In this document: piece by piece, positions 1 through 64,000 of the stretch
Layout: the number at the start of each line of letters is the position of its first letter
Position numbering within the stretch: position 1 is the stretch's first letter
Assembly (NCBI RefSeq): GCF_004322705.1
Contig: NZ_SIZZ01000002.1
Location: 1 to 64,000 of the forward strand
Reading direction: 5' to 3'
Origin: Dyella terrae
GTDB lineage: Bacteria > Pseudomonadota > Gammaproteobacteria > Xanthomonadales > Rhodanobacteraceae
DNA length: 64,000 nucleotides
The notes under the pieces: generated by a model
Told to the model about the DNA's origin: nothing
Seen by the model: the letters and a program-made list of their open reading frames with translations, nothing else
Database searches by the model: none
Position numbers and translations under genes: made by a program

Positions 1-126
1 TACGTCCTCTTGAACCCCACCGCATCCGCCATCCCCTGCGGCTTCCACTCCCCATCCACCACGAGCTGCTTCCCATCCGCCGACGGTGTCCGCCGCTCGT
101 TCAATTGCGACCCATCGGCGTACTGA
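1..126 (-). pseudogene. 3'-end fragment duplicated from the adjacent secreted-protein gene
   Basis: On the minus strand this stretch encodes about 42 residues almost identical to the C-terminal end of the gene at 276-971 (QYADGSQLNER... through ...GFKRTY), with one clear change, Trp to Arg in NERWTP. The match (1-126 against 292-417) stops abruptly where a REP pair begins. The reading frame stays open into the REP sequence but no credible start or signal peptide lies upstream. The fragment also runs off the window edge. It is either the decayed tail of a tandem duplicate or the end of a paralog altered by a repeat-mediated rearrangement. Confidence 0.6.
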
Positions 127-140
127 GCCTCCAAAGGGCC

Positions 141-247
141 GTCATTCCGGCGAAAGCCGGAATCCACTGCGACCACGTTTCAGGGCTGCGGCGATGCGGC
201 GACAAATGGGTCGTCGCCGTGGATTCCGGCTTTCGCCGGAATGACGA
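141..247. repeat. REP pair in inverted orientation
   Basis: Two REP-type palindromes face each other. The left arm, at 141-167, begins GTCATTCCGGCGAAAGCCGG. The right arm, at 219-247, is its inverse, and about 50 bases separate them. The same family, with GTCATGCCGGCGAAAGCCGG as the common form, recurs near 22.0-22.7 kb, 43.1-43.8 kb and 46.1-46.4 kb. The pair sits exactly between the two copies of the duplicated gene tail. Confidence 0.85.
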
Positions 248-275
248 CATGTGAGGGGTGCGGTCAACTAATCCC

Positions 276-971
276 TCACTGCAACCCCACGTACGTCCTC
301 TTGAACCCCACCGCATCCGCCATCCCCTGCGGCTTCCACTCCCCATCCACCACCAGCTGCTTCCCATCCGCGGACGGCGTCCACCGCTCATTCAACTGCG
401 ACCCGTCCGCGTACTGAATACTCACCACCACGCTCCCACCTTCCCGCCGCGCACTGGCCATCGCGTTCCCGCTCAACGTCTGGCGCTTCACCCCATCCAG
501 CTTCACTTCCAGCTGCTGACCGTTGTTGAGGCGCACCTGCACGCTTTTGTCGTCCTGCGTCACCAGCAGCACCGAATCGCTGGCGAGCGTCGGAGGGAGC
601 GGGGCGCTGCCGCGGAAGTCCTTGGCCTCATCCTTGTCTTTGTCCTTGTCGCCGCTGCCGTGGTCACCGCCCTTGCCGCCATGACCGCCGCCATGGCCGC
701 CCATGCCGCCACCACCACCACCCATGCCGCGACCGCCGCCGTGATGCCCACCCGGGCCATGATCGCCGGGTCCGCCTGCCGTGGAGGCTGGCGCCGGCGC
801 GGCCTCTTCACCACGCGCCACCGCCTGCAACTTCGCGCGCACCACGTCCGCGCTATCGCTGTTGCGGTCATCCAGACGCCAGGCGCCGGCAATGTTGAGG
901 GGTTTGGCGTCCTGGGCGTGGAGCGCGAAGGGCAGGGCAAGGGCGAGCAGGAGGACGGGAAGCTTGTTCAT
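276..971 (-). CDS. secreted Gly/His-rich protein of unknown function
   Basis: This encodes 231 residues starting MNKLPVLLLALALPFALHAQ, a typical Sec signal peptide with cleavage near residue 20. The first half of the mature protein contains a low-complexity run of Gly, His and Met followed by an Asp/Lys tract, which could bind metal ions (inference). The C-terminal 100 residues look like a small beta-rich domain. The open frame continues far upstream, but the signal peptide fixes the start at 971. I do not recognise the family. A nearly identical copy of its last 42 codons lies at 1-126. Confidence 0.75.
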   Translation of the reverse strand: MNKLPVLLLALALPFALHAQDAKPLNIAGAWRLDDRNSDSADVVRAKLQAVARGEEAAPAPASTAGGPGDHGPGGHHGGGRGMGGGGGGMGGHGGGHGGKGGDHGSGDKDKDKDEAKDFRGSAPLPPTLASDSVLLVTQDDKSVQVRLNNGQQLEVKLDGVKRQTLSGNAMASARREGGSVVVSIQYADGSQLNERWTPSADGKQLVVDGEWKPQGMADAVGFKRTYVGLQ

Positions 972-1160
972 GGGAAATCGACCTGGGCGGGCGCGGGCCC
1001 GCGTAAAAACGAAGGGGAATGCCATCTCATGACGCGCCGGCGACGCTGCGGTTGACACCCTGCCCGCAAGACATTCCACCCGGGTCGCAGTGACCATCGT
1101 CAGGCGTCGGCGCCTCGACCCGATGGCATACTCGGGTTTCTGTGTAACCGGAGTCGCCCC

Positions 1161-3026
1161 ATGCGTCTGCTTTCTGTCCTTGCCGTCGGTGCGTTCGCGC
1201 TGCCGCTGGCCGCTTTTGCCGCCGATCCGCATTCCTACGCCCAGCCTGACCAGGTGCGCGTCACCCACCTCGATCTCGATCTGAAGGTGGATTTCCCGCA
1301 CAAGCAGCTCGATGGCCTGGCCACGCTGAAGCTGGACTGGAAGAACGCCAAGGCGCAGGCGCTGGTGCTCGATACGCGTGATCTCACCATCAGCAAGGTC
1401 GAGGGCCTCGACGCCAGCGGCAAGGCTTCGCCGCTGAAGTTCACGCTCGCCGAGCGCGACAAGCAGCTGGGCAGCAAGCTCACCATCGATACGCCCAAAC
1501 AGCCGGTGCAGGTGCGCATCACCTACACCACCGCGCCCACCGCGTCGGGCTTGCAGTGGCTCACGCCGGAGCAGACGGCGGACAAGAAGCTGCCCTTCAT
1601 GTTCTCGCAGTCCGAATCCATCCACGCGCGCTCCTGGGTGCCGCTGCAGGATTCGCCGGCCATTCGCTTCACCTACAAGGCCCACGTCACCGCGCCGAAG
1701 GATGTGCGCGTGACGATGAGTGCGATCAATGATGCCAAGCATCCGCTCGACGGCGATTTCAGCTTCGAGCAGCCGCATCCGATCCCGTCGTACCTGCTGG
1801 CCATCGCCGCTGGCGACATCGCGGTGAAGGAAACCGGCCCGCGTTCGGCCGTGTATGCCGAGCCCAGCGTGGTCGGCAAGGCCGCGCACGAGTTCGAAGA
1901 CACCGAAAAGCTGATCGCCGCCACCGAAAAGCTCTACGGCCCGTACGCCTGGGGTCGCTACGACATCCTGGTGCTGCCGCCCTCGTTCCCGTTCGGCGGC
2001 ATGGAAAACCCGAACATGACCTTCGCCACGCCGACCGTGCTGGTGGGCGACAAGAGCCTGGTCTCGCTGGTGTCGCATGAGCTGGCGCATTCGTGGTCGG
2101 GCAACCTGGTGACGTCCGCCGCGTGGCGCGACATCTGGCTCAACGAAGGTTTCACCACCTACGTGCAGGGCCGCATCACCGAGGCCGTCTACGGCAAGGC
2201 GCTGGCTGACGAAGAAGCCCTGCTGTCGGCGCGCGCGCTGCTGAAGGAGCTGCCCACCATGGCGCCGAACGCCCAGCGCCTGGCGCCGGAGCCGCGCGGC
2301 ATCGACGCCGACGACGCGCTGTCCAGCGTCGCCTACGACAAGGGCTCGTGGTTCCTGCGCACGCTGGAAACGCGCTTCGGTCGCGAAACCTTCGACAACT
2401 ACCTGAAGGGCTATTTCGCGCACTTCGCCTTCCAGAGCATCACCACCGAGCAGATGCTCGATTACCTGAAGGCCAATCTCTTCGACAAGAACCCGGGCAA
2501 GATGAGCTGGGACGAAGTGAAGGCCTGGGTGTACCAGCCGGGCGTGCCCAAGAACGCGCCGCTGCCGGCCTCGCCGCGCTTCGATGCCATCGACGCCGCG
2601 CGCAAGTCGTTCCTTGCCGGTTCGCTGGACGCCACCAAGCTCGACGCCAAGGGCTGGAACACGCAGGAGTGGATGTACTTCCTCGACGGCATGCCCGACG
2701 TGGCCCCGCTGGACAAGCTCAAGGCACTCGATGCCGCCTGGCACCTCACCGGCACCCCGAACGCCGAGATCGGCATGCGCTGGTACAGCCACGCCATCGC
2801 CGCCGGTGACAAGGACGTGTGGAATGCCGCCGCCGAGCACATGACCCGCATCGGTCGCCTGTACCTGACCATGCCCCTGTATAAGGCCTTCGCCCGCACG
2901 CCGGACGGCCTGGCTTTCGCCAAACAGGTGTATGAGAAGGCCAAGTCGGGCTACCACCCGATGACCCAGGAAGCGGTTGAGCGCACGTTCGCCAAGGCCG
3001 CCAAGGGCGACAAGCCGGCGAAGTAA
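1161..3026 (+). CDS. M1 family zinc aminopeptidase, secreted
   Basis: This is a 621-residue metallopeptidase that removes N-terminal amino acids from peptides. A signal peptide (MRLLSVLAVGAFALPLAAFA) sends it to the periplasm or outside. The M1 hallmarks are present: the exopeptidase motif GGMENPN near residue 279, then HELAHSW near residue 305, and WLNEGFTTY carrying the third zinc ligand and continuing the active site. The HEXXH-18-E arrangement and the C-terminal helical extension, as well as the length, resemble the leukotriene A4 hydrolase branch. The ATG at 1161 is chosen because it begins the signal peptide. Confidence 0.93.
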   Translation: MRLLSVLAVGAFALPLAAFAADPHSYAQPDQVRVTHLDLDLKVDFPHKQLDGLATLKLDWKNAKAQALVLDTRDLTISKVEGLDASGKASPLKFTLAERDKQLGSKLTIDTPKQPVQVRITYTTAPTASGLQWLTPEQTADKKLPFMFSQSESIHARSWVPLQDSPAIRFTYKAHVTAPKDVRVTMSAINDAKHPLDGDFSFEQPHPIPSYLLAIAAGDIAVKETGPRSAVYAEPSVVGKAAHEFEDTEKLIAATEKLYGPYAWGRYDILVLPPSFPFGGMENPNMTFATPTVLVGDKSLVSLVSHELAHSWSGNLVTSAAWRDIWLNEGFTTYVQGRITEAVYGKALADEEALLSARALLKELPTMAPNAQRLAPEPRGIDADDALSSVAYDKGSWFLRTLETRFGRETFDNYLKGYFAHFAFQSITTEQMLDYLKANLFDKNPGKMSWDEVKAWVYQPGVPKNAPLPASPRFDAIDAARKSFLAGSLDATKLDAKGWNTQEWMYFLDGMPDVAPLDKLKALDAAWHLTGTPNAEIGMRWYSHAIAAGDKDVWNAAAEHMTRIGRLYLTMPLYKAFARTPDGLAFAKQVYEKAKSGYHPMTQEAVERTFAKAAKGDKPAK

Positions 3027-3040
3027 TATGCCTGTCAGAT

Positions 3041-3066
3041 GGCGCGGCGACCTTGATCGCCGCGCC
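3041..3066 (+). terminator. stem-loop after the aminopeptidase gene
   Basis: GGCGCGGCGA and TCGCCGCGCC form a perfect 10-bp stem with a 6-base loop, 15 bases after the M1 aminopeptidase stop codon. No U-tract follows, so it is either a Rho-dependent or attenuating structure or a barrier between this gene and the next one on the same strand. Confidence 0.5.
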
Positions 3067-3108
3067 CATCGACCCGACATGCTCTGACCCATCTGACGAA
3101 TCGTGCCC

Positions 3109-4098
3109 ATGCCGACACCGACCACGCCTTCCACGCGCCCGCTCTGGCAACGCCTGCTGTTCCGCCGCCTCAAGTTCCTTGCCGTGGTGGTGGTGATCAT
3201 CGGCCTGCTGCTCGGCGGCAGTTACCTGCTGGCGCCGCAATGGCTGATCCAGGCCGACGTCGCGCGCAAGGCGATGGCCGCCCACGTGGAAAAGCACTCG
3301 GTGCAGGTGGGCGATACCAAGTGGTCGTACTACGAAGGCGGTCAAGGCCCGACGCTGGTGATGCTGCACGGTTTCGCCGCGGACAAGTCCGTCTGGCTGG
3401 AACAGCTGCGCATCCTCAGCCAGCATTTTCACGTGATCGCGCCGGATCTCCCGGGCTGGGGTGAATCCACCCGCATCGACGGCGCGAGCTACAACATCGA
3501 CATGCAGGCCGTGCGCTTCGGCGAATTCGTCAACGCGCTGCGCCTGCAGAAGTTCGTGCTGATCGGTCATTCGATGGGCGGTGCGATCGCCGGCGTGTAT
3601 GCCGCCGATCATCCCGAACACGTCGCCGAGCTGGCGCTGATCGATTCCTTCGGCCTCAAGGCCAATGAGAACGACTTCTCGCGCGAAGCCCTGTCCGGCA
3701 AGAACCCTTTCATCTTCGACAACCGCGAGGAATTCGCCCGCGCCACCGCGCTGGCCTTCACGCATGTGCCGAAGATTCCCGGTCGCTTCATCGACGTGCT
3801 GATCGAGCGCAACCAGCGTGATCGTGAGTTCCTCAACCGCACCTTCAACGAACTGCGCGATCCCTCGCAGTACCTCTCGCTGCAGCATCGCCTGGATCAA
3901 CTGGAGATGCCGGTGATGGGCCTGTGGTGCCGCGATGACAAGATCATCGACGTGTCGGCGATGGATAACCTGCGCAACGGGCTCACCCATTCCGCCGCCA
4001 TCGCCAGCACCACGCTGAGCGGCTGCAACCACATGCCCATCCTGGAAAAGCCCGAAGAAACGGCGCGCATCCTCACGCAGTTCGCTTTGTCGCACTGA
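3109..4098 (+). CDS. membrane-anchored alpha/beta hydrolase
   Basis: This is a 329-residue serine hydrolase of the alpha/beta fold. One N-terminal transmembrane segment (FLAVVVVIIGLLLGGSYLL) is followed by the oxyanion region LHGFAADKS, the nucleophile elbow GHSMGG, an acid residue in WCRDDKIID and the catalytic His in GCNHMPILEKP. The triad is complete. It lies in the same direction as the aminopeptidase upstream, 82 bases away. A GTG six bases further up (3103) is an alternative start; neither has a strong ribosome binding site. The substrate cannot be deduced; lipase/esterase-type activity is the usual role for this group. Confidence 0.85.
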   Translation: MPTPTTPSTRPLWQRLLFRRLKFLAVVVVIIGLLLGGSYLLAPQWLIQADVARKAMAAHVEKHSVQVGDTKWSYYEGGQGPTLVMLHGFAADKSVWLEQLRILSQHFHVIAPDLPGWGESTRIDGASYNIDMQAVRFGEFVNALRLQKFVLIGHSMGGAIAGVYAADHPEHVAELALIDSFGLKANENDFSREALSGKNPFIFDNREEFARATALAFTHVPKIPGRFIDVLIERNQRDREFLNRTFNELRDPSQYLSLQHRLDQLEMPVMGLWCRDDKIIDVSAMDNLRNGLTHSAAIASTTLSGCNHMPILEKPEETARILTQFALSH

Positions 4099-4119
4099 GT
4101 GTTGCGCTTGGTGGGACCG

Positions 4120-4275
4120 CTCGCGTTGCTCGCTGTGAATCCGGCGGCTGACGCCGCCTGTGAACAGTGAACGGGAAAAGCAGAGTGCAAGTTCGCTCCG
4201 GCACGCTCTTACCTGTTCACCGTTTACAGCGAAGCGCAGCGAGCGGCTTCACAGGGCGCGTAGCGCCCGGCCTTA
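4120..4275. repeat. intergenic imperfect inverted repeat
   Basis: This gap contains two long imperfectly complementary arms, around 4160-4187 (TGAACAGTGAACGGG...) and 4201-4229 (...CCTGTTCACCGTTTACAGC). Further complementary GCTCGC/GCGAGC and GGCGCGTAGCGCC blocks flank them. The RNA would fold into a long branched hairpin. It has no coding capacity and looks like a small mobile or REP-related intergenic element. Confidence 0.55.
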
Positions 4276-4296
4276 CCACCTAAGGAATGCGAGGCT

Positions 4297-4665
4297 ATGA
4301 AACAGCTGGTGGTGATCGCCTTTGTTGCCCTGTTGGTGGGCGTGCACTGGTATTTCCGTACGCGCGCCGATAAACCGGTCAGCGCCGTCGAGCGCGGACT
4401 CGCTACCGGATGGCTGTGGGTGCGCCGCATCACGTGCTTCTTCGCCGCCGCGGTGGCCTTGCTCGGCGCGTTGTCGCTGATCGCGCACGGCATCCTGACG
4501 GATGTCGACATGATGCTCATCATCGGAACCGTTCTTTTGCTGGCGCTGGCCGCGCTCTTCACGCACTGGGGCGTCTACGGCATGGGCGTGCGTCGCTACG
4601 ACACGCGCGACGACCGGCCGGTGCATGAGGCCCGGGCGAAACGTTACGGCTGGCGCCGTTCCTGA
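4297..4665 (+). CDS. small membrane protein, unknown function
   Basis: This encodes 122 residues with three predicted membrane segments: an N-terminal one (LVVIAFVALLVGVHWYF), a central one (TCFFAAAVALLGALSLIAHGIL) and a third (MLIIGTVLLLALAALFTHW). The tail is charged and soluble. No enzymatic motif is visible. The start at 4297 follows a purine-rich GAATGCGAGG stretch at suitable distance. I do not recognise the family. Confidence 0.7.
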   Translation: MKQLVVIAFVALLVGVHWYFRTRADKPVSAVERGLATGWLWVRRITCFFAAAVALLGALSLIAHGILTDVDMMLIIGTVLLLALAALFTHWGVYGMGVRRYDTRDDRPVHEARAKRYGWRRS

Positions 4666-4814
4666 GAACGGTTATCGGTTGGCGCATCCGCCTGGACGTC
4701 TAAACCGCCTCGCGCCAGGGCCGCCGCGTATTGGCCCCAATGCCCCATTGCATGCCACGACACTTTCTGCTTCCCTACGTGCTTGCCTCAACAGGGGAGG
4801 CAACAGGGGACAAC

Positions 4815-5180
4815 ATGTCGTGGGTTGAATCGGAGTCCAATGCGACGCCGCTGGCTGGGTCGTCGCGGCAGCCATGGGCAACCATGGCCGAACGCGTGCA
4901 AGACGCGGATGGCAGCCATGAGTTGTTCGAGGAGATTCGCGTATGGCGAAAACTCGATGCACATCGCATGTGGCTTTACCGGTGCCTGAAAAACCGTCAG
5001 AGCGGCCATTACGCCGTGCAGGGCCGGGAGCGTGTGTACACGCCGGAAGGCGGTGGCCGTGTCGCGCACCTGGCGCATCACTTCGTCACGCTCGCCGGAC
5101 ATACCTCGGCCAGTGAACACTGCAGTTGGCATGACACGCTGGAAGCCGCGATCGAGGCCAACGATGCCGCGCACGCCTGA
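4815..5180 (+). CDS. hypothetical protein
   Basis: This encodes 121 residues with no signal peptide or membrane segment. It is rich in His and charged residues, with no motif I recognise. The frame is open 28 codons further upstream, but the ATG at 4815 has a good AGGGGA ribosome binding site, so I start it there. The next gene at 5229 lies 48 bases downstream on the same strand and may be co-transcribed. Confidence 0.55.
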   Translation: MSWVESESNATPLAGSSRQPWATMAERVQDADGSHELFEEIRVWRKLDAHRMWLYRCLKNRQSGHYAVQGRERVYTPEGGGRVAHLAHHFVTLAGHTSASEHCSWHDTLEAAIEANDAAHA

Positions 5181-5228
5181 TGCGATGCGTGACATCGCCA
5201 TCGCGCGTGCCCCGCGTCCCAAGCGCTG

Positions 5229-5777
5229 ATGTGGCGGCATAAGGACATGGTGGCGCAATCGGCATCCATCGGCGCAACGCAGCTGGATCGTTATTTCGCG
5301 CGCGACATCTTTCCAAACTTCCCCTTCCGCAATCGCCACTGGCTGGCGGTGGCGTTCGATCGCCAGGCGTTTCCCTCGCGCATGCCGCGCTGGTTCTTCG
5401 ACCTGCTGGTGCAGACCTATACGCCCACGCGCGCACCCATCAGCATCTACGCGCGCAACCCCGACGGCACCGAGCCCGCCTGGTGGCGCCACGACGTTCC
5501 GCTGGAATGGTCGGCGTACGAATCGGTGGTGACAGGCGAGAACAGCACGGCCGAATTCCGCATGCTCGATCCGCTGGGGCGCTGGGCCTGCTGGAGCACG
5601 AATGAAGTGACCGTGTGGGGCGGCGAAGCCGAAGACATGATGATCATCTACGAGCGCATGGGCGGCCGTGATCGCGTGCGCCAGTCCATGTTCAACAGCC
5701 TGCACGCCTATGCGGCGCATCTGCCGTCGCTGGCGAAGTACGTCCGAGGGCTGGTCGACGCGGCCGGGCGCGAGTAA
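5229..5777 (+). CDS. hypothetical cytosolic protein
   Basis: This encodes 182 residues with a high Trp and Tyr content and no signal peptide or membrane helix. Codon use matches the surrounding high-GC genes and the frame is long enough to be real. It ends 6 bases before the end of the convergent metalloprotease gene. A second ATG at 5247 is possible. No function can be assigned from sequence alone. Confidence 0.6.
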   Translation: MWRHKDMVAQSASIGATQLDRYFARDIFPNFPFRNRHWLAVAFDRQAFPSRMPRWFFDLLVQTYTPTRAPISIYARNPDGTEPAWWRHDVPLEWSAYESVVTGENSTAEFRMLDPLGRWACWSTNEVTVWGGEAEDMMIIYERMGGRDRVRQSMFNSLHAYAAHLPSLAKYVRGLVDAAGRE

Positions 5778-5783
5778 GCCGCG

Positions 5784-6593
5784 TCAGTCGGCGACGTCGG
5801 CGACCAGGCGATCGAGTTCGGCTTTAAGCATCGAACCGTTCTGCCGCAGCCAGTCGCGCTGTTCTTTCCAGTCCGGATAAATCGATGCCACCTGCGCCCA
5901 GAAACGCGGCGCATGGCTGCGTACGCGCAGATGGCACAACTCGTGCGCCAGCACGTAACGCAGTGCTGCCGGCGGGGCGAGCGCCAGGGCGAGATCGAGG
6001 TTGATGCGATCGCGCGTGTCCAGGCTGCCCCACAGGCTTTTCATGGAGCGGATCTTGAGCGCGGTAGGTGCGAGCCCGAGTTGCGGCACGAACGTCGCCA
6101 TCCAGCGCGCCACGTCGCGACGCATCAGGTTTTCGAAATACGAGGCGAGCAAGCCACGCGCCACCGGCAAGGCACGCGTATGCGGACGCGGGATCACCAG
6201 CGTGAGGCCGCCTTCGAATGGTTCGACTTTCGGATACGCGCCTTCGGCCCAGGTGAGCGTCGTCGGTTCGCCGCGCAACGGAAACTCAGTGTCAATGCCC
6301 AGCCGCAACGGCGGCAAGGGTTGCGACACCAGGTTCAGTTCGTCGAGTTTCTTTTCCAGCCAGTCGGCATGGCTGCGCAGGAACGCACTGACCTGCGCCG
6401 GATGCGTGCCATGCGGATACGTCACGCGCGCGCCCTTGGGCGTCACGGTCAAACGCAGGCGACGCGCACGCGGGTGCGCTGACTTCAGCACGCGGATCGT
6501 GTTGCCGCTTGCTGTCGCCAATTCCAGCCAATCGCCTTCGAGGTGCTGCGCCATGCTCTTGCCCTGATCGGTGCGACGTCCGTACGTCGCCAT
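5784..6593 (-). CDS. YgjP-like M48-type zinc metalloprotease
   Basis: This is a protein of up to 269 residues of the YgjP/DUF45 (WLM-like) metallopeptidase family. The signature is HELCHLRVRSHAPRFW near the C-terminus: HEXXH supplies two zinc ligands and the catalytic Glu, and the downstream His the third ligand. It has no signal peptide, so it is cytosolic. In E. coli the family is uncharacterised or linked to protein quality control. An internal ATG at 6554 (MAQHLEGDW) is a reasonable alternative start, since neither has a convincing ribosome binding site. Confidence 0.85.
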   Translation of the reverse strand: MATYGRRTDQGKSMAQHLEGDWLELATASGNTIRVLKSAHPRARRLRLTVTPKGARVTYPHGTHPAQVSAFLRSHADWLEKKLDELNLVSQPLPPLRLGIDTEFPLRGEPTTLTWAEGAYPKVEPFEGGLTLVIPRPHTRALPVARGLLASYFENLMRRDVARWMATFVPQLGLAPTALKIRSMKSLWGSLDTRDRINLDLALALAPPAALRYVLAHELCHLRVRSHAPRFWAQVASIYPDWKEQRDWLRQNGSMLKAELDRLVADVAD

Positions 6594-6798
6594 TCTCCGC
6601 TGCCCAATGTGGGGGGATCATGCAGGCTTCGCAAGTCGGACAGGTGACGGTGAAATACCCGGATATTCAGTGATTTGCGTCCCGTGCCCGCCAGCCATGC
6701 GGGCTGGCGGGCCAGACCTCGAACGTTTCGAGGTGGGTTCAGGCTCGCGCCCGTTCAGGCAGCGGCTGTCGCAACCCGGCGGAGACGCATGGGTCCGC

Positions 6799-7464
6799 TC
6801 AGAACGCCAGGTTGAGGCCCACGTTGATCCAGCGCGAAAGCTCGCCATCGCGACTCTGCCCCACCAGGACATCGACGCTGTTGTCCTTGAAATAGATGCG
6901 CACGCCGGTCTGCGCGACGTACCCATGTCCGACCGGGCGCAGGTATTCGGCGAGCAGGCCCACCTGCGAACTGGCGATGTACTCGACACCCGCGCCGATC
7001 AACGGACGCACGTGATCGGACCGCGTCCAGGCCAGGCCCACGTTCACGTTGGCCTGCCAACGCTGCGCGCGGTCCAGCGGGCCACTGAAAGCGACGTACG
7101 AATCAGCGAGCTTGCGCCTGCCGTCGTCGAGCGTCGCCGTGGTTGCCCAGGCCGCACTGATGCCGGTATCGCCGCCATCGTGGATGAGCCACTTCACGCC
7201 CGGGCTCAGTCCATTCCGGTTGGGGCGAACCTGCCGACCCAGGCCCAGCGAAAACTCGACCGTACCGATGCTGCACGCCGGCACCGTCCAGCCCGCCAGC
7301 GCCCCACCCTTGAACGACTGCAACCAGCTCTCGAGCTGGCAACGCCCGGCGGGCGTGATCGTGGCGTCGTCCACGACATAACTACCACCCGATGCCTGCG
7401 CATCGAATGCCATCAGCAAGCTTGCCGCAAGACAAACGGCAATAGGAAAAAACTTCAGCGTCAT
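6799..7464 (-). CDS. putative outer-membrane beta-barrel protein
   Basis: This encodes 221 residues beginning MTLKFFPIAVCLAASLLMAFDAQAS, a clear signal peptide. The body alternates polar and hydrophobic residues and ends with NVGLNLAF. A terminal Phe preceded by such a strand is the signal used by the BAM machinery for outer-membrane insertion. The start is set by GGGAGGA just upstream and by the signal peptide; the frame extends another 33 codons without coding character. The ligand is unknown. Confidence 0.7.
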   Translation of the reverse strand: MTLKFFPIAVCLAASLLMAFDAQASGGSYVVDDATITPAGRCQLESWLQSFKGGALAGWTVPACSIGTVEFSLGLGRQVRPNRNGLSPGVKWLIHDGGDTGISAAWATTATLDDGRRKLADSYVAFSGPLDRAQRWQANVNVGLAWTRSDHVRPLIGAGVEYIASSQVGLLAEYLRPVGHGYVAQTGVRIYFKDNSVDVLVGQSRDGELSRWINVGLNLAF

Positions 7465-7667
7465 GCTTCCTCCCAACGCGCAAGCGCGAGGAAAACAAGG
7501 AAGGCAACTCACGAATGTGAAATGCCGATAGCCAGCAAGGCTATCGATGCACCATGACGGCACGACAACCTGCTAGCGGCGGAAAAGGCTCGGGCTAGGG
7601 TCGTCGTCCATGCGGTGGCTCGGGGGTGCGGAAAGTGGGCGCATTGTCGGTGGGTTGGGTGGGATGG

Positions 7668-8390
7668 TCAATGTGCAGTGGCTGGATGAACCAGGGTGTC
7701 GTGGGCCGCTGTGCCGGGCCTGGATGCGCCCTCGATCACCGCCGAGCGATTCGCAGCGTCTGCGAGGTAGATGGCCATCTGTTCGAGTCGAATTCGCTGG
7801 AACACCAGCGCCAGCGCCATCCAGTAGCCAATAAACAAAGCAGCGACGACGAGGAGATCAAGCCAGCCGTACTTAGCTTCATGCACGTAGCTCTTCACCT
7901 GGATCAGAAGTGCACCAACCAGCGGAAGTACGCCCAGCTTCTCGATGGCACCCAGCATGATTGGCATGCGATCTTTCATTCGCTCATGCCGTCCGCGCGC
8001 ATAGCTGGCTAATGTAGAGAGCGTTTCAGATGGGTAACTGCATAGCCACGAAATCAACGCTTCGTGGTGAATGCGATCAAAATCCATTTGATCGGCCAGA
8101 TCGCGGCGTTCGGCAGAAAAGCTGGGCAAACGCGGTCGCCTGACGATGGGAAACAAGGCGATACCAAGCGAAACGATTTCGATAACCACCAACACGGCGC
8201 TTATTCCGATACTCCATCGCTTACCAAAGATTGGCCAGTTCAGCAGACCAATAGCCAGTACGGCACTGACGCCGCCAATGACATAAGCGAGTATTTCGCG
8301 TCTGGAAGTCTTTGTGCTGACGCTCGGATGTTCCGGCAACCCCTCAATCCGCTCATTCAACAACGCAAACGTAAGCTCCCGTCCGTCCAT
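7668..8390 (-). CDS. multi-pass membrane protein, unknown function
   Basis: This encodes 240 residues. The soluble N-terminus (MDGRELTFALLNERIEGLPE) is followed by two adjacent membrane segments around residues 35-85, a soluble middle region, and two more hydrophobic segments around residues 140-195. The ATG at 8390 has a strong AGGGGGAA ribosome binding site; a start 13 codons earlier is less likely. No motif points to a substrate or enzyme activity. The gene is expressed divergently from the small gene at 8502. Confidence 0.65.
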   Translation of the reverse strand: MDGRELTFALLNERIEGLPEHPSVSTKTSRREILAYVIGGVSAVLAIGLLNWPIFGKRWSIGISAVLVVIEIVSLGIALFPIVRRPRLPSFSAERRDLADQMDFDRIHHEALISWLCSYPSETLSTLASYARGRHERMKDRMPIMLGAIEKLGVLPLVGALLIQVKSYVHEAKYGWLDLLVVAALFIGYWMALALVFQRIRLEQMAIYLADAANRSAVIEGASRPGTAAHDTLVHPATAH

Positions 8391-8501
8391 AGCCGTTCCC
8401 CCTGAAGTCCCGGCGCCAGCATACGCCAACCTTCCGCCCCGCCTTCACGCACCCATCAACACCCCCCTGAAATGATCCCAACCGAACGCAAGGGGGTCAC
8501 T

Positions 8502-8708
8502 ATGAGCGCGCCAACTTTGACGCCGGGCCACTACTTCCTGCTTGATCAGCTCTACTGGCTGCCGGGTATCGCCGTGGAGACATCGGATCAGGCGCTGTGC
8601 CACGACCTGCAAGCGCATGGTCTGGTGCGGCCGGGGGCCAATCAGCATTGGGAACTCACCGCGGCGGGTCGACAGACCGTGCAGGGTGATGGCGTGCTGG
8701 TGGCCTGA
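8502..8708 (+). CDS. small hypothetical protein
   Basis: This encodes 68 residues beginning MSAPTLTPGHYFLLDQLYW. It is preceded at good spacing by AAGGGGGT, so translation is likely even though the protein is short. The layout (HDLQAHGLVRPGANQHWELTAAGRQ) resembles a small winged-helix fold as found in DNA-binding or phage-type proteins, but that is only a resemblance. It points toward the end of the large multidomain gene on the other strand. Confidence 0.6.
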   Translation: MSAPTLTPGHYFLLDQLYWLPGIAVETSDQALCHDLQAHGLVRPGANQHWELTAAGRQTVQGDGVLVA

Positions 8709-8724
8709 AGGCGCCGCGGGCTGA

Positions 8725-8747
8725 CGCGGGAGCGTTGTGCTCCCGCG
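8725..8747. terminator. stem-loop between convergent genes
   Basis: CGCGGGAGC and GCTCCCGCG form a perfect 9-bp stem with loop GTTGT, placed 16 bases after the small gene and 12 bases after the end of the large minus-strand gene. It is symmetric and could end transcription from both sides. It lacks a T-tract. Confidence 0.5.
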
Positions 8748-8759
8748 CCCTGATGCACC

Positions 8760-11612
8760 CTAGAATCCGCGCAAGTCATCCACGGGCATCGCGAGTCGGC
8801 TCTTTCCCGTGATCCGTTGCAGCGTCCGCGACACCACCTCGACGTTGTTGTCGAAACTGCCGTGGCTGGCGTTGATGGGGTTCTTGCCGTCGCTGGTCAT
8901 GGGCACCTTGTCGGTGTCGACGACCAGCGTGCGCTTGCCAAGGCCTGCTTCCTTCACGGTCTGGCGCCAGTTCGCCAGCGCTTCGCCGGTGCTCGCCGAA
9001 CCATCCCAGTTAGTGAAGGCCGGCTTGGTGGTGTTGTCCATGCCAAGGATGGGCGTGCGCACGTCCATCTCCAGTGCGTCGGACACCATGTACAGCAGCG
9101 ATTTGCGATAGATCTCCGCCACCTGGTCATCGCGCTCGTTCTTGTCCGACAGGATGTCCATGTAGGTGTTCTCCAGCAACGCGTCATGCGGTGCGAAGTG
9201 CTGATTGGCGAACTGCACCGTGCACGCGGGTGCGTAAAGGTGCAGCGACGTCGCCAGTTTCTCCAGCCCACGGAAGGCGAGCAGATCCAGCAGCCAGCCG
9301 AGGAAGATCGAGCCGGCCGAGTGACCGACCAGATGCACTTCGAGCTGGTCGCCCCAGGTCTTGTAGAGGTTCTGCAGCGCTGTCACCAGCAGATCGCCAC
9401 CACGCGTCGGCTGGCCCACCCATTGCGCGTTCTCCTTCATCTCGGTCCACACCGGCCGTGCGAAGGGGCGACCGATCGTGGATTCGATCAGGGCATCCGT
9501 CGCATCGGTAATGGCCTCGCGAATACCCGACGCCGGGCCACCCCGCCGGAACTTGTCGACGATGATGTCGCCAATGGATTCGAGCATGCCGGTTTTCCAG
9601 ATCATGAACAGCGGATAGCACCCGTTGCCCAGGAAATACGGCCCCATGGCGCGCGTGCGCGTGATGGCATCGTCTTCGCTGTTGAGTCCGCCGTGCGCGT
9701 AGATCACCAGTCGCTTCTTGTCGCCCGGTTGTGCGCGGAACCAGGCGTCCGGCAAGGTGCACGCCTGGTACTGCAGGCTTCGCGTCAGGGCGTCCTGCGG
9801 CAAATACCGATTGACGCGCGCGTCATTGCCCAGCACTACGCCATGCTCGTAAGCCGCCGTGACATCCCACCAGCGCGACTTGTCGATGCCGGCCCTCGCC
9901 ACGGCCTTGCGTCCTGCCGCATGCGCGCCGAACAACACGCCGGGCACGCCCATGGCGAATACCCACGCATCCATCGCATTAGCGAGCCAGTCGGCGTAAG
10001 TGAGGATCGCGAAGCCGCGCGCGCCCCAGTCCTGGCCCCAGGAGTTCTGCACCACGAAGCCATGCTCGTTGAAGCCGACCAGCGCAAAGGCATGGCCATC
10101 TGTGTGCGACGCCCGGCCGTCGAAAGCGATCTGCGGTACCGACGCGTGCCCCGTGACCCTGCGCACCGTCGCCACGTTCTGCCATCCCTCGTGGGTGTTG
10201 GCCGAGACATAGACCGCGCCCACTTCCTGGATCGCCGCCTGGATATCCGTGATGCTTTGCAGGTCGATGCGGTAGTACACGCCAAGCGTCGTACGCGTCG
10301 CGTTCTGGATGTAGCCGAATTTCGGCGGCTCGCTGTCGTTGGCGGTGTACGGCCAGTCGTCTTCCATGCAGACGCCGTTGTAGTACCAGCCTTTCAGTGC
10401 GCCACGACAGCTGGAACCTTCGTAGTTCTCGCCCGCGTACTCGTCATAGCGCCGCGCGAAGTTGTACAGCATGCGCGGGCTCACCGACGCCATCTTCTTG
10501 GGGCAGCCGCCGCGCACCCAGCGCAGGAAGTTGATGACGCAGGCAAGGCCAAAACCGGTGCACGCGCCTTCCTGCCCCTGGTCGAGTACGAGGCCCGCCG
10601 TGCAGTACCCGGTAAGGTGCAACTTTACTTTCTCATCTGTCGGCCACTCGAAGTTGAGGCTGGCCGGAGGCGGCATGTAAGCGCGGTCGCGCAAGTCCAC
10701 CGGATCCTTGCCCGCCGTGAACTGCCGCGCCGCGGTGGCCCCTGCGGTGGCAAAGGCCGCCTTGGCCGCCGCGCCACGCCGGCGCGTACCGCCGGCGCCC
10801 ACGCTGGCCTGCGGCCATACGGTGTCGGCGCGACGGAAGACATCGCGGAACTTGTCCAGGCCGTAGGAGCCGCCGTTGACGAGGCTGCGCGCCTTCGCAT
10901 AGTTGCCGGCTGCGAGCGCCTTGCGCATCGCGTCGGCGTGATCGGCAAGGAACACCGCCAGCAGGACGGCGGCCACCTCGGCCCCCAGCGCCAGGTCGGG
11001 GTTTGCTTCGATATCGATGCCGATCGTCGCGCTGTACGTGTGGTAGTTGTCGCGTCCCGTGAGCTGCACGAAACCGCGACCGCGGTAACGCGCCCCCTCG
11101 CCCAGCGCCTTGTTGCCCAGTCGCCCGTCATACGCGCTGAACGGCGCCATGCCGGGCTTGGTGTTGTACTTCGAGGGAAACTCCGGGATCGGCACGAAGC
11201 CTTCGGTCTCGGCGCGGATGGTGCCCATGGCCGCGACGATCATCGGGCGATCCGTGAGCTTCGCGCCGCATAGCGCCGCCGCCACATAGGGCAGGAAGCG
11301 TGCGATGTTGGACGGCTTCGTCTCCGGGAACAGCTGGCGCACGGCATCGACCGTGAGCGGCACGGATGGCGCGGGCAGGCTCACCAGGCCGAGCAGGCTC
11401 ATGCAGTACGGTCCGATCACGCCGTCGGCCTGGATGCCGACACCCGACTGCCAGCGCCGCGCCGCGGCATCGACGTCGGCGTCGAACAGATCACCGCCTT
11501 TGGCCAGGCCGGGAAAACTTTCCGCGACGGCACCGAGCTTGCCTGCCAATGCCTGGCGCAAGGCCGGCACCATCGCGTGTTGCATGTCCTTCATCAGAAT
11601 CGTCAAAGCCAT
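8760..11612 (-). CDS. multidomain protein: PG-binding + GH19-like + C1 papain-like protease + alpha/beta hydrolase
   Basis: This is a 950-residue protein with four apparent modules. Residues 40-75 resemble a peptidoglycan-binding repeat (DVDAAARRWQSGVGIQADGVIG). Residues 85-265 match GH19 chitinase/endolysin folds, with a candidate acid at E135 (IRAETEG) and the typical YRGRGFVQLTGRDNY. Residues 300-555 form a C1 papain-like protease: oxyanion Q345, nucleophile C351, H507 and N523 in VQNSWG, with correct Q-to-C spacing. Residues 630-935 form an alpha/beta hydrolase: YAHGG, GHSAGS with S765, and H917. There is no signal peptide. The start has a GAGGAGGGAG ribosome binding site. It is the last gene of an operon with a lipoprotein and a membrane protein. 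The architecture suggests an exported cell-wall-attacking effector (inference). Confidence 0.88.
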   Translation of the reverse strand: MALTILMKDMQHAMVPALRQALAGKLGAVAESFPGLAKGGDLFDADVDAAARRWQSGVGIQADGVIGPYCMSLLGLVSLPAPSVPLTVDAVRQLFPETKPSNIARFLPYVAAALCGAKLTDRPMIVAAMGTIRAETEGFVPIPEFPSKYNTKPGMAPFSAYDGRLGNKALGEGARYRGRGFVQLTGRDNYHTYSATIGIDIEANPDLALGAEVAAVLLAVFLADHADAMRKALAAGNYAKARSLVNGGSYGLDKFRDVFRRADTVWPQASVGAGGTRRRGAAAKAAFATAGATAARQFTAGKDPVDLRDRAYMPPPASLNFEWPTDEKVKLHLTGYCTAGLVLDQGQEGACTGFGLACVINFLRWVRGGCPKKMASVSPRMLYNFARRYDEYAGENYEGSSCRGALKGWYYNGVCMEDDWPYTANDSEPPKFGYIQNATRTTLGVYYRIDLQSITDIQAAIQEVGAVYVSANTHEGWQNVATVRRVTGHASVPQIAFDGRASHTDGHAFALVGFNEHGFVVQNSWGQDWGARGFAILTYADWLANAMDAWVFAMGVPGVLFGAHAAGRKAVARAGIDKSRWWDVTAAYEHGVVLGNDARVNRYLPQDALTRSLQYQACTLPDAWFRAQPGDKKRLVIYAHGGLNSEDDAITRTRAMGPYFLGNGCYPLFMIWKTGMLESIGDIIVDKFRRGGPASGIREAITDATDALIESTIGRPFARPVWTEMKENAQWVGQPTRGGDLLVTALQNLYKTWGDQLEVHLVGHSAGSIFLGWLLDLLAFRGLEKLATSLHLYAPACTVQFANQHFAPHDALLENTYMDILSDKNERDDQVAEIYRKSLLYMVSDALEMDVRTPILGMDNTTKPAFTNWDGSASTGEALANWRQTVKEAGLGKRTLVVDTDKVPMTSDGKNPINASHGSFDNNVEVVSRTLQRITGKSRLAMPVDDLRGF

Positions 11613-11640
11613 GACGCTCCCTCCTCACCCAAAACCGTGG

Positions 11641-12480
11641 CTAATGTGCGGCTTGCAGGTCCCACAGCGCCTGCGAGTCGTCCCAGAAAATCGCGTAACG
11701 CGCATTGCTCTTGATGCGGTAGTACACCGCCGGTTTGTTGCCGGTCTGCATCCAGAACAGGCACTCCATGTCCAGTTGATCCGCCGAAAGTCCGCCGCAG
11801 CCGAACTCGCGCGTGTCGTTGGCGTCGAGCGCCTGATTGGTCCACGCCTGGTCGGGCGACTTCATCGCGAAGCTGACACGCATCGCGCTATCGAGATTGG
11901 AAATGCCTACGTCACCGATCCGCAGGCTCATGGTGTGCTGCGTCCCGGGCGGCAGTGACATGGCGGCGGGTTCCCTGAACTTCGCGGCGAGCTGGGCGAA
12001 GTGCGTCGGTTGTGCGGCGGCGTGCTGGATCGCAGTGGTCGCCGAGAGGTGTGTCGCCGCAGTGGCGGTGGGATGGGCCACGTACGGCATGGCGGCGAAC
12101 TTGTTGGGCTTCTTTGCCGACGATGGCGTCCCTGGCGGCGCCTGCGCGGGTAACAAAGCGGCCTCGCCCGCGCCGGCCAGCTGCGCCTGGTCCGACGGCA
12201 TGCTTTGGTCCCGTGCGGGCGGTGGTGCGGGCGCTTCGTCGGGTGGTGGTGGTTGCGGTGCGGGCGGCGCTGTCGGTGCCGGTTCCGCCTGGGCCACCGT
12301 TGCCGCGGGGGCAACGGCGACGGGCAGGGGTGCCGGCGGCGGCGCCTTATCCGGCGCCGCTGCCGTGGCCGCTGCCACCGGCTCTGCCGGCGCCGGCGTC
12401 GCCTGCGTGGTCTCACCCGCATCCTGGTGCGAGCATGCCGCGATCCCAACCGCCATGACGACCAGCCATGCGTGTTTCAT
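11641..12480 (-). CDS. Pro/Ala-rich lipoprotein
   Basis: This encodes 279 residues starting MKHAWLVVMAVGIAACSHQD. The lipobox IAAC places a lipidated Cys at residue 16. The next 80 residues are a Pro/Ala linker like those that span the periplasm or peptidoglycan. The C-terminal 120 residues form a compact domain with conserved-looking Cys and Trp (FGCGGLSADQLDMECLFW). The ATG overlaps the stop of the membrane-protein gene upstream (ATGA), and the multidomain gene starts 28 bases downstream. It could anchor, chaperone or neutralise the multidomain product; none of these is demonstrated by sequence. Confidence 0.78.
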   Translation of the reverse strand: MKHAWLVVMAVGIAACSHQDAGETTQATPAPAEPVAAATAAAPDKAPPPAPLPVAVAPAATVAQAEPAPTAPPAPQPPPPDEAPAPPPARDQSMPSDQAQLAGAGEAALLPAQAPPGTPSSAKKPNKFAAMPYVAHPTATAATHLSATTAIQHAAAQPTHFAQLAAKFREPAAMSLPPGTQHTMSLRIGDVGISNLDSAMRVSFAMKSPDQAWTNQALDANDTREFGCGGLSADQLDMECLFWMQTGNKPAVYYRIKSNARYAIFWDDSQALWDLQAAH

Positions 12481-12989
12481 GAGGCTTCTCCTGTACCACT
12501 CGCCGCTGGCCCGGGTTCGGGGCTGGAGCGGCGCCCCAGCACGTAACCGGCGATCGTGCCGAACAAACCCAGGCCCGGTGCGATGGATTGCGCGTCGTAT
12601 CCGGCGGAAATCAGGAACAGCGTGCCGGTGACGATCAGGTTGATGCCGAGCAATTGCAGGATCTCGAACGAGCTGCGTCGCGGGGTGCGCAGCAACAGGT
12701 ACTGCACGATCAGCACCAGCGTCCCGAAGCACAGGATCACGATGGACAGAAACTGCTCGCGATCCGTGGTGAACGAGTGCTCGCGCCGTGCCTGGTCGCT
12801 CATGGCCTGCGGCGAACGTGGCGCGTTGGGCGTGGCAGCGGGTGCCGTGGCCGGCACGGTGGCGTCCGGCGGTGCAGCGTTCGCGGGTGCACTTTGCCCG
12901 TGCACTGCGCCGCCCGCCAGCAGGGCGGCGAAAACAAACACCAGGCCCATCAACATGCGTCGCACACGGGCTTGCACTGCATACGTCAT
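12477..12989 (-). CDS. membrane protein, first gene of the multidomain-effector operon
   Basis: This encodes 170 residues. The N-terminus has a signal peptide or anchor (MLMGLVFVFAALLAGGAVHG), then an Ala/Pro linker, a short charged region, and two membrane helices around residues 80-150 (SIVILCFGTLVLIVQYLLL and LQLLGINLIVTGTLFLISAG). A ribosome binding site GTGGAGG precedes the ATG at 12989; the frame stays open 43 codons more without support. Its stop overlaps the start of the lipoprotein gene, indicating translational coupling. The family is unknown to me. Confidence 0.7.
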   Translation of the reverse strand: MTYAVQARVRRMLMGLVFVFAALLAGGAVHGQSAPANAAPPDATVPATAPAATPNAPRSPQAMSDQARREHSFTTDREQFLSIVILCFGTLVLIVQYLLLRTPRRSSFEILQLLGINLIVTGTLFLISAGYDAQSIAPGLGLFGTIAGYVLGRRSSPEPGPAASGTGEAS

Positions 12990-13294
12990 GGCATGCCTCC
13001 ACCGCGCCGGTTCGTCACGCGCCACGCGCGTGCCGTCAGTCGTCGTCGTGGTTAAGGAGCCTCGGGCGGAGAAGTGTGGACGAGAAAGTCGCGCCAACGT
13101 CGCGTCCCACGACGTCATCCGCGATCATCCACACGGGCGTGCGCTCACCGGCGCCGGCCGATGCGCGTTGCTCCCATCAAGGACGCCCAACCCGCATGCG
13201 CATGCGCCCCCCGCACACCATGCGTCGAAAGAAAACGCACCGAAGTCTACGCCGGATGAAGGCGCGCACCATCCTACGAAAGCGGTAGGCCCGT

Positions 13295-15202
13295 TTACTT
13301 AGGCGGCGACCCACTCACGCCGGTATGCGCGTCCAGAAAACGCAGCATGCGCGTGTAGAAATCCAGGTTATCCCCATAGCTTGCCAGCCCATGGGCTTCG
13401 TAGTCATACGTGATCAGCTCGGTGGGGTGGCCCGCCGCGGTCAGGGCATCGCGCATCGCCGTCGCATGCAGAATCGGTGCACGCCCGTCATCCGCTCCAT
13501 GACCCAACAACACCGGCGCGGTGATCTGGCTGGCCAGCGCCAGCGGCGACACGCGAGCGAGTGCTGCGGGGTCATTGCCCACCATCAGGCGCAGATAGTT
13601 GATGCCCAGGTCGGTGCGATGCGTATCGCCCCAGCGATAAAGGCGATTGAGATCGTAGACGCCGGACAGGCCGATGGCGCAGCGATAAAGCGACGGCTCG
13701 CGCGCCACACCCATCAGCGCCGAATACGCGCCGTAGCTGGCGCCGAAAATGCAGATGCGTCCCGGGTCGGCCATGTGCTGGGCGATGGCCCAGCGCGTGG
13801 CATCCGTCACGTCGTCCTGCATGGTGGCGCCCCACTGGCGCATGCCCGCATCGACGAAGGCGCGGCCCGATCCCGACGAGCCGCGAAAATTGATGCGCAG
13901 CACCGCATAGCCGTGTTGTGCCAGCAACTGGGCGACCGGATCGAACGACCAGTCCGCACGCGCATAGAAGGGCCCACCATGGACCACCACCACCATCGGC
14001 GGCAGTACGCCCTCGGCCGTGTGCGGCAAGGTCACGAAGCCGTGCAGTGTCAGCCCGTCACGCGCCGTCAGCGTGATTGCTTGCGACGCCCGTTGTGCGT
14101 CCGGATCGATCCACGATGCGCTGTTGTAGAGCAACGTCGCCTTGGCGTGGCTTCGGTCAAACAGGTAGAACTTGCCCGGATCCCGGTCGCTGCTCACCTT
14201 GACCACCGCCAGCTCGCCATCACTCGTGGCGCTGACCACGGTGGTGAGGTCGTCGGGAAAAGCGGCCGACAGTGCGCGACGCCAGCGCGCTTCGTCGCTG
14301 TTTTCATCCCAGTAGCGTTCGACCGGCCGGCCCGGGCCAAACACCGCGCCAACGGGTTCCTTGCCATCGAGCGAGAACACGGCGGTCAGCGGGTCGCCGG
14401 CCGGGTCGCGCAGCAACTCGGTCTGCATGCCCGTGGCGAACTCGTAACGCACGATGCTGTTCGTGCCCTGGCGGTTCTCGCGAATCAGGTAGCCAAAGCG
14501 ATTGTCGCGGGACACGCCCATCGCATTGACGAACACGCCGCTTTGGTTGCTGTCATTGAGCAGCAGCCAGGTGTCCTTGGGGCGTACATAGAACTGCTGG
14601 GCGGCATCGTCCGCCACGCTAAGGGCGAAGCGGGGCTGCCCGGCGTGATCGAACGTCAGGTCGGCATTGCGGGCGGGCACGTCGGAAATGAACTCGCCAT
14701 TGCCCGACACGTGGCCCAGTGGCACGACGCGGACATCCAGCCGGCAGGGATCCATCTTCCATGACTTGCATCGGCGCACGATCAGGTGCTCGTCGTCGCC
14801 GTCAATGGTGCCCGCCACGTACCGGGGGAGTGCCACGGAATGCTTGTCGCCGATGGTGACGATGTACATCGTCGGCTGGGCCAGCGGCATGGGGTAAGGA
14901 CCGACCGTGCGCGATGCCGACACCAGGAGCTTATCGGGCCCCAGCCACGACATGCCGGCGATCAGGCCGCGCGAGGACGGCACAAAACGGGTGGCGAGCT
15001 GGCCGTCGCTGCGACGAATGACCTCGACCGTCGTGCCCTCACCTTGCCGGTGGGCGATGGCCAGGTACATGCCGTCGGGCGAGATGGTGACGTTCTCGTA
15101 CTCGACGGGGCGCAGCAGCGCCATCGTCGTGGCATCCGGCGCCGGTGCGGGTGCCGTCGAGCTCCCGGCCAACCACCACGCAAGCAGTACGCCACCGAAC
15201 AT
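13295..15202 (-). CDS. S9 family prolyl oligopeptidase-type serine peptidase (copy 1)
   Basis: This is a 635-residue protein with an N-terminal signal peptide or anchor (MFGGVLLAWWLAGSS), a beta-propeller region of about 370 residues, and a C-terminal alpha/beta hydrolase domain. The nucleophile lies in FGASYGAYSALMG, the Asp in HGADDGRAP and the His in YEAHGL. Such enzymes cleave short peptides, often after Pro, in the periplasm. GGAAGGTG lies just before the ATG at 15202. It is a full-length paralog of the gene at 18982-20892, sharing the GGPFYAR/VRDNW, AVLRVNFRGS and MQDDVTDATR segments. Confidence 0.92.
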   Translation of the reverse strand: MFGGVLLAWWLAGSSTAPAPAPDATTMALLRPVEYENVTISPDGMYLAIAHRQGEGTTVEVIRRSDGQLATRFVPSSRGLIAGMSWLGPDKLLVSASRTVGPYPMPLAQPTMYIVTIGDKHSVALPRYVAGTIDGDDEHLIVRRCKSWKMDPCRLDVRVVPLGHVSGNGEFISDVPARNADLTFDHAGQPRFALSVADDAAQQFYVRPKDTWLLLNDSNQSGVFVNAMGVSRDNRFGYLIRENRQGTNSIVRYEFATGMQTELLRDPAGDPLTAVFSLDGKEPVGAVFGPGRPVERYWDENSDEARWRRALSAAFPDDLTTVVSATSDGELAVVKVSSDRDPGKFYLFDRSHAKATLLYNSASWIDPDAQRASQAITLTARDGLTLHGFVTLPHTAEGVLPPMVVVVHGGPFYARADWSFDPVAQLLAQHGYAVLRINFRGSSGSGRAFVDAGMRQWGATMQDDVTDATRWAIAQHMADPGRICIFGASYGAYSALMGVAREPSLYRCAIGLSGVYDLNRLYRWGDTHRTDLGINYLRLMVGNDPAALARVSPLALASQITAPVLLGHGADDGRAPILHATAMRDALTAAGHPTELITYDYEAHGLASYGDNLDFYTRMLRFLDAHTGVSGSPPK

Positions 15203-15366
15203 GCGTCACCTTCCATGAGACCGCCATCGTTCCGATTGTGGACCGTTCGCCGACGGGTGCAAGAGGCGAGGGCGGGTGGGTGGCCATCACACCTAATGGG
15301 GATTGCATGTTGCGTCGCTTGCGTGCCTCATGGCCGCAACTTCACGCACGCGCCCGCAGGAAATTC

Positions 15367-16293
15367 ATGTCCGCTCCCATCAAGGCACAGCCCGTCACCG
15401 CCCAGCTCACCCATTCGGCCATCTTCCTCGTGGTGGTGCTCAAGCCCGGCGTGGACGATGTCAGCGCCGTGCGCGACCTGGGTGCCGATCTGGCAGGTCT
15501 GGTGCGTGCCATCAGCTTCCGGCATCCGGACCGTCGCCTGTCCTGCGTGATGGGTTTCGGCTCCGGCGCGTGGGATCGCCTCTATGGCGCGCCGCGTCCG
15601 GCGGAGCTGCATCCGTTCAAGGAGATCAAGGGCGCGCATCATGCGCCCGCGACGCCGGGTGACCTGCTGTTCCACATCCGCGCAACGCACATGGACCTGT
15701 GCTTCGAACTGGCCGCACAGGTCATGGAACGGATCGGTGACGTCGCCACGGTGCAGGACGAAGTCCATGGTTTCAAATACTTCGACGAACGCGATCTGCT
15801 TGGCTTTGTCGACGGTACCGAAAACCCCGTCGACAGCGACGCCATCAAGGCTGCCATTGTCGGCGCGGAAGATCCCGCCTTCACCGGCGGCAGCTACGTG
15901 ATCGTGCAGAAGTACCTGCACAACCTCAAAGCCTGGAACGCCATCCCGGTCGAAACGCAGGAGCGCATCATCGGGCGCAAGAAACTCTCCGATGTCGAGT
16001 TCGCCGACGATGCGAAAGCGTCGTACGCGCACAACGTGCTGACCAACATCGAAGAGAACGGGGAAGAGCTCAAGATCGTCCGCGACAACATGCCCTTCGG
16101 CGACATCGGCAAGGGCGAGTTCGGCACGTACTTCATCGGCTACGCCTGCTCACCGGCGCGCATCGAGCGCATGCTCACGAACATGTTCGTCGGCCTGCCC
16201 GAGGGCAACTATGACCGACTGCTGGATTTCAGCACGGCCGTGACGGGCACGCTTTTCTTCGTGCCGCCCGTGGCCATGCTCGAAGGCGACTGA
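15367..16293 (+). CDS. DyP-type heme peroxidase
   Basis: This is a 308-residue dye-decolourising peroxidase, which uses heme and hydrogen peroxide to oxidise a range of substrates. The diagnostic GFVDGTENP, carrying the catalytic Asp of the GXXDG motif, is present near residue 155. The C-terminal RDNMPFGDIGKGEFGTYFIGYA segment, with its conserved Arg, is also present. There is no Tat signal, so it is the cytosolic YfeX/DypB-like type. The ATG at 15367 follows AGGAA at good distance; the longer upstream frame is not supported. Confidence 0.93.
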   Translation: MSAPIKAQPVTAQLTHSAIFLVVVLKPGVDDVSAVRDLGADLAGLVRAISFRHPDRRLSCVMGFGSGAWDRLYGAPRPAELHPFKEIKGAHHAPATPGDLLFHIRATHMDLCFELAAQVMERIGDVATVQDEVHGFKYFDERDLLGFVDGTENPVDSDAIKAAIVGAEDPAFTGGSYVIVQKYLHNLKAWNAIPVETQERIIGRKKLSDVEFADDAKASYAHNVLTNIEENGEELKIVRDNMPFGDIGKGEFGTYFIGYACSPARIERMLTNMFVGLPEGNYDRLLDFSTAVTGTLFFVPPVAMLEGD

Positions 16294-16322
16294 TCCACGT
16301 TCCGGAGTTGAACGCCGCCCGG

Positions 16323-16664
16323 TCAATACATGGCGATGTGCTTGTCCATGTCGAAACCGCATGACTTGCACGGCGTTTCCAGCTTCGGGTCGGACACCAG
16401 TCGACTGACATCGCGGTAACGCCCCAGGCATTTGGGGCAACGCGCCAGCAGCGACGGAAGCGCCGTCCCGATCAACACCACCGCCGCAATTACGCTCATT
16501 GCCATGCGCACCCCCGAGAGCTCGGGGAGCAACAGCGGCAGCCAGAACAGCGCGAGTGCAATCATGAACCCGAAGCCGGCCAGGTCGCGCTTGCGGCGCA
16601 TGCTGTGAAGCGTCGCGCGAAGTTGAGCGCGTTCGCGCCGCGCCTGAAGCTGTTCCTCTTCCAT
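16323..16664 (-). CDS. membrane protein with C-terminal zinc-ribbon
   Basis: This encodes 113 residues: a basic coiled N-terminus (MEEEQLQARRERAQLRATL), two membrane segments, and a C-terminal domain with two Cys pairs (CPKC and CKSC) about 27 residues apart, as in a small zinc ribbon. The ATG at 16664 has AGGGGGAAAG upstream. It lies downstream of, and codirectional with, another membrane protein gene. The function is unknown. Confidence 0.7.
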   Translation of the reverse strand: MEEEQLQARRERAQLRATLHSMRRKRDLAGFGFMIALALFWLPLLLPELSGVRMAMSVIAAVVLIGTALPSLLARCPKCLGRYRDVSRLVSDPKLETPCKSCGFDMDKHIAMY

Positions 16665-16706
16665 GGTCTTTCCCCCTGTGATTGGATCCATGAACGCGAC
16701 GGCGCA

Positions 16707-17210
16707 TCACACCCGTGGCGGCGCCGTCCCACCGTCGGGCTCGCGCACGCCCTTGCGTTTCAGAAATGCAGCCACCGCGTTCGCGTCGACCTCTTCGCCA
16801 ATGCCGTACAGCACCTCATCCAGATGGTGAACCTTGTAAACCATGACCTGGAACGGCTTGCCGTCAATCTCGACCGTGCCGACATAGCCCCAGGCGATAA
16901 ACAGGTAATTATGGTTTCCCAGTGGGCCAAGGATCGCGTCGGGTGTAAGCGACACCATGTTGTGAATGTTCCGATTGAGCCACATGACCGGATAAGCCCA
17001 TAACCAGCCAATCACCAGGGCGATCGCCGCCAGAGCCTCCCAGCCGAAGAGTGACGACGGCAGGATCTCGCAGACCAGCCACACGGCGGACACCACCGTC
17101 AGGATGGCCAACAGGCCCAGTCTTTGCCTAAGGGTCATGGCGCGGGCCTTGAGGCGTGTCACCGCCCGCGGTTCAGTCCAGCGGAGCCCTTGATCGGGAT
17201 GACCTTGCAT
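16707..17210 (-). CDS. membrane protein, unknown function
   Basis: This encodes 167 residues with two closely spaced membrane helices (LGLLAILTVVSAVWLVCEIL and LAAIALVIGWLWAYPVMWL) followed by a soluble C-terminal half. The start at 17210 is preferred because GAGGGAG precedes it at correct spacing; an ATG at 17138 just before the first helix is a second choice. It probably forms a transcription unit with the zinc-ribbon protein 42 bases downstream. Confidence 0.65.
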   Translation of the reverse strand: MQGHPDQGLRWTEPRAVTRLKARAMTLRQRLGLLAILTVVSAVWLVCEILPSSLFGWEALAAIALVIGWLWAYPVMWLNRNIHNMVSLTPDAILGPLGNHNYLFIAWGYVGTVEIDGKPFQVMVYKVHHLDEVLYGIGEEVDANAVAAFLKRKGVREPDGGTAPPRV

Positions 17211-17298
17211 GGAACTCCCTCATCGCGGCAGGGCGAGCGCCAGGCGATCGCGTGCCCCCATGCGCCATGCGGTGGCCATCCCACGCCGGCGCCCCCTT

Positions 17299-17304
17299 GT
17301 ATAA
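17299..17304 (+). promoter_or_regulatory. consensus -10 box of the DUF6165 gene
   Basis: A perfect TATAAT sits 29 bases before the start codon at 17333. The base at the expected -35 position is poorly conserved. This is one of very few consensus -10 elements in this GC-rich window, and its place in the short divergent gap supports it. Confidence 0.5.
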
Positions 17305-17332
17305 TTCTGCCCCCACGCCCACGGCCACCATC

Positions 17333-17737
17333 ATGTCCCAGAACGCCGCCTACGTCCTCACCCCGGTTTCCGTGGGCGAACTGGCCGACAAGCTGACCAT
17401 CCTGCAGATCAAGTCCGAGCGCATCGCCGAGCCGGCCAAGCTCGCCAACATCCGCACGGAAATCGCCAGCCTCGAGCCGCTGTGGCTGGACGTGCTAAAG
17501 ACCCATGCCGACCTCGATGCCCTTCGCGTCGAGCTGAAGGTGATCAACGAGCGCATGTGGGACGTGCAGGACGCCTTGCGGGCCAAGGAGTCGGCGCAGA
17601 CCTTCGACGCCCAATTCATCCAGCTGGCCCGCGACGTCGGCCGCCACAATGGCGACCGCATGCAGGTGAAGAACCAGATCAACCAGCGATCCGGCTCAAG
17701 CATCCAGGAAGTGAAGCAGTACCAGGTGGACGGTTAA
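17333..17737 (+). CDS. DUF6165 family protein
   Basis: This encodes 134 residues, largely helical and charged. It begins MSQNAAYVLTPVSVGELADK and continues LTILQIKSERI, the signature opening of the DUF6165 family (SVGEL-DK-TIL-IK-ERI). The family is often found near lipopolysaccharide or glycosyltransferase genes, but its function is not established and no such genes are near here. The start at 17333 is fixed by homology and by the TATAAT box. It overlaps the convergent SPFH gene by 4 bases. Confidence 0.85.
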   Translation: MSQNAAYVLTPVSVGELADKLTILQIKSERIAEPAKLANIRTEIASLEPLWLDVLKTHADLDALRVELKVINERMWDVQDALRAKESAQTFDAQFIQLARDVGRHNGDRMQVKNQINQRSGSSIQEVKQYQVDG

Positions 17738-18540
17738 CGTCCACCCACGAGTACGTTCGCACCTACGGGCGTCACATAGCATTCCTTCGCCGCCTTGCAC
17801 GCATCCGCATTGATCGTGGCAATCGTGATGGCCGAATACTGCTCCACCGACAGCCCCAGCTTGTTGCGATAAGCGTTATCGGCAATCGCGCGCGCATCCT
17901 GTTCCTTGGCGCGCTGCTCTTCGGCAATCGTCGCCGCCGCCAGCGTCTTCTGGCGCTGCTGCTGCGCTGCCGTTTCGTTCATCTGCTTGAGCACGTCGGG
18001 ATTCGGGCGGGCGCGGCCGAGCGTCACGTCCAGCACCTCCACCGGCAAGCCGCGCTCCTTGATCAGCGCGCGAATCGCATCGCTCACTTCCTTGTCCACT
18101 GTCGTGGCCGTCGCCGGGTTCGACATCATGTCACCCATCGTCTGGCCCTTCACCGCCTCGCGCACGATGCTGGCGTACTGGCTCTGCACGTTGTTCTTGA
18201 ACCAGTTCTCCGCGCCGTAGTTCTGCACCAGCTTCACCGAATCGGTCACGCGGTACTGAATGGCCGTGTCGAAATCGAGCAGGATGTTGTCCTTCGAGCT
18301 GAAATCGTCGAAGGCGACATGCACCGTCTGCGGCGTCATCACGATGCTGATGCCCGTGGTGCTGGCCCACGCCATCACGCGCCCGGGCGTCACCGCCGTG
18401 GGCTGCACGCCGCCGTGGCCGAAGATGAAAGGCTTATCGACCAGCACGGTTTCCGTGCCCGGATCGACCGAAATGAAATGGCAGCCCGTCAGGCCGAGAC
18501 ACACCGCGGCGGCCAGCGCCACCTTCGTAACATGCTTCAC
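17734..18540 (-). CDS. SPFH/band-7 domain lipoprotein
   Basis: This encodes 268 residues starting at a GTG (VKHVTKVALAAAVCLGLTGC), with lipobox LTGC and a lipidated Cys near residue 18. AGGGGGCT lies just upstream, and no in-frame ATG would keep the lipobox near the N-terminus. The body is a band-7/prohibitin domain (IQYRVTDSVKLVQNYG, ...VSDAIRALIKERGLPVEVLDVTLGR), followed by a coiled-coil rich in Ala, Gln and Glu. Such proteins form membrane scaffolds or interact with proteases. The lipoprotein anchoring is unusual, as most SPFH proteins use a transmembrane helix. Confidence 0.85.
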   Translation of the reverse strand: MKHVTKVALAAAVCLGLTGCHFISVDPGTETVLVDKPFIFGHGGVQPTAVTPGRVMAWASTTGISIVMTPQTVHVAFDDFSSKDNILLDFDTAIQYRVTDSVKLVQNYGAENWFKNNVQSQYASIVREAVKGQTMGDMMSNPATATTVDKEVSDAIRALIKERGLPVEVLDVTLGRARPNPDVLKQMNETAAQQQRQKTLAAATIAEEQRAKEQDARAIADNAYRNKLGLSVEQYSAITIATINADACKAAKECYVTPVGANVLVGGR

Positions 18541-18685
18541 GTACCAGCCCCCTGGTTGGGATAAGTGGATCGAATCCGTTCCCGAAGGAGTGTAGCCGGA
18601 ATGGGGCAGGTTCCTGCGTTGGGCGTAAAGCGGGCTCTTGGCCCTGCGGACTTGCCGCCACCCACCGACGACCACGCCTGAACCA

Positions 18686-18985
18686 TCAATCTTCGCCAGG
18701 CACGCCCGCGGCAGCGTCATCGGCTTCCAGCCGCAAACGCGCCTCCTGCAATTCCTCGCCAAGCTCCTCGAGCAACTCCAGGAGCTCCTGAAGCGGCACC
18801 GCTGCCGTCGCCCCTGGCGCTTGCATGATGGAGAAGAATTCGACCTCCAGCATGCGGTCCGGACGCTCGGTCTTGATCAGACAGAGCGTGTGTTCCCCGA
18901 ACGAAATCTCCGCCGCCAGAAAATCAAAGTCGACATAACTGACATACGTGACCGCAAATCCCGACGTGCCGACCTTGGCCATCAT
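18686..18985 (-). CDS. small acidic protein coupled to the S9 peptidase gene
   Basis: This encodes 99 residues. The first half is beta-like, and the second contains a Leu/Glu-rich helix (LLELLEELGEELQEARLRL) likely to form a coiled coil. Its ATG overlaps the stop codon of the S9 peptidase gene in an ATGA arrangement, indicating translational coupling. No signal peptide is present. The family is unknown to me; the coupling is the best evidence that it is a real gene. Confidence 0.6.
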   Translation of the reverse strand: MMAKVGTSGFAVTYVSYVDFDFLAAEISFGEHTLCLIKTERPDRMLEVEFFSIMQAPGATAAVPLQELLELLEELGEELQEARLRLEADDAAAGVPGED

Positions 18986-20892
18986 GGCGAAGCCGCCACC
19001 GGCGGCGCCACCGTCTTCGCTCCCGGCCCGATATTCGCCTCCAGGAACTTCAACAGGCGCCCATAGAAATCCACCTGGTGCTCGTAGCCCGAGAGGCCAT
19101 GCCCCTCGTAGTCATACTCCACGTACTCGGGCGGATGCCCCGCCTTCTTCAGCGAGCTGCGCATCAGCTTGGCGTGTTCGATCGGCACGCGGCCATCCAG
19201 CGTGCCATGCGCCAACAGCACCGGAATGGTGATCTGCGCCGCCAGCTCGCTGGGCGAATGCGCGGCCAGTGTCGCCTTGTCCGTGCCCAGCATGCGATGC
19301 AGGTAGTTCAGGCCGTAATCGCTGCGACGAATGTCACCCCAGCGATACATGCGGTTGAGGTCATACACGCCCGCCATGCCCGCCGCGCAGCGATACAGCT
19401 CCGGCTCGCGCGCCGCGCCCATCAATGCCGCATACCCGCCGTAACTGGTGCCGTAGATGCAGATGCGCCTGGGGTCAGCCAGGCCGTTGGCAATGGCCAT
19501 GCGCGTGGCGTCGGTGACGTCGTCCTGCATCGCGGCGCCCCACTGCCTGGCGCCCGCTTCGACAAAGCTGCGGCCAAAGCCCGTCGAGCCACGAAAGTTC
19601 ACGCGCAGCACGGCATAGCCGCGTTGCGCCAGCAACTGCGTCTCCTCGTCGTACTGCCAGTTGTCGCGCACGTAGAACGGCCCGCCATGCACCATCACCA
19701 CCATCGGCGGCGGTGCATCGGTGTGGCCGGGCAGGGTGATGAAGCCCGTCAGGATGAGGCCGTCCCGCGCCTTGAACGTCAGCGGCTCGGTCGGCAATTG
19801 CTTCGACACGTCGATCCAGGGGCTGGCCTGGAACATCTTCTGCAGGCTCTGCTTCTGGCGGTCGAAGAGGTAATACGTGCCCGGGTCCCGGTCGCTGATC
19901 GCCAGCATCACCACGTACTGGCCGTCCTTGCTGGTGCTGACCATCGTGATGGCGGCGTCCGGAAACTTCGCCGCAATCGCGCGGCGCCAACGGCTCTGCT
20001 CGTCGTCCGGGTTCCAGTAGCGCGCCTCCGGCTTGCCCGCGCCGAACCACGCACCGACCTGCTCCTTCGAGTCGAGGGCATAGACGCCGCTCAGCGGGTC
20101 CGACACCGAATCCTCCAGCAGCGTCGTACGCGCACCGGTGGCAAAGTCGTAGCGCTGCAGAAGATCCGGGCCGGTCTTCTGCTCGGTGGAAACGATCGCC
20201 GACAAGCCGTCGCGCGCGATGCTTTCGGGCGAGATATAGATCCCGCTGTCCTTGCTGTCGTTGATCAGCTTCCAGTTATTGGCAGCATCGCGTGCCCAGA
20301 GCTTCTGGTTCGCCTCGTCATCGAACTTCTGGGCAAACCGCGGCATGCCGAAGCGATCGAGCGTAAAGCTCACGCCGTCGGCCGGCCCCTTGGCGACGAG
20401 CTCGCCGGTGGCGGTGACGCGCTCGATATCGAGCTTCCGAATCACCGACACTTTGTCCGCGGAGTCCTGCACCATGAAATGCGTATCGTCGCCATCGATG
20501 GTCGCGACGAAATTGCCCGGCATGTTCTTGGCGTGTTTGTCGCCGACCTTCAGCAGGTAAAGCCAGGGCGTGACCACCGGCACCGCGAACGGCCCGATAC
20601 TGCGCGCCGCCGCCACCAGCACCCGGTCGTTGCCCAGCCAGCGCAAGGCGCCCACTTCACCGTTCTTGCCCGGGTCGATGGAGGCGACCGTCGACCAGTC
20701 GTCGCGGCGCACGATCTCCACGATGGTTCCGGTCTCGTAGTGGTGCGCGAGGGCCACGAGATCGCCGTTGGGCGAAATCCGCACGTCTTCGATCGCCGGC
20801 CGCTTCAATATGCCTTTCGACGCCTCATCCAGGCCGACAGGCGCGCTTTCGCCACCGGCCGCGAGGGCCAGTCCCATTACGATACTCAGCAT
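18982..20892 (-). CDS. S9 family prolyl oligopeptidase-type serine peptidase (copy 2)
   Basis: This is a 636-residue paralog of the peptidase at 13295-15202. A short signal peptide (MLSIVMGLALAAGGESA) is followed by a beta-propeller and the C-terminal catalytic domain: nucleophile in YGTSYGGYAALMG, Asp in LAHGTLDGRVP and His in DYEGHGLSG. The catalytic triad is intact. The start at 20892 has AGGGGAAAT upstream; the frame extends 19 codons further without a signal peptide at its end. Two secreted S9 enzymes so close together suggest a local duplication followed by insertion of the genes in between. Confidence 0.92.
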   Translation of the reverse strand: MLSIVMGLALAAGGESAPVGLDEASKGILKRPAIEDVRISPNGDLVALAHHYETGTIVEIVRRDDWSTVASIDPGKNGEVGALRWLGNDRVLVAAARSIGPFAVPVVTPWLYLLKVGDKHAKNMPGNFVATIDGDDTHFMVQDSADKVSVIRKLDIERVTATGELVAKGPADGVSFTLDRFGMPRFAQKFDDEANQKLWARDAANNWKLINDSKDSGIYISPESIARDGLSAIVSTEQKTGPDLLQRYDFATGARTTLLEDSVSDPLSGVYALDSKEQVGAWFGAGKPEARYWNPDDEQSRWRRAIAAKFPDAAITMVSTSKDGQYVVMLAISDRDPGTYYLFDRQKQSLQKMFQASPWIDVSKQLPTEPLTFKARDGLILTGFITLPGHTDAPPPMVVMVHGGPFYVRDNWQYDEETQLLAQRGYAVLRVNFRGSTGFGRSFVEAGARQWGAAMQDDVTDATRMAIANGLADPRRICIYGTSYGGYAALMGAAREPELYRCAAGMAGVYDLNRMYRWGDIRRSDYGLNYLHRMLGTDKATLAAHSPSELAAQITIPVLLAHGTLDGRVPIEHAKLMRSSLKKAGHPPEYVEYDYEGHGLSGYEHQVDFYGRLLKFLEANIGPGAKTVAPPVAASP

Positions 20893-21036
20893 CCCTGATT
20901 TCCCCTGTGTTGCTGGGGGGACTTTGAGGCGTGGTTTGGGTTTTCGCAAGGGCCGGCGGGTGGGGGTTCACCCGGCGGCGACGGGGGTTCGGCGATACAC
21001 CCGGGACCCATGTCGGGTGCCGCCAGGGAGTGGTCC

Positions 21037-21597
21037 ATGTCGACGTCGCTTGCCCGCTTGCTTTGCTTCACTGCGCTGACAGTGTCGGTGGCGCCGGTCA
21101 TGGCCACCGAGCACCTCACGGTAACGCTCTCCCATCCCACCGAGCCATCCAAAACGATGCGTGGCTATGTCGTGGTCACCTTGCTCAACGATGGCGACAC
21201 GGACATTGTTTTCCACAAGTTCCATACGCCGAATCCGGCGAACGGCCGCACCGCGAACAAGCTTTTCGAGGTGTACAGCGGGAACCGACCGATCCGGTTC
21301 ACGGGAGGCATGGCTCATCCCGGCCCCGAAACGCCGACCATGTTTTTCACCCTCAAGCCGGGCCAATCGCAGACCGCCACCGTGTACCTGCGCCGCGACT
21401 ACGACGGCATCGTCGTCGGGCCCGAGACGTATCGGGTGAAGTACATCCAGCGACTCGGTGACTATCCACGAGCGGCGTATCCGGAGGACCTCTCGACCCT
21501 GCAGCCTGGTGATCCGCGGATACCGCACGCGGTGGAGAGTAATGAGCTGGAGCTGGTGGTGTCGTATGAGGCGGTGGGGGAGGAGTCTGCCTTCTAG
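21037..21597 (+). CDS. secreted protein of unknown function
   Basis: This encodes 186 residues with a signal peptide (MSTSLARLLCFTALTVSVAPVMA). The mature part is beta-rich (VVVTLLNDGDTDIVFHKF, YRVKYIQRL), similar in feel to an immunoglobulin-like fold of the kind seen in small periplasmic proteins. AGGGAGTGG is the likely ribosome binding site before the ATG at 21037. No Cys or enzyme motif is seen. Confidence 0.65.
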   Translation: MSTSLARLLCFTALTVSVAPVMATEHLTVTLSHPTEPSKTMRGYVVVTLLNDGDTDIVFHKFHTPNPANGRTANKLFEVYSGNRPIRFTGGMAHPGPETPTMFFTLKPGQSQTATVYLRRDYDGIVVGPETYRVKYIQRLGDYPRAAYPEDLSTLQPGDPRIPHAVESNELELVVSYEAVGEESAF

Positions 21598-21690
21598 GAA
21601 TGGGCTGCGATGTCGCGTTGACGGTGGATGGTGTTGCTGTGGCGGACGAGGTGTTGCTTGCGCGCAGGCTCGTCTGGGCGCCGCTGTAAT

Positions 21691-22954
21691 CGGGCCGCTT
21701 GCGCAGCGGGCGTTTCGAACTGGCTGCCGCCGGCCGAGGCCCAAAATAAAAGTAACCCAAAGAAAATGGCCTGAGAGCCGGAGTGCATGCTTACGTTAGA
21801 TGCGTGTCTCACGGGACGCGCAGGTTCAAGTGATCGCGGGTGAGGCTAACTAGCGTCCGACTGTTGGCTATCTGCCCCACCGCCGGGGTGGGGAACGACC
21901 GAACGTCGGCCTCGAAGGGGTGAGCGCAGCGAATAATCCATGGGCGACCACGCGCGGTTCGCACACCACACCCCAAAAACACCGTCATGCCTGCGCAGGC
22001 AGGCACCCAGTGACGACCGCACACGGTTGTCGCCCCACACTCTCACGTCGTCATGCCGGCGAAAGCCGGCATCCACGGGCGACCACGCGCAGTTTGCACC
22101 GCACATCAAAAAACACCGTCATGCCTGCGCAGGCAGGCACCCAGTGGCGACCGCACATGGTTATTGCCCCACACTCCCACATCGTCATGCCGGCGAAAGC
22201 CGGCATCCACGGGCGGCCACGCTCATCTGTGCGATACCGCGACCGGGCCGCTTACGCAGCGGGCGTTTCGACCGACTGCCGTCGGCCGAGTCACTTTTCT
22301 TTTGCTGGCCCAAAATAAAAGTAACCCAAAGAAAATGGCCTGAGAGCGGGGTGCGCGCTCACGTTAGATACGTGTCTCACGGGACACGCAGGCTCAAGTC
22401 ATCACCGCTGAGGCTAACTAACGTCCGACTGCTTGCTATCCGCCCCACCGCCGAAAGCGGGGTGGGGAACGACCCAACCTCGGCCCGGAAGGAGTGGGCG
22501 CAGCGAATAATCCAAGGGCGACCATACACGGTTGTCGCCCCACACTCCCACGTCGTCATGCCGGCGAAAGCCGGCATCCACGGGCGACCACGCGCAGATT
22601 GCACCGCACATCAAAAACCACCGTCATGCCTGCGCAGGCAGGCACCCAGTGGCGATCTCACACGCTTGCCACCCCACACTCCCATGTCGTCATGCCGGCG
22701 AAAGCCGGCATCCAGGGGCGATCAGGCTCATCTGTGCGATACCGCGACCGGGCCGCTTACGCAGCGGGCGTTTCGACCGACTGCCGTCGGCCGAGTCACT
22801 TTTCTTTTGCTGGCCCAAAATAAAAGTAACCCAAAGAAAATGGCCTGAGAGCCGGGGTGCGCTTCGTTAGATACGTGTCTCACGGGACGCGCAGGCTCAA
22901 GTCATCACCGCTGAGGCCAACTAACGTCCGACTGCTGGCTATCTGCCCCACCGC
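21691..22954. repeat. tandem array of about 500-bp intergenic repeats (two full copies and one partial)
   Basis: The unit starts at CGGGCCGCTT and includes AATAAAAGTAACCCAAAGAA, then CGTTAGATACGTGTCTCACGG and a GAGGCTAACTAACGTCCGAC stretch. Internal REP palindromes follow (CGTCATGCCTGCGCAGGCAG and GTCATGCCGGCGAAAGCCGG). Copies begin at 21691, 22244 and 22749. The second is exactly 505 bases long, the first about 553, and the third breaks off at 22954. Open frames inside it are out of keeping with coding. It appears to be a non-coding amplified repeat carrying REPs, without a transposase. Confidence 0.85.
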
Positions 22955-23155
22955 TCTTTCGATTCGCACGCTCTCCCGTCGACGTCATCCGGGCCGTAGA
23001 TGCAGGCAGGCAACCCGGGGGCACACTCGGTTGTCACCACGCACCCCGCCCAGCGTGCCGCCATCGCCGGCACGGCGGCGTATGGCTGAATGGGCGCCAG
23101 GGGCGGATGCCGTCCGACCTGCTGCGGTGCTCACGACATCGCGTTTGGCCCACCC

Positions 23156-23602
23156 TCAACCCCCATCCGGAATCTCCGGTTCCACCAACAACGTCAGCAA
23201 CGACAGCGATTCCTGCCAACCCAGATAGCAAAACTCCACCGGGATCATCTCCGGAATGCCTTCCTGCACGATGCTGACTTCGGTGCCGCACGCCACCTTC
23301 GTCAACGCCACCGTCGTCACCATCTCGCCGGGCAGATTCGGGTCGTCGAACACGTCCGTGTACCGCAGCTTCTCGCCCGGCTTCAGCTCCAGGTACTTAC
23401 CCCCAAAGCTCTCCACCTTGCCGGTCGAGAAGTTGGTGAACGACATCTTGAACGTCCCGCCCTCGCGCGCGTTCATGTGATGCACCTTGCCCACGAAACC
23501 ATGCGGCGGCAGCCATTTGCTCAGGGCGTCGGGATCGGTGAAGGCTTTGTAGATCTTCGCGGGCGTGGTGCGGATGACGCGGTGCAGGCGGACGGTACCC
23601 AT
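23156..23602 (-). CDS. SRPBCC (AHSA1/START-like) family protein
   Basis: This is a 148-residue single-domain SRPBCC protein. The family signature is present: RVIRTTPAKIYKAFTDPDALSKWLPP at the N-terminus, a long beta sheet, and the C-terminal helix with LGWQESLSLLTLLVE. The fold forms a hydrophobic cavity for a small ligand; the ligand here is unknown. The ATG at 23602 has GAGGTC upstream. It is cytosolic. Confidence 0.9.
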   Translation of the reverse strand: MGTVRLHRVIRTTPAKIYKAFTDPDALSKWLPPHGFVGKVHHMNAREGGTFKMSFTNFSTGKVESFGGKYLELKPGEKLRYTDVFDDPNLPGEMVTTVALTKVACGTEVSIVQEGIPEMIPVEFCYLGWQESLSLLTLLVEPEIPDGG

Positions 23603-23696
23603 GGTGTGACCTCAGTGGATGAGCAGAGGAGTGGCCCTCTGATGGTTCGACGAACGAGGGCAGGGTGGATCGACACACGCCCATCCGAGTATGCGC

Positions 23697-24266
23697 TCAA
23701 TCACCGCCCACCAACGCCCGGCGCACCGCCTCAAACGTCCATCCCTTCACAAACATCCCATCCTTCAACACCAACCCCGAACCCTTCAGCCGCCGCGCCG
23801 ATACCTCCAGCACCTCCGCCTCGTAACCCTTTCCCATCGGCCGAATCACAAACCACGACTGGCAACCCACATACCGCACCAGCTTGAACGCCGTCGAGGG
23901 AAACACCCCGCCCAGACCAAAGTCGATCAGGTACTCGCCGCGCAGGCACAACACCCGCCCGTCCTCGCACTCCACCAGATACACCGGGCAATGCCTGCGC
24001 ATGTCCTGGAACAACAGCGCCCGAGTCGATCGAATCACCTCCGTCGGCTGGCGCGACCGCCACAGCCAGCTTTTCTTCTCGGCATGCTCCGGCCAATACG
24101 CCCGCTTATCCCAGTAGTGCTGGATCAGGACGTAAGCGATCGCCAGCACCAGCGCGCAGATCAACACGATCAGACCCAGCTCAACCGCATCCGCCAGCCA
24201 CGGTGCATGCGAGCGGCCAGGCATCCGGCCGCCATCCATAAAAAACCAAAACAGTGACAACACCAT
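23697..24266 (-). CDS. membrane-anchored protein, unknown function
   Basis: This encodes 189 residues: a hydrophobic start (MVLSLFWFFMDGG), one strong membrane helix (VELGLIVLICALVLAIAYVLI) and a soluble C-terminal domain of about 120 residues. AGGGAG precedes the ATG at 24266. It lies 75 bases downstream of the small gene at 24342-24623, same strand, so the two may be co-transcribed. I do not recognise the soluble domain. Confidence 0.6.
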   Translation of the reverse strand: MVLSLFWFFMDGGRMPGRSHAPWLADAVELGLIVLICALVLAIAYVLIQHYWDKRAYWPEHAEKKSWLWRSRQPTEVIRSTRALLFQDMRRHCPVYLVECEDGRVLCLRGEYLIDFGLGGVFPSTAFKLVRYVGCQSWFVIRPMGKGYEAEVLEVSARRLKGSGLVLKDGMFVKGWTFEAVRRALVGGD

Positions 24267-24341
24267 GCACTCCCTGTGCAGTACGGGCACGCCACGCGCG
24301 AACATGCCGCGCGTGACGTCCATTCCCTCGAAGCGCCTGCC

Positions 24342-24623
24342 TCAGTCGCGAAGCGCAACCTTCGGCTTCGACGACAACTGCAGGCGCGCCGTCTTCGCGC
24401 ACTCCAAACCCATGTCCGCAAACATCCGCAACGTGTCCAGCTTGTCGCGCATGTTGATGGCATTGAGCGTGCGCCGACCCTTCGCACCCGCGTTGATATC
24501 CGTCACCAACATGCGGATGCGATAAAGCCAACCCATCGTGTCGTCCAGCAGTTCGTCGACGGTAAACACCGTCACGGGCGCTTCGACCTTCTTGCGGCCG
24601 GTCCGGGCCTTCTTGCTATCCAT
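24342..24623 (-). CDS. small hypothetical protein
   Basis: This encodes 93 residues with a basic N-terminal tail (MDSKKARTGRKK) and a helical remainder. AAGGAG lies 9 bases before the ATG, a strong ribosome binding site. There is no membrane segment. It may be co-transcribed with the membrane protein downstream. No family is recognised. Confidence 0.6.
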   Translation of the reverse strand: MDSKKARTGRKKVEAPVTVFTVDELLDDTMGWLYRIRMLVTDINAGAKGRRTLNAINMRDKLDTLRMFADMGLECAKTARLQLSSKPKVALRD

Positions 24624-24945
24624 AGGGTCAAACTCCTTGTAAGACGCGATGCGTCATGCGCGCACAAACACACCGCGATGAGCGAAAAACATCACTCGAA
24701 CCACAAAGGTTCACCGGCCTGCCTGCGACCAGGCACCGGAAGGTTTGGTTGTCGAGATGATGCGACCAGCCGCCACCCGTCCTCCGCTAATAGGACGGAT
24801 GTGCACGAAGCCACTTCAACGACCCGGGCGCGGCGAGCGGCCGCATGTCTTCAACCGCGTCGGCGGTGGGTGCGGACGTTCCGGGGATCGGTGAGGTGGT
24901 CGCTCGGTGGGGGCGACGCGTAGGGGAATGCCGTAGAATTCGGCT
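24624..24945. other. non-coding stretch before the structured-RNA candidate
   Basis: No frame here has coding character. The sequence is GC-rich and contains a TAGAAT hexamer at 24934-24939, a possible -10 box for the RNA candidate that follows. I see no matching -35 element and no repeat. Confidence 0.4.
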
Positions 24946-25134
24946 TAGCCATCTTCAACTCTCGTGTAGTTGTGGTGGTTAGCGGGTCTTGTGGTGTTTG
25001 CCGCACCCAAGATCCGCGCTTCCATTGCTTTGTGGGACGAGCAATGTGCTGCCGGTGTGACGTGAGTGTTGATGAGTCGTCGGCAGCTGGGGAAACGTAG
25101 CAAATGTGAAGGGCGAAGTCTTTAGGACGTTCGC
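24946..25134 (+). ncRNA. candidate structured small RNA with consecutive stem-loops
   Basis: At least four hairpins follow one another: CAACT/AGTTG (24956-24972), AGCGGGTCTTG with inner GGTG/CACC (24981-25020), CATTGCT/AGCAATG (25023-25046), GCTGCCG/CGGCAGC (25048-25087), and then GCGAAGTC/GGACGTTCGC (25113-25134). In the second stem one pair is G-U on the plus strand but C-A on the minus, favouring a plus-strand RNA. The TAGAAT box lies about 7 bases before the first stem. The length is near 190 bases, but it does not resemble 6S RNA, tmRNA or RNase P that I can recognise. It has no coding potential. Confidence 0.35.
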
Positions 25135-25146
25135 TTGGGAAATGGC

Positions 25147-25635
25147 TTAGTTGCCTTCCTGTATTTCAGCTACTTCGTGACGGCTTCGCCGATCCCGCCA
25201 TGGCATTGGAAGGTGAAGTTGTACTTCATGCTGAAAGGGGGCGGTCTTTGCGTTTGTGGATCCCGTAGGCGTCGATTTGGAGCGGAGTGGGTAGAACTTC
25301 CATTGCATGGCGGCTCGGCGGACTGAACCGTTGAAGGGTGCAGTATCGGCATTTTCGCCGTCGACGCGAAGTTCGGTGACTTCGCCTTTGGTGTTCACGA
25401 TGAGCGAGGCCGATACGCCGATGGTTGGAACGCAAGCCAGGAGCCGGTCGGCTGGATATGCCGGAGCAACCTTGGAAAACTTCTTCGTCCCACGAAAAGT
25501 CTGGCCGGGCTTGGCTTGATATCGCTCTGTCGTCTCGCTGTTCGCCAGCTCCCATGCTACGTCGCCTGATGGAGGTGGGGCGGGCGGAATGGTGCTTGTA
25601 GCGCAGGAAACTAATAGCGCGACGAGGATGGGCAT
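25147..25635 (-). CDS. lipoprotein with TonB C-terminal-like domain
   Basis: This encodes 162 residues beginning MPILVALLVSCATSTIPPAP, a short signal with lipobox LVSC. The C-terminal 100 residues (KVAPAYPADRLLACV...SLIVNTKGEVTELRV...AAMQWKFYPL) match the TonB C-terminal fold used in TonB and in many periplasmic proteins of unknown role. The longer frame begins with TTG and destroys the lipobox placement, so 25635 is preferred. Base composition is lower in GC than the genes upstream, marking the start of the accessory region. Confidence 0.7.
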   Translation of the reverse strand: MPILVALLVSCATSTIPPAPPPSGDVAWELANSETTERYQAKPGQTFRGTKKFSKVAPAYPADRLLACVPTIGVSASLIVNTKGEVTELRVDGENADTAPFNGSVRRAAMQWKFYPLRSKSTPTGSTNAKTAPFQHEVQLHLPMPWRDRRSRHEVAEIQEGN

Positions 25636-26001
25636 TCCTATGGCGCGCAAGGGTGCTGCCTTTCGACGCAATCGTCAGGTCGCGGTCGAGCCAATAGCCT
25701 CGATCAATCCATCCGTGCTCCAAGGTTGAGAACCTGTCATCAAGACGATTTTGGCCTGACCATCACCCAAATTATCCGAGTAGATTTCAGCAAGTTCGAT
25801 CGAGGATTACGATAGCGCCAACTGAACAGTCTGCTCGATTGAGGCGATCTCAATCTGCTTCCTCGATCTGAACCTGACCAGCAAATCTAGTGGCTATAGC
25901 CGGGGTCCCCATCTGCTTTCCATCCTTACGAGAGCAAATGCGGCGCGAAAGAGGTGGATGCCACAGAGGTCGGAAACAAGGGCGGTGATCGGACCGTTAG
26001 A
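25636..26001. other. non-coding, low-GC stretch
   Basis: This interval of about 366 bases has no supported gene. It is markedly richer in A and T than the flanking core genome. I see no repeat, hairpin or recognisable promoter in it; it may hold the promoter of the TonB-like gene and the 3' end of the defence operon. Confidence 0.4.
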
Positions 26002-26886
26002 TCAGGGATTGACTGTCAACGCCGGTAACGTTTTTGCTGCAGCTGACGGCTTTCCCACAGGTATCTGTGCGGTTTTCCACTGCCCCCTTTCCTTGTCTTG
26101 AGGTACGTGCGGTGCAACCTCCGCAACCTTCATCTCGTAGAGCACCGCTGGATCCTGCTGCAGATCCCAAACATGAAAGATGTACGCATCTCCGAACTTC
26201 ACAGCGTTGTCCCATTCGTTCCTGGTGAGATAGAACCGCAAGGGTGAAGCAACTGTTGACTTGACCTCGATCAATCGGTTCAGCGGACCGAATTCGCCTG
26301 GATTAAAGGATAAAACGTCGTACCCGGCCGTATTGTCTTCAATGGCCATCCATTGAGGTGCCTTGTCGATACCTAATCCGCAAAGACGGCTGGCCTCGTG
26401 AGCAATCGATAGCTGCTCTGCCAAGCGGGCCCTGCGCATCCTTTCATCATCTCCCTTTCGACGCACGTGCGTCTGAACGCCGTCCCACCAATCGACGTCA
26501 TTCGATGAGGGTGGATCGTCAAGAAGATGTGCTTGTCTAAAGATGCTTCTAATATCCCGATACTCGTCTGAGCTCAGTCGCTTAATGAATCGTCCGCGGC
26601 CGAGTGTGATCAGCTTTGCCCACTCGGGCAGCTCTCTCAGTAGGATCGCGGCAAGGCACGTTCGGTAGAAATCCATGCCGCTTGATGGTGCATCACTTGG
26701 AACGAATTCGTGCAACTCGACCGCAGCCTCAAAGTCATAGCTAGCCGCGCTCGGGTTAGTTCTGCATATCGTATTCACGATCTCAGGGATGGAGGAATCA
26801 GGCCAGCGTTGTACATGGATGCGTAGAACGCGCAATCCTTCAAACGCTGGCATTGAGCATCGTCGCGAGAACGGGATAGATGTCAC
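26002..26886 (-). CDS. DUF3883 (nuclease-fold) protein, last gene of the candidate defence operon
   Basis: This encodes 294 residues, starting at a GTG that overlaps the helicase stop (GTGA); an ATG at 26853 is an alternative. Residues 155-245 form a DUF3883 domain with the line NTAGYDVLSF...RLIEVKS...RFYLTRNEWDNA...DAYIFHVW. D190, E207 and K209 arrange as the PD-(D/E)XK catalytic core. DUF3883 is known from restriction and anti-phage contexts, often beside helicases. The N-terminal 150 residues are unfamiliar. It is expected to act as a nuclease or DNA-binding subunit with the helicase (inference). Confidence 0.85.
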   Translation of the reverse strand: MTSIPFSRRCSMPAFEGLRVLRIHVQRWPDSSIPEIVNTICRTNPSAASYDFEAAVELHEFVPSDAPSSGMDFYRTCLAAILLRELPEWAKLITLGRGRFIKRLSSDEYRDIRSIFRQAHLLDDPPSSNDVDWWDGVQTHVRRKGDDERMRRARLAEQLSIAHEASRLCGLGIDKAPQWMAIEDNTAGYDVLSFNPGEFGPLNRLIEVKSTVASPLRFYLTRNEWDNAVKFGDAYIFHVWDLQQDPAVLYEMKVAEVAPHVPQDKERGQWKTAQIPVGKPSAAAKTLPALTVNP

Positions 26887-28790
26887 TCGTCCTCCGCATC
26901 GGCGGGGGCGCCGTGTCCTTCAAGCTCGGAAATCAAGTCCACCAAATCTTGCAGATCTACGTCCAGATCAATCGGATCGTCAGCCGTCTCCTCATCTAAT
27001 GCGAGGCTGTGAAGGTCGGGATCGTCCAGAAGTTCCTGAAGGCTCCGAATCTTTGACGCGAGACGCCGAGAAACCGATAGGTCAACGCTACCCAACAGCC
27101 TTGGCGCCTTTGATTGGTAGATATGGATATTTGTTTCAGTGTTCGGGGCGAGACCCAATCTGTGAATTCGATCGATAGACTGCAAATAGTGCGTCGAAAC
27201 GTAGCTGCGATCCAAGTAAATCGCATCATGGCACACAGTATGGAGGCTAATGCCCTCACCCGCCGCAGCGGGATTAGCAATTAATACCTTACACTCCGGG
27301 TCCACGTGGAAGCGAGTTAGCCTTCCTTCCCTAGAATCCGGATCCGTTGTGGCGCCTGTGGGAACACTTCCATAAATGCATACTGGGTTGAGGTCGGCAA
27401 TCAACCTTTCCAAATCAAGGATGTTTCCCGTGAACATTGTCCAGATGACCGATTTTCGCCCGTCCCGTGCGAGATTTCGGGCGTGGTCTGCCACTGCGCG
27501 CATCTTCGCGGATGCACCTTCTTCGATAACCTTGTCAACAATTCCAGATTCAAACTTCGCGTCATCAGCTACCATTGACTGAAGCGCTAGAGTGGGATTG
27601 GACGAAAGCTGGAGGAGACGCATTATGGATTTGCGTGCCTTGACGTAATCAGGACCCCCTCTTTCGCGTACCGCCTTAGTCATTTGGCGAAGGGCTTCGC
27701 TGCGGACGATCGAGTAGAGAGCAAGTTGTCCCTCGCTCATCTTCACCGAGTAGAAGTGTCGGGTCGCGCGCGGCAGTCCAAGCTCATGCTTGGTCGTCCT
27801 CACATAGAGTCGGCCAAGTACATCACGAGGAGACTCCCCTCTCTCTAGGCGAAGGTCCAAGCCCTGGCCGGGCCATAGAAATGCAAGTTGAGAGGCAATG
27901 TCATTTGGTCCTTGAGGCATTGGGGTGCCAGAAAGAATGTCGCGGCGCACGGGAAGCGAGGACGCGCTAAGCAGAAACGCTCCCCTCTGAGATGCCGTTC
28001 CTGCTTTCATGCGATGCGACTCGTCCAGGACCATATGGACGGGTTGCCTCGACAAATATGACGCAACAGTTGCTTGCTGACGTATGAGCAAGTCATACGA
28101 CATAAGGAAGCGTGTTGCGCCACTGCGCAGAAGTCGGTCGGTATCACTCTCGCTGCCATCGAGCTTGACAAATGGTTCCGCGCCCAGTCCGGGTGCGTCC
28201 GAGGCCATGCACTCATCTACGACAGACATCCATGCCAAGAACGCGGATTTCGGGCAGATCACTATCAGATGTTCGCCACTTTTTGCTGCAAGTAAGTGAA
28301 GTGCGAAGGTAACAGTTGTCTTTCCAGCTCCAGGCACAGAGAAGTTCGCGCCATGTGGGAGGGAAAGCAAATGAGTAATGTCGCGAATCTGAAATGGCTT
28401 CAACGATCTCTTTACGAAGCCCAATTCTACGAGTCGGCCTTGGACCTCTCCTTCGCTAAGCTCGAGCTGAAGCCTATTTCGGCAATCTCGAGTAGCTTTC
28501 AGTTCGCGAACGAACTCAGATAGCTTCCCCACTGCAGCTCCCATGGGGCGAAATCTGAATCCAAGCGACTGTTGCATTGATCGGCTACCAAAGTCGCGAA
28601 CAACTCCAAGGACGTCAGGCCAAGACATCTCGATTGTCGTCGCAGTGACTCTAATGTCAGTCCGTCCGACAATCTGAGCGTGCAAGCGCTCCCAAATTGG
28701 AGAGTTGTTGTCTCCCTCTTGCCGAGTGATCTTTCCAACAAGTCGGATTGCGTCGTACTCAATTTCGAGCTCTTGGGGAATGGAAGTCAT
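26883..28790 (-). CDS. SNF2-type DEAD/H-box helicase
   Basis: This encodes about 635 residues. The first 130 residues are a family-specific region. The Walker A motif is FSVPGAGKTT (about residues 150-159). The DEXH box is the unusual DESH (LDESHRMKAGTA), and motif III is SGTPMPQG. C-terminal motifs V/VI are NPAAAGEGISLH and QSIDRIHRLG. This is a SNF2/DISARM-like two-domain ATP-dependent translocase. The C-terminus is acidic. A GTG at 28799 that overlaps the ParB-like gene's stop by one base is an alternative start; I use the ATG at 28790. It overlaps the DUF3883 gene by 4 bases. Confidence 0.9.
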   Translation of the reverse strand: MTSIPQELEIEYDAIRLVGKITRQEGDNNSPIWERLHAQIVGRTDIRVTATTIEMSWPDVLGVVRDFGSRSMQQSLGFRFRPMGAAVGKLSEFVRELKATRDCRNRLQLELSEGEVQGRLVELGFVKRSLKPFQIRDITHLLSLPHGANFSVPGAGKTTVTFALHLLAAKSGEHLIVICPKSAFLAWMSVVDECMASDAPGLGAEPFVKLDGSESDTDRLLRSGATRFLMSYDLLIRQQATVASYLSRQPVHMVLDESHRMKAGTASQRGAFLLSASSLPVRRDILSGTPMPQGPNDIASQLAFLWPGQGLDLRLERGESPRDVLGRLYVRTTKHELGLPRATRHFYSVKMSEGQLALYSIVRSEALRQMTKAVRERGGPDYVKARKSIMRLLQLSSNPTLALQSMVADDAKFESGIVDKVIEEGASAKMRAVADHARNLARDGRKSVIWTMFTGNILDLERLIADLNPVCIYGSVPTGATTDPDSREGRLTRFHVDPECKVLIANPAAAGEGISLHTVCHDAIYLDRSYVSTHYLQSIDRIHRLGLAPNTETNIHIYQSKAPRLLGSVDLSVSRRLASKIRSLQELLDDPDLHSLALDEETADDPIDLDVDLQDLVDLISELEGHGAPADAEDE

Positions 28791-28798
28791 GCTATCCA

Positions 28799-30076
28799 CT
28801 AATCGAGAGCTGAAAGTTTCGAGCGGATACTAGCGCATTGATTCTCAATGGCATCCAGCTGCTTCCCAATCTTTGGATATGTGTCCGGGGCTGCGCGTGA
28901 CATGTCCACTGAGATCAATTTGCCGTGTGCTTGCGACAGAAGTTTAAGTGCTGCCTCTCCAGACTTCTGCCCTTTGTGCATTTCAATGGTGCTGCGAGCT
29001 GCCTCGATCAACGCTTCGACAGCCTCATCGCGAGTTTCTCCGTCCGTGAGTGCATCGACGATTGACTCGTAAGACGGAATCTCATCGTCAAGTTCGACAT
29101 CGATTTCAAAGTCTTGGCTTTGATCATGGTTATCTCTCGATTCGGAGTCAGTGGGTAGTCCAAGATCGACGGCCACTCTGTCCAGGACATCGCTTGCATA
29201 CTTGCCGATGGCCGGATTCATGTTGTAAAGGCGATCGCCCAGCTTCTCGCGATTCTCAAATAGCGACCAGGCCATAACTCGGCTCGCTTGAGTTAAGTGG
29301 GCGTCTTTGCCCTCAAGTAGCTTTGGCAAATCCTTGAAGAGCTGTTCTGCATCATCAGCTACGCGACCGTACTGACCCTCGGCTTTCGCCCATTCCTTCA
29401 GGTATAGGTCCACCTCGATGAGTGCCTGAAGTGAATTCTTAATTTCCTTCTCGGATCGATGGAGCCGGATGGCAACTTCCCTCGTCGAGCGACCCATTTG
29501 AACAAGGCGGTTGATGAGCTGGCCTTGACCTATCCAGTCGTAATCGAGTTTGGTTTCAGGGCGGCCTTGTAAGCTAGCCTCGATATCGACGATTTCATCG
29601 GTAGTCGCGTCGGCAGGAAGAACCATTACATCTACGTACGGCATGCCCAGCTCCCGCATTGCTGCGAGCCGCCGATTGCCGTTTACAACAACGCCAGAGG
29701 AGGTAACAAGAAGCGGTTCTCGTTGGCCGTCACGTTCTAGGACTTTGATCACGGGTACAACTGAGTCGGAAACAGCCTTCTTTGCTAGTCTCTCCAGCAG
29801 GCCATGCTGAATCTGCTGCACGCTCTCAACTTCTTGGCCCGAGGAAAAGAAATCCATCGAGACGCTTTCCCTCGCAAGGTACTCGTGCTGATCGGTGTAT
29901 GTCCGGAAATTCTCCATCCGGTAGACGGGGATGTCGATTGGTATCCGTATTACGGGAAGTTCAATCTTTGTATTTCTGAAGTCATAGAACGACTCCGCGC
30001 GAGAAGCGCATTTGACGGCGTTCTCGATCTGAATCTGTCGATCGAGCGGTGAGGTTAGTCGAACTGCGTATGACAT
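28799..30076 (-). CDS. ParB/sulfiredoxin-fold protein
   Basis: This encodes 425 residues. The region near residues 85-165 is the ParB/Srx domain, with the hallmark VVNGNRRLAAMREL (the conserved G-N/H-RR segment that binds or cleaves nucleotides). A helix-turn-helix follows around residues 180-215 (GRSTREVAIRLHRSEKEIKNSL). The remaining half is acidic and of unknown fold. Plasmid partition is unlikely, as no ParA is near; ParB-like proteins occur in several defence islands as nucleases or CTPases. GGGGGAAAGT precedes the ATG. It sits between the endonuclease and helicase genes. Confidence 0.85.
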   Translation of the reverse strand: MSYAVRLTSPLDRQIQIENAVKCASRAESFYDFRNTKIELPVIRIPIDIPVYRMENFRTYTDQHEYLARESVSMDFFSSGQEVESVQQIQHGLLERLAKKAVSDSVVPVIKVLERDGQREPLLVTSSGVVVNGNRRLAAMRELGMPYVDVMVLPADATTDEIVDIEASLQGRPETKLDYDWIGQGQLINRLVQMGRSTREVAIRLHRSEKEIKNSLQALIEVDLYLKEWAKAEGQYGRVADDAEQLFKDLPKLLEGKDAHLTQASRVMAWSLFENREKLGDRLYNMNPAIGKYASDVLDRVAVDLGLPTDSESRDNHDQSQDFEIDVELDDEIPSYESIVDALTDGETRDEAVEALIEAARSTIEMHKGQKSGEAALKLLSQAHGKLISVDMSRAAPDTYPKIGKQLDAIENQCASIRSKLSALD

Positions 30077-30096
30077 ACTTTCCCCCGTTTCCTAGT

Positions 30097-30558
30097 CTAA
30101 TCAAATGCGATCAATAGAATCGGCACAGTTATGACCCTGTCGAATACCGCCAGCTCTTTTGAGATTCGCTCAGCGTTAGCGATATTGCTGCCAATTTTTG
30201 CCGCAGCGGCTTTTGTAGGGACGGCAAGTGCGGCAGCTCGAATCTTCTTGCTTTGATGCAAGTACTGAAGCTTAAGAAGATCGTACGGCGCACGGCTGAT
30301 GTTCCCAGTCTGCAATTGGAACGCAAGGTCGTCCTTCATCGCAAACGTGGTCAGGTTAAGCTCCTGGTCGATCTTGACGTCGATGGCCCACGTTTGTGCT
30401 TGAAATTCCTTCGAGACGTGTTGCCTTATGTCGCTTGTGCACCTTGAGGCAACCCTGATCGCGGGTAGATCAAAGAGGCCCGTTACCCAGTCATACAAGC
30501 CGCGCTTACGCCATTCCGTGTCCCCATTATTGTGTGAATATATATGGTTAAGTTTCAT
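30097..30558 (-). CDS. BglII-like type II restriction endonuclease (possibly inactive)
   Basis: This encodes 153 residues. The segment MKDDLAFQLQTGNISRAPYD, followed by LLKLQYL, matches the BglII-type endonuclease core, in which an EVQ-like element and a Y-DLxK helix follow the catalytic Asp. Here the position of the catalytic Glu of BglII appears to be Gln (Q81 in FQLQ), from my recollection of that family. The protein is shorter than BglII (223 residues). Its start codon overlaps the 3' end of the methyltransferase gene by 11 bases, as expected for an R-M pair. Activity is uncertain. Confidence 0.65.
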   Translation of the reverse strand: MKLNHIYSHNNGDTEWRKRGLYDWVTGLFDLPAIRVASRCTSDIRQHVSKEFQAQTWAIDVKIDQELNLTTFAMKDDLAFQLQTGNISRAPYDLLKLQYLHQSKKIRAAALAVPTKAAAAKIGSNIANAERISKELAVFDRVITVPILLIAFD

Positions 30559-31420
30559 CCGTGAAAGGTCCTTGAGGGTCGTAAACTGGCTGGTTCATAG
30601 GGCGAACGCGAAGCGAGCCTGCATGAAGCTGCTCAATTCGATCCAATGCAATATCAACATATTCGCGCATGACGTCACACCCGTAAGCATGGCGACCATT
30701 TTTCAGTGCGGCGATGGCGCTTGATCCAACCCCGAGATAAGGGTCAAGGACAGAATCTCCAGGATTCGTTAGCGCCAGTATCAGTCGCTCAATCAGGCCC
30801 ACGGGAAACTGGCACGGATGGAGAGTTTTTTCTACATGGTTCGCTTTGACGTTTGGTATGTCCCAAATGTCGGTTGGATTCTTTCCTAGTGGATTGCTCG
30901 AGATTTTGCCTCGATTGGGGCCCTTGAAGTGCTTCTTGTTGGGATACTTGGAAGGGATCCTGACCGGATCGAGGTTGAAGGTATATTCGTCCTCCTTCGT
31001 AAACCAGAGAATCGTCTCATGGCGACCAGAAAATCTCTTCTGGCAGTGGAGTCCGTGTCCAAATGTCCAGACGATTCGATTCCGTAGTTTGAGGCCGTGG
31101 TTCTTAAAAATGCCGTAAAGTATGATGTCGAGAGGAAATATCTCTCCATCGTCAACGTGATTACCTACTTGCCAGCAAATGGATCCATTCGGGTGCAAAA
31201 GCCGGACCGCCTCAGCAATCGTGGCTGCCTGTTCCTCGATATAGGTTTCGCGAGACGTGCGCTTTTCGTATTTCTTGCCAATGTTGTATGGCGGCGACGT
31301 GACTACCAAGTGCATGCTCTCCTTCGGAAGGCTGCGCATGTATTCAAGGTTGTCGCGGCATTCAATCGACGCTACGAGTGGTCGCTTAAATGGAACTACT
31401 TTGGCTGTTTGTCGAGTCAT
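30548..31420 (-). CDS. DNA methyltransferase, SPPY (probably N4-cytosine) type
   Basis: This is a 290-residue class-beta methyltransferase. Motif IV TSPPYNIGKKYE (residues 41-52) comes before motif I (VLDPYLGVGSS near residue 240). The SPPY form of motif IV is typical of N4-cytosine enzymes. The region VWTFGHGLHCQKRFSGRHET, then ILWFTK, is the conserved W...HE..L segment of this class. It protects the host genome from the partner endonuclease. The ATG at 31420 (MTRQTAKVVPF) fits family length; the frame is open for 67 codons more but without coding character. It is the first gene of the five-gene operon. Confidence 0.9.
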   Translation of the reverse strand: MTRQTAKVVPFKRPLVASIECRDNLEYMRSLPKESMHLVVTSPPYNIGKKYEKRTSRETYIEEQAATIAEAVRLLHPNGSICWQVGNHVDDGEIFPLDIILYGIFKNHGLKLRNRIVWTFGHGLHCQKRFSGRHETILWFTKEDEYTFNLDPVRIPSKYPNKKHFKGPNRGKISSNPLGKNPTDIWDIPNVKANHVEKTLHPCQFPVGLIERLILALTNPGDSVLDPYLGVGSSAIAALKNGRHAYGCDVMREYVDIALDRIEQLHAGSLRVRPMNQPVYDPQGPFTDET

Positions 31421-32256
31421 GCAGAAATGTCCGGTGCGCGACTTCTGTAGAAGCAGCAAGGGGTAAAGAATCACGCAGTATTGGTGCCGCGCGGCACAGT
31501 GTATGCGAATTGGCCTGGAGTTCGGGATGTAGCTTCGAATGTCCAGAGATACACAGAATATTGTTGTGAAACCGATAATTACGCAATTCGCCAAAGCGGT
31601 GGTGCGCTGAGGGCGAGCCATCTACCAGATTAGATGCGGCTCGTATCACCCGGTGGGATCGGAAGACCCTCAGCGCGACGAGTGCGAACGCCAGTTGTAT
31701 GTATGGGCCAAGTCTGTTTGGAAGCGGGACTGAGGTTGTTTCCTCGGGACCGGCAATGCTCAAGCCCGCTGGATTCGGTGTGTCTCCACCGCGGTTCTGT
31801 CTCCTCAATATTACCAACTGGGCCACTAGAGGGCCTATAACATGGTTGCCTGAGTTCAGCAGATCGAGCAAATCAAGGCCCACTTGCCGTGGCCCCAGCT
31901 CAAGAAGGGAGCGAGATTGACACCTCCCCGCCCAAAGCGAGGAGAGAATTGGCTCCGCGAGCCATGCCGCTATACCACCTCACCGCCTAAACGACTGCAC
32001 AATCGGCGACACAATCGAAACCACCGCAGCAATCCCGGATATCGACAACCCAAACCCACTCAGCGATGCCATTCGCGAACAACGGGGACAAACAACGGGG
32101 GCAGGTTCAAACAACGGGGGCAGGTTCACTTCTCATACGCAAAGTTTCGCGCACGCGAGACGCGTACCCTATGCTCTGAGTACCGCCGTGATTGGACCAG
32201 CTCAGCTATCTCTCAGCCCCGGTGCGAGCGCTCTAAGGGCGCTTATCTTGTATCCA
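31421..32256. other. non-coding region with transposon-like repeats and a tRNA-like relic
   Basis: I find no supported gene in these 836 bases. They contain the presumed promoter of the defence operon, a 71-base tRNA-like sequence on the minus strand at 31764-31834, and short tandem repeats near 32091. The GC content rises back to the genome level from about 31900, which places the right edge of the imported segment here. Confidence 0.45.
32091..32128. repeat. 19-bp direct repeat, two copies
   Basis: AACAACGGGGGCAGGTTCA occurs twice head to tail (32091-32109 and 32110-32128), and a degenerate AACAACGGGGACA precedes it. Sequences of this kind (GGGGACAGGTTTAC-like) are often found beside REP-associated transposase genes in related bacteria, but no such gene is present here. 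Confidence 0.75.
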
Positions 32257-32724
32257 CTACTTATTGCGCAGCAACTCCGGATACCGCCTTTTCAACTCGC
32301 CCATATCAATAGCCGTCGACAACGGACAGGCTCCAAGATCGATGAAGCCAGGCTTTCGGCAATCGGTAATAAGTTTCCCCGTGGCGACCAACGTCTTCCC
32401 CGCAATCGCTTTCTGATTTCGATACAGCAGCTCTGGATTCGCAATTGTCAGGCAGTACTTCAAGTAGTCGCGGATGTTCAGCGAGCGATCGTTTTCTTTG
32501 ATGCGTCGTCGTAGCTGGTCGTTGAGCTCTTTGGACTCGTAGAGGTTATGACCCGCGGGAACCAGCGTGACATAGCCGATGACCGTCACGGTCCGGCCTT
32601 CGTAGAGCGAAGGCTGATCATTGATCTGGCTTGGATGCAATGGAGCCTGCTGGGCGAGCGCCGAGCTACTTACCGCAAAGAGCGCGGCGACGAGCGCGGG
32701 CTTGAACGCGTGAGATTGGATCAT
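32257..32724 (-). CDS. secreted protein of unknown function
   Basis: This encodes 155 residues with a signal peptide (MIQSHAFKPALVAALFAVSSSALAQ). The mature protein includes a possible OB-like segment (YEGRTVTVIGYVTLVPAGHN...KTLVATGKLI) and two Cys residues that may form a disulfide. AAAGGA lies before the ATG at 32724. The family is not identified. Confidence 0.7.
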   Translation of the reverse strand: MIQSHAFKPALVAALFAVSSSALAQQAPLHPSQINDQPSLYEGRTVTVIGYVTLVPAGHNLYESKELNDQLRRRIKENDRSLNIRDYLKYCLTIANPELLYRNQKAIAGKTLVATGKLITDCRKPGFIDLGACPLSTAIDMGELKRRYPELLRNK

Positions 32725-32956
32725 GGTGTCCTTTCCCATGTACGACTTCCGCTGGCGTAACTTCAGCCATCGTAGCCCTGCGGATGGCCCATGCACCATG
32801 AGCGGTCAAAACGAGCATCGGCCTACCGCAGCCGCCCGGCGGCACTTGGCTCAAAACTGAGTCACCACATCTCGTCCGATCCGGTCCCACGTGACGTCCC
32901 ATCCACAGGCCAGCCAACAGACTGGCTCCAACCCTCAGCCCGGGACGCCCAACCTC

Positions 32957-34108
32957 ATGTCCCCCGAAGCCGTCGCTCCCACCCCACCCACCTTCACCCC
33001 CAAACTCCTCATCCGCCCCGCCATCGCCTGGGCGACCGTCACCCTCTTCCTCATCTTCGGCTCCGACTGGATGGCCCAGCTGAGCCGCCACGAGATCGGC
33101 CTATCTCTGTTCGCCTGGCTGTTCTGCATCATCGTCTGGGTGGCCTTTGGCGTTGTCCACGAGGCGGAGGAGCTGGCCAGCCTCCTCGGTGAACCCCTGG
33201 GCACCCTGGTGCTGACGCTCTCCATCGTGATCATCGAGGTGGTGCTGATCTCGGCGGTGATGCTGGGGGCGGGGGATACGGCGACGTTGGCGCGCGACAC
33301 GATGTATGCGGTGTTGATGATCGTGTTGAACGGGGTGGTGGGGTTGGGGTTGTTGATCGGGGGGATGCGCCATCACGAGCAGGCGTTCAATCTGCACGGG
33401 GCATCGGCTTTCCTGGCGGTGATCATTCCGTTGGCGACGATTGCGCTGGTGTTACCCAAGTTTGTCGAGTCGACGTCGGACGGTACGCTGACGGCGGTGC
33501 AGGCGGTGGCGTTCTCCATTCTCACCGTAGCGCTGTATGGCCTGTTCCTCTGGCTGCAGACGGGGCGCCACAAGGGCTATTTCGTGGCCCTGCGCTCGGA
33601 CACCGACGAGAACATCCCCGCCGAACCCCCGCCGCCCCCGCGCACGCCAAAGAAGGGCGAGTTCGCGCTGCACCTGGTGCTGCTGCTGGTGAACATCCTG
33701 CCCATCGTGATTCTGTCCAAGAGCCTGGCGAAGGTGCTCGATTACGGCATCGCCGCGACGGGTGCGCCGGTGGCGCTGGGTGGCGTGATCATCGCGATGC
33801 TGGTGTTTACGCCAGAGGGCATTGCTGCGGTGAGCGCGATCCGTCGCGATGAGCTCACACGCGCGATCAATCTCTGCCTGGGCGCGGCGGCGTCGACGGT
33901 GGGGCTGACGGTGCCGGCGGTATTGCTGATTGGTTTGATCACCGGCAAGCCGGTGGTGCTGGGCTTGCCGGCGGCGAGCATCGTGTTGCTGGCGTCGACG
34001 CTCATGCTGAGCACGCTGACGTTTTCAGGATGGCGAACGACGATGCTGGAGGGGGCGGTGCATCTGTCGATGTTTGTGGTGTTTTTGGTGTTGGTGTTTA
34101 GCCCGTAG
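32957..34108 (+). CDS. chaA: calcium/proton antiporter, CaCA superfamily
   Basis: This encodes 383 residues with about eleven membrane segments. The duplicated exchange motifs of the family are seen as FGVVHEAEELASLLGEPLGT...SIVIIEVVLIS in the first half and VFTPEGIAAVSAIRRDE in the second. Both contain the acidic residues that bind Ca2+/Na+/K+ and protons. Homology to E. coli ChaA is clear, so export of cations at alkaline pH is the likely role. A GTG at 32891 would add 22 residues; I prefer the ATG at 32957 because the extra N-terminus is low-complexity. Confidence 0.9.
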   Translation: MSPEAVAPTPPTFTPKLLIRPAIAWATVTLFLIFGSDWMAQLSRHEIGLSLFAWLFCIIVWVAFGVVHEAEELASLLGEPLGTLVLTLSIVIIEVVLISAVMLGAGDTATLARDTMYAVLMIVLNGVVGLGLLIGGMRHHEQAFNLHGASAFLAVIIPLATIALVLPKFVESTSDGTLTAVQAVAFSILTVALYGLFLWLQTGRHKGYFVALRSDTDENIPAEPPPPPRTPKKGEFALHLVLLLVNILPIVILSKSLAKVLDYGIAATGAPVALGGVIIAMLVFTPEGIAAVSAIRRDELTRAINLCLGAAASTVGLTVPAVLLIGLITGKPVVLGLPAASIVLLASTLMLSTLTFSGWRTTMLEGAVHLSMFVVFLVLVFSP

Positions 34109-34372
34109 GGGAGCCCGATGACCAGCGGTGAACTCGCCTGGGTCGCGAGACGTGAGGGATGGCGACGTAGCGCGAGCTAGTGCTCACTGCTCTGCCTTGC
34201 CGGGATTGACGCCCTCGGTGGAGGGCGAGAAGGCTGCATCGGGGTCGATGGCTGAGCTTTTCGCGGCGTGTAATCGCTCGCTGGGGTTTCCTCTAACCTT
34301 CGGATGAAACCCCATATACACCTATAATCAGCGGCTTACGATGGTTCGTCCTGCACCGGGTGACCAGTGGCG
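34109..34372. other. intergenic region with a putative promoter
   Basis: There is no gene here. A perfect TATAAT at 34323-34328 lies 107 bases before the AbiE-like start codon; no good -35 is visible. The region ends at the operator repeats. Confidence 0.4.
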
Positions 34373-34377
34373 TACCG

Positions 34378-34425
34378 TGGCCATGTTAGCTATCATGGCC
34401 ACGTTAGCTACCTTGGCCATGATAG
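34378..34425 (+). promoter_or_regulatory. operator of the AbiE-like module
   Basis: A 12-bp perfect inverted repeat, CTATCATGGCCA / TGGCCATGATAG with a 12-base spacer (34390-34425), overlaps a second 8-bp pair TGGCCATG / CATGGCCA (34378-34401). The half-site TGGCCATG is present three times and the element GTTAGCTA twice. It ends 10 bases before the start codon. AbiEi antitoxins are known to repress their own operon by binding such repeats, so this is the expected binding site. Confidence 0.8.
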
Positions 34426-34434
34426 ATTGCCACC

Positions 34435-35568
34435 ATGCCCCCATCGCTTTCCCATCCAAGTGCCGTCGCCGTTGAAAACCTCGCGAAGCAATTCCGGGCG
34501 TTTGGCTGGTCCGTTGATGAAGAACCCGGTGATGGACACCCTCGGCCGGACCTCATTGCCGCCAAAGGGGCACTGCGCTACGTCGTGGAACTCAAGTCTG
34601 CTCCGGAAGCGCGATCAGATCGGGTCATTGCCCTGCTTTCGCAGGCCATTCTTCAATCCAGGCGATACGCCGAAGACTGGAATGGACATCCGTTGGCAGT
34701 TATCCACGTGAAGCAGCTTTCGCCCTTGCTCCGCCAGAAAGTGGAACAGTTTCATCGGGACTATGCATCGCAGTCTGCCATCGCCTTGGTATCCGACACG
34801 GACGGAAGCTACTTCATCGCGCCCGGCCTGGATGCGTTCAACAGCAAGCCACCCCGTAACGAGATCAGGGAAAAGGGCATCAAGCCACGCAGGGCATCCG
34901 AGCTCTTCTCGGATCTGAATCAGTGGATGCTTAAAGTCATGCTGGCCCCTGAAGTGCCCGAGCATCTGCTGCGAGCGCCGCGTAATGACTATGGATCGGT
35001 GAAAGAACTGGCCGACGCTGCCGATGTGTCTGCCATGAGTGCTTCGCGCTTCATCCAGCGTTTGCGGGAAGAGGGGTTTCTCGACGAATCCGGCGGCCTC
35101 TTTCGATTGGTCCGTCGACGCGAACTCTTTCGACGTTGGCAATCGGCGGCGATGCGGTCATCGCCCGAGTGGCGCATGTCCTTTCTGGTGCCAGCAGGAA
35201 TCCGCAAACTGCACCAGGCGGCGGAGAGTCTTGGTGCCTGCGTCGGTGTGTTCGCGGCCGCTGACATGCTGAAACTCGGCCACGTAAGTGGAGCGCCTCC
35301 GGTGCTTTATATGCAAAGACTTCAAGCGCCTCCCAGTTACTGGACGGGCCTGGTACCAAGCAAGCCTGGCGAAGAAGCGCAGCTCATTCTCAAGCAGGCG
35401 CCGGCGCCTCAATCACTGTTTCGCGCGGCCGTGCGTATCGACGAAGTCATGGTGTCAGACGTGATTCAAATCTGGCTCGACGCGTCGGCTAATCCCGCTC
35501 GCGGCATGGAGCAGGCCGACTTTTTGAAGCACGGCGTTCTATCGCAAGTCCTGGAGGGAAGCGAGTGA
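34435..35568 (+). CDS. AbiEi-like antitoxin/regulator with N-terminal nuclease-fold domain
   Basis: This encodes 377 residues. Residues 15-140 look like a PD-(D/E)XK domain: RPDLIAAKGALRYVVELKS, with D39, E52 and K54 at catalytic spacing. A winged helix-turn-helix follows near residues 185-215 (VKELADAADVSAMSASRFIQ, then RLREEGFL), and the C-terminal half resembles AbiEi antitoxins. The stop overlaps the next gene's GTG start (GTGA). In AbiE systems this protein neutralises the nucleotidyltransferase toxin and represses the operon. The N-terminal nuclease-like part is not standard for AbiEi; it may be structural only. Confidence 0.75.
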   Translation: MPPSLSHPSAVAVENLAKQFRAFGWSVDEEPGDGHPRPDLIAAKGALRYVVELKSAPEARSDRVIALLSQAILQSRRYAEDWNGHPLAVIHVKQLSPLLRQKVEQFHRDYASQSAIALVSDTDGSYFIAPGLDAFNSKPPRNEIREKGIKPRRASELFSDLNQWMLKVMLAPEVPEHLLRAPRNDYGSVKELADAADVSAMSASRFIQRLREEGFLDESGGLFRLVRRRELFRRWQSAAMRSSPEWRMSFLVPAGIRKLHQAAESLGACVGVFAAADMLKLGHVSGAPPVLYMQRLQAPPSYWTGLVPSKPGEEAQLILKQAPAPQSLFRAAVRIDEVMVSDVIQIWLDASANPARGMEQADFLKHGVLSQVLEGSE

Positions 35569-36374
35569 ACGATCGCTTCGCTTTTGCCAAGCTGGTCGAC
35601 ACCCTGTCTCCGTGGATACACCAGTTCGTGTTCGTCGGTGGTTGGGCGCACCGCTTGTATCGACTGCATCCCAGCGCGGATATACCGGCTTACCAGCCGT
35701 TGGCAACGTTGGATGCCGACGTCGCCTTTGCCGAGCGTGAGAAGCTGGAAGGCAACATCAAGGCGCGCCTGCAGGAGGCGGGTTTCCATGAGCAGCTCAC
35801 GGGCAATCATCGGCCTCCAGTATCGCAGTACGTGCTGGGTGAAGACGCGCCAACCGGCTTCTACGCGGAGTTCCTCACACCCTTGATTGGCCGCGCCACA
35901 GACCGAGAGGGGAGGCCCATCGCCACGCTCGGTCTTGCTGGTATCACGGCACAACGCCTTAGGTATCTGGAACTGCTGCTCAATGCTCCCTGGAGGGTCA
36001 CCATGGGAGAAGACTGGGGAACGTCATCCCCGCTGACACTAAGCATTCCCAATCCCGTCAGTTTCATCGTCCAGAAACTGCTTATTCATGACGATCGGGC
36101 TCGCGACAAGAAAGCACAGGACATCCTGTACATCCACGACACGCTGGAACTCTTTGCCGCCGATATGGATCGCCTTTCCGCCATCTGGAGAGATGAAGTG
36201 CGTGTTGCCATGCATGACAATTGGGTCCAGAACCTGTTGCGTGCCATGGACGACGTATTCGGTCAGACCAATGATCGGATTCGTGATGCCGCAGCCATCC
36301 CCCAGGGCCGCGAGATTGACCCAGGCCGGATGCGCGCTATGTGTCATGCGGTGCTGAAAGAAGTGCTGGCCTGA
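35565..36374 (+). CDS. AbiEii-like nucleotidyltransferase toxin
   Basis: This encodes 269 residues starting at a GTG that overlaps the antitoxin stop. The minimal nucleotidyltransferase signature is present: FVGGWAHRLY (G-G/S-x-A/L helix) and, downstream, TLDADVAF with the paired Asp residues that bind Mg2+. AbiEii toxins use GTP or CTP to modify tRNA and stop growth. Translational coupling to the antitoxin gene and the shared operator support a type IV-like toxin-antitoxin pair. The name AbiEii is by family resemblance only. Confidence 0.75.
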   Translation: MNDRFAFAKLVDTLSPWIHQFVFVGGWAHRLYRLHPSADIPAYQPLATLDADVAFAEREKLEGNIKARLQEAGFHEQLTGNHRPPVSQYVLGEDAPTGFYAEFLTPLIGRATDREGRPIATLGLAGITAQRLRYLELLLNAPWRVTMGEDWGTSSPLTLSIPNPVSFIVQKLLIHDDRARDKKAQDILYIHDTLELFAADMDRLSAIWRDEVRVAMHDNWVQNLLRAMDDVFGQTNDRIRDAAAIPQGREIDPGRMRAMCHAVLKEVLA

Positions 36375-36547
36375 CAGTTGCGGTGGGGGCGCCTGTCGAT
36401 GTTTGTGGTGGGTTTGGTATTGGTGATTAGTCGAGCAGGCGAACCAAACGAAGCGAGCCAGATGAGCTGCAGAAGAACTCGCCTTCGATTGCGTCCGCGA
36501 ATGAGGCTAAGCGTGAAGGCCATTGAGGCGTCGCTCGTGAGTACAAA

Positions 36548-37330
36548 CTAAACGGAGAACGTCTGTCCCTGGAAATCGGGACAGAGGGTACACCGGGACA
36601 GAATGCCACAAGATCCCAAGGCAACTTGGAAGAAGCCTTGATCATCTCGCCAGTTTGGCCCAAAGCTGTTCTGGACAATCCAAGTCGTCTCGGTGTATCC
36701 CACGAGGCAGACCGAGTGAACCCAAGGCCCGTCGGTGCGGGGGTCGGGTACGTACACGGCTTGCGCTGACGCATCGCTAAAATCTTTCCAAATGAGCATC
36801 TCGGCGACAATCGGGTGCTCAAGTATGGCAGCCCGGGCAACGTTGGGCCCAGGCAAATCAACTCCTCCAGAATACGCTCGCGTACCGCCCAGGCTGCATG
36901 AGGTCGAGGGGAAAGGATAGATTGGCGCGGGGTTTCCTTCGAGATATCCCCTCAAACGAATGCCATCGATTAGATCTTGAAGGTCTACCCCCTGCCTGCA
37001 TATTTCGTCTGGGTCGGATTCTCCTCTGTGTCCAACGCACGTATGCAGAAAGCCTGCGTCAACCATTGACGCTGCCTGTCCGGAAATTCGCAGTTTCGCT
37101 TCGAGTGCTGCACTAAACGCAAATGCTGAGCAAGCAGCACACTTTCCTTGATCTTTTGAGATTCCTAGTGCTCCAGGTTGATCTCTCCAGCTGAAAGACG
37201 ATACGCGGGGTGGCGCAGGGGCGTCCCGTCGAAGCGCGAATACCCGCGCATCAGTAGTTCGTCTTGTTGCTTTTGGCAGTGCACTCAGGGTGCGAGAAAT
37301 TCTTGCCGTCAACTCGGCTTTCGATTCCAT
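36548..37330 (-). CDS. papain-like C1 cysteine protease without signal peptide
   Basis: This is a 260-residue protein with a complete C1A active site: the stretch DQGKCAACSAF with Q61 and C67 six residues apart as in papain, H205 in GPWVHSVCLVGY, and N221 in VQNSFGPNW. The N-terminal 45 residues are a basic, Arg-rich segment rather than a secretion signal or typical prodomain. The ATG at 37330 has GAGG 7 bases upstream; a TTG at 37342 overlapping the previous stop is possible. It follows a lipoprotein gene directly. It may be a secreted effector needing another export route (inference). Confidence 0.85.
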   Translation of the reverse strand: MESKAELTARISRTLSALPKATRRTTDARVFALRRDAPAPPRVSSFSWRDQPGALGISKDQGKCAACSAFAFSAALEAKLRISGQAASMVDAGFLHTCVGHRGESDPDEICRQGVDLQDLIDGIRLRGYLEGNPAPIYPFPSTSCSLGGTRAYSGGVDLPGPNVARAAILEHPIVAEMLIWKDFSDASAQAVYVPDPRTDGPWVHSVCLVGYTETTWIVQNSFGPNWRDDQGFFQVALGSCGILSRCTLCPDFQGQTFSV

Positions 37331-37338
37331 GGCCAGCC

Positions 37339-38826
37339 TCAAAATCCCGCGCCGTTCTGAACGGACAGCGCCTTCTGGAGCGCCTCTTCAGCTTGCAAAT
37401 TTGTGAGCTTGGCCTGCGCCAGGGTGGTTTCAGCCTGAAGCGGCGCAAGCTCATTCTGATTTGCGTTATTCGCCTTCGCAGTGGCAAGCGTGTTCTTTGC
37501 TTGAAGTAGGTTGGATTGGGCCGTTACTTCGGCCAATTTGGCGCTGTCTATCGCGGCGGGGATACCCGCCAATGACGCGGCTACTTGCTTCGCGCCGCTC
37601 GCAACGGACGCCGCGGCTGCCGAGGTATCTGCGAGTGCCACCATCGTGGGCACGCCGTTTCCGTCCGCCGTCATGTCCATGGTGGATGACTTGAACAGAC
37701 CGCCTTTCGCAGGTACTGGATAGACCCGCCCAATTTGCAGAACTGGGCCCTCCCAGATCACGACCTCATTTGAACCTGTGCCGCACGGCTTGGCGATACA
37801 CATGAGGAGCTTTGACTGTCGTGGGAATCGCACCGGAACTCCGCTTTGTATATCGAGAGATGGTGCGCAACCATGGTCGAGCGAGTCATTGGTACCGCAG
37901 GCGGTCGTTTCGGGCAGCGGGGCGCTGACAATCCCATGTAGGTCCGACGGCTCAATCAAAAAATAAACTCGAAACTGGTCTCGAGGGTCCGATTTATCGC
38001 CCGCCTTGACCGTACCCCATTTTGGACTTCCAGTTGCGGAGACCAAGTCGGCGGGAATCTCTTTGGCGCCACTTGCAATGTGTCTATCTAAAGGAAACTC
38101 ATAAGTCTGTGTGTCGGATGTCCGTTCCAGATAGTCGGCAAGTGACTTCTCATCAGCTGACATTTTGGTGGCTATATCTTGTTGCTGCTTGATCGCCTCG
38201 GTTAGCCTCGACTTGAACTGTTTGTCGGCATCGCGTCCCCAAACCGTAAGTTGGCTGGTCATTAAAGTTACCGTTCTGGTGGCGACAACAAGCTGGTCGC
38301 TCTCCTTTTTCAAAGACTCTTGCAGCAACTTGATCTGGCTAAGCGCATACGGAATTCCATCCGGATCGCTATCGGATTTTCCCGAGCACGCCGGTGAATA
38401 TCCGGCGCCAGCTGCGAAAAGCGCAGCGATTGAGGCAACCGTGCTAACAGTGTCGGCAATCATCGGCCCGGCTTGATTGGTCACAGTTGTTGATAACGAG
38501 AGCGAGCGGCCATCAGTGCCGTAGGTACTCTTGACGCTACTGGTGTTTAGCCAGCCATTGGACCTTAGTGTGTATCTGGCGTCTGCATCGACCGAAGTCC
38601 CAGCCTTCACAACGGCAACAACTTGGCCTTTCAACGGACCATTACAACTTATAACTCTGCGAGTGACGGCGATGGAGAAGGTGGTCTTCGGCAGGTTGTA
38701 TGGAACGCCGATCGCGGTCTTCGGATCCATGTCGTTCAATTTCGTAACCGAGATGCCGCTGCATGACGCGCTCAGGCAAGCCGCGATCACTATCGACGGA
38801 AACTTGAATCGATTCGCTGCTTGCAT
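37339..38826 (-). CDS. large lipoprotein upstream of the C1 protease
   Basis: This encodes 495 residues with a signal peptide and lipobox (IVIAACLSASCSGIS), giving a lipidated Cys near residue 22. The middle has beta-rich and Cys-containing regions. The last 120 residues, rich in Ala, Gln, Leu and Lys, should form a long coiled coil (QAKNTLATAKANNANQNELA...TLAQAKLTNLQAEEALQ), an arrangement like that of surface or periplasm-spanning proteins. Its stop is 8 bases from the protease start. GC content is lower than in the core genome, in line with acquisition by transfer. No named family is recognised. Confidence 0.7.
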   Translation of the reverse strand: MQAANRFKFPSIVIAACLSASCSGISVTKLNDMDPKTAIGVPYNLPKTTFSIAVTRRVISCNGPLKGQVVAVVKAGTSVDADARYTLRSNGWLNTSSVKSTYGTDGRSLSLSTTVTNQAGPMIADTVSTVASIAALFAAGAGYSPACSGKSDSDPDGIPYALSQIKLLQESLKKESDQLVVATRTVTLMTSQLTVWGRDADKQFKSRLTEAIKQQQDIATKMSADEKSLADYLERTSDTQTYEFPLDRHIASGAKEIPADLVSATGSPKWGTVKAGDKSDPRDQFRVYFLIEPSDLHGIVSAPLPETTACGTNDSLDHGCAPSLDIQSGVPVRFPRQSKLLMCIAKPCGTGSNEVVIWEGPVLQIGRVYPVPAKGGLFKSSTMDMTADGNGVPTMVALADTSAAAASVASGAKQVAASLAGIPAAIDSAKLAEVTAQSNLLQAKNTLATAKANNANQNELAPLQAETTLAQAKLTNLQAEEALQKALSVQNGAGF

Positions 38827-39114
38827 GGCTAGCCGCCTCGCGCCGATATTCTGTCGCGCTTATAGGGCCGATACTTTCAAAGTCCAATAGCCACAATTCC
38901 TATGTATCGGCGGTGAAACACGCTTGGTCGTTCAAAATATGCATGGAAGTCGGCTTCAGCCACTAGACTTGAGAATCAAAGTTTCCCGAGCGACGCATCG
39001 TCAGCCCACTGCACGGGACAGACACGGTCGACAGCGGCGCGGATTGTCCTTACAAGCCTCACTGCTATCCTCGGCCTCACAGCCACGGGGGGCTGCGACC
39101 CAGGGGCCATCGGT

Positions 39115-39366
39115 ATGCAGGAGAAGACCAGGCAGGGACTGCGGTCGGCCGGAAAGTTGCTATTTGTCTTTGTGCCGGTCGCCGTGGTGGTGATCTACCT
39201 GGAATATCGCCTGACGCTGCTGATGCGAGCGCATGGATGGTGGTTGATCCAGCATGCGCCCGCGGTGCTGGCGGCGGGGCTGATGTGGTGGTTCTTCTCC
39301 AGGCTCTTTGAGCCCGAAACCAGGCGCCGCGAAGCCGCGCGTAAGCCTAAAAGGATGGGGGCTTGA
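39115..39366 (+). CDS. small membrane protein
   Basis: This encodes 83 residues with two membrane segments (LLFVFVPVAVVVIYLEY and LIQHAPAVLAAGLMWWFF) and a basic C-terminus (RRREAARKPKR) that would remain in the cytosol. AGGGGCC lies before the ATG. Composition and codon use are those of the core genome. The function is unknown, and its coding status rests on composition and the ribosome binding site. Confidence 0.5.
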   Translation: MQEKTRQGLRSAGKLLFVFVPVAVVVIYLEYRLTLLMRAHGWWLIQHAPAVLAAGLMWWFFSRLFEPETRRREAARKPKRMGA

Positions 39367-39787
39367 GATGATGCGCCGCACCCATCTAACCGGTCCGTAT
39401 CCAGTTGATAGACGTCAATGATCCCGCGCCGCTGTCGCGCACCGAAGCGGGCGTCTACAGCTGGAAATCGAGCGGGCTCTTCGTTTGGGATTTTCCGGCA
39501 GAGGCTTCTTGAGGCCAGGCGAGGCGTCGCCGAGGTGCCGATTAGTTTCAGTAGTGCGCGCTGCGGTCTTGTAGGGAGCACGTGGAGTCCCCAGATACCC
39601 GCGCCTTCGCGTACGACAGCGCTCGTCTTAGGTAGGACTACCTAAGCTCGCTAACCAAAACTACCGATTCGGCGCCACACGACCCCGGTGTAGCCTCTCA
39701 AGCGCCAGGAGTGTCGTTTGCTGCGCGTGTTTCGTACCGCGTTCATCGCCCCGGCATGCCCGCTGTATCCACGAACGGGGGACAGGC
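39367..39787. other. intergenic region
   Basis: No gene is supported in these 421 bases. The last part must contain the promoter of the outer-membrane channel gene, but I see no convincing -10/-35 pair. TAGGTAGGACTACCTA near 39631-39646 is a near-palindrome that could bind a regulator. Confidence 0.35.
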
Positions 39788-40714
39788 ATGCGTTGTACTG
39801 CTCGGACCGTCGCCATCGTGCTGGCCATGCTTGGCGGCAGCGTCGCGGTGACCGCGCAGGCTACTGAAGGCGCTGGCGGGCTCTACCTGCTGGGGAGTCA
39901 GGCGCTGGGGGCGGGCAATTCACCGGCGCCGGGGTGGTATGCGACGGCAGCGGTGGCGCAGTACAGCGGGCGGGTGGGAAGTGCGACGGTGGGTGGCGTG
40001 ACGTTGCTTTACATGAAGAAGCGCGTCGACAGCGTCGGACTTAATCTGCTCTATGCACCGAAGACAAAGATCTTCGGGGCGCAAGCTGCAATCGCGATAA
40101 CGGTGCCATACGCCTATCTGCAACTGAGTGGCGCGGTGACGGGCGTGCGTTCGTTCTCCCGCACGGTGAGCAACAAGGACTTTGGCGACACGGCCATCAC
40201 TGGCCGGCTCGGGTGGAAAGTAGGCGATCACTTCGCCCATGCCGTGACGGTAACCGCGTGGGCGCCGACCGGTGAATACGCCAAAGGCTTCAATGCATCA
40301 CTGGGACATAACCGCTGGGCGGGCGACTTCTTGTGGGCGATGACGTATGCGACGAAGTCGCGCCTGGAGTGGTCGGCGGCCGTGGGTTACGGGATCAATG
40401 GCGTCAACCCGATCACGCATTATCGGAGCGGCAATGAGGCACATCTGGAGCTGGCGTTGGGCAAGCGCCTGCCGCCGCATTGGGTGATTGGCGTGGCGGC
40501 GTATACGTATCGGCAGGTGACGTCGGATTCCGGGCGCGGCGCGACGCTGGGGCGGCTGGAAGGGCGGGTGAGTGGCGCGGGGCCGGCGGTGAATTTCGGG
40601 ACGCGGATCGGCGGGCATGTGCTGGCGATCGGCGGGCGTTACTACAAAGAGTTTGATGCGAAGAATCACTTTCATGGGGATGTGGTGATTGTGTCGACGA
40701 CGTTGCGGTTGTGA
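39788..40714 (+). CDS. outer-membrane channel of the phenol-degradation MetA-like family
   Basis: This encodes 308 residues with a signal peptide (MRCTARTVAIVLAMLGGSVAVTAQA). The body matches the Phenol_MetA_deg (SphA-like transporter) family: an N-terminal GxGxYLLG segment, many amphipathic beta strands, and a terminal VIVSTTLRL. These are outer-membrane channels for hydrophobic or aromatic substrates. The next gene, an alkyl sulfatase, is 270 bases downstream on the same strand, so the two may cooperate in detergent or lipid-like substrate uptake (inference). Confidence 0.82.
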   Translation: MRCTARTVAIVLAMLGGSVAVTAQATEGAGGLYLLGSQALGAGNSPAPGWYATAAVAQYSGRVGSATVGGVTLLYMKKRVDSVGLNLLYAPKTKIFGAQAAIAITVPYAYLQLSGAVTGVRSFSRTVSNKDFGDTAITGRLGWKVGDHFAHAVTVTAWAPTGEYAKGFNASLGHNRWAGDFLWAMTYATKSRLEWSAAVGYGINGVNPITHYRSGNEAHLELALGKRLPPHWVIGVAAYTYRQVTSDSGRGATLGRLEGRVSGAGPAVNFGTRIGGHVLAIGGRYYKEFDAKNHFHGDVVIVSTTLRL

Positions 40715-40983
40715 TCGCTACGCACGACGTTTCGTTTCACATGGCGTGCACGACTTCGTTCTCACGCACGCGATTTCCCGTAAAAGTACTTAGGACTTCC
40801 GCCCAGAACTACGGATTCACGCAAGTCTCGGCCCCCGTAAATTCTCACGAAGGCGGCTGCATCGCGGCTGCCCATTCGCCGATCGGGGAACGGCCGCCCG
40901 CCCCCATGAACGTCCCTCAGCTGGCTGCTGATTGTCGTTTGCGCGCCCGGCCCCAGGCACTCGCAACGATTCGGGAGACGTCC

Positions 40984-42990
40984 ATGGCTGTCCAGGCACT
41001 GCATCGCATCACTCATCGCGCCCTCACCATCGCCATTACCGCGACCTGCATCGCGCTGGCGGCAGGCGCATCGCCGGCCATGGCGGGCCCTGTCGAACGC
41101 AATGACGCAACCGCAGCCACCAAGGCCGCCAATGCGGAGCTGCTCAATACCTTGCCGTTCTCCGACAAGACGGACTTCGAGAACGCGCACAAGGGCTTCC
41201 TCGCGCCGCTGCCGCAGGCGGTGGTGAAGGGCAAGGCCGGCAACGTGATCTGGGATCCGAACAAGTACGGCTTCATCAAGGAAGGTGACTCTGCGCCGGA
41301 CACCGTTAATCCCAGCCTGTGGCGCAATGCGCAGCTGATCAACATCAGCGGTCTGTTCGAGGTGACGGACGGCATTTATCAGGTGCGCAACTACGACCTG
41401 TCGAACATGACGATCATCGAGGGCAAGGACGGCATCACCATCGTCGACCCGCTGATCTCCGAGGAAACCGCAAAGAACGCGCTGGCGCTGTACTACTCCA
41501 ATCGCGGCAAGAAGCCGGTCAAGGCGGTGATCTATACGCATAGCCATGTCGACCACTACGGCGGCGTCAAGGGCGTCACCAACGAGGCGGACGTCAAGGC
41601 GGGGAAGGTGCAGATCATCGCGCCGGATGGATTCCTGGAAGCGGCCGTGGCCGAGAACGTGATGGCGGGCAATGCCATGAGCCGCCGCGCGTCGTACATG
41701 TACGGCAACCTGTTGCCTCCCGATGCAAAGGGGCAGGTGGGCGCGGGCCTGGGCACCACCACCTCGGCCGGCACGGTAACGCTGATCGCGCCGACCATGA
41801 CCATTCACAAGACCGGCGAGACGCATGTCATCGACGGCTTGACCTATGAATTCCTGATGGCGCCGGGCTCGGAAGCGCCGTCGGAGATGCTCTGGTACAT
41901 CAAGGAGAAGAAGGCGATCGAGGCGGCGGAGGATTGCACGCATACGCTGCACAACACTTACTCGCTGCGCGGCGCGAAAATCCGTGAACCGCTGCCGTGG
42001 TCGAAGTACCTCAACCAGGCGATCGAGATGTGGGGCAAGGATGCGCAGGTGATCTTCGCCCAGCATCACTGGCCGACCTGGGGCAATGACAACGTCACGG
42101 CGCTGCTCAAGAGCCAGCGCGATCTGTATCGCTTCATCAACGATGAAACGCTGCGGCTGGCGAACGAGGGTTACACGCGCGACGAGATCGCCGAGCAGTT
42201 CAAGCTGCCGGACAGCCTGGCGCATCTGTGGTCGAGCCGCGGCTATTACGGCTCGATCAGCCATGACGTGAAGGCCACTTACGTGCTGTACCTGGGTTGG
42301 TTCGACGGCAACCCGGCCACCCTGAACGAGCTGGTGCCGGTGGATGCGGCGAAGAAGTACGTCGAGTACATGGGCGGCGCGGATGCGGTGCTGAAGAAGG
42401 CCAAGGACTCGTACGACAAGGGCGAGTACCGCTGGGTGGCGCAGGTGGTGAAGCACGTTGTGTTCGCCGACCCGAACAACAAGGCCGCGCGGAATCTTGA
42501 AGCCGATGCACTGGAGCAGCTGGGTTACCAGGCCGAGTCGGGCCCATGGCGCAACTTCTACCTGACCGGCGCCAAGGAACTTCGCGAGGGTGTCACCAAG
42601 GGCCCGACGCCGAACACGGCCAGTCCCGACACGGTGCGCGCGATGTCGCCGGAGATGTTCTTCGACTTCCTTGCCGTGCGTCTGAACGCGCAGAAGGCGG
42701 GCGACGCGAAGATGGCGCTGAATGTCGATTTCGGCGGCAAGGAAGGGAAGTATCTGCTGGAGCTGGAAAACGGCGTGCTCAATCACACGGCTGGCGCAAC
42801 GTCGGCCCATGCCGATGCGTCTATCGCGCTGTCGCGTGACACGCTCAACAGCATCATTCTCAAGCAGACGACGCTCGCCGACGCCGAGAAGGCCGGAAAG
42901 GTAAAGGTCACCGGGAGTGGGGATAAGTTGAACCAGTTGCTGTCGTACACGGATAACTTCGACTTCTGGTTCAACATCGTGACGCCGTAA
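40984..42990 (+). CDS. alkyl sulfatase, metallo-beta-lactamase fold (SdsA1/YjcS type)
   Basis: This is a 668-residue periplasmic enzyme that hydrolyses primary alkyl sulfates such as SDS. The signal peptide (RALTIAITATCIALAAGASPAMA) is followed by the binuclear zinc site THSHVDHYGG at residues 185-194, additional ligands around EAAEDCTHTLHN and IFAQHHWPTWG, an alpha-helical dimerisation region, and a C-terminal SCP2-like domain (PEMFFDFLAVRLNAQKAGDA onwards). All are in the order of SdsA1. The ATG at 40984 starts the signal peptide; the 91 codons upstream are not part of the gene. Confidence 0.95.
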   Translation: MAVQALHRITHRALTIAITATCIALAAGASPAMAGPVERNDATAATKAANAELLNTLPFSDKTDFENAHKGFLAPLPQAVVKGKAGNVIWDPNKYGFIKEGDSAPDTVNPSLWRNAQLINISGLFEVTDGIYQVRNYDLSNMTIIEGKDGITIVDPLISEETAKNALALYYSNRGKKPVKAVIYTHSHVDHYGGVKGVTNEADVKAGKVQIIAPDGFLEAAVAENVMAGNAMSRRASYMYGNLLPPDAKGQVGAGLGTTTSAGTVTLIAPTMTIHKTGETHVIDGLTYEFLMAPGSEAPSEMLWYIKEKKAIEAAEDCTHTLHNTYSLRGAKIREPLPWSKYLNQAIEMWGKDAQVIFAQHHWPTWGNDNVTALLKSQRDLYRFINDETLRLANEGYTRDEIAEQFKLPDSLAHLWSSRGYYGSISHDVKATYVLYLGWFDGNPATLNELVPVDAAKKYVEYMGGADAVLKKAKDSYDKGEYRWVAQVVKHVVFADPNNKAARNLEADALEQLGYQAESGPWRNFYLTGAKELREGVTKGPTPNTASPDTVRAMSPEMFFDFLAVRLNAQKAGDAKMALNVDFGGKEGKYLLELENGVLNHTAGATSAHADASIALSRDTLNSIILKQTTLADAEKAGKVKVTGSGDKLNQLLSYTDNFDFWFNIVTP

Positions 42991-43022
42991 AAGGCGTTGC
43001 GGGGTAGATGGGCTTCAAAGGG

Positions 43023-43060
43023 CAGGGCCGCTGTGGGTGATCACGGCGGCCCTGTTTTTT
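43023..43060 (+). terminator. Rho-independent terminator of the alkyl sulfatase gene
   Basis: CAGGGCCGC and GCGGCCCTG pair over nine bases with a 14-base loop, followed directly by six T residues, 33 bases after the stop codon. This is a textbook intrinsic terminator. Confidence 0.9.
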
Positions 43061-43096
43061 GGCCGGACCTGTCGCTCCCATCAAACGGAAAAATCC

Positions 43097-43310
43097 GTCA
43101 TGCCTGCGCAGGCAGGCACCCCGTGGCGACCACATTCACCAACGCCTCACCCCATCACGTCGTCATGCCGGCGAAAGCCGGCATCTAGTTGCGACCACGG
43201 GCATTCGGAGCGCAGCGACTGGAGCCCATGCGTGGACACAAGAACGCGTTCGGACAGGCAGAGGTACATACGGCCACGTCGTCACTGGGTGCCTGCCTGC
43301 GCAGGCATGA
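43097..43310. repeat. REP palindromes flanking the 64-bp array
   Basis: REP units of both sub-families appear: GTCATGCCTGCGCAGGCAGG at 43097, GTCATGCCGGCGAAAGCCGG at about 43163, and the reverse of the first at about 43285-43310. Each could form a hairpin. No gene is present among them. Confidence 0.8.
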
Positions 43311-43350
43311 CGGAGTTTGATGGTGAGGTGGAAATGAATGTTGTCGCAGC

Positions 43351-43825
43351 TGGATGCCGGCTTTCGCCGGCATGACGACATGGAGGGAGAGGTGCTGATC
43401 GGTGTGGTCGCCGCTGGATGCCGGCATTCGCCGGCATGACGACATGGAGGGAGAGATGGTGATCGGTGTGGTCGCCTCTGGATGCCGGCTTTCGCCGCCA
43501 TGACGACATGGAGGGAGAGGTGCTGATCGGTGTGGTCGCCCCTGGATGCCGGCTTTCGCCGGCATGACGACATGGATGGAGAGGTGCTGATCGGTGTGGT
43601 CGCCTCTGGATGCCGGCTTTCGCCGGCATGACGACATGGATGGAGAGGTGCTGATCGGTGTGGTCGCCGCTGGATGCCGGCTTTCGCCGGCATGACGGCA
43701 TGGAGGGAGAGGCGCTGATTGGTGTGGTCGCCACTGGATGCCGGCTTTCGCCGGCATGACGACATGGAGGGAGAGGTGCTGATCGGTGTGGTCGCCACTG
43801 GGTGCCTGCCTGCGCAGGCATGACG
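43351..43825. repeat. tandem array of seven 64-bp REP-containing units
   Basis: The phrase TGGATGCCGG occurs at 43351, 43415, 43479, 43543, 43607, 43671 and 43735, always exactly 64 bases apart. An eighth, variant REP (TGGGTGCCTGCC) begins at 43799. Each unit is a REP palindrome followed by a spacer with GAGGTGCTGATCGGTGTGG. Differences among units are single bases (e.g. CATTCG for CTTTCG at 43425, GCCGCC for GCCGGC near 43498). All palindromes point in the same direction. Confidence 0.92.
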
Positions 43826-43859
43826 GTGAGGGAGACGGAGCTGCGGGGAGTGCGCTTCG

Positions 43860-45209
43860 CTACAAGCGCATGGCGGGTTGCCGCTGGGTTTGCTCGGGAG
43901 TGATTTCCTTGGTGAGGGATTCTGTAAGTGACGGGGTCATGGATTGGGCCTGCGTCTGCAGCCAGTCAATCGCCTGGGTGCTCCTGGCCATCGGCGTATC
44001 GAGTGCCTCCACGGTGTTGACGCACGCGTGCTGGTCGTAGAAATGATCCTTGCCCGGCGTGTTGCGCTGCGTCGCCCACATCTTCGCCGCGTTGTCGCTG
44101 GGTATGACCTGATCAATGCGGACAAGGCCCGCCTCCATCGATGCGGCCGTGAGCGCGGCGGCAAGGTTGTCGCTGCGCTGGTCGGGTTCGCGATCGAACT
44201 TGGCGTCGAGTCGGTAAACCTGGTCGCGAGCCTGGAGGTACATGGTGTAGGCGGGGTGGGAGGGGTGGTCGAGTTGGGTTTCGCAGGTTTGGCTGAGGTT
44301 GTGTTCGCGCAAGTCGGTGAGGCTTTGGGTGAGTGTGCGCTGGGTGGCTGCCCCAGCGATGCCGTCGGCGGTGAGGGAGTGGTCGGATTGGAACTGGAGG
44401 ACGGCGAGGCGAGTAGCAGGGCCGAAGCGGCCGTCAGGTGTTAGCGGGTGACCTTCGGGGGAGGTGTAACCGAGTTCGGTGAGGTCGCGTTGGAGTTGTT
44501 CGACGCGGTCGCCTTGGCTGCGGAGGCGGAGTGGGGAGCTCTCCATCTCGGTTGGTCGCTTCGCCAAATTTCCTCGCCGTCGAAGTTCGTCAATTCCCGG
44601 ATCTCCCTGTTGAATGGCTTTTATCAACTCATCATCAAGTACAGATCGCCATGCACTGGCGTCCATTGCCCGATCTGACTTGCCATTACCTCCGCCGTTA
44701 ATAGCACGCCCTGCTTTTCTGGCGTCCAATTTGGCCGAGGCTGGCACGCCGTGCTCCCAATACGCCAAAGCGAGTTTCGCGGCCGTATCCGGATCCGCGG
44801 CGCGCTCGGGGTTAGAGATCAGGTCGACGCCAATGCGATCGCCATAAGTTTGGTAGTTGTACCTACCCGTGAGTTGCATGTAACCGCGGCCGTGATATCG
44901 ATAGCCGTCACCCGGTTCAGTGTTTCCCAGATCGGCGTGACCGTCGTACATGACGGTTGCGATCTTGACGGGGTCCTTGGTCGCGATCGCATCATCAATC
45001 TCGCTATCGGAAAACCGATCGGGAATACTTTTCACCGACGCGAGCAATCTCTCCTTGGACGAGTAGATGAGCTTCTCTCGCATAACCGTAAAACTCCCGG
45101 TCTCTACGGAGGCATTTCCCATAAACGCGGCAAGCTCATCCGGTGACGTCATTCCTGATGCAATGGCGGAGCGTAGAAGGTGAATAGACGAGTCGTTGAT
45201 GTTAAGCAT
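43860..45209 (-). CDS. type IV secretion effector (X-Tfe): GH19-like muramidase + PG-binding + XVIPCD
   Basis: This encodes 449 residues with three parts. Residues 1-200 are a GH19/endolysin domain with the candidate acid E36 (NASVETGSF) and YHGRGYMQLTGRYNY. Residues 225-300 are a peptidoglycan-binding repeat (RVEQLQRDLTELGY...DGRFGPATRLAVLQFQ). Residues 313-430 match XVIPCD, the signal for the Xanthomonadales antibacterial T4SS: DHPSHPAYTMYLQARDQVYR, GLVRIDQV (family form GLxRIDHV), and a Gln-rich tail. There is no signal peptide, as expected. The start follows GAGGAGA, 3 bases after the immunity gene. It should be delivered into rival cells to cut peptidoglycan; T4SS genes are not in this window. 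Confidence 0.9.
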   Translation of the reverse strand: MLNINDSSIHLLRSAIASGMTSPDELAAFMGNASVETGSFTVMREKLIYSSKERLLASVKSIPDRFSDSEIDDAIATKDPVKIATVMYDGHADLGNTEPGDGYRYHGRGYMQLTGRYNYQTYGDRIGVDLISNPERAADPDTAAKLALAYWEHGVPASAKLDARKAGRAINGGGNGKSDRAMDASAWRSVLDDELIKAIQQGDPGIDELRRRGNLAKRPTEMESSPLRLRSQGDRVEQLQRDLTELGYTSPEGHPLTPDGRFGPATRLAVLQFQSDHSLTADGIAGAATQRTLTQSLTDLREHNLSQTCETQLDHPSHPAYTMYLQARDQVYRLDAKFDREPDQRSDNLAAALTAASMEAGLVRIDQVIPSDNAAKMWATQRNTPGKDHFYDQHACVNTVEALDTPMARSTQAIDWLQTQAQSMTPSLTESLTKEITPEQTQRQPAMRL

Positions 45210-45212
45210 CGA

Positions 45213-45890
45213 TCAGGTCTCCTCGTTGCCGAGCGGGACCCGGTGCTCACTCAGGAGATCGGAGATGCTCTCCTGGTCAATATCTTTCAGCAGGGTCAAT
45301 GGCAGGGTTTCAGGGAAGGAGACTTGTTCCTTCACGAAATTAGGTAGGCCATCCCGATCGAACTCACGATACGTCGACGTAGCGGAGCCCAGACGCCAGT
45401 TCGATCGCTCCGGCAAGTAGGTCAGCGAATAGGCGTCGTAACCACGAACCTTCTGAGAATAGAACTCAACGGTGAGTGGCGCCGATGTTAGCTGCGCATT
45501 GAGGGCCATTTCAGGGGCGTGGTAGCTGTAATGGTTGTAAACGCAGTCAACGATTCGGTTGCTGCGCGCAGTTTCGATCCAATGATCACCTTGCCGGCGA
45601 AGGATTACCAAGTCACAAGGATTCTCTTCCCAGGAGCGACCGCGTTCTGTTCCGTGCCGGATCGCTGCAATCGCACCAAGTGCTTCGTCGCCGAAGAGGT
45701 TCGATTGTTCTCGGAACGCAAGAATCGTGTCGTTTTCCTCCATCAGTGCGCGAACATTTGCGGGAACGTTTTGTGGAGGTGCGGTCCCTGTAGCCGATGC
45801 CGTACCTACGGCGTAGGCCGCAACGACGGCCGAAGGCCTCCCCTTTCTAATCCAATCAAACCAACCCTTCTCGGCCAAAAAACGTTTCAT
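45213..45890 (-). CDS. predicted immunity protein (X-Tfi) for the adjacent T4SS effector
   Basis: This encodes 225 residues. Its stop codon lies 3 bases from the effector's start, the order seen in X-Tfi/X-Tfe pairs. The N-terminus (RKGRPSAVVAAYAVGTASA) is mildly hydrophobic and may be an export signal, as immunity against a wall-cutting enzyme must act in the periplasm. The body contains a Trp/Tyr-rich region and two Cys. AAGGAGG precedes the ATG at 45890; the upstream frame has no coding character. Immunity is inferred from position, not from homology. Confidence 0.75.
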   Translation of the reverse strand: MKRFLAEKGWFDWIRKGRPSAVVAAYAVGTASATGTAPPQNVPANVRALMEENDTILAFREQSNLFGDEALGAIAAIRHGTERGRSWEENPCDLVILRRQGDHWIETARSNRIVDCVYNHYSYHAPEMALNAQLTSAPLTVEFYSQKVRGYDAYSLTYLPERSNWRLGSATSTYREFDRDGLPNFVKEQVSFPETLPLTLLKDIDQESISDLLSEHRVPLGNEET

Positions 45891-46551
45891 GACTTCCTCC
45901 TTGGTGACGCTGTGAAAACTGCCTAGCGTCGTGGAGGTGTCTGCGTAGCGGTATCGGGATGGGCTGACTGTGGGGTAGGGGAGTGTAGGGTGTGGTGGTA
46001 GTCGGTGGCGGCAACGTGGCAACATTTTGGTTTGGCGCGCATGCATCGCGGTCTCTTACGCGTAGCGACCTCGCATGGTTGTCGCCTTTCTATCCACGTC
46101 GTCATGCCGGCGAACGCCGGCATCCACTGGCGATGCGGTGACAAAGGCCGCGCCAAGTCGTGCTCTTGAAGTGTTCAAGATGGTCCCTGGGTGCTATCGA
46201 TTACCTCGGCGTGGTCGCGCATGGATGCCGGCGTTCGCCGGCATGACGCCTTGGGGTGTGATGTGATTGCTGGTCGTGATCGCCACTGGGTGCCTGCCTG
46301 CGCAGGCATGACGACGGTGGGGGTGTGGTGCGATAGGTGGAGGTAGTCGCGGCTGGATCCCCGCTATGGAGGGCATGACGACATGGGATGGGATGCGATG
46401 CCAGGTGTGGTCGCCACTGGGTGCCTGCCTGCACAAGCATGACGTTCTTCCCTGCGCGAGCGTTTGCTGGTGCCTGATGACGTTGTTGAGGTCGGCAGCC
46501 AATGCTTTGGCATTTGCCACCCCCTGTCGCCATCCCCTAGATTCCCCAGCC
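45891..46551. other. non-coding region with scattered REP palindromes
   Basis: I find no gene in these 661 bases. REP units lie near 46100-46127, 46221-46248, 46287-46314 and 46417-46443, with a degenerate one at 46351. They are in alternating orientation, unlike the strictly tandem array at 43.4-43.8 kb. Confidence 0.7.
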
Positions 46552-46989
46552 ATGGCACTCAAACGCATGGACAACGTAGGTATCGTCGTCGAGGACCTGA
46601 CGGCGGCGATCACTTTCTTCAGCGAGCTCGGCCTTGAGCTGGAAGGGCGCGCCACGATCGAAGGCGAGTGGGCCGGTCGCGTGACGGGGCTGACCGATCA
46701 GTGCGTCGAGATCGCGATGATGCGCACGCCGGATGGTCACAGCAGGCTCGAGATTTCGCGTTTCATCTCGCCGGCCGTTGTCGCCGATCACCGCAACGCG
46801 CCGGTGAACGCGCTGGGGTATCTGCGCGTGATGTTTGCGGTGGATGACCTCGACGAGACGCTTGAGAAGTTGAGCAAGCAAGGTGCGGAGGTGGTCGGGG
46901 ACATCGTCAATTACCGCGACATCTACCGGCTGTGCTACATCCGTGGGCCGGAGGGGATTCTTATCGGGCTGGCGCAGGAGCTGGGCTGA
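46552..46989 (+). CDS. VOC (glyoxalase/bleomycin-resistance fold) family protein
   Basis: This is a 145-residue VOC superfamily protein with two beta-alpha-beta-beta-beta modules: MDNVGIVVEDLTAAITFFSE at the start and VMFAVDDLDETLEKLSKQGA in the second half, ending IRGPEGILIGLAQELG. In enzymes of this fold the modules hold a metal ion; here several usual ligand positions (His/Glu) are only partly kept. Functions range from thiol-dependent isomerases to resistance proteins. The start at 46552 is set by the conserved N-terminal strand. Confidence 0.88.
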   Translation: MALKRMDNVGIVVEDLTAAITFFSELGLELEGRATIEGEWAGRVTGLTDQCVEIAMMRTPDGHSRLEISRFISPAVVADHRNAPVNALGYLRVMFAVDDLDETLEKLSKQGAEVVGDIVNYRDIYRLCYIRGPEGILIGLAQELG

Positions 46990-47071
46990 CAGGCGATGCG
47001 GATTCGGTGGGTTGCGGGATCGAAGTGGTGATGAGTGCAACGCGCGTCACGGCACACGATCCATTGAAACG

Positions 47072-47506
47072 TCACTCGCGTGATGGCTTGCCGTCGCCCT
47101 GCATCTGTGCGGTTGCCTCGGCGAGTGTCTGCGTATCGCGTGTGACGGCGTACTCGCGATGGCTGCCGTCCGCCATGAGCACATGTGCCGACCTGTTATA
47201 ACCGCGCCCACCCTGTTCCAGCACGACCACCCAGGTGTCGCCATCATGACCGGCGACGACAAATCGGCGCATCGGCCAGGGTTTGTCGATGACGTCTGTG
47301 CTGTTGAACTCTGCGCCGCGCTCCGCAATGCCACCAGTGCCCGGCGCATCGGCGCGAAGCCGGTGCTGGATGTCGATCGGCAGTGTGGCGAGTGTTGCCA
47401 CGGGTGTGAGCTGCAGACCTCTCCACGGCACCTGAGGGTCAGCTGCCGAGAGTCCGAAGGAGGCTGCCAGCAAGCTGGTCGCCAGCCAGAGTTGCCATCC
47501 GCGCAT
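47072..47506 (-). CDS. secreted protein, tandem paralog B
   Basis: This encodes 144 residues with a signal peptide (MRGWQLWLATSLLAASFGLSA). It shares with the neighbouring gene at 47524-47973 the core GIAERGAxFNxTDxI, PMRRFxVAGHDGxxWVVxLExGG, and AHVLxxDGxHREY. GGGGAGA precedes the ATG at 47506. Both proteins end with a short charged tail. The fold and substrate are unknown to me. The gap to the partner gene is only 17 bases, so the two form an operon. Confidence 0.7.
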   Translation of the reverse strand: MRGWQLWLATSLLAASFGLSAADPQVPWRGLQLTPVATLATLPIDIQHRLRADAPGTGGIAERGAEFNSTDVIDKPWPMRRFVVAGHDGDTWVVVLEQGGRGYNRSAHVLMADGSHREYAVTRDTQTLAEATAQMQGDGKPSRE

Positions 47507-47523
47507 GCGATCTCTCCCCATGT

Positions 47524-47973
47524 CTACCGATAAGGCGTATCGAATGGTGCCGCGTCGCCTTCGCCCTTCATCTGGTCGACCACGTCTTTAAGCGAATCAA
47601 TTTTGCCGGCCAGTAGGTACTCACGATGCGTACCGTCCGGTTTGAGTACGTGCGCGACCTTCCGGTACGCAAAGCCCCCGTGTTCCAGAGCGACGACCCA
47701 CACATGGCCGTCATGTCCGGCCACGATGAAGCGGCGCATGGGGTCGCGGCTCATGATGATGTCCGTTGCATTGAACGGCGCACCGCGTTCGGCGATGCCG
47801 CCTACGCCCGAGGCGTCGCCACGAAGCCTTTGACGAACCGTGGCAGGTAGTGCCGACAGCGTTTCTACCGGCGTAAGCGAGTAGTCCTTCCATGCAACGG
47901 GCGCATCGCTTGCCGCGACGCCGAGCGACATCGCGAGCAGCGTAGTGGCGACAGAGCCCATCCATTTTTCCAT
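47524..47973 (-). CDS. secreted protein, tandem paralog A
   Basis: This encodes 149 residues with a signal peptide (MEKWMGSVATTLLAMSLGVAA) and a body about half identical to the gene that follows it. AAAGGGGGCT lies before the ATG at 47973. The two copies have diverged enough that the duplication is old, while the GIAERGA and VAGHDG segments are kept, pointing to a shared functional core. There is no known family match. Confidence 0.7.
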   Translation of the reverse strand: MEKWMGSVATTLLAMSLGVAASDAPVAWKDYSLTPVETLSALPATVRQRLRGDASGVGGIAERGAPFNATDIIMSRDPMRRFIVAGHDGHVWVVALEHGGFAYRKVAHVLKPDGTHREYLLAGKIDSLKDVVDQMKGEGDAAPFDTPYR

Positions 47974-48060
47974 GGAGCCCCCTTTGAGGCTTCCATCCTG
48001 CCCGGTTGTCCAGTCGGGCGAAATAGGCACGTTGGCTTGGCCATGCCCCGCCGCCCGGGC

Positions 48061-48094
48061 AAAAAAAACCGGACCCCGCTTTCGCAGGGTCCGG
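48061..48094 (-). terminator. Rho-independent terminator of the autotransporter gene
   Basis: On the minus strand CCGGACCC and GGGTCCGG form an 8-bp stem with a 10-base loop, followed directly by eight T residues. It lies 16 bases past the autotransporter stop codon. Confidence 0.92.
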
Positions 48095-48109
48095 TGCCGA
48101 TCACATGAC

Positions 48110-51100
48110 TCAGAAGTGCTTGGTGAAGCCCACCGTCAAGGCGTTGTCCTTCAGGTCGCCGGAGAACTGGCCCTGGTAATCCAGGTACAGGTTCCATGAC
48201 GCGCCGGAGGTGGCGGTGACGCGAGCGCCGACCGTGGCCGTGCCCTTGCCGAGGCGATTGCCCGGCAGGGTGAACACGGTGCCGTCTTCGGCGGCCACGG
48301 TGACGGCCGGCGTGCCGCTGCGCGTGTTGTAGCGGTAGCCGACTTCGAACTGCGGCACGTAGGTGACGTTGCCGGAGGTGAAGGCGTGTCCGAAGGCGAC
48401 GGAGGCGTAGGGCTGCAGCGTGTTGAGCGTGCTGCTCTTGCCGCTGACGCCATAAGCCGACGCCAGTTCGCTGCCGCTCTTTACCGTCTCATGGAAGCTG
48501 TCGAGCGACTGGTGCTGGTACAGCGCGCCGAGCTTCGGCGTGACTGCCCACGTACCGGCCTGCAGCGGCCATGCGGCCTGCAGTGCGGCGGAGTACGCAT
48601 CGCCGCCGGGCTTGGATTCGGCGAAGCCGATGCCGGTGGCGCGCTGGATGCGGTAGTCGCCGAACGAGGCATCGACCACGCCCGAGAGCACCACGGCGCC
48701 GACGTTGGCGAAGCCGTACATGCCCACGTGTGCGGTATCGACGCGACCCTTGCCGTGTGCGGCGTCGGTGGCGTTGATGCGCGACACGCCGGCTTCCACG
48801 CCCAGGTGCGCCGCGTCACCCACGGCGGCATCGAAGCCACCGTTGATGCCGAAGCCACTCGAGTTGAGGTGGTTGCTGCCATCGAGCTGATAGGCCGAAC
48901 CGCTCGCCTGCACCCACAGGCCCGGCTTGCAGCCGTCGCGCGTCACGCCCTGCGTCGTGGTCGGCGACGCGCCGCAGTCGGCGGTCGGGGCGAGCAGCGA
49001 TGCATCGAGCACGGTGGTCAGGTTGCGCTGGCCCTGCAGTGAAACGAGACGCTGCATGTTGCCGAACAGCGCGCCGTCGGCCGGTGCTACCACCACTGGA
49101 TCGGTGGGGTTCGTCGGGCCGGTCGGGTTGGTCGGGTTGGTGGGCGTGCCCGGATCCGTCGGGCCTGTGCCCGTACCCGAGCCGGTGAGGCCCAGTGTCA
49201 CGTTGGTGCCGGTGTAGTTGACGGTCGAGTTGATGCCCGTCGGTGCGCCGGTGGAGGTCACGCTGCCGAAGGTGCCGGTGACCTTGTTGGCGGTGAGGAT
49301 GGTGTAGTTCGTGGCGGTGTAGGTGCCCGGTGCGTAGATCAGGTTCAGCGTGCCGGCGAGGCTCGCGTTGCCCAGCACGTGCAGCTGCGAGGCCGCCGTC
49401 GGCGTGACGTCGATGGCGAGCGTGCCGTTGGCCGACTGGATGTAGTCGCCGTTCACGGTCAGCACGCCGACCGAGCCGCCCGGACGCACGATGCCGTTGT
49501 TGACCAGGTTGCCGAAGAGGGTGCCGTGGCCGCGCAGCGTGCCGCCCGCATCCACCAACGCATCGCCACCCCAGGCTGCGCCTTCGTGATCGGCATCGCC
49601 GATTTCCAGCGTGCCGTTGGTGACGTGCGCTTCGCCGGTGCTGTTGCTGGCGCCGTTGAGGATGGTCATGCCCGCGCCGCTCTGCACGACGCCGCCGGTG
49701 CCGGCGAGCACGCCGGTGTAGATCACCGTGTCGTCGCGATCAAACTCCAGCGTGCCGGTCGACTGCACGTGCTGCGAGGCGAGGCTGCCGCCCGCGGTGA
49801 GCACCAGCGTGCCACCGTTGATGATGGTGTTGCCGGTGTACGTGTTGGCGCCGGTGAGCGTCTGCACGCCGCCGCTGATGGTCAGGCTGCCGTCACCGGA
49901 GATCACGCCGGCGAAGGTGTCCTGGCCGTGGGTGATGTCGAGGTTCTTCGTGCCGAGCACGACGTTGCCGCCGCCGGCCAGCGTGGCCAGCTGCGTCGCG
50001 CCGCCGCTGATGCCGGAGACATCGAGCGTGCCGTCAACGATGACGCCGCTGGACGCGGCCAGACTGCCGTCGCCCGACAGCGCAAGCGTGCCCTGCGCGA
50101 TGTTCCACACGCCGGTGGATCCGACGGCACCGGTGACCGTCCAGGTACTGTTGCCGGACTTCATGAAATGCGCGAAGCCGGCGTATTGCGTCGAGCTGCT
50201 GGTGCCGATGGTGTCGACGATCTGCGAGAGATCGAACGACGCGCTGGTGTCGCCGCCGAGCGCCAGCGTGTCGCCGCCGTGGGTGTTGCCACTGGTGCTG
50301 ACGACGTTGCCGTCGAAGCTGTAACCGGTGGCCAGCGTGAGGTCGTTGCCGCCGCCCGAGAACTGCACGGCGTCCGCGCGCACGTTGCCGTCGCCCGACA
50401 TGCCGCCGGCGATCAAACCCTGGTTGAGGATGTGTGCGTTGCCGGTCGACACCACGCCCGCGCCACCGGCACCGACGGCACCTGCCACGCCGTCGGAACC
50501 CATGGCACCGGCGGCGCCCGTGTCACCGGCAGGCCCGGCTGGCGTGCCCATGCCACCCGGACCACCCTGGCCACCGGCGCCGCCGAAGCCCGCCAGCGCG
50601 AGGCCGCCCATGCCCCCCGTACCGCCGTGAATCGACCCGGTGTTGACGAGCGTGAAATCCGAACCTTGCACCGCAGAGCCGCCGGTGCCCCCCACGCCGC
50701 CCGTGCCGCCGTTTCCGCCCTGGCCTCCTACGCCACCGGTGCCACCCTTGCCACCCGCTCCCCCTCCGGGGGGGGTCAGCGAGCCAATGCTGCCCGCGTT
50801 GCCCCGGCCACCGGTGCCACCCCGGGCGGTGCCACCGTCGCCACCATGTCCGCCCCAGATCTGGCCATCGTTGGTGAGGGTGAAGCCGGTGCCCGCCACG
50901 GCGTGTCCGCCCGTTCCACCCACGCCACCCGTGCCGCCGTTATCACCGATGCCGCCGGGGCTGCCCACGAGACCCGTGCCGAGGCCGCCGTTCACGCCAT
51001 TGGCAGAACCACCCTCGCCGCCGGTGCCGCCGAGCAGCAGGCCGCTGTTGTGGATGGCGCCGCCGGTGAGCGCAGTGACCGCATCGATGCCCTGTCCACC

Positions 51101-54100
51101 GTGACCGCCCGCCACGATGACGGTAATCGCCGACGTGCCTTTCGTACCTGCGTCGCCCTGGATCCCGGCGCCGGAGTCCACGTCGAGCGTGGTGTCGGAC
51201 GCCATGGTGATGCGCGATACCTGCGCGGTGGCATCGATCGTCAGCGTGCCTTCGGCCAGCGTCCAGCGCTGGTTCGCCGATTGACCATGGGTGAGCGTCC
51301 AGTTGCTGCTGCCCGACTTCACGAAGGTGTCGAAGCCGAGGATGCTGACGCCGAGGGCATCCTGGTTGAACGTGCCGTTCAACGTGCCACCCAGCGCGAA
51401 CGTATCGCCGCCGGCGCTGACCACGTTGCCGATGAAGCTATAGCCGGACCCGACGGTCAGAAGGTTGTTGCCGCCCGTGAAGTCGATGGCGTTGGCGCGC
51501 GTGCCATTGCCACCGAGGCCGCCAGCAATGATGCCGTCGGTGAATACCGAGCTGCCGCCCATGCTGCGGATGCCTGCGCCACCGGCACCGCCGATGCCCA
51601 CGGCGCCACTGATGCCGCTACCACCATTGGGGCCGTCGGTGCCGCGGAGACCCGCATAGCCCGGCATGTAACCCTGTCCGGGCTCGCCGCCCGCTCCACC
51701 CAGGCCAGCGAGGCCGCCCGTGGCGACGCCGCCAAGGCCACCGTTGCCGCCGGAGATCGAGCCGTGATTGATCACGGCGAAGTTCGCACCGGATACGCCG
51801 TTGCCTCCGGCGCCGCCGCTGCCGGCCATGCCGCCCATGCCGCCGGTGCCGCCCGCGCCGCCATTGCCGCCGTCGCCGCCGGAGTAGGTGCCGGTATTGT
51901 TGCCGTTGCCACCCTTGCCGCCGTTGCCGCCGTTACCGCCGTTGGCGTTGCCACCGAAGCCGCCGTTACCGCCGGTGATGGTGCCGGTGTTGGTGAGCAG
52001 GAATCCGGTGCTGCCGTGGACGCCGTCACCGCCCTGGCCACCCGCGCCGGCCATGCCGCCGGAGCCACCGAAGCTACCCGGGCTGCCATGGTCACCGGGC
52101 GTGCCATTGGCACCGTTCCCGCCGTCCACGCCCGTGATGCCGTTGCTCGAACCACCGTTGCCACCGTTGCCGCCGGTGAGTGCACCGTCGTTGGTGATGA
52201 CCGCGCCGGCGCCTGCCTCGACGGCATGCGCACCGGCTTCGCCTGCGCCGGCGATCGCGATGGGCAGCGGCAGCGGGTTGATCACGTCGTTGCCATCGGT
52301 GCCGGTGCTGCCGATGACGCCGGTGCCGCTGGCGACGTCGAGCGACGAGCCATCGCCAAGCGCGACGCCGCTGAGCATGGCGCCGCCGCGCAGTGCGAGG
52401 CCGCCTTCGGTCACCGTCCACGCGGTGCGGCTGGTGCTGTTGCCGGTGAGCGTCCAGGTGCTGGTGCCGCTCTTTTCGTACAGACCAAAGCCGACGATGT
52501 CGTTATCCAGCTGCGCGAGATCGAACGTGCCGTCTTCCGTGCCGCCGAGCGCGAGTGTGTCGGTGCCGGAAGTGCCTCTGACCTGGCCGTCGAAGTGGTA
52601 GCCGTTCCACAGCTCCAGACGATTGTTGCCGTTGTAGAACACGATGGCCGCTGCGCGCACGCCGTCGGCACCCAGGCCACCGCTGATGGTGCCGCCGTTG
52701 ATGACGGTCTGGTGGCCGTAGGCGTTGATGCCATTGCCGCCGAAGCCGCCTGCGCCGTCGGTGCCGCTGCCAGAACCCGCGCCGCCGACGCCGCCGTTAC
52801 CACCCTGGATGGTGCCGGTGTTGGTCAGGATGCCCTCGGCACCGTACGCGCCTGCGCCGCCGTTGCCGCCGCGACCGCCGTAACCGGCCATGGCAGCACT
52901 CCCTGCCGCACCGCCTGCGCCGCCGTTGCCACCGGTGATGGTGCCGGTGTTGGTGACGTTTCCGTAGGTGCCCATGCCGTAACCGCCACCGCCGCCGTGG
53001 CCACCGTTGCTGGCGCCACCCATCGGTGTCCCGCCTCCGGCACCACCCGCACCGCCCGCGCCGCCGGTGATGTTGCCGTGGTTCACGAGCGACGTGTCGT
53101 AGCCGGCCGTAACGCCGAAGCCACCGTAACCGCCGCCGCCGCCGTACCCGGCCCGTGCATTCGGAAGGCCGCTGGACGCATCGCCGCCGGTGCCGCCCAG
53201 GCCGCCGGCACCGCCAACGATGCTGCTGTCGTTGATCAGGCCGGAGCCGTTGAGGAGCTCGACGCCCGCGCCGCCGCGTCCGCCGTATCCACCATTGCCA
53301 CCGGTCAACGTGGCGTTGCCGCCGCGTCCGCCCTGGCTGGCCGCGCCGCCTGCGATGGTGCCGGCGTTGTGGATGGTCGACGCGTCGCCGGAGACACCCG
53401 CGCCGCCGCTGTTGCCCGAGCCACCCGAGCCGCCGGTGGTGAGGTCGTTCAACCCCGCGCCACCGTTTCCGCCCGCGCCACCCTGGCCGCCGTAAATGTA
53501 GCCGTCGTTGTCCACGGCGACGTTGCGCACCATGAGGCCGTTGCCCGCCTCGGAGGCCTGGCCGCCCGAGCCGGCGGTCAGGCCGTATCCCTCATTCCAG
53601 CCGCCGATGCCGCCATTACCGCCATTGCCGCCCATGACCAGGCCATGGTTCGTCACCGTCGTCAGGATGTTGTCATCGGCGTCGCGCTGACCATCCACGC
53701 CAAGGCCGATGCCACCCCGGCCGCCGTAGCCGCCCACACCTGCGGCGTCGGTCGAGTCCACCCACGCCATGTTGCCGCCCTGGCCGGCGAAGCCGCCGTG
53801 GCCGCCACGAATGACGCCGGACGCGCCCACGATGACGCTGGCCGTCGTACCCACGCCGATGCCGCCGTCACCGCCGTCACCACCCTGGGCAGGCAGCGAT
53901 TTGTTGGACGCGCCGGCGTCGCCGCCGTTGCCACCGTTACCGGCGCTCACCGTGCCGTCGATGGTGACAAGCGAGAGATCGTCGACGCCCAGGCCAATGC
54001 CGCCCGCACCGCCGCCACCGCCACCGCCCGCAGCCATGGGAAGCGCATCGGGAAGGGATATGCCGCCACCGGCGCCACCGTGTCCACCGTTGCCGCCATT

Positions 54101-54658
54101 GATGGTGACGCCTGCGGCGACCGTGCCGGCTGCATGCCACCACTGGCCGAAATAACCGCCGCCGCCGCCACCGCCACCGCTGCCAATAACCACGCCGGCA
54201 CCATCGGGCATGGTGCTCACATAACCGTTCTGACCGGTAAGGCCATCGGGATGCTGCTCCGTGCCGGCCGCACCGCCCATCGCGGCCGTGCTGTAGTAGG
54301 TGATGCCCGAGACGCTATCCGTCCAGGCGCCGCTCTGGCTGGCATCGCCATCTGTGGGCAAACCGTCGTTGACATTGCCACCTGCGCCGCCTCGGCCGCC
54401 GTAGTAAGTGCCGGACCCGGTGCTGCCGCCACTGCCGCCGAAGATGTTGAGCGACCATCTCGGATAGGCCTGCGCTGACATCGGCATCAGGGCGACGCCA
54501 AGCAAGGCCAGGCAGGCGATCGCGAGGCGTTTGCGTTGCGGGCGCGCTACCGAGCCGGTATCTGCGGCAGCGCCGCCTTGTGCCCCGCGGGCAAATTCAG
54601 AGGCGACCTGCACCACGCCGAAGGCGCGGTTCCAGACAAGGCGGTAGATGCGATTCAT
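48110..54658 (-). CDS. giant glycine-rich type V autotransporter
   Basis: This encodes 2182 residues. The N-terminus (MNRIYRLVWNRAFGVVQVAS) is an extended signal peptide region, with the cleavable part ending near AQA at residue 66. The passenger (about 70-1800) has hundreds of short Gly-Gly-x repeats (GGNGGxGG), interrupted by repeated passenger-strand blocks such as FVKSGSSNWTLT and GNTIINGGTLVL, typical of autotransporter-associated repeats. Residues 1880-2182 form the translocating outer-membrane barrel, ending TVGFTKHF. GAAGGGAAT precedes the ATG, and an intrinsic terminator follows. It likely serves adhesion or self-aggregation at the surface. The antisense strand is open for most of its length because of composition alone. 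Confidence 0.93.
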   Translation of the reverse strand: MNRIYRLVWNRAFGVVQVASEFARGAQGGAAADTGSVARPQRKRLAIACLALLGVALMPMSAQAYPRWSLNIFGGSGGSTGSGTYYGGRGGAGGNVNDGLPTDGDASQSGAWTDSVSGITYYSTAAMGGAAGTEQHPDGLTGQNGYVSTMPDGAGVVIGSGGGGGGGGYFGQWWHAAGTVAAGVTINGGNGGHGGAGGGISLPDALPMAAGGGGGGGAGGIGLGVDDLSLVTIDGTVSAGNGGNGGDAGASNKSLPAQGGDGGDGGIGVGTTASVIVGASGVIRGGHGGFAGQGGNMAWVDSTDAAGVGGYGGRGGIGLGVDGQRDADDNILTTVTNHGLVMGGNGGNGGIGGWNEGYGLTAGSGGQASEAGNGLMVRNVAVDNDGYIYGGQGGAGGNGGAGLNDLTTGGSGGSGNSGGAGVSGDASTIHNAGTIAGGAASQGGRGGNATLTGGNGGYGGRGGAGVELLNGSGLINDSSIVGGAGGLGGTGGDASSGLPNARAGYGGGGGYGGFGVTAGYDTSLVNHGNITGGAGGAGGAGGGTPMGGASNGGHGGGGGYGMGTYGNVTNTGTITGGNGGAGGAAGSAAMAGYGGRGGNGGAGAYGAEGILTNTGTIQGGNGGVGGAGSGSGTDGAGGFGGNGINAYGHQTVINGGTISGGLGADGVRAAAIVFYNGNNRLELWNGYHFDGQVRGTSGTDTLALGGTEDGTFDLAQLDNDIVGFGLYEKSGTSTWTLTGNSTSRTAWTVTEGGLALRGGAMLSGVALGDGSSLDVASGTGVIGSTGTDGNDVINPLPLPIAIAGAGEAGAHAVEAGAGAVITNDGALTGGNGGNGGSSNGITGVDGGNGANGTPGDHGSPGSFGGSGGMAGAGGQGGDGVHGSTGFLLTNTGTITGGNGGFGGNANGGNGGNGGKGGNGNNTGTYSGGDGGNGGAGGTGGMGGMAGSGGAGGNGVSGANFAVINHGSISGGNGGLGGVATGGLAGLGGAGGEPGQGYMPGYAGLRGTDGPNGGSGISGAVGIGGAGGAGIRSMGGSSVFTDGIIAGGLGGNGTRANAIDFTGGNNLLTVGSGYSFIGNVVSAGGDTFALGGTLNGTFNQDALGVSILGFDTFVKSGSSNWTLTHGQSANQRWTLAEGTLTIDATAQVSRITMASDTTLDVDSGAGIQGDAGTKGTSAITVIVAGGHGGQGIDAVTALTGGAIHNSGLLLGGTGGEGGSANGVNGGLGTGLVGSPGGIGDNGGTGGVGGTGGHAVAGTGFTLTNDGQIWGGHGGDGGTARGGTGGRGNAGSIGSLTPPGGGAGGKGGTGGVGGQGGNGGTGGVGGTGGSAVQGSDFTLVNTGSIHGGTGGMGGLALAGFGGAGGQGGPGGMGTPAGPAGDTGAAGAMGSDGVAGAVGAGGAGVVSTGNAHILNQGLIAGGMSGDGNVRADAVQFSGGGNDLTLATGYSFDGNVVSTSGNTHGGDTLALGGDTSASFDLSQIVDTIGTSSSTQYAGFAHFMKSGNSTWTVTGAVGSTGVWNIAQGTLALSGDGSLAASSGVIVDGTLDVSGISGGATQLATLAGGGNVVLGTKNLDITHGQDTFAGVISGDGSLTISGGVQTLTGANTYTGNTIINGGTLVLTAGGSLASQHVQSTGTLEFDRDDTVIYTGVLAGTGGVVQSGAGMTILNGASNSTGEAHVTNGTLEIGDADHEGAAWGGDALVDAGGTLRGHGTLFGNLVNNGIVRPGGSVGVLTVNGDYIQSANGTLAIDVTPTAASQLHVLGNASLAGTLNLIYAPGTYTATNYTILTANKVTGTFGSVTSTGAPTGINSTVNYTGTNVTLGLTGSGTGTGPTDPGTPTNPTNPTGPTNPTDPVVVAPADGALFGNMQRLVSLQGQRNLTTVLDASLLAPTADCGASPTTTQGVTRDGCKPGLWVQASGSAYQLDGSNHLNSSGFGINGGFDAAVGDAAHLGVEAGVSRINATDAAHGKGRVDTAHVGMYGFANVGAVVLSGVVDASFGDYRIQRATGIGFAESKPGGDAYSAALQAAWPLQAGTWAVTPKLGALYQHQSLDSFHETVKSGSELASAYGVSGKSSTLNTLQPYASVAFGHAFTSGNVTYVPQFEVGYRYNTRSGTPAVTVAAEDGTVFTLPGNRLGKGTATVGARVTATSGASWNLYLDYQGQFSGDLKDNALTVGFTKHF

Positions 54659-55088
54659 ACAGATTCCCTTCGATGGGTAGCGGGGTTCTCCGCCCGGCCG
54701 TCGAAGGTTTCGTCATGCGCACACGCCACCGTTACCGCGCCCTGAGGCCGGCCATCGAGGTGTTTCGTGGCGCCCCTGGATTCCCCAATCTGGTGAGCGG
54801 ATTTGTGAATTGAGACACAAAATCCTGCGCAGCATACGACGTTTTCCGGCGCCCGTACCCGACGGTCTGTATCGATAGGCCAGCGGTCATGGGTGATGGG
54901 GATTCGACGTGGTTTGGGCCCCCGAGTGGCGGCGCGCTGCGTACGTGCAACGCATTGTTTTGACTGATGCTTCAGCACGCATCTGGCCGCAAAACCCCCA
55001 TCCTTCGCCTCTCGCTGCCCGGGCCGGTGCCTTCATCCGGCCGTGTTGCGCCACCGCTTGACACCGGTGTCAATTCGGTTTCAGGCTG
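54659..55088. other. intergenic region between divergent units
   Basis: This 430-base gap separates the minus-strand autotransporter and the plus-strand sugar locus and holds both promoters. Apart from the palindrome at 55058-55073 I see no repeat or gene. Confidence 0.5.
55058..55073 (+). promoter_or_regulatory. perfect palindromic operator upstream of the sugar locus
   Basis: TTGACACCGGTGTCAA is a perfect 16-bp palindrome ending 15 bases before the kinase start codon. Its central CG and dyad symmetry are those of LacI-family operators, which control amino-sugar regulons in Xanthomonadales. The first six bases also make a consensus -35 box, though no good -10 follows at proper distance. It is likely the site through which the locus is repressed until its sugar is present. 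Confidence 0.75.
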
Positions 55089-56171
55089 ATGGCGAATCCA
55101 ATGCGGGGGAGCGCGCTGGACGTGTCTATCGACGATTCGGATCGACTGAAGGGCTTACCGACGGCGCCGTTTCTTGCGGCCGATATCGGCGGCACGCATG
55201 GGCGCGTGGCGCTGATGTGCGCGTCGGCGAAAGACGCCGGTCATGTCGATACGCTGGCTTATCGCGTGTTTGCCTGCGCAGCGTTCCCGACGCTCACCAA
55301 ATTGCTGGAGGCCTTTGTCGATGCCGAGGTACGCGTGCCGGTGAAGCACTGCGTGCTGGCCTGCGCCGGGCAGGTGCTGGGCGACGAGGTGTTGAACGAC
55401 AACCTGCCGTGGCCGATCCACCTGAGCACGCTGCGCGATGCGCTGGGGCTGGACGAAGTGGCGGTGCTGAACGATTTCGAGGCGCTGGGTTATGCGCTGG
55501 ATGGGCCGCTTGCCGAAGGCGGCCGTCATCTTTGCGGGCCGCTGGCGCCCTCGGGCGGCCCGACGCTGGTGATCGGCCCGGGCACGGGGCTGGGTGCCTC
55601 GGTGCATGTGCCGGGCGTCGATGGCGGCTTCGTGCTGACCACCGAGGCGGGGCAGATGGACTACGCGCCGAACTCGCTGCGCGAGCGCGAGATCCTGGCG
55701 CACATCGCGCCGGAAGGTGGTTACGTGGCCTTCGAGCACATCGTCTCGGGCCCGGGGCTGCTGACGATCTACGCCGCGTTGTGCGCGCTCGGCGGTGAAG
55801 CGCCGCAGCTGACGACGCCTGAAGCGGTGACCACGGCGGCGATGGCGCTGGCCGATGCGCGCGCCGTGGAAGCGGTGGAGATTTTCTGCGCATCGCTGGG
55901 GAGCTTCACCGGCAATCTCGCCATGGCGTTCATGGCCACCGGCGGCATCTATCTCGCCGGCGGCTTTCTGTCGTCGATTTTCGGGTTGCTCGAGCGCAGC
56001 GCGTTCGAGCAGCGGTTCCTGCACGGGCGCAGTGCGCGGCCGTTGTTGTCGCAGGTGCCGGTGTGGGTGACCGAGCACGGCTTGCATGGCGTGCAAGGCG
56101 CCGCGCGGTGGTATCTGCGCCATGGCGCGCTGGAAACCGTGGTGCCGCGCGTGGCCGGGGCAACGCCATGA
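55089..56171 (+). CDS. glk: glucokinase-family sugar kinase
   Basis: This is a 360-residue sugar kinase of the bacterial glucokinase (Glk, PF02685-like) family. The phosphate-binding segment ADIGGTHGRVALM is at residues 31-43, the catalytic Asp in VLNDFEALGYAL, and the adenosine/sugar loop GPGTGLGAS follows. In this locus, beside a hexosaminidase, the substrate could be GlcNAc or glucosamine rather than glucose; the sequence cannot settle it. Its last codon overlaps the GH20 start (ATGA), so the two are co-translated. Confidence 0.9.
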   Translation: MANPMRGSALDVSIDDSDRLKGLPTAPFLAADIGGTHGRVALMCASAKDAGHVDTLAYRVFACAAFPTLTKLLEAFVDAEVRVPVKHCVLACAGQVLGDEVLNDNLPWPIHLSTLRDALGLDEVAVLNDFEALGYALDGPLAEGGRHLCGPLAPSGGPTLVIGPGTGLGASVHVPGVDGGFVLTTEAGQMDYAPNSLREREILAHIAPEGGYVAFEHIVSGPGLLTIYAALCALGGEAPQLTTPEAVTTAAMALADARAVEAVEIFCASLGSFTGNLAMAFMATGGIYLAGGFLSSIFGLLERSAFEQRFLHGRSARPLLSQVPVWVTEHGLHGVQGAARWYLRHGALETVVPRVAGATP

Positions 56172-58486
56172 AGCCCCTGACCGCCGCCGCGAGCCTTTGT
56201 CGACTGGCCCTGCTGTGGCTGGTGACGACGGGCGTGGCCGTGGCGGTGCCTGCCCATGCACCCTGGTCCCTGATGCCGCAGCCGGCGAAGGTCACGCAGG
56301 CGACGTCCGGAGCGGTGCAGATCGCCGATGGCGCGGTGGTAACGGTTCGCGGTACCAAGACCAACGAAGTGCAGGCCGTCGCCGAACAGTTCGTTCAACG
56401 CGTGGCCAGCACGCGCGGCTTGCATCTGCATTTGGGCGAGAGCGGTACGATCACCTTCGACGTTGATGCGAAGGCGGATATCGCCGACGACGCGGGCTAT
56501 CGCATCACGGTGAACGACAAGGGCATCGTCGTGACGTCGCGCAGCGCACGGGGCGCGTTCTACGGCAGCGTCACGTTGTGGCAGTTGCTCACGCAGCCGG
56601 GTTGGGTGCATGGCGCGCCGGCGCAGGTGTCGTACGGCAGCGTCGATGATCACCCGCGCTTCGCCTGGCGCGCCGTGTTGCTGGACTCGGGGCGGCATGT
56701 CCAGAGCGTGGCCGACATCAAGCAGCTGATCGACGGGATGGCGCTCAGCAAGTTGAACGTGCTGGTCTGGCATCTCACCGAGGACCAGGGCTGGCGCCTC
56801 GCTATCCCGAAGTATCCCGAGCTCACGAAGATCGGCGCGTGCCGCAGGGCGGCAGGCCTGGACGCGGAGCTCACCGGTTCGCCCGGCACGCCGTACTGCG
56901 GTTTCTACACCGAGGACGACGCACGCGAGATCGTGCGCTATGCCGCCGAGCGTTACGTCGACGTGGTGCCGGACATTGACCTGCCGGGGCATTCGCAGGC
57001 GGCAGTGGCGACATATCCGTGGCTGGGCGTCACCGGCAAGCGTCCGGACGTGTGGACCGACTGGGGCGTCAGCCCGTGGCTGCTCAAGCCGGACGCGAAG
57101 ACGCTGGGCTTCGTGTACGACGTGCTCGATGAAGTGATGCGGATCTTCCCGTCGCGCTATGTCTCGATCGGTGGCGATGAAGCGGACAAGCAGCAGTGGA
57201 ATGCGTCGCCGGAAGTGCGCGCCCAGATGCACACGCTGGGCCTGGCCAACATGGAGCAGTTGCAGGGCTGGTTCACGCAGCAGGTGGCCGCGCATCTGGT
57301 GAAGCACGGGCGCACGCCGGTGGGCTGGGACGATTCGATCGAGGCGGGCGTGGCGCTGCCCGCGTCGGAACGGGTGATGTCCTGGCATGGCAATGACGAC
57401 GAGCGCATCGCGCTGACCGCCATTCGCCAGGGCCACGATGTCGTGATGACGCCGCAGGAAACGCTGTACTTCGATCACCTGCAGTCCGATCTTCCCGATG
57501 AATGGCCGGGGCCGCCGCTCGCGGTGACCTTGCAGATGGCGTACGGAACGGCGGTGATTCCGCCCGGCGCGACAGCGGCCGAAGCGAAGCACGTGGTGGG
57601 CGTGCAGGCCGGTCTGTGGGCCGAACACATGCTTACGTTTGCGCATGTGCAGCACGCGCTTTACCCACGCCTGGCGGCGCTGGCGGAGCTGGGTTGGTCG
57701 CCTGAGAACGCGCGAAACTGGAGCAGTTTCCTGCAACGCCTGCCGGGTGAGCTGGCGCGCTACCGCGCCTTGGGCATCGGTTATGCCGACTCCGCCTATG
57801 CGCCGGTGTTCCAGGTGACGGGCGCGGCCGATGGCGCGTTCAAGGTGACGCTCGCCAACCAGGTGGCGTCGGGAACGATGCGCTTCACCACCGACGGCGC
57901 CGCGCCCACGGCGACGTCCGCGGCATACGTCCGCCCGCTCACGCTGGCGAACCATACGACGCTGCGCGCCGCCACGTTCGCAGCTGACGGTTTCGAACTG
58001 GCTGCGCCGCGCACGCAGGTGCTCGATGCATCGACGCTGACGACGCGCGACAGCACCGCGCTGGCCACGTGTTCAAAGCAGCCGCCGACGCATCTGGAAG
58101 GCGTGCGTCCGGCGAGTGGTGACAGGCCACGCTACGCGGTGGACATCGGCAACGCCTGCTGGCTGTGGCCGCAGGCGCCGCTCCACGGCATCAAACATGT
58201 GTCGATCACCGCTGAACGCCTTGCCTGGCGCTTCGGCGATGAAGCCAAAGACGCCACGGTGTATCGCAAGACGGGTGCGGCGGGCGAGTTCGAGATTCAT
58301 GCGGATACCTGCAAGGGGCCGCTGCTGGCGCGCATGCCGCTCGACAGCACGGTGCAGGGACAAGTGCATCTGAAGGCAGACGTGGCGATGCCGGCGGGGG
58401 CCGGTGCGCGCGACGTGTGCGTTTTCGCCACGGGCGATCCACGCGATGGCCAGTGGGCGTTGGCGCGCATGACGTTTTCGCAATAA
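56168..58486 (+). CDS. GH20 beta-N-acetylhexosaminidase
   Basis: This is a 772-residue secreted enzyme that removes terminal GlcNAc or GalNAc from oligosaccharides. A signal peptide (LALLWLVTTGVAVAVPAHA) is followed by the GH20b domain and the TIM barrel. Family motifs are HLTEDQGWRLAIPKYPEL, DIDLPGHSQAAVATYP, and the catalytic Asp-Glu pair in SIGGDEADKQQW near residue 335, which uses the substrate's acetamido group. The C-terminal 200 residues add beta-sandwich modules (FHEAT-like chitobiase ends). The ATG at 56168 overlaps the kinase stop. Confidence 0.95.
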   Translation: MKPLTAAASLCRLALLWLVTTGVAVAVPAHAPWSLMPQPAKVTQATSGAVQIADGAVVTVRGTKTNEVQAVAEQFVQRVASTRGLHLHLGESGTITFDVDAKADIADDAGYRITVNDKGIVVTSRSARGAFYGSVTLWQLLTQPGWVHGAPAQVSYGSVDDHPRFAWRAVLLDSGRHVQSVADIKQLIDGMALSKLNVLVWHLTEDQGWRLAIPKYPELTKIGACRRAAGLDAELTGSPGTPYCGFYTEDDAREIVRYAAERYVDVVPDIDLPGHSQAAVATYPWLGVTGKRPDVWTDWGVSPWLLKPDAKTLGFVYDVLDEVMRIFPSRYVSIGGDEADKQQWNASPEVRAQMHTLGLANMEQLQGWFTQQVAAHLVKHGRTPVGWDDSIEAGVALPASERVMSWHGNDDERIALTAIRQGHDVVMTPQETLYFDHLQSDLPDEWPGPPLAVTLQMAYGTAVIPPGATAAEAKHVVGVQAGLWAEHMLTFAHVQHALYPRLAALAELGWSPENARNWSSFLQRLPGELARYRALGIGYADSAYAPVFQVTGAADGAFKVTLANQVASGTMRFTTDGAAPTATSAAYVRPLTLANHTTLRAATFAADGFELAAPRTQVLDASTLTTRDSTALATCSKQPPTHLEGVRPASGDRPRYAVDIGNACWLWPQAPLHGIKHVSITAERLAWRFGDEAKDATVYRKTGAAGEFEIHADTCKGPLLARMPLDSTVQGQVHLKADVAMPAGAGARDVCVFATGDPRDGQWALARMTFSQ

Positions 58487-58671
58487 GCGGGAAGCGGAGC
58501 AGGGGCTCCGCACGGTGGCGCGGGTAAGAGGGACTGGCTTGCGACATCGGTGTGGGAGGAGAGACAGCATCACGAAGCGCGCGCGCCGCAAGGCGTCGCC
58601 GTGCAACACGCGTACGAGCATTCCACGGAGCCGTTGAGGTTAGACAGGCAACACCAACGAGGTTAAAGCCC

Positions 58672-61600
58672 ATGTCCACCGTACTTCGCAAGCATCCTCT
58701 GTCATTCGCCATCACGCTGGCGGTGTTCGCCGCCGTGTCGGCTCCGGTCGCCGCCTCGAGCTTCGTCTTCAGCGAAGCCGACGGTCAGGCGGCCCAGTCG
58801 GGCACGCCGCAGACCGCGCCGCCGGCCGACGCCAAAAAACCGGACGCCAAGAAAACCGAGGAAGAGAAAAACGCGGTGACGCTGGCGACCGTCGCGGTGT
58901 CGGGCGTGCGCGCCTCGCAGATGCGCGCCATTGACCTGAAGAAAGAAGCGCCGAACATCCAGGACAGCATCACCGCCGAGAACATCGGCGCGCTGCCCGA
59001 CACCACCATCACCGACTCGCTGCAGCGCGTTACCGGCGTGCAGATCAATCGCGATGCCGGCGTCGGTACCTCGGTGGACGTCCGCGGCCTGCCGCAGGTC
59101 GGCACCATGTTGAACGGTGAAGTGTTCATTACCGCCGATCAGATCGACTCGCAGCAGCCGGACTTCACCATGCTGCCGTCCACGCTGTTCCACGGCGTGG
59201 ATGTGCTCAAGTCCTCGACGGCGAGCACCACCGACAGCGGCATCAGTGGCGCGATCGACCTGCATACGTACCGCCCCTGGGACCTGCCCAGCGGCTTTAC
59301 CTACAGCTATTCGGCCAATGGCGAGCGCGGCACTACCTCGAACCATTGGGGCCCGGAAGCCAACGGCCTGATTTCGTACAACGACGAAGGCCACTGGGGC
59401 CTGCTGTTCTCCGCTGACTACTCCGACACGCGGCGCAGGAACTCGACCGAGGGTCTGGACCAGTACGGCGTCGTGTTCAACGGCGAGAACGCGGCCAGCG
59501 CGGGTGGCTATAACGGCTTCCTGACGCCCTGGAACGGCGCGCCCATTCCGCCGCAGATCGTGCAGAACGCCGACGGCAGCGTGGACGTCAACGGCGACGG
59601 CAAGTCCAACGGTGTGTTCATGGGCAGCCAGAACTTCGGCCTCAATGACATCACCACGCAGCGCAAGCGCAAGTCCGCCAACATGGCGTTCCAGATGGAC
59701 CTGGGCAGCGGCTTCAGCCTCACCAGCGATTACTTCTACTCGCAGCAGCGCCAGTACGATCGCAACGTCGGCGTCCAGTTCAACTCCACCAACTGGCAGG
59801 GCGCCACCTACGTGCCGCTGCAGTCGCGCAATACCGGTGCGCCGGCGCTCGGTTCGTACGGCACGCCGGAGCCGGGTTGGGAAGGCTCGCAGATCTATAC
59901 CACCCAGGTGTACGAGAAGTGGCCGGGCGACGTGGAGTCGTACTCGTCGATCATGCAGAAGAGTTCGGTGGCGAAGAACTTCAACCTGCAGTTGGATTAC
60001 GACGACGGCGGCCCCTTCACCGCGAGCGTGCGTGGCATCCACGACACCGCGAAGCAGTCGTTTGCCGAAACCGACGTCAACATTTCCAACTCCAACGGCG
60101 CGCTGTGGCCGAACGTGCTGATGGATGGCGTGCCCGATGACGCCGTGCCGCCGGGCACGATGGTGTATCCGGCAGAGCTGGGCGGCAACCGCGTGTTCAA
60201 CGCCAACGGCCTGGAGCAGAACACCGTTCCGATCATCGCGAACTTCGGCGGCCGTTACCTCAAGATCTCCGTGCCGCAGTCGATGGCCACGGACTTCGCC
60301 AATGCCAACAGCTGGACCATGAAGACGCTGGAGTCCTCCGGCGATTACGACCGCAAGGTGTCGATGAACGCCCTGCGCTTCGACGGCAAGTACGATTTCC
60401 AGGACGGCTTCAAGCTCAACTTCGGCCTGCGCAACAGCATCCGCAGCGCTGATAACGAAGGCTGGACGCTGGAAACGCCGGTGTACGCGGGCATGGGTGC
60501 GAGCGATCCGAACGGATGCCTGGTGCGCTACGTCGGCGCGGACGTGGTGCTCGACAGCGGTTCGTGTACGGCCGGCAATGACCAGGGTTATTTCCGCGCC
60601 GGTCCGCTATCCGCCATCTCCATGCCGAAGACCGCCGCGCCGTTGGCGAATAACTTCAAGTACTACAACAACCTGCTGGGCTCGGGCATTAACTTCTGGG
60701 CGATCGATCCGTCGGCGATGATCGACCCGATTGCGTACTGGAAGTCGCTGTATCCCAACACCTGGAAGGTGGCCGAGCCGGGCACGACCTGGGCGGTGCG
60801 GCTGAAGGAGTTCTCCGGTTACGTGCAGGCAGACTTCAACGGCATGTGGGGCGACATGCCCTATAGCGGCAACGTCGGCGTGCGCATGATCCACACCAAC
60901 CTCGATGTCACCCAGCACCTGTCCGGGGACCCGGGCGCGTACGGCGACGAGCCGGCGGACGTGGGCACCGAGCAGACCAAGCGCAGCTATCAGGACATCC
61001 TGCCGTCGCTGAACTTCTCCATCAATTTCACCGACGACCTGAAGTTCCGCCTGGCGTACTCGAAGAACATGATGCCGCTGGACCTGAGCACCTGGGGCGG
61101 CGGCCTGCAGCTGAACTACTCGCTGGCCGAAACGCCGGATGGCCCGATCTTCCGCGTCGCCAACGGTACGTCGTCGGGTAACCCCAACCTCAAGCCCTGG
61201 CGTTCGACCAACTACGGCGCCTCGCTCGAGTACTACATCAACCCGACCAGCATGCTGAGCCTGGCGCTGTTCCGCATCAACGTGGACAGCTTTATCAAGA
61301 ACGGCAGCGTGACCAACTGCGACCTGCCGGACGAAGACGGTGTCGTGCGCAATCACTGCATCGTGATCACCCAGCCGGTGCAGGGCACCGGCAACAGCAT
61401 TCACGGTGCGGAGTTCGACTACCGCCAGGGCTTCACCTTCCTGCCGGGCTTCCTGTCGAAGACGGGCATGGAAATCAACGCCACGTACGCGCCCAGCAAC
61501 TCCGGCGAGAAGGATCTGGCGGGCAAGGAGATTCCGTTCCAGGACAACTCGACCAAGTCCGGCAACTTCATCCTCTGGTACCAGGACGATCACTTCCAGG

Positions 61601-61863
61601 CGCGCGTGGCCTACAACTACCGCTCGCGTCGCGCGGTGATGGACAGCGTGGGTGGCATCACGGGCATGGAGATGTATGAGGCGCCGCAGCATTACCTCGA
61701 CGCGTCGATCTCGTACAAGTTCAACAAGTACGCCGAGGTGTTCCTCAACGGCACCAACCTGACCAACGAGTACCAGCGCTACTACCTGGTGTGGTCGGAT
61801 CAACCCGGGCACTCGACGTTCTCCGAGCGCATGGTCATGCTCGGCGTGCGAGGCCAGTGGTGA
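58672..61863 (+). CDS. TonB-dependent receptor, probably for amino-sugar oligosaccharides
   Basis: This is a 1063-residue outer-membrane receptor. The signal peptide (LSFAITLAVFAAVSAPVAA) is followed by a Lys/Pro/Asp linker, a TonB box-like LATVAVSG, and the plug (ENIGALPDTTITDSLQRVTGVQI). The 22-strand barrel ends at VMLGVRGQW with a terminal Trp. The long form with ENIGALPDTTI is the type often found in Xanthomonadales with carbohydrate-degrading enzymes. Substrate assignment comes from its neighbours. The ATG at 58672 is chosen because it begins the signal peptide. Confidence 0.95.
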   Translation: MSTVLRKHPLSFAITLAVFAAVSAPVAASSFVFSEADGQAAQSGTPQTAPPADAKKPDAKKTEEEKNAVTLATVAVSGVRASQMRAIDLKKEAPNIQDSITAENIGALPDTTITDSLQRVTGVQINRDAGVGTSVDVRGLPQVGTMLNGEVFITADQIDSQQPDFTMLPSTLFHGVDVLKSSTASTTDSGISGAIDLHTYRPWDLPSGFTYSYSANGERGTTSNHWGPEANGLISYNDEGHWGLLFSADYSDTRRRNSTEGLDQYGVVFNGENAASAGGYNGFLTPWNGAPIPPQIVQNADGSVDVNGDGKSNGVFMGSQNFGLNDITTQRKRKSANMAFQMDLGSGFSLTSDYFYSQQRQYDRNVGVQFNSTNWQGATYVPLQSRNTGAPALGSYGTPEPGWEGSQIYTTQVYEKWPGDVESYSSIMQKSSVAKNFNLQLDYDDGGPFTASVRGIHDTAKQSFAETDVNISNSNGALWPNVLMDGVPDDAVPPGTMVYPAELGGNRVFNANGLEQNTVPIIANFGGRYLKISVPQSMATDFANANSWTMKTLESSGDYDRKVSMNALRFDGKYDFQDGFKLNFGLRNSIRSADNEGWTLETPVYAGMGASDPNGCLVRYVGADVVLDSGSCTAGNDQGYFRAGPLSAISMPKTAAPLANNFKYYNNLLGSGINFWAIDPSAMIDPIAYWKSLYPNTWKVAEPGTTWAVRLKEFSGYVQADFNGMWGDMPYSGNVGVRMIHTNLDVTQHLSGDPGAYGDEPADVGTEQTKRSYQDILPSLNFSINFTDDLKFRLAYSKNMMPLDLSTWGGGLQLNYSLAETPDGPIFRVANGTSSGNPNLKPWRSTNYGASLEYYINPTSMLSLALFRINVDSFIKNGSVTNCDLPDEDGVVRNHCIVITQPVQGTGNSIHGAEFDYRQGFTFLPGFLSKTGMEINATYAPSNSGEKDLAGKEIPFQDNSTKSGNFILWYQDDHFQARVAYNYRSRRAVMDSVGGITGMEMYEAPQHYLDASISYKFNKYAEVFLNGTNLTNEYQRYYLVWSDQPGHSTFSERMVMLGVRGQW

Positions 61864-61892
61864 GCGGGGCGTCGCCCGGGCTTGATGGAGGT

Positions 61893-61919
61893 CCCGTTTC
61901 CGCCCCTCACGGAAACGGG
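61893..61919 (+). terminator. stem-loop between receptor and permease genes
   Basis: CCCGTTTCCG and CGGAAACGGG form a perfect 10-bp stem with a 7-base loop, 30 bases after the receptor's stop codon. A second GC hairpin follows it. No T-tract is present. It may lower expression of the downstream genes relative to the receptor, as is common after receptor genes. Confidence 0.6.
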
Positions 61920-61976
61920 GCCGCCGCAAGGCGGGCGGCCGACCCGTTGTCAGCAACTACCAACGACAAGGCAAGC

Positions 61977-63356
61977 ATGCAGGACTCCCAGCCCACCCGC
62001 GACAACGCCTTCCATCGCTCCATCGGCCTGTTCTCGGGCACGGCGATCAACATGACGCAGATGTGCGGCATCGGGCCGTTCATCACCATTCCCATCATGG
62101 TCGCGGCGATGGGCGGGCCGCAGGCGGTGATCGGCTGGATCGCCGGCGCGATCCTGGCGATGGCCGACGGTTTGGTCTGGGCGGAGCTGGGTGCGGCGAT
62201 GCCGGGCTCGGGTGGCACGTATGTCTACCTGCGCGAGGCCTTCCAGTACCGCACGGGCAAGCTGATGCCGTTCCTCTTCATCTGGACGATGCTGCTGGCG
62301 ATTCCCTTGCTGATGTCCACGGGCATCATCGGCATGGCGGAGTACCTGGGCTTCTTCTTCCCGAACCTCGGCTGGTGGCCGGTGCATCTGGTGAGCCTGG
62401 CGGCCACGGCGCTGGTGACGTGGTTGCTGTATCGGCGCATTGAATCGGTTCGTTCGATCACCGTGGCGCTGTGGGTAATCATGCTGGTGTCGGTGATCGG
62501 TACGGCGGCAGCGGGATTCTCGAACTTCAACGCCGCCTTTGCATTTACCTATCCCGCCGATGCCTTCGGCAGTCGCTTCTTCGTGGGTCTGGGCGCGGGC
62601 CTGATCATCGGCATATACGACTACCTCGGGTACAACACCACCGCTTATATCGGCGACGAGCTGCGCAACCCGGGGCGGACGATGCCGGGCTCGATCATCA
62701 TCTCGGTGATCGCGATGATGTTCGTGTATTTGCTGCTGAACATCAGCGTGCTGGGCGTGGCGCCGTGGCAGGAGATCGCGCAGTCCAAGTCGGTGGCATC
62801 GCTGGTGGTCGAGCGCAGCTGGGGTCATGCCGCGGCGGCGGTGATGACAGTGCTGATCATCGTGACGGCGTTTGCGTCCGTGTTCACCGGCTTGCTGGGT
62901 GGATCGCGCGTGCCGTTCGAAGCGGCGCGGGACAAGGTGTTTCTGTCGGTGTTCGGGCGCCTGCACAAGAAGCATGGCTTCCCGCACGTTGCGCTGATCA
63001 CGATGGGCGTGGTGACGGGGATCGGTACGTTCTTCGATCTGACCGAAGTGATCAACATGCTGCTGACGGCGATCATCATCGTGCAGTCGCTGGCGCAGAT
63101 CGCGGCGCTGGTCGTGTTGCGCAAGCGTCAGCCGGGTCTGGCGCGGCCGTACAAGCAATGGTTGTATCCCGTGCCTTGCCTGGTGGCTGTGGTGGGCTGG
63201 GTCTATGTGTATTTCTCGGCGTCGACCTTGTCGTTGATCCTTTCGGGCGTGTGGATCGTTGCCGGGCTCGTGGTGTTTGCGGTGTGGGCGCGAGTTAACC
63301 AATCGTGGCCGTTCGCGCCGGTCGAGATTCGTGAAACCTATCTTGAGAAGCAGTGA
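61977..63356 (+). CDS. APC superfamily permease
   Basis: This is a 459-residue inner-membrane transporter with about twelve helices. The first helix carries the unwound GIGPFITIPIMVAAMG segment where APC substrates bind. The family line WAELGAAMPGSGGTYVYLREAF follows in helix three. Such transporters move amino acids or amines, usually with protons. Its place between a TonB receptor and a glycosidase suggests it imports a product of the locus, perhaps glucosamine or an amino acid (inference). Confidence 0.9.
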   Translation: MQDSQPTRDNAFHRSIGLFSGTAINMTQMCGIGPFITIPIMVAAMGGPQAVIGWIAGAILAMADGLVWAELGAAMPGSGGTYVYLREAFQYRTGKLMPFLFIWTMLLAIPLLMSTGIIGMAEYLGFFFPNLGWWPVHLVSLAATALVTWLLYRRIESVRSITVALWVIMLVSVIGTAAAGFSNFNAAFAFTYPADAFGSRFFVGLGAGLIIGIYDYLGYNTTAYIGDELRNPGRTMPGSIIISVIAMMFVYLLLNISVLGVAPWQEIAQSKSVASLVVERSWGHAAAAVMTVLIIVTAFASVFTGLLGGSRVPFEAARDKVFLSVFGRLHKKHGFPHVALITMGVVTGIGTFFDLTEVINMLLTAIIIVQSLAQIAALVVLRKRQPGLARPYKQWLYPVPCLVAVVGWVYVYFSASTLSLILSGVWIVAGLVVFAVWARVNQSWPFAPVEIRETYLEKQ

Positions 63357-63360
63357 CGTC

Positions 63361-64000
63361 ATGAAGCGATCGATCAGGCAGGTGCTGTGGGTGGTGGCCC
63401 TTGGGTTTACGTCGGCGGCGAGCGCCCAGACGACGTACTCGACCACACAGGTGCCGGCCGATGCCGGGACGGTCACGCCGATCGGACGCTGGCTGATTCA
63501 GGACAGCGCGAAGGCGCAGGAAACGGGCGCCGCGATTTCTGCGGCCGGCTATGTCACCAAGGAGTGGTACCCGGTGACCGGGCGCGCCACAGTGATGGCG
63601 GGCTTGCTGGAAAATGGCGTCTTCAAGAACGACGTGTTCTACAGCGACAATCTGCGCGCGGTGCAGGTACCGGAGGCGAGCGGCAACCTGTTCGTGGTGC
63701 CGTGGTGGTATCGCACCGAATTCACGCTGGCGAAAGCGCCGGCGGGACGGCACACCTTCGTGCGCACCAACGGCATGATTGCGAGCGCCGATCTGTGGGT
63801 GAACGGTCATCTCATCGCCGATCATTCGAAAGTCGCTGGCGCGTATCCCGTGCGCGACTTCGATGTGACGAAATGGGTGCACGCCGGCACCAACGTGCTG
63901 GCGATGCGCGTGCAGCCGGGCGACCCGCGCATGAGTCTTTCGATCGGCTGGGTCGACTGGAACCCCACGCCGCCGGACAACAACATGGGGCCGTGGCGCG
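63361..64000 (+). CDS. GH2 exo-beta-D-glucosaminidase/mannosidase-like enzyme, partial
   Basis: The first 213 residues of a secreted GH2 enzyme are present, starting with the signal peptide MKRSIRQVLWVVALGFTSAASA; the rest lies past the window edge. The visible part is the GH2 sugar-binding domain: IGRWLIQDS, FKNDVFYSDNL, VVPWWYRTEF, ASADLWVNGHLIADH, and DWNPTPPDNNMGPWR. The last element, together with the PWWYR segment, is characteristic of exo-beta-glucosaminidases (CsxA type) and of mannosylglycoprotein endo-mannosidases. It starts 5 bases after the permease stop, so it is in the same operon. Confidence 0.88.
   Translation, partial: MKRSIRQVLWVVALGFTSAASAQTTYSTTQVPADAGTVTPIGRWLIQDSAKAQETGAAISAAGYVTKEWYPVTGRATVMAGLLENGVFKNDVFYSDNLRAVQVPEASGNLFVVPWWYRTEFTLAKAPAGRHTFVRTNGMIASADLWVNGHLIADHSKVAGAYPVRDFDVTKWVHAGTNVLAMRVQPGDPRMSLSIGWVDWNPTPPDNNMGPWR

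Follow-up and report, generated by a model that had tools for sequence, protein, structure and literature searches.

A candidate ATP-dependent restriction–modification cluster in Dyella terrae in which a BglII-fold protein without catalytic acids may read the site

A cluster of five genes in Dyella terrae, located in the window (the whole stretch of 64,000 nucleotides that was analysed, positions 1 to 64,000 of contig NZ_SIZZ01000002.1; Table 1), encodes a methyltransferase (MTase), a homolog of the BglII/BstYI-fold restriction endonucleases (REases) that lacks the catalytic acids, a ParB-like protein, an SNF2-family ATPase and a DUF3883 protein. We consider it probable, though well short of certain, that this cluster is an ATP-dependent restriction–modification (R-M) system in which the reading of the site is split from the cutting of the DNA. 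The same five families occur in the same order in 15 other distinct loci, and this conserved order rules out a chance cluster. The earlier note on this DNA had read the genes as one restriction-type unit and had counted homologs that never link the five as evidence against it; the linkage in 15 further loci bears the reading out. An 11-base overlap joins the MTase and BglII-like genes, a 20-base gap separates the latter from the ParB-like gene, the ParB-like and SNF2 genes are in contact at 1 base, and the SNF2 and DUF3883 genes overlap by 4 bases. An ORF check agreed with the earlier description of five minus-strand genes in all of these respects and in the coordinates; an upstream-extended start of the MTase ORF, at 31621, is also listed. 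The lower GC content noticed earlier is likewise real (0.505-0.558 across 25-32 kb, against about 0.61-0.66 on the left side, at 14-25 kb), though the stretch has no sharp right edge because GC is mixed on that side (0.580, 0.649, 0.582 and 0.605, then 0.525-0.566 at 36-39 kb). The unit was not found in the five same-genus genomes searched, and a search of these genomes with two flanking proteins for an empty site gave no match.

Table 1. The five genes of the cluster, with positions in the window
Gene	Positions	Strand	Product and best evidence
MTase	30548-31420	-	290 aa; Pfam N6_N4_Mtase, E 2.5e-54
BglII-like	30097-30558	-	153 aa; Pfam Endonuc-BglII, E 2.2e-8
ParB-like	28799-30076	-	425 aa; fold from AlphaFold model
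SNF2	26883-28799	-	638 aa; Pfam SNF2-rel_dom, E 1.8e-12
DUF3883	26002-26886	-	294 aa; Pfam NOV_C (= DUF3883), E 5.2e-15

The BglII-like protein has kept the fold of its family and lost its catalytic acids. Its AlphaFold model (pLDDT 94.3) matches BstYI, BglII and BamHI with Z scores of 21.6, 21.0 and 17.9, respectively, and its QTGN.S segment aligns with ETGN.S of BamHI; in the alignment, F72 and Q81 stand where the comparison proteins carry D and E/D. Among the 18 aligned members, the position of the catalytic Asp is occupied by F, T or S in all 18 and that of the catalytic Glu by Q in 15 and C in 3; L019 was excluded from this alignment (A5), and the same Gln motif was seen for it in another (A2). 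The Asp and the Glu/Asp are kept in all eight PF09195 proteins from other genomes that were used for comparison. These were drawn from 398 genomes with 10 matches in all, the remaining two being the window genome and G367, which has an L025-type locus; SNF2 matches came only from G000, G152 and G367, in a draw of 398 genomes that may be the same as the PF09195 draw. An ordinary live REase was rejected on the residues at the catalytic positions. The gene is under strong purifying selection in two close pairs, with dN/dS of 0.010 and 0.033, values that are rough as dS exceeds 1 in both. We predict that this REase homolog acts as a site reader. The earlier proposal of a small type II R-M core extended by further genes thus survives as a conserved unit of R-M type, whereas the core itself is not intact, because the BglII-like protein lacks the catalytic acids in all members examined.

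The remaining proteins suggest how such a reader might be coupled to cleavage. The MTase, whose nearest solved relative is M.RsrI (E 6e-38) and whose SPPY motif recurs in all of the 19 related loci, appears from its sequence to be a beta-class amino-methyltransferase (m4C or m6A) that serves as the modification enzyme. For the ParB-like protein, the profile match is weak (TIGR00180, E 0.0021, under the cut-off), and its AlphaFold model (pLDDT 86.5) matches KorB (Z 10.4), Caulobacter ParB-parS (10.3) and Noc (10.0), with an N-domain and an HTH domain. A reading of this protein as a nuclease was rejected, because the best matches of the model are to ParB/KorB/Noc, with lower Z scores (at most 6.4) for sulfiredoxin. 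The earlier note had counted two extra nuclease-like proteins; because the ParB-like one is better read as a DNA-binding protein of the ParB/KorB/Noc type, DUF3883 alone is left as the likely nuclease. The canonical box II of ParB is GERR, in contrast to the GNRR of the ParB-like protein (N132-G-N-R-R136), which is invariant in 18 of 18. ParB, KorB and Noc are described in the accessible parts of PMC8367383, PMC12704722 and PMC11790492 as CTP-gated DNA clamps, and the model suggests that the window protein shares their N-domain and HTH domain; it differs from them in its box II, in its C-terminal helical part and in its R-M context. We therefore predict, on the strength of the model, an NTP-gated loader or clamp. 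The main text of the ParB-fold survey (PMC12704722) makes no mention of SNF2. The SNF2-family ATPase, with profile matches to a Sulfolobus Rad54-like protein (E 6e-29) and ISW1 (E 2.7e-28) and with the motifs PGAGKT, DExH and QSxDRxxRLG, is a predicted translocase on double-stranded DNA. The DUF3883/NOV_C protein, encoded by the sole PF13020 match of the window genome, has an intact PD-(D/E)XK motif: E157, GYD190, E207 and K209 are invariant in 15 of 15, and GYD/GFD..ExK is present in 11 of 11 further loci (L076 repeats L075). It is a predicted nuclease, on the basis of this motif and of one line in the accessible part of PMC3710099.

ParB-SNF2, usually together with DUF3883, is a portable module. 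Sixty-one loci held ParB; 9 of them duplicated ParB DNA already in the set and were removed, so that 52 were kept. The presence of ParB-SNF2 in this set is by construction, because the loci were collected with ParB and SNF2 queries, and that of other neighbours is not. Genes were labelled with our own profiles and single-sequence queries, and an unlabelled gene is not necessarily absent. One search for relatives used back-translated short peptides of one protein, which yields close relatives only, and another used the best 80 of 135 matches. ParB-SNF2 adjoins R-M partners of at least five kinds, and the extension is thus not peculiar to this R-M pair. In the phylum of D. terrae, matches to the ParB and SNF2 profiles are uncommon (5 of 398, one of them at E 7e-4, and 3 of 398 at E 1e-60, respectively), and the ParB query gave one match, a weak one, to phage records. 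Many copies of the locus reside on plasmids, and chromosomal copies also exist. DUF3883 follows the dead BglII-like protein, and the dead proteins X and Z introduced below, in every sufficiently long locus; in L038 the SNF2 and DUF3883 genes are separated by an IS481 transposase gene, the DUF3883 ORF of L014 is short (162 residues, with its stop 22 bases from the contig end) and that of L027 runs to the contig end. In eight distinct loci, type III Mod-Res genes are followed by ParB-SNF2, with DUF3883 unlabelled in all eight. The SNF2 protein bears a PLD domain in L041, L065 and L068, which include the two half-Sau3AI loci discussed below. No reader was recognised in L037, L039, L043, L068 and L087, and in L016 MTase-ParB has no BglII-like gene with it, the similarity of the SNF2 ORF there being limited to the first 190 residues.

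Besides the BglII-like family, three REase families with one or both acids missing adjoin the ParB-SNF2 module. Protein X, which lies beside ParB, has V/I and I at the catalytic positions in 6 of 6, and Y, its live-type homolog, has D and D/E at the matching positions in 6 of 6 (a Y-like match occurs in 18 plasmid records, of which five were used, namely that of L035 and four others, plus L044; L152 from Kozakia, in which Y falls in two open frames, was left out). For Y and BanI, the catalytic residues were assigned by motif. Family Z is BanI/DpnII-like; the first Asp is missing from all seven Z proteins compared, whereas all five BanI relatives retain it (L158 was left out of the BanI matches), and the second acid is present in Z as Asp. 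Of five Z proteins scanned, those of L081 and L082 score under the Pfam cut-offs; the Z of L080 is spread over two open frames. The Z profile matched no REase in the PDB, and one Z protein used as a query against plasmids had no match. The third family is represented in L041 and L065 by a protein whose match to a Sau3AI homolog is confined to the non-catalytic C half; it has N/Q and S/K at positions aligned with the catalytic D and E in the N half of that homolog and still matches Pfam MutH; in L041 its gene is convergent with ParB-SNF2.

We infer the target site, the formation of a complex, the order of steps and the role in defence as follows. The MTase would mark the sites of host DNA, and the dead BglII-fold protein would bind the same site, by family likely xGATCx, when it is unmodified. 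There it would nucleate the ParB-like protein, which, with bound nucleotide, may close on DNA and recruit or load the SNF2 motor. SNF2 would then travel along the duplex, and the DUF3883 PD-(D/E)XK nuclease, carried or activated by SNF2, would cut away from the site. The ParB fold and the SNF2 motifs fit the roles of loader and motor. A broader reading, to which we give an even chance, is that ParB-SNF2, with DUF3883 or a fused PLD domain, forms a general portable engine that uses dead REases as interchangeable readers, catalysis having been lost independently in four or more REase families; on this reading, any type II specificity could be converted to motor-driven, ATP-dependent restriction. 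Restriction types are defined by the identity of the site reader and of the cutter. Here the enzyme that cuts in textbook systems seems to have lost its activity more than once and to have been retained as a reader, with cutting passed to a motor complex that has a ParB-type switch. If true, this would be another route for coupling recognition to cleavage, would give ParB clamps a role in immunity and would account for certain "R-M systems" with an REase that would prove inactive in assays.

As some other loci also carry a live-type REase, a serious though unlikely rival is that ParB-SNF2(-DUF3883) is a second-line guard that watches an R-M system and kills or degrades upon restriction failure or on broken unmethylated DNA, the dead REase serving to lure or to sense the anti-restriction proteins of phages. 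Live-type Y is found near dead X in L044 and L035, a full-length Sau3AI homolog near the half-Sau3AI protein in L041, another REase_II protein (DUF4928/REase_II, adjoining a C5-MTase) in L034 and a GIY-YIG gene near the dead reader in L038; the module also follows type III Mod-Res, and the nuclease motif was intact in both Res proteins read. With a live-type nuclease near several dead readers, the module could be accessory in such loci. In the window genome, however, the only PF09195 match is the protein without acids, which leaves no same-family primary REase to be guarded, and L074, L081 and L082 (in the order C5-MTase, dead REase homolog, ParB, SNF2, DUF3883) have no live partner nearby that matches the REase queries used.

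It is less probable still, and in our view quite doubtful, that the BglII-like protein still cuts DNA through an active site that has moved to another place in the protein, the cluster being a type II REase with ATP-dependent helpers. PD-(D/E)XK active sites can migrate, and all 18 members share D93, K96 and E135; yet BstYI carries D and K at the positions of D93 and K96 as well, so these residues look structural, and the loss of both acids in every member is accompanied by comparable losses in the other REase families beside the module. A regulatory or maintenance cassette in which ParB organises or silences DNA at sites controlled by methylation, without restriction, would suit the ParB/KorB-like fold and the many plasmid-borne copies but is very improbable given the R-M-type MTase and intact nuclease motif found together in most loci, the chromosomal copies and the lack of ParA among the five genes.

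The literature searches made found no description of the five-gene set, and PADLOC, which has no model for it, returned generic MTase, REase and helicase matches and DUF3883-bearing proteins of other systems, in agreement with the earlier failure to match a named system. The window resembles type II systems of the BglII/BstYI/BamHI kind in its adjacent MTase and REase-fold genes; in contrast to the BglII family, its REase homolog lacks both acids and three extra conserved genes, including an ATPase, are present. Type III membership was rejected, as neither Mod nor Res is among the five proteins (Pfam, PADLOC), although eight other loci link Mod-Res to ParB-SNF2; the type III system LlaFI reportedly has extra downstream genes. 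In CglI and NgoAVII, the endonuclease of the R protein is of the PLD type. These systems are presented in the accessible parts of PMC5737866 and PMC4267653 as ATP-dependent R-M systems, with CglI proposed to translocate on DNA; like the window, they have a helicase-like ATPase alongside an MTase and a nuclease protein, whereas their R protein is itself the endonuclease and those parts include no ParB and no dead REase. A CglI-type assignment was rejected, as no PLD nuclease protein is among the five; Pfam gave no PLD match for the five proteins or eight neighbours, and no DUF1998 match. The accessible part of PMC3710099 describes R-M operons with SNF2 fused to DUF3883, termed a novel REase domain; these likewise place SNF2 and DUF3883 in an R-M context and differ in having a HEPN/DUF499 ATPase family, with no ParB or dead REase mentioned there. 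BREX was rejected because none of the five proteins matches PglZ or BrxC (for the MTase, among the best 25 of 68 PADLOC matches), and DISARM (DrmA, DrmB = DUF1998, DrmC = PLD) because there are only weak SNF2 matches to DrmD/DrmA. Core partner genes of DISARM, Dpd, Zorya and Druantia are absent from the five. The SNF2 protein is weakly similar to the ZorD, DpdE and DrmD helicases of Zorya, Dpd and DISARM, and L044 has a C5-MTase resembling DruM2 of Druantia.

Our reading of the open reading frames bore out the five minus-strand genes of the earlier note, with their coordinates and overlaps, and the five-gene set, as a kind, would be a restriction-modification (R-M) system. GC content is 0.505-0.558 over 25-32 kb of the window, compared with ~0.61-0.66 to the left of the operon (14-25 kb) and mixed values on its right. 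None of the PADLOC models covered the set when the five window proteins were scanned, the similarities being to generic MTases, REases and helicases and to DUF3883-bearing proteins of other systems. No description was found in the open-access literature, the scope of a search that left most subscription papers and REBASE outside, and the accessible parts of the nearest papers (PMC10853773, PMC12839542, PMC3710099, PMC3459991 and PMC12704722) do not describe the set. The nearest precedent found is in the accessible part of PMC3710099, in which R-M operons carry an SNF2 helicase-DUF3883 fusion and DUF3883 is termed a novel REase domain.

Coordinates of features in the window and at loci of other genomes, plasmids and viral contigs (handles beginning with L)
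Feature	Coordinates	Strand	Match or content
MTase	30548-31420	-	Pfam N6_N4_Mtase
BglII-like	30097-30558	-	Pfam Endonuc-BglII
ParB-like	28799-30076	-	no convincing Pfam match; weak in NCBIfam
SNF2	26883-28799	-	Pfam SNF2-rel_dom
DUF3883	26002-26886	-	Pfam NOV_C/DUF3883
HTH-like protein, then nucleotidyltransferase	34435-36371	+	NTP_transf_8; recalls AbiEi/AbiEii-type pairs; outside operon
Papain-family cysteine protease (C1) adjoining 495-residue lipoprotein-like protein	36548-38826	-	lower-GC stretch
HAGESRHP / CRRKPAS-like repeats crowding ORF translations	~21846-22850 and 43163-43798		typical of repeated palindromic intergenic elements
L016, SNF2 ORF after ParB	7551-10468		matches SNF2 over first 190 residues only
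L152, Kozakia plasmid (with L036), REase Y	2093-2951		annotated as two open frames
L086, type III-linked SNF2 gene	6204-9306		broken by opposite-strand 353-residue ORF, insertion-like
L062, enterococcal plasmid	2351-8012		860-residue protein in R-M gene position, then ParB-SNF2
L067, enterococcal plasmid	2325-8000		860-residue protein in R-M gene position, then ParB-SNF2
L043, ParB-SNF2-DUF3883	4780-12352		adjoins divergent HATPase_c_3 protein and Methyltransf_35 protein

Scanning the ParB protein against one genome per species (84,980 species) gave 12 loci, to which one Paracoccus plasmid and viral-contig loci were added, with neighbours labelled by scripts. Besides the window, 15 distinct loci show the order MTase, BglII-like, ParB, SNF2, DUF3883 (L007, L008, L009, L010, L012, L013, L014, L015, L017, L019, L025, L027, L028, L031 and L032). 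The record titles span Bacteroidota, Verrucomicrobiota, alpha- and gammaproteobacteria and one Candidatus Obscuribacter. Neither the window ParB nor the window SNF2 was found in five same-genus genomes (0/5 each). Median identity to the window is 77 per cent for the MTase, 61 for SNF2, 60 for the BglII-like protein, 49 for ParB and 46 for DUF3883 over 14 of these loci, L014 being left out; its last ORF is short, with a stop 22 bases short of the contig end. Contig ends cut short three further loci (L011, L026 and L030), and L018 begins within ParB. L016 lacks a BglII-like gene, its MTase being followed by ParB; the ORF after its SNF2 encodes a TonB-receptor Plug protein, and we read this locus as broken or recombined.

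The AlphaFold model of the BglII-like protein, built from 18 aligned proteins (pLDDT 94.3), superposes on BstYI with Z 21.6 and rmsd 2.0 over 152 residues, and matches BglII (Z 21.0) and BamHI (Z 17.9); the best match outside this family is far lower (Z 5.8), and Foldseek concurs on the fold. In the profile alignment, A-F-Q-L-Q-T-G-N stands opposite A-I-E-V-Q-F-G of BstYI and M-E-F-E-T-G-N of BamHI, whose aligned acids we take, from the BamHI, BglII and BstYI literature, to be the metal-binding residues. When 18 ParB-linked members and eight PF09195 proteins of other genomes were aligned jointly, the latter kept the Asp in 8/8, with Glu (6) or Asp (2) as the second acid, whereas all 18 ParB-linked members have F/T/S at the Asp position and Gln (15) or Cys (3) at the Glu position. 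The loss of these acids predicts a catalytically dead REase. The protein is conserved despite this loss: two close pairs, each with dS above 1, have dN/dS values of 0.010 and 0.033, and a third pair lies beyond the method's reach. N86 and S88, invariant in the alignment of BglII-like proteins, align with BamHI N116 and S118, presumably base contacts. Because it is conserved, with these two residues invariant, the protein has probably kept its ability to recognise a BglII-like site.

The DUF3883 residues E157, GYD190, E207 and K209 are invariant in 15/15 proteins, and the motif recurs in 11/11 further loci, one of them a repeat. SNF2 keeps its helicase motifs, its nearest solved relatives being a Sulfolobus Rad54-like protein and ISW1. 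The ParB-like model (pLDDT 86.5) best matches KorB, pNOB8 ParB-N, Caulobacter ParB-parS and Noc (Z 10.0-10.4) over the N-domain and HTH, and its NGNRR motif is invariant in 18/18. The Glu of GERR in Caulobacter ParB is, we assume, E102. The accessible part of PMC8367383 describes an E102A mutant that is clamp-locked and defective in reopening; a parallel with the Asn of NGNRR would be speculation by analogy.

The 61 loci with this ParB reduce to 52 once repeats are removed, and the next labelled gene after ParB is SNF2 in 50 of them. Judged from sequence, ParB-SNF2 is a portable module found with four apparently disarmed REase families; what may surprise a specialist is this repeated disarming beside one motor module.

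Partners of ParB-SNF2 at 52 loci
Partner	Loci	Handles
MTase and predicted-dead BglII	18	
Type III Mod-Res	8	L040, L042, L060, L061, L063, L084, L086, L089
Z (BanI/DpnII-like, ~310 residues)	7	L075, L078-L082, L085
X (~285 residues)	6	L034, L035, L036, L038, L044, L074
Half-Sau3AI	2	L041, L065
860-residue protein	2	L062, L067
Others or cut	9	L016, L018, L037, L039, L043, L046, L068, L077, L087

X and its live-type paralog Y match the same PADLOC REase_II model (E 2e-21 for the three X scanned versus 2e-137 for Y) and each other with an hhalign probability of 99.5. Y has D and D/E-x-K in 6/6, whereas X has V/I and I-x-K in 6/6. No ParB-SNF2 pair is listed near Y in the annotated 8.6-10.9 kb stretches of four other plasmids, PLSDB annotation being incomplete. 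On the Kozakia plasmid, dead-type X, ParB and SNF2 are whole and DUF3883 is short. Z matches DpnII as well as RE_BanI, for which its best E is 1.4e-10; of the five Z scanned, three pass the BanI cut-off and two, L081 and L082, fall below it. BanI relatives have FD and then E(V/I)SF (5/5); Z has lost that Asp in 7/7, with an Asp retained in place of the Glu.

In L065, a lactobacillar plasmid, a 247-residue gene directly after ParB-SNF2 matches only 273-526 of the 527-residue Sau3AI-type model; in L041 (Priestia), a convergent 512-residue gene matches 272-469, and its protein aligns with Sau3AI residues 270-478. Both proteins match the C half of the full-length Sau3AI homolog that lies near the L041 gene (E 6e-47 and 1e-34), and nothing beyond chance in its N half. 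The catalytic site presumably lies in the N half, with which the MutH match of that half agrees; at its DFQELGIELK, the half-proteins carry N/Q at D and S/K at E. They still match the Pfam MutH profile, as would be expected of a MutH-like non-catalytic half.

DUF3883 is labelled in 33/52 loci, and SNF2 carries an N-terminal PLD domain in L041, L065 and L068. The pattern is that at dead-type REase loci a nuclease arrives with the module, as DUF3883 or as PLD fused to SNF2; at the eight type III Mod-Res loci no DUF3883 or other such nuclease is labelled, and the Res TPDF..ETK motif is intact in the two Res read. Most simply read, the module requires one protein that recognises the site and another that cuts, with the dead-type REase in the recognition role. 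Such a REase would direct ParB-SNF2 to its site, with DUF3883 as the predicted cutter; we infer every step of this restriction and favour it with moderate confidence. A guard or back-up role for the module seems less likely to us, although a live-type REase or nuclease gene also stands at several dead-reader loci: Y in L044 and L035 and a REase_II protein in L034, each alongside X, a GIY-YIG gene besides X in L038, and a full-length Sau3AI homolog close by in L041. There, the module may supplement an R-M system that already works. The cleanest case of a dead-type protein as sole reader is the window locus, because the window genome has one PF09195 match and no other; its PF13020 matches are likewise confined to the DUF3883 protein. 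Other readings rate below both restriction and the guard or back-up role.

Several loci carry further variants. Mod-Res followed by ParB and SNF2, annotated in records from Enterococcus, Lactococcus and lactobacilli, is a four-gene type III R-M form of which we found no description; in L084 Mod is split over two open frames. The 860-residue protein has no PADLOC match in L062 or L067, and that of L067 has a sigma-70 region 4-like match. In L043 an N6/N4-MTase-like gene lies downstream, and the labels include no recognised REase. In the Exiguobacterium plasmids L039 and L068 the ParB-SNF2 pair is of the PLD-fused type, as checked for L068 alone; a ~1,120-residue protein, with bacterial Ig repeats in L039, comes next, and ParA genes and a C5-MTase lie close by. 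In the rhizobial plasmids L064 and L066, DGQHR and radical SAM genes accompany a shorter SNF2, and ParB is also present in L066; we read this as another ParB/DGQHR-SNF2 cluster.
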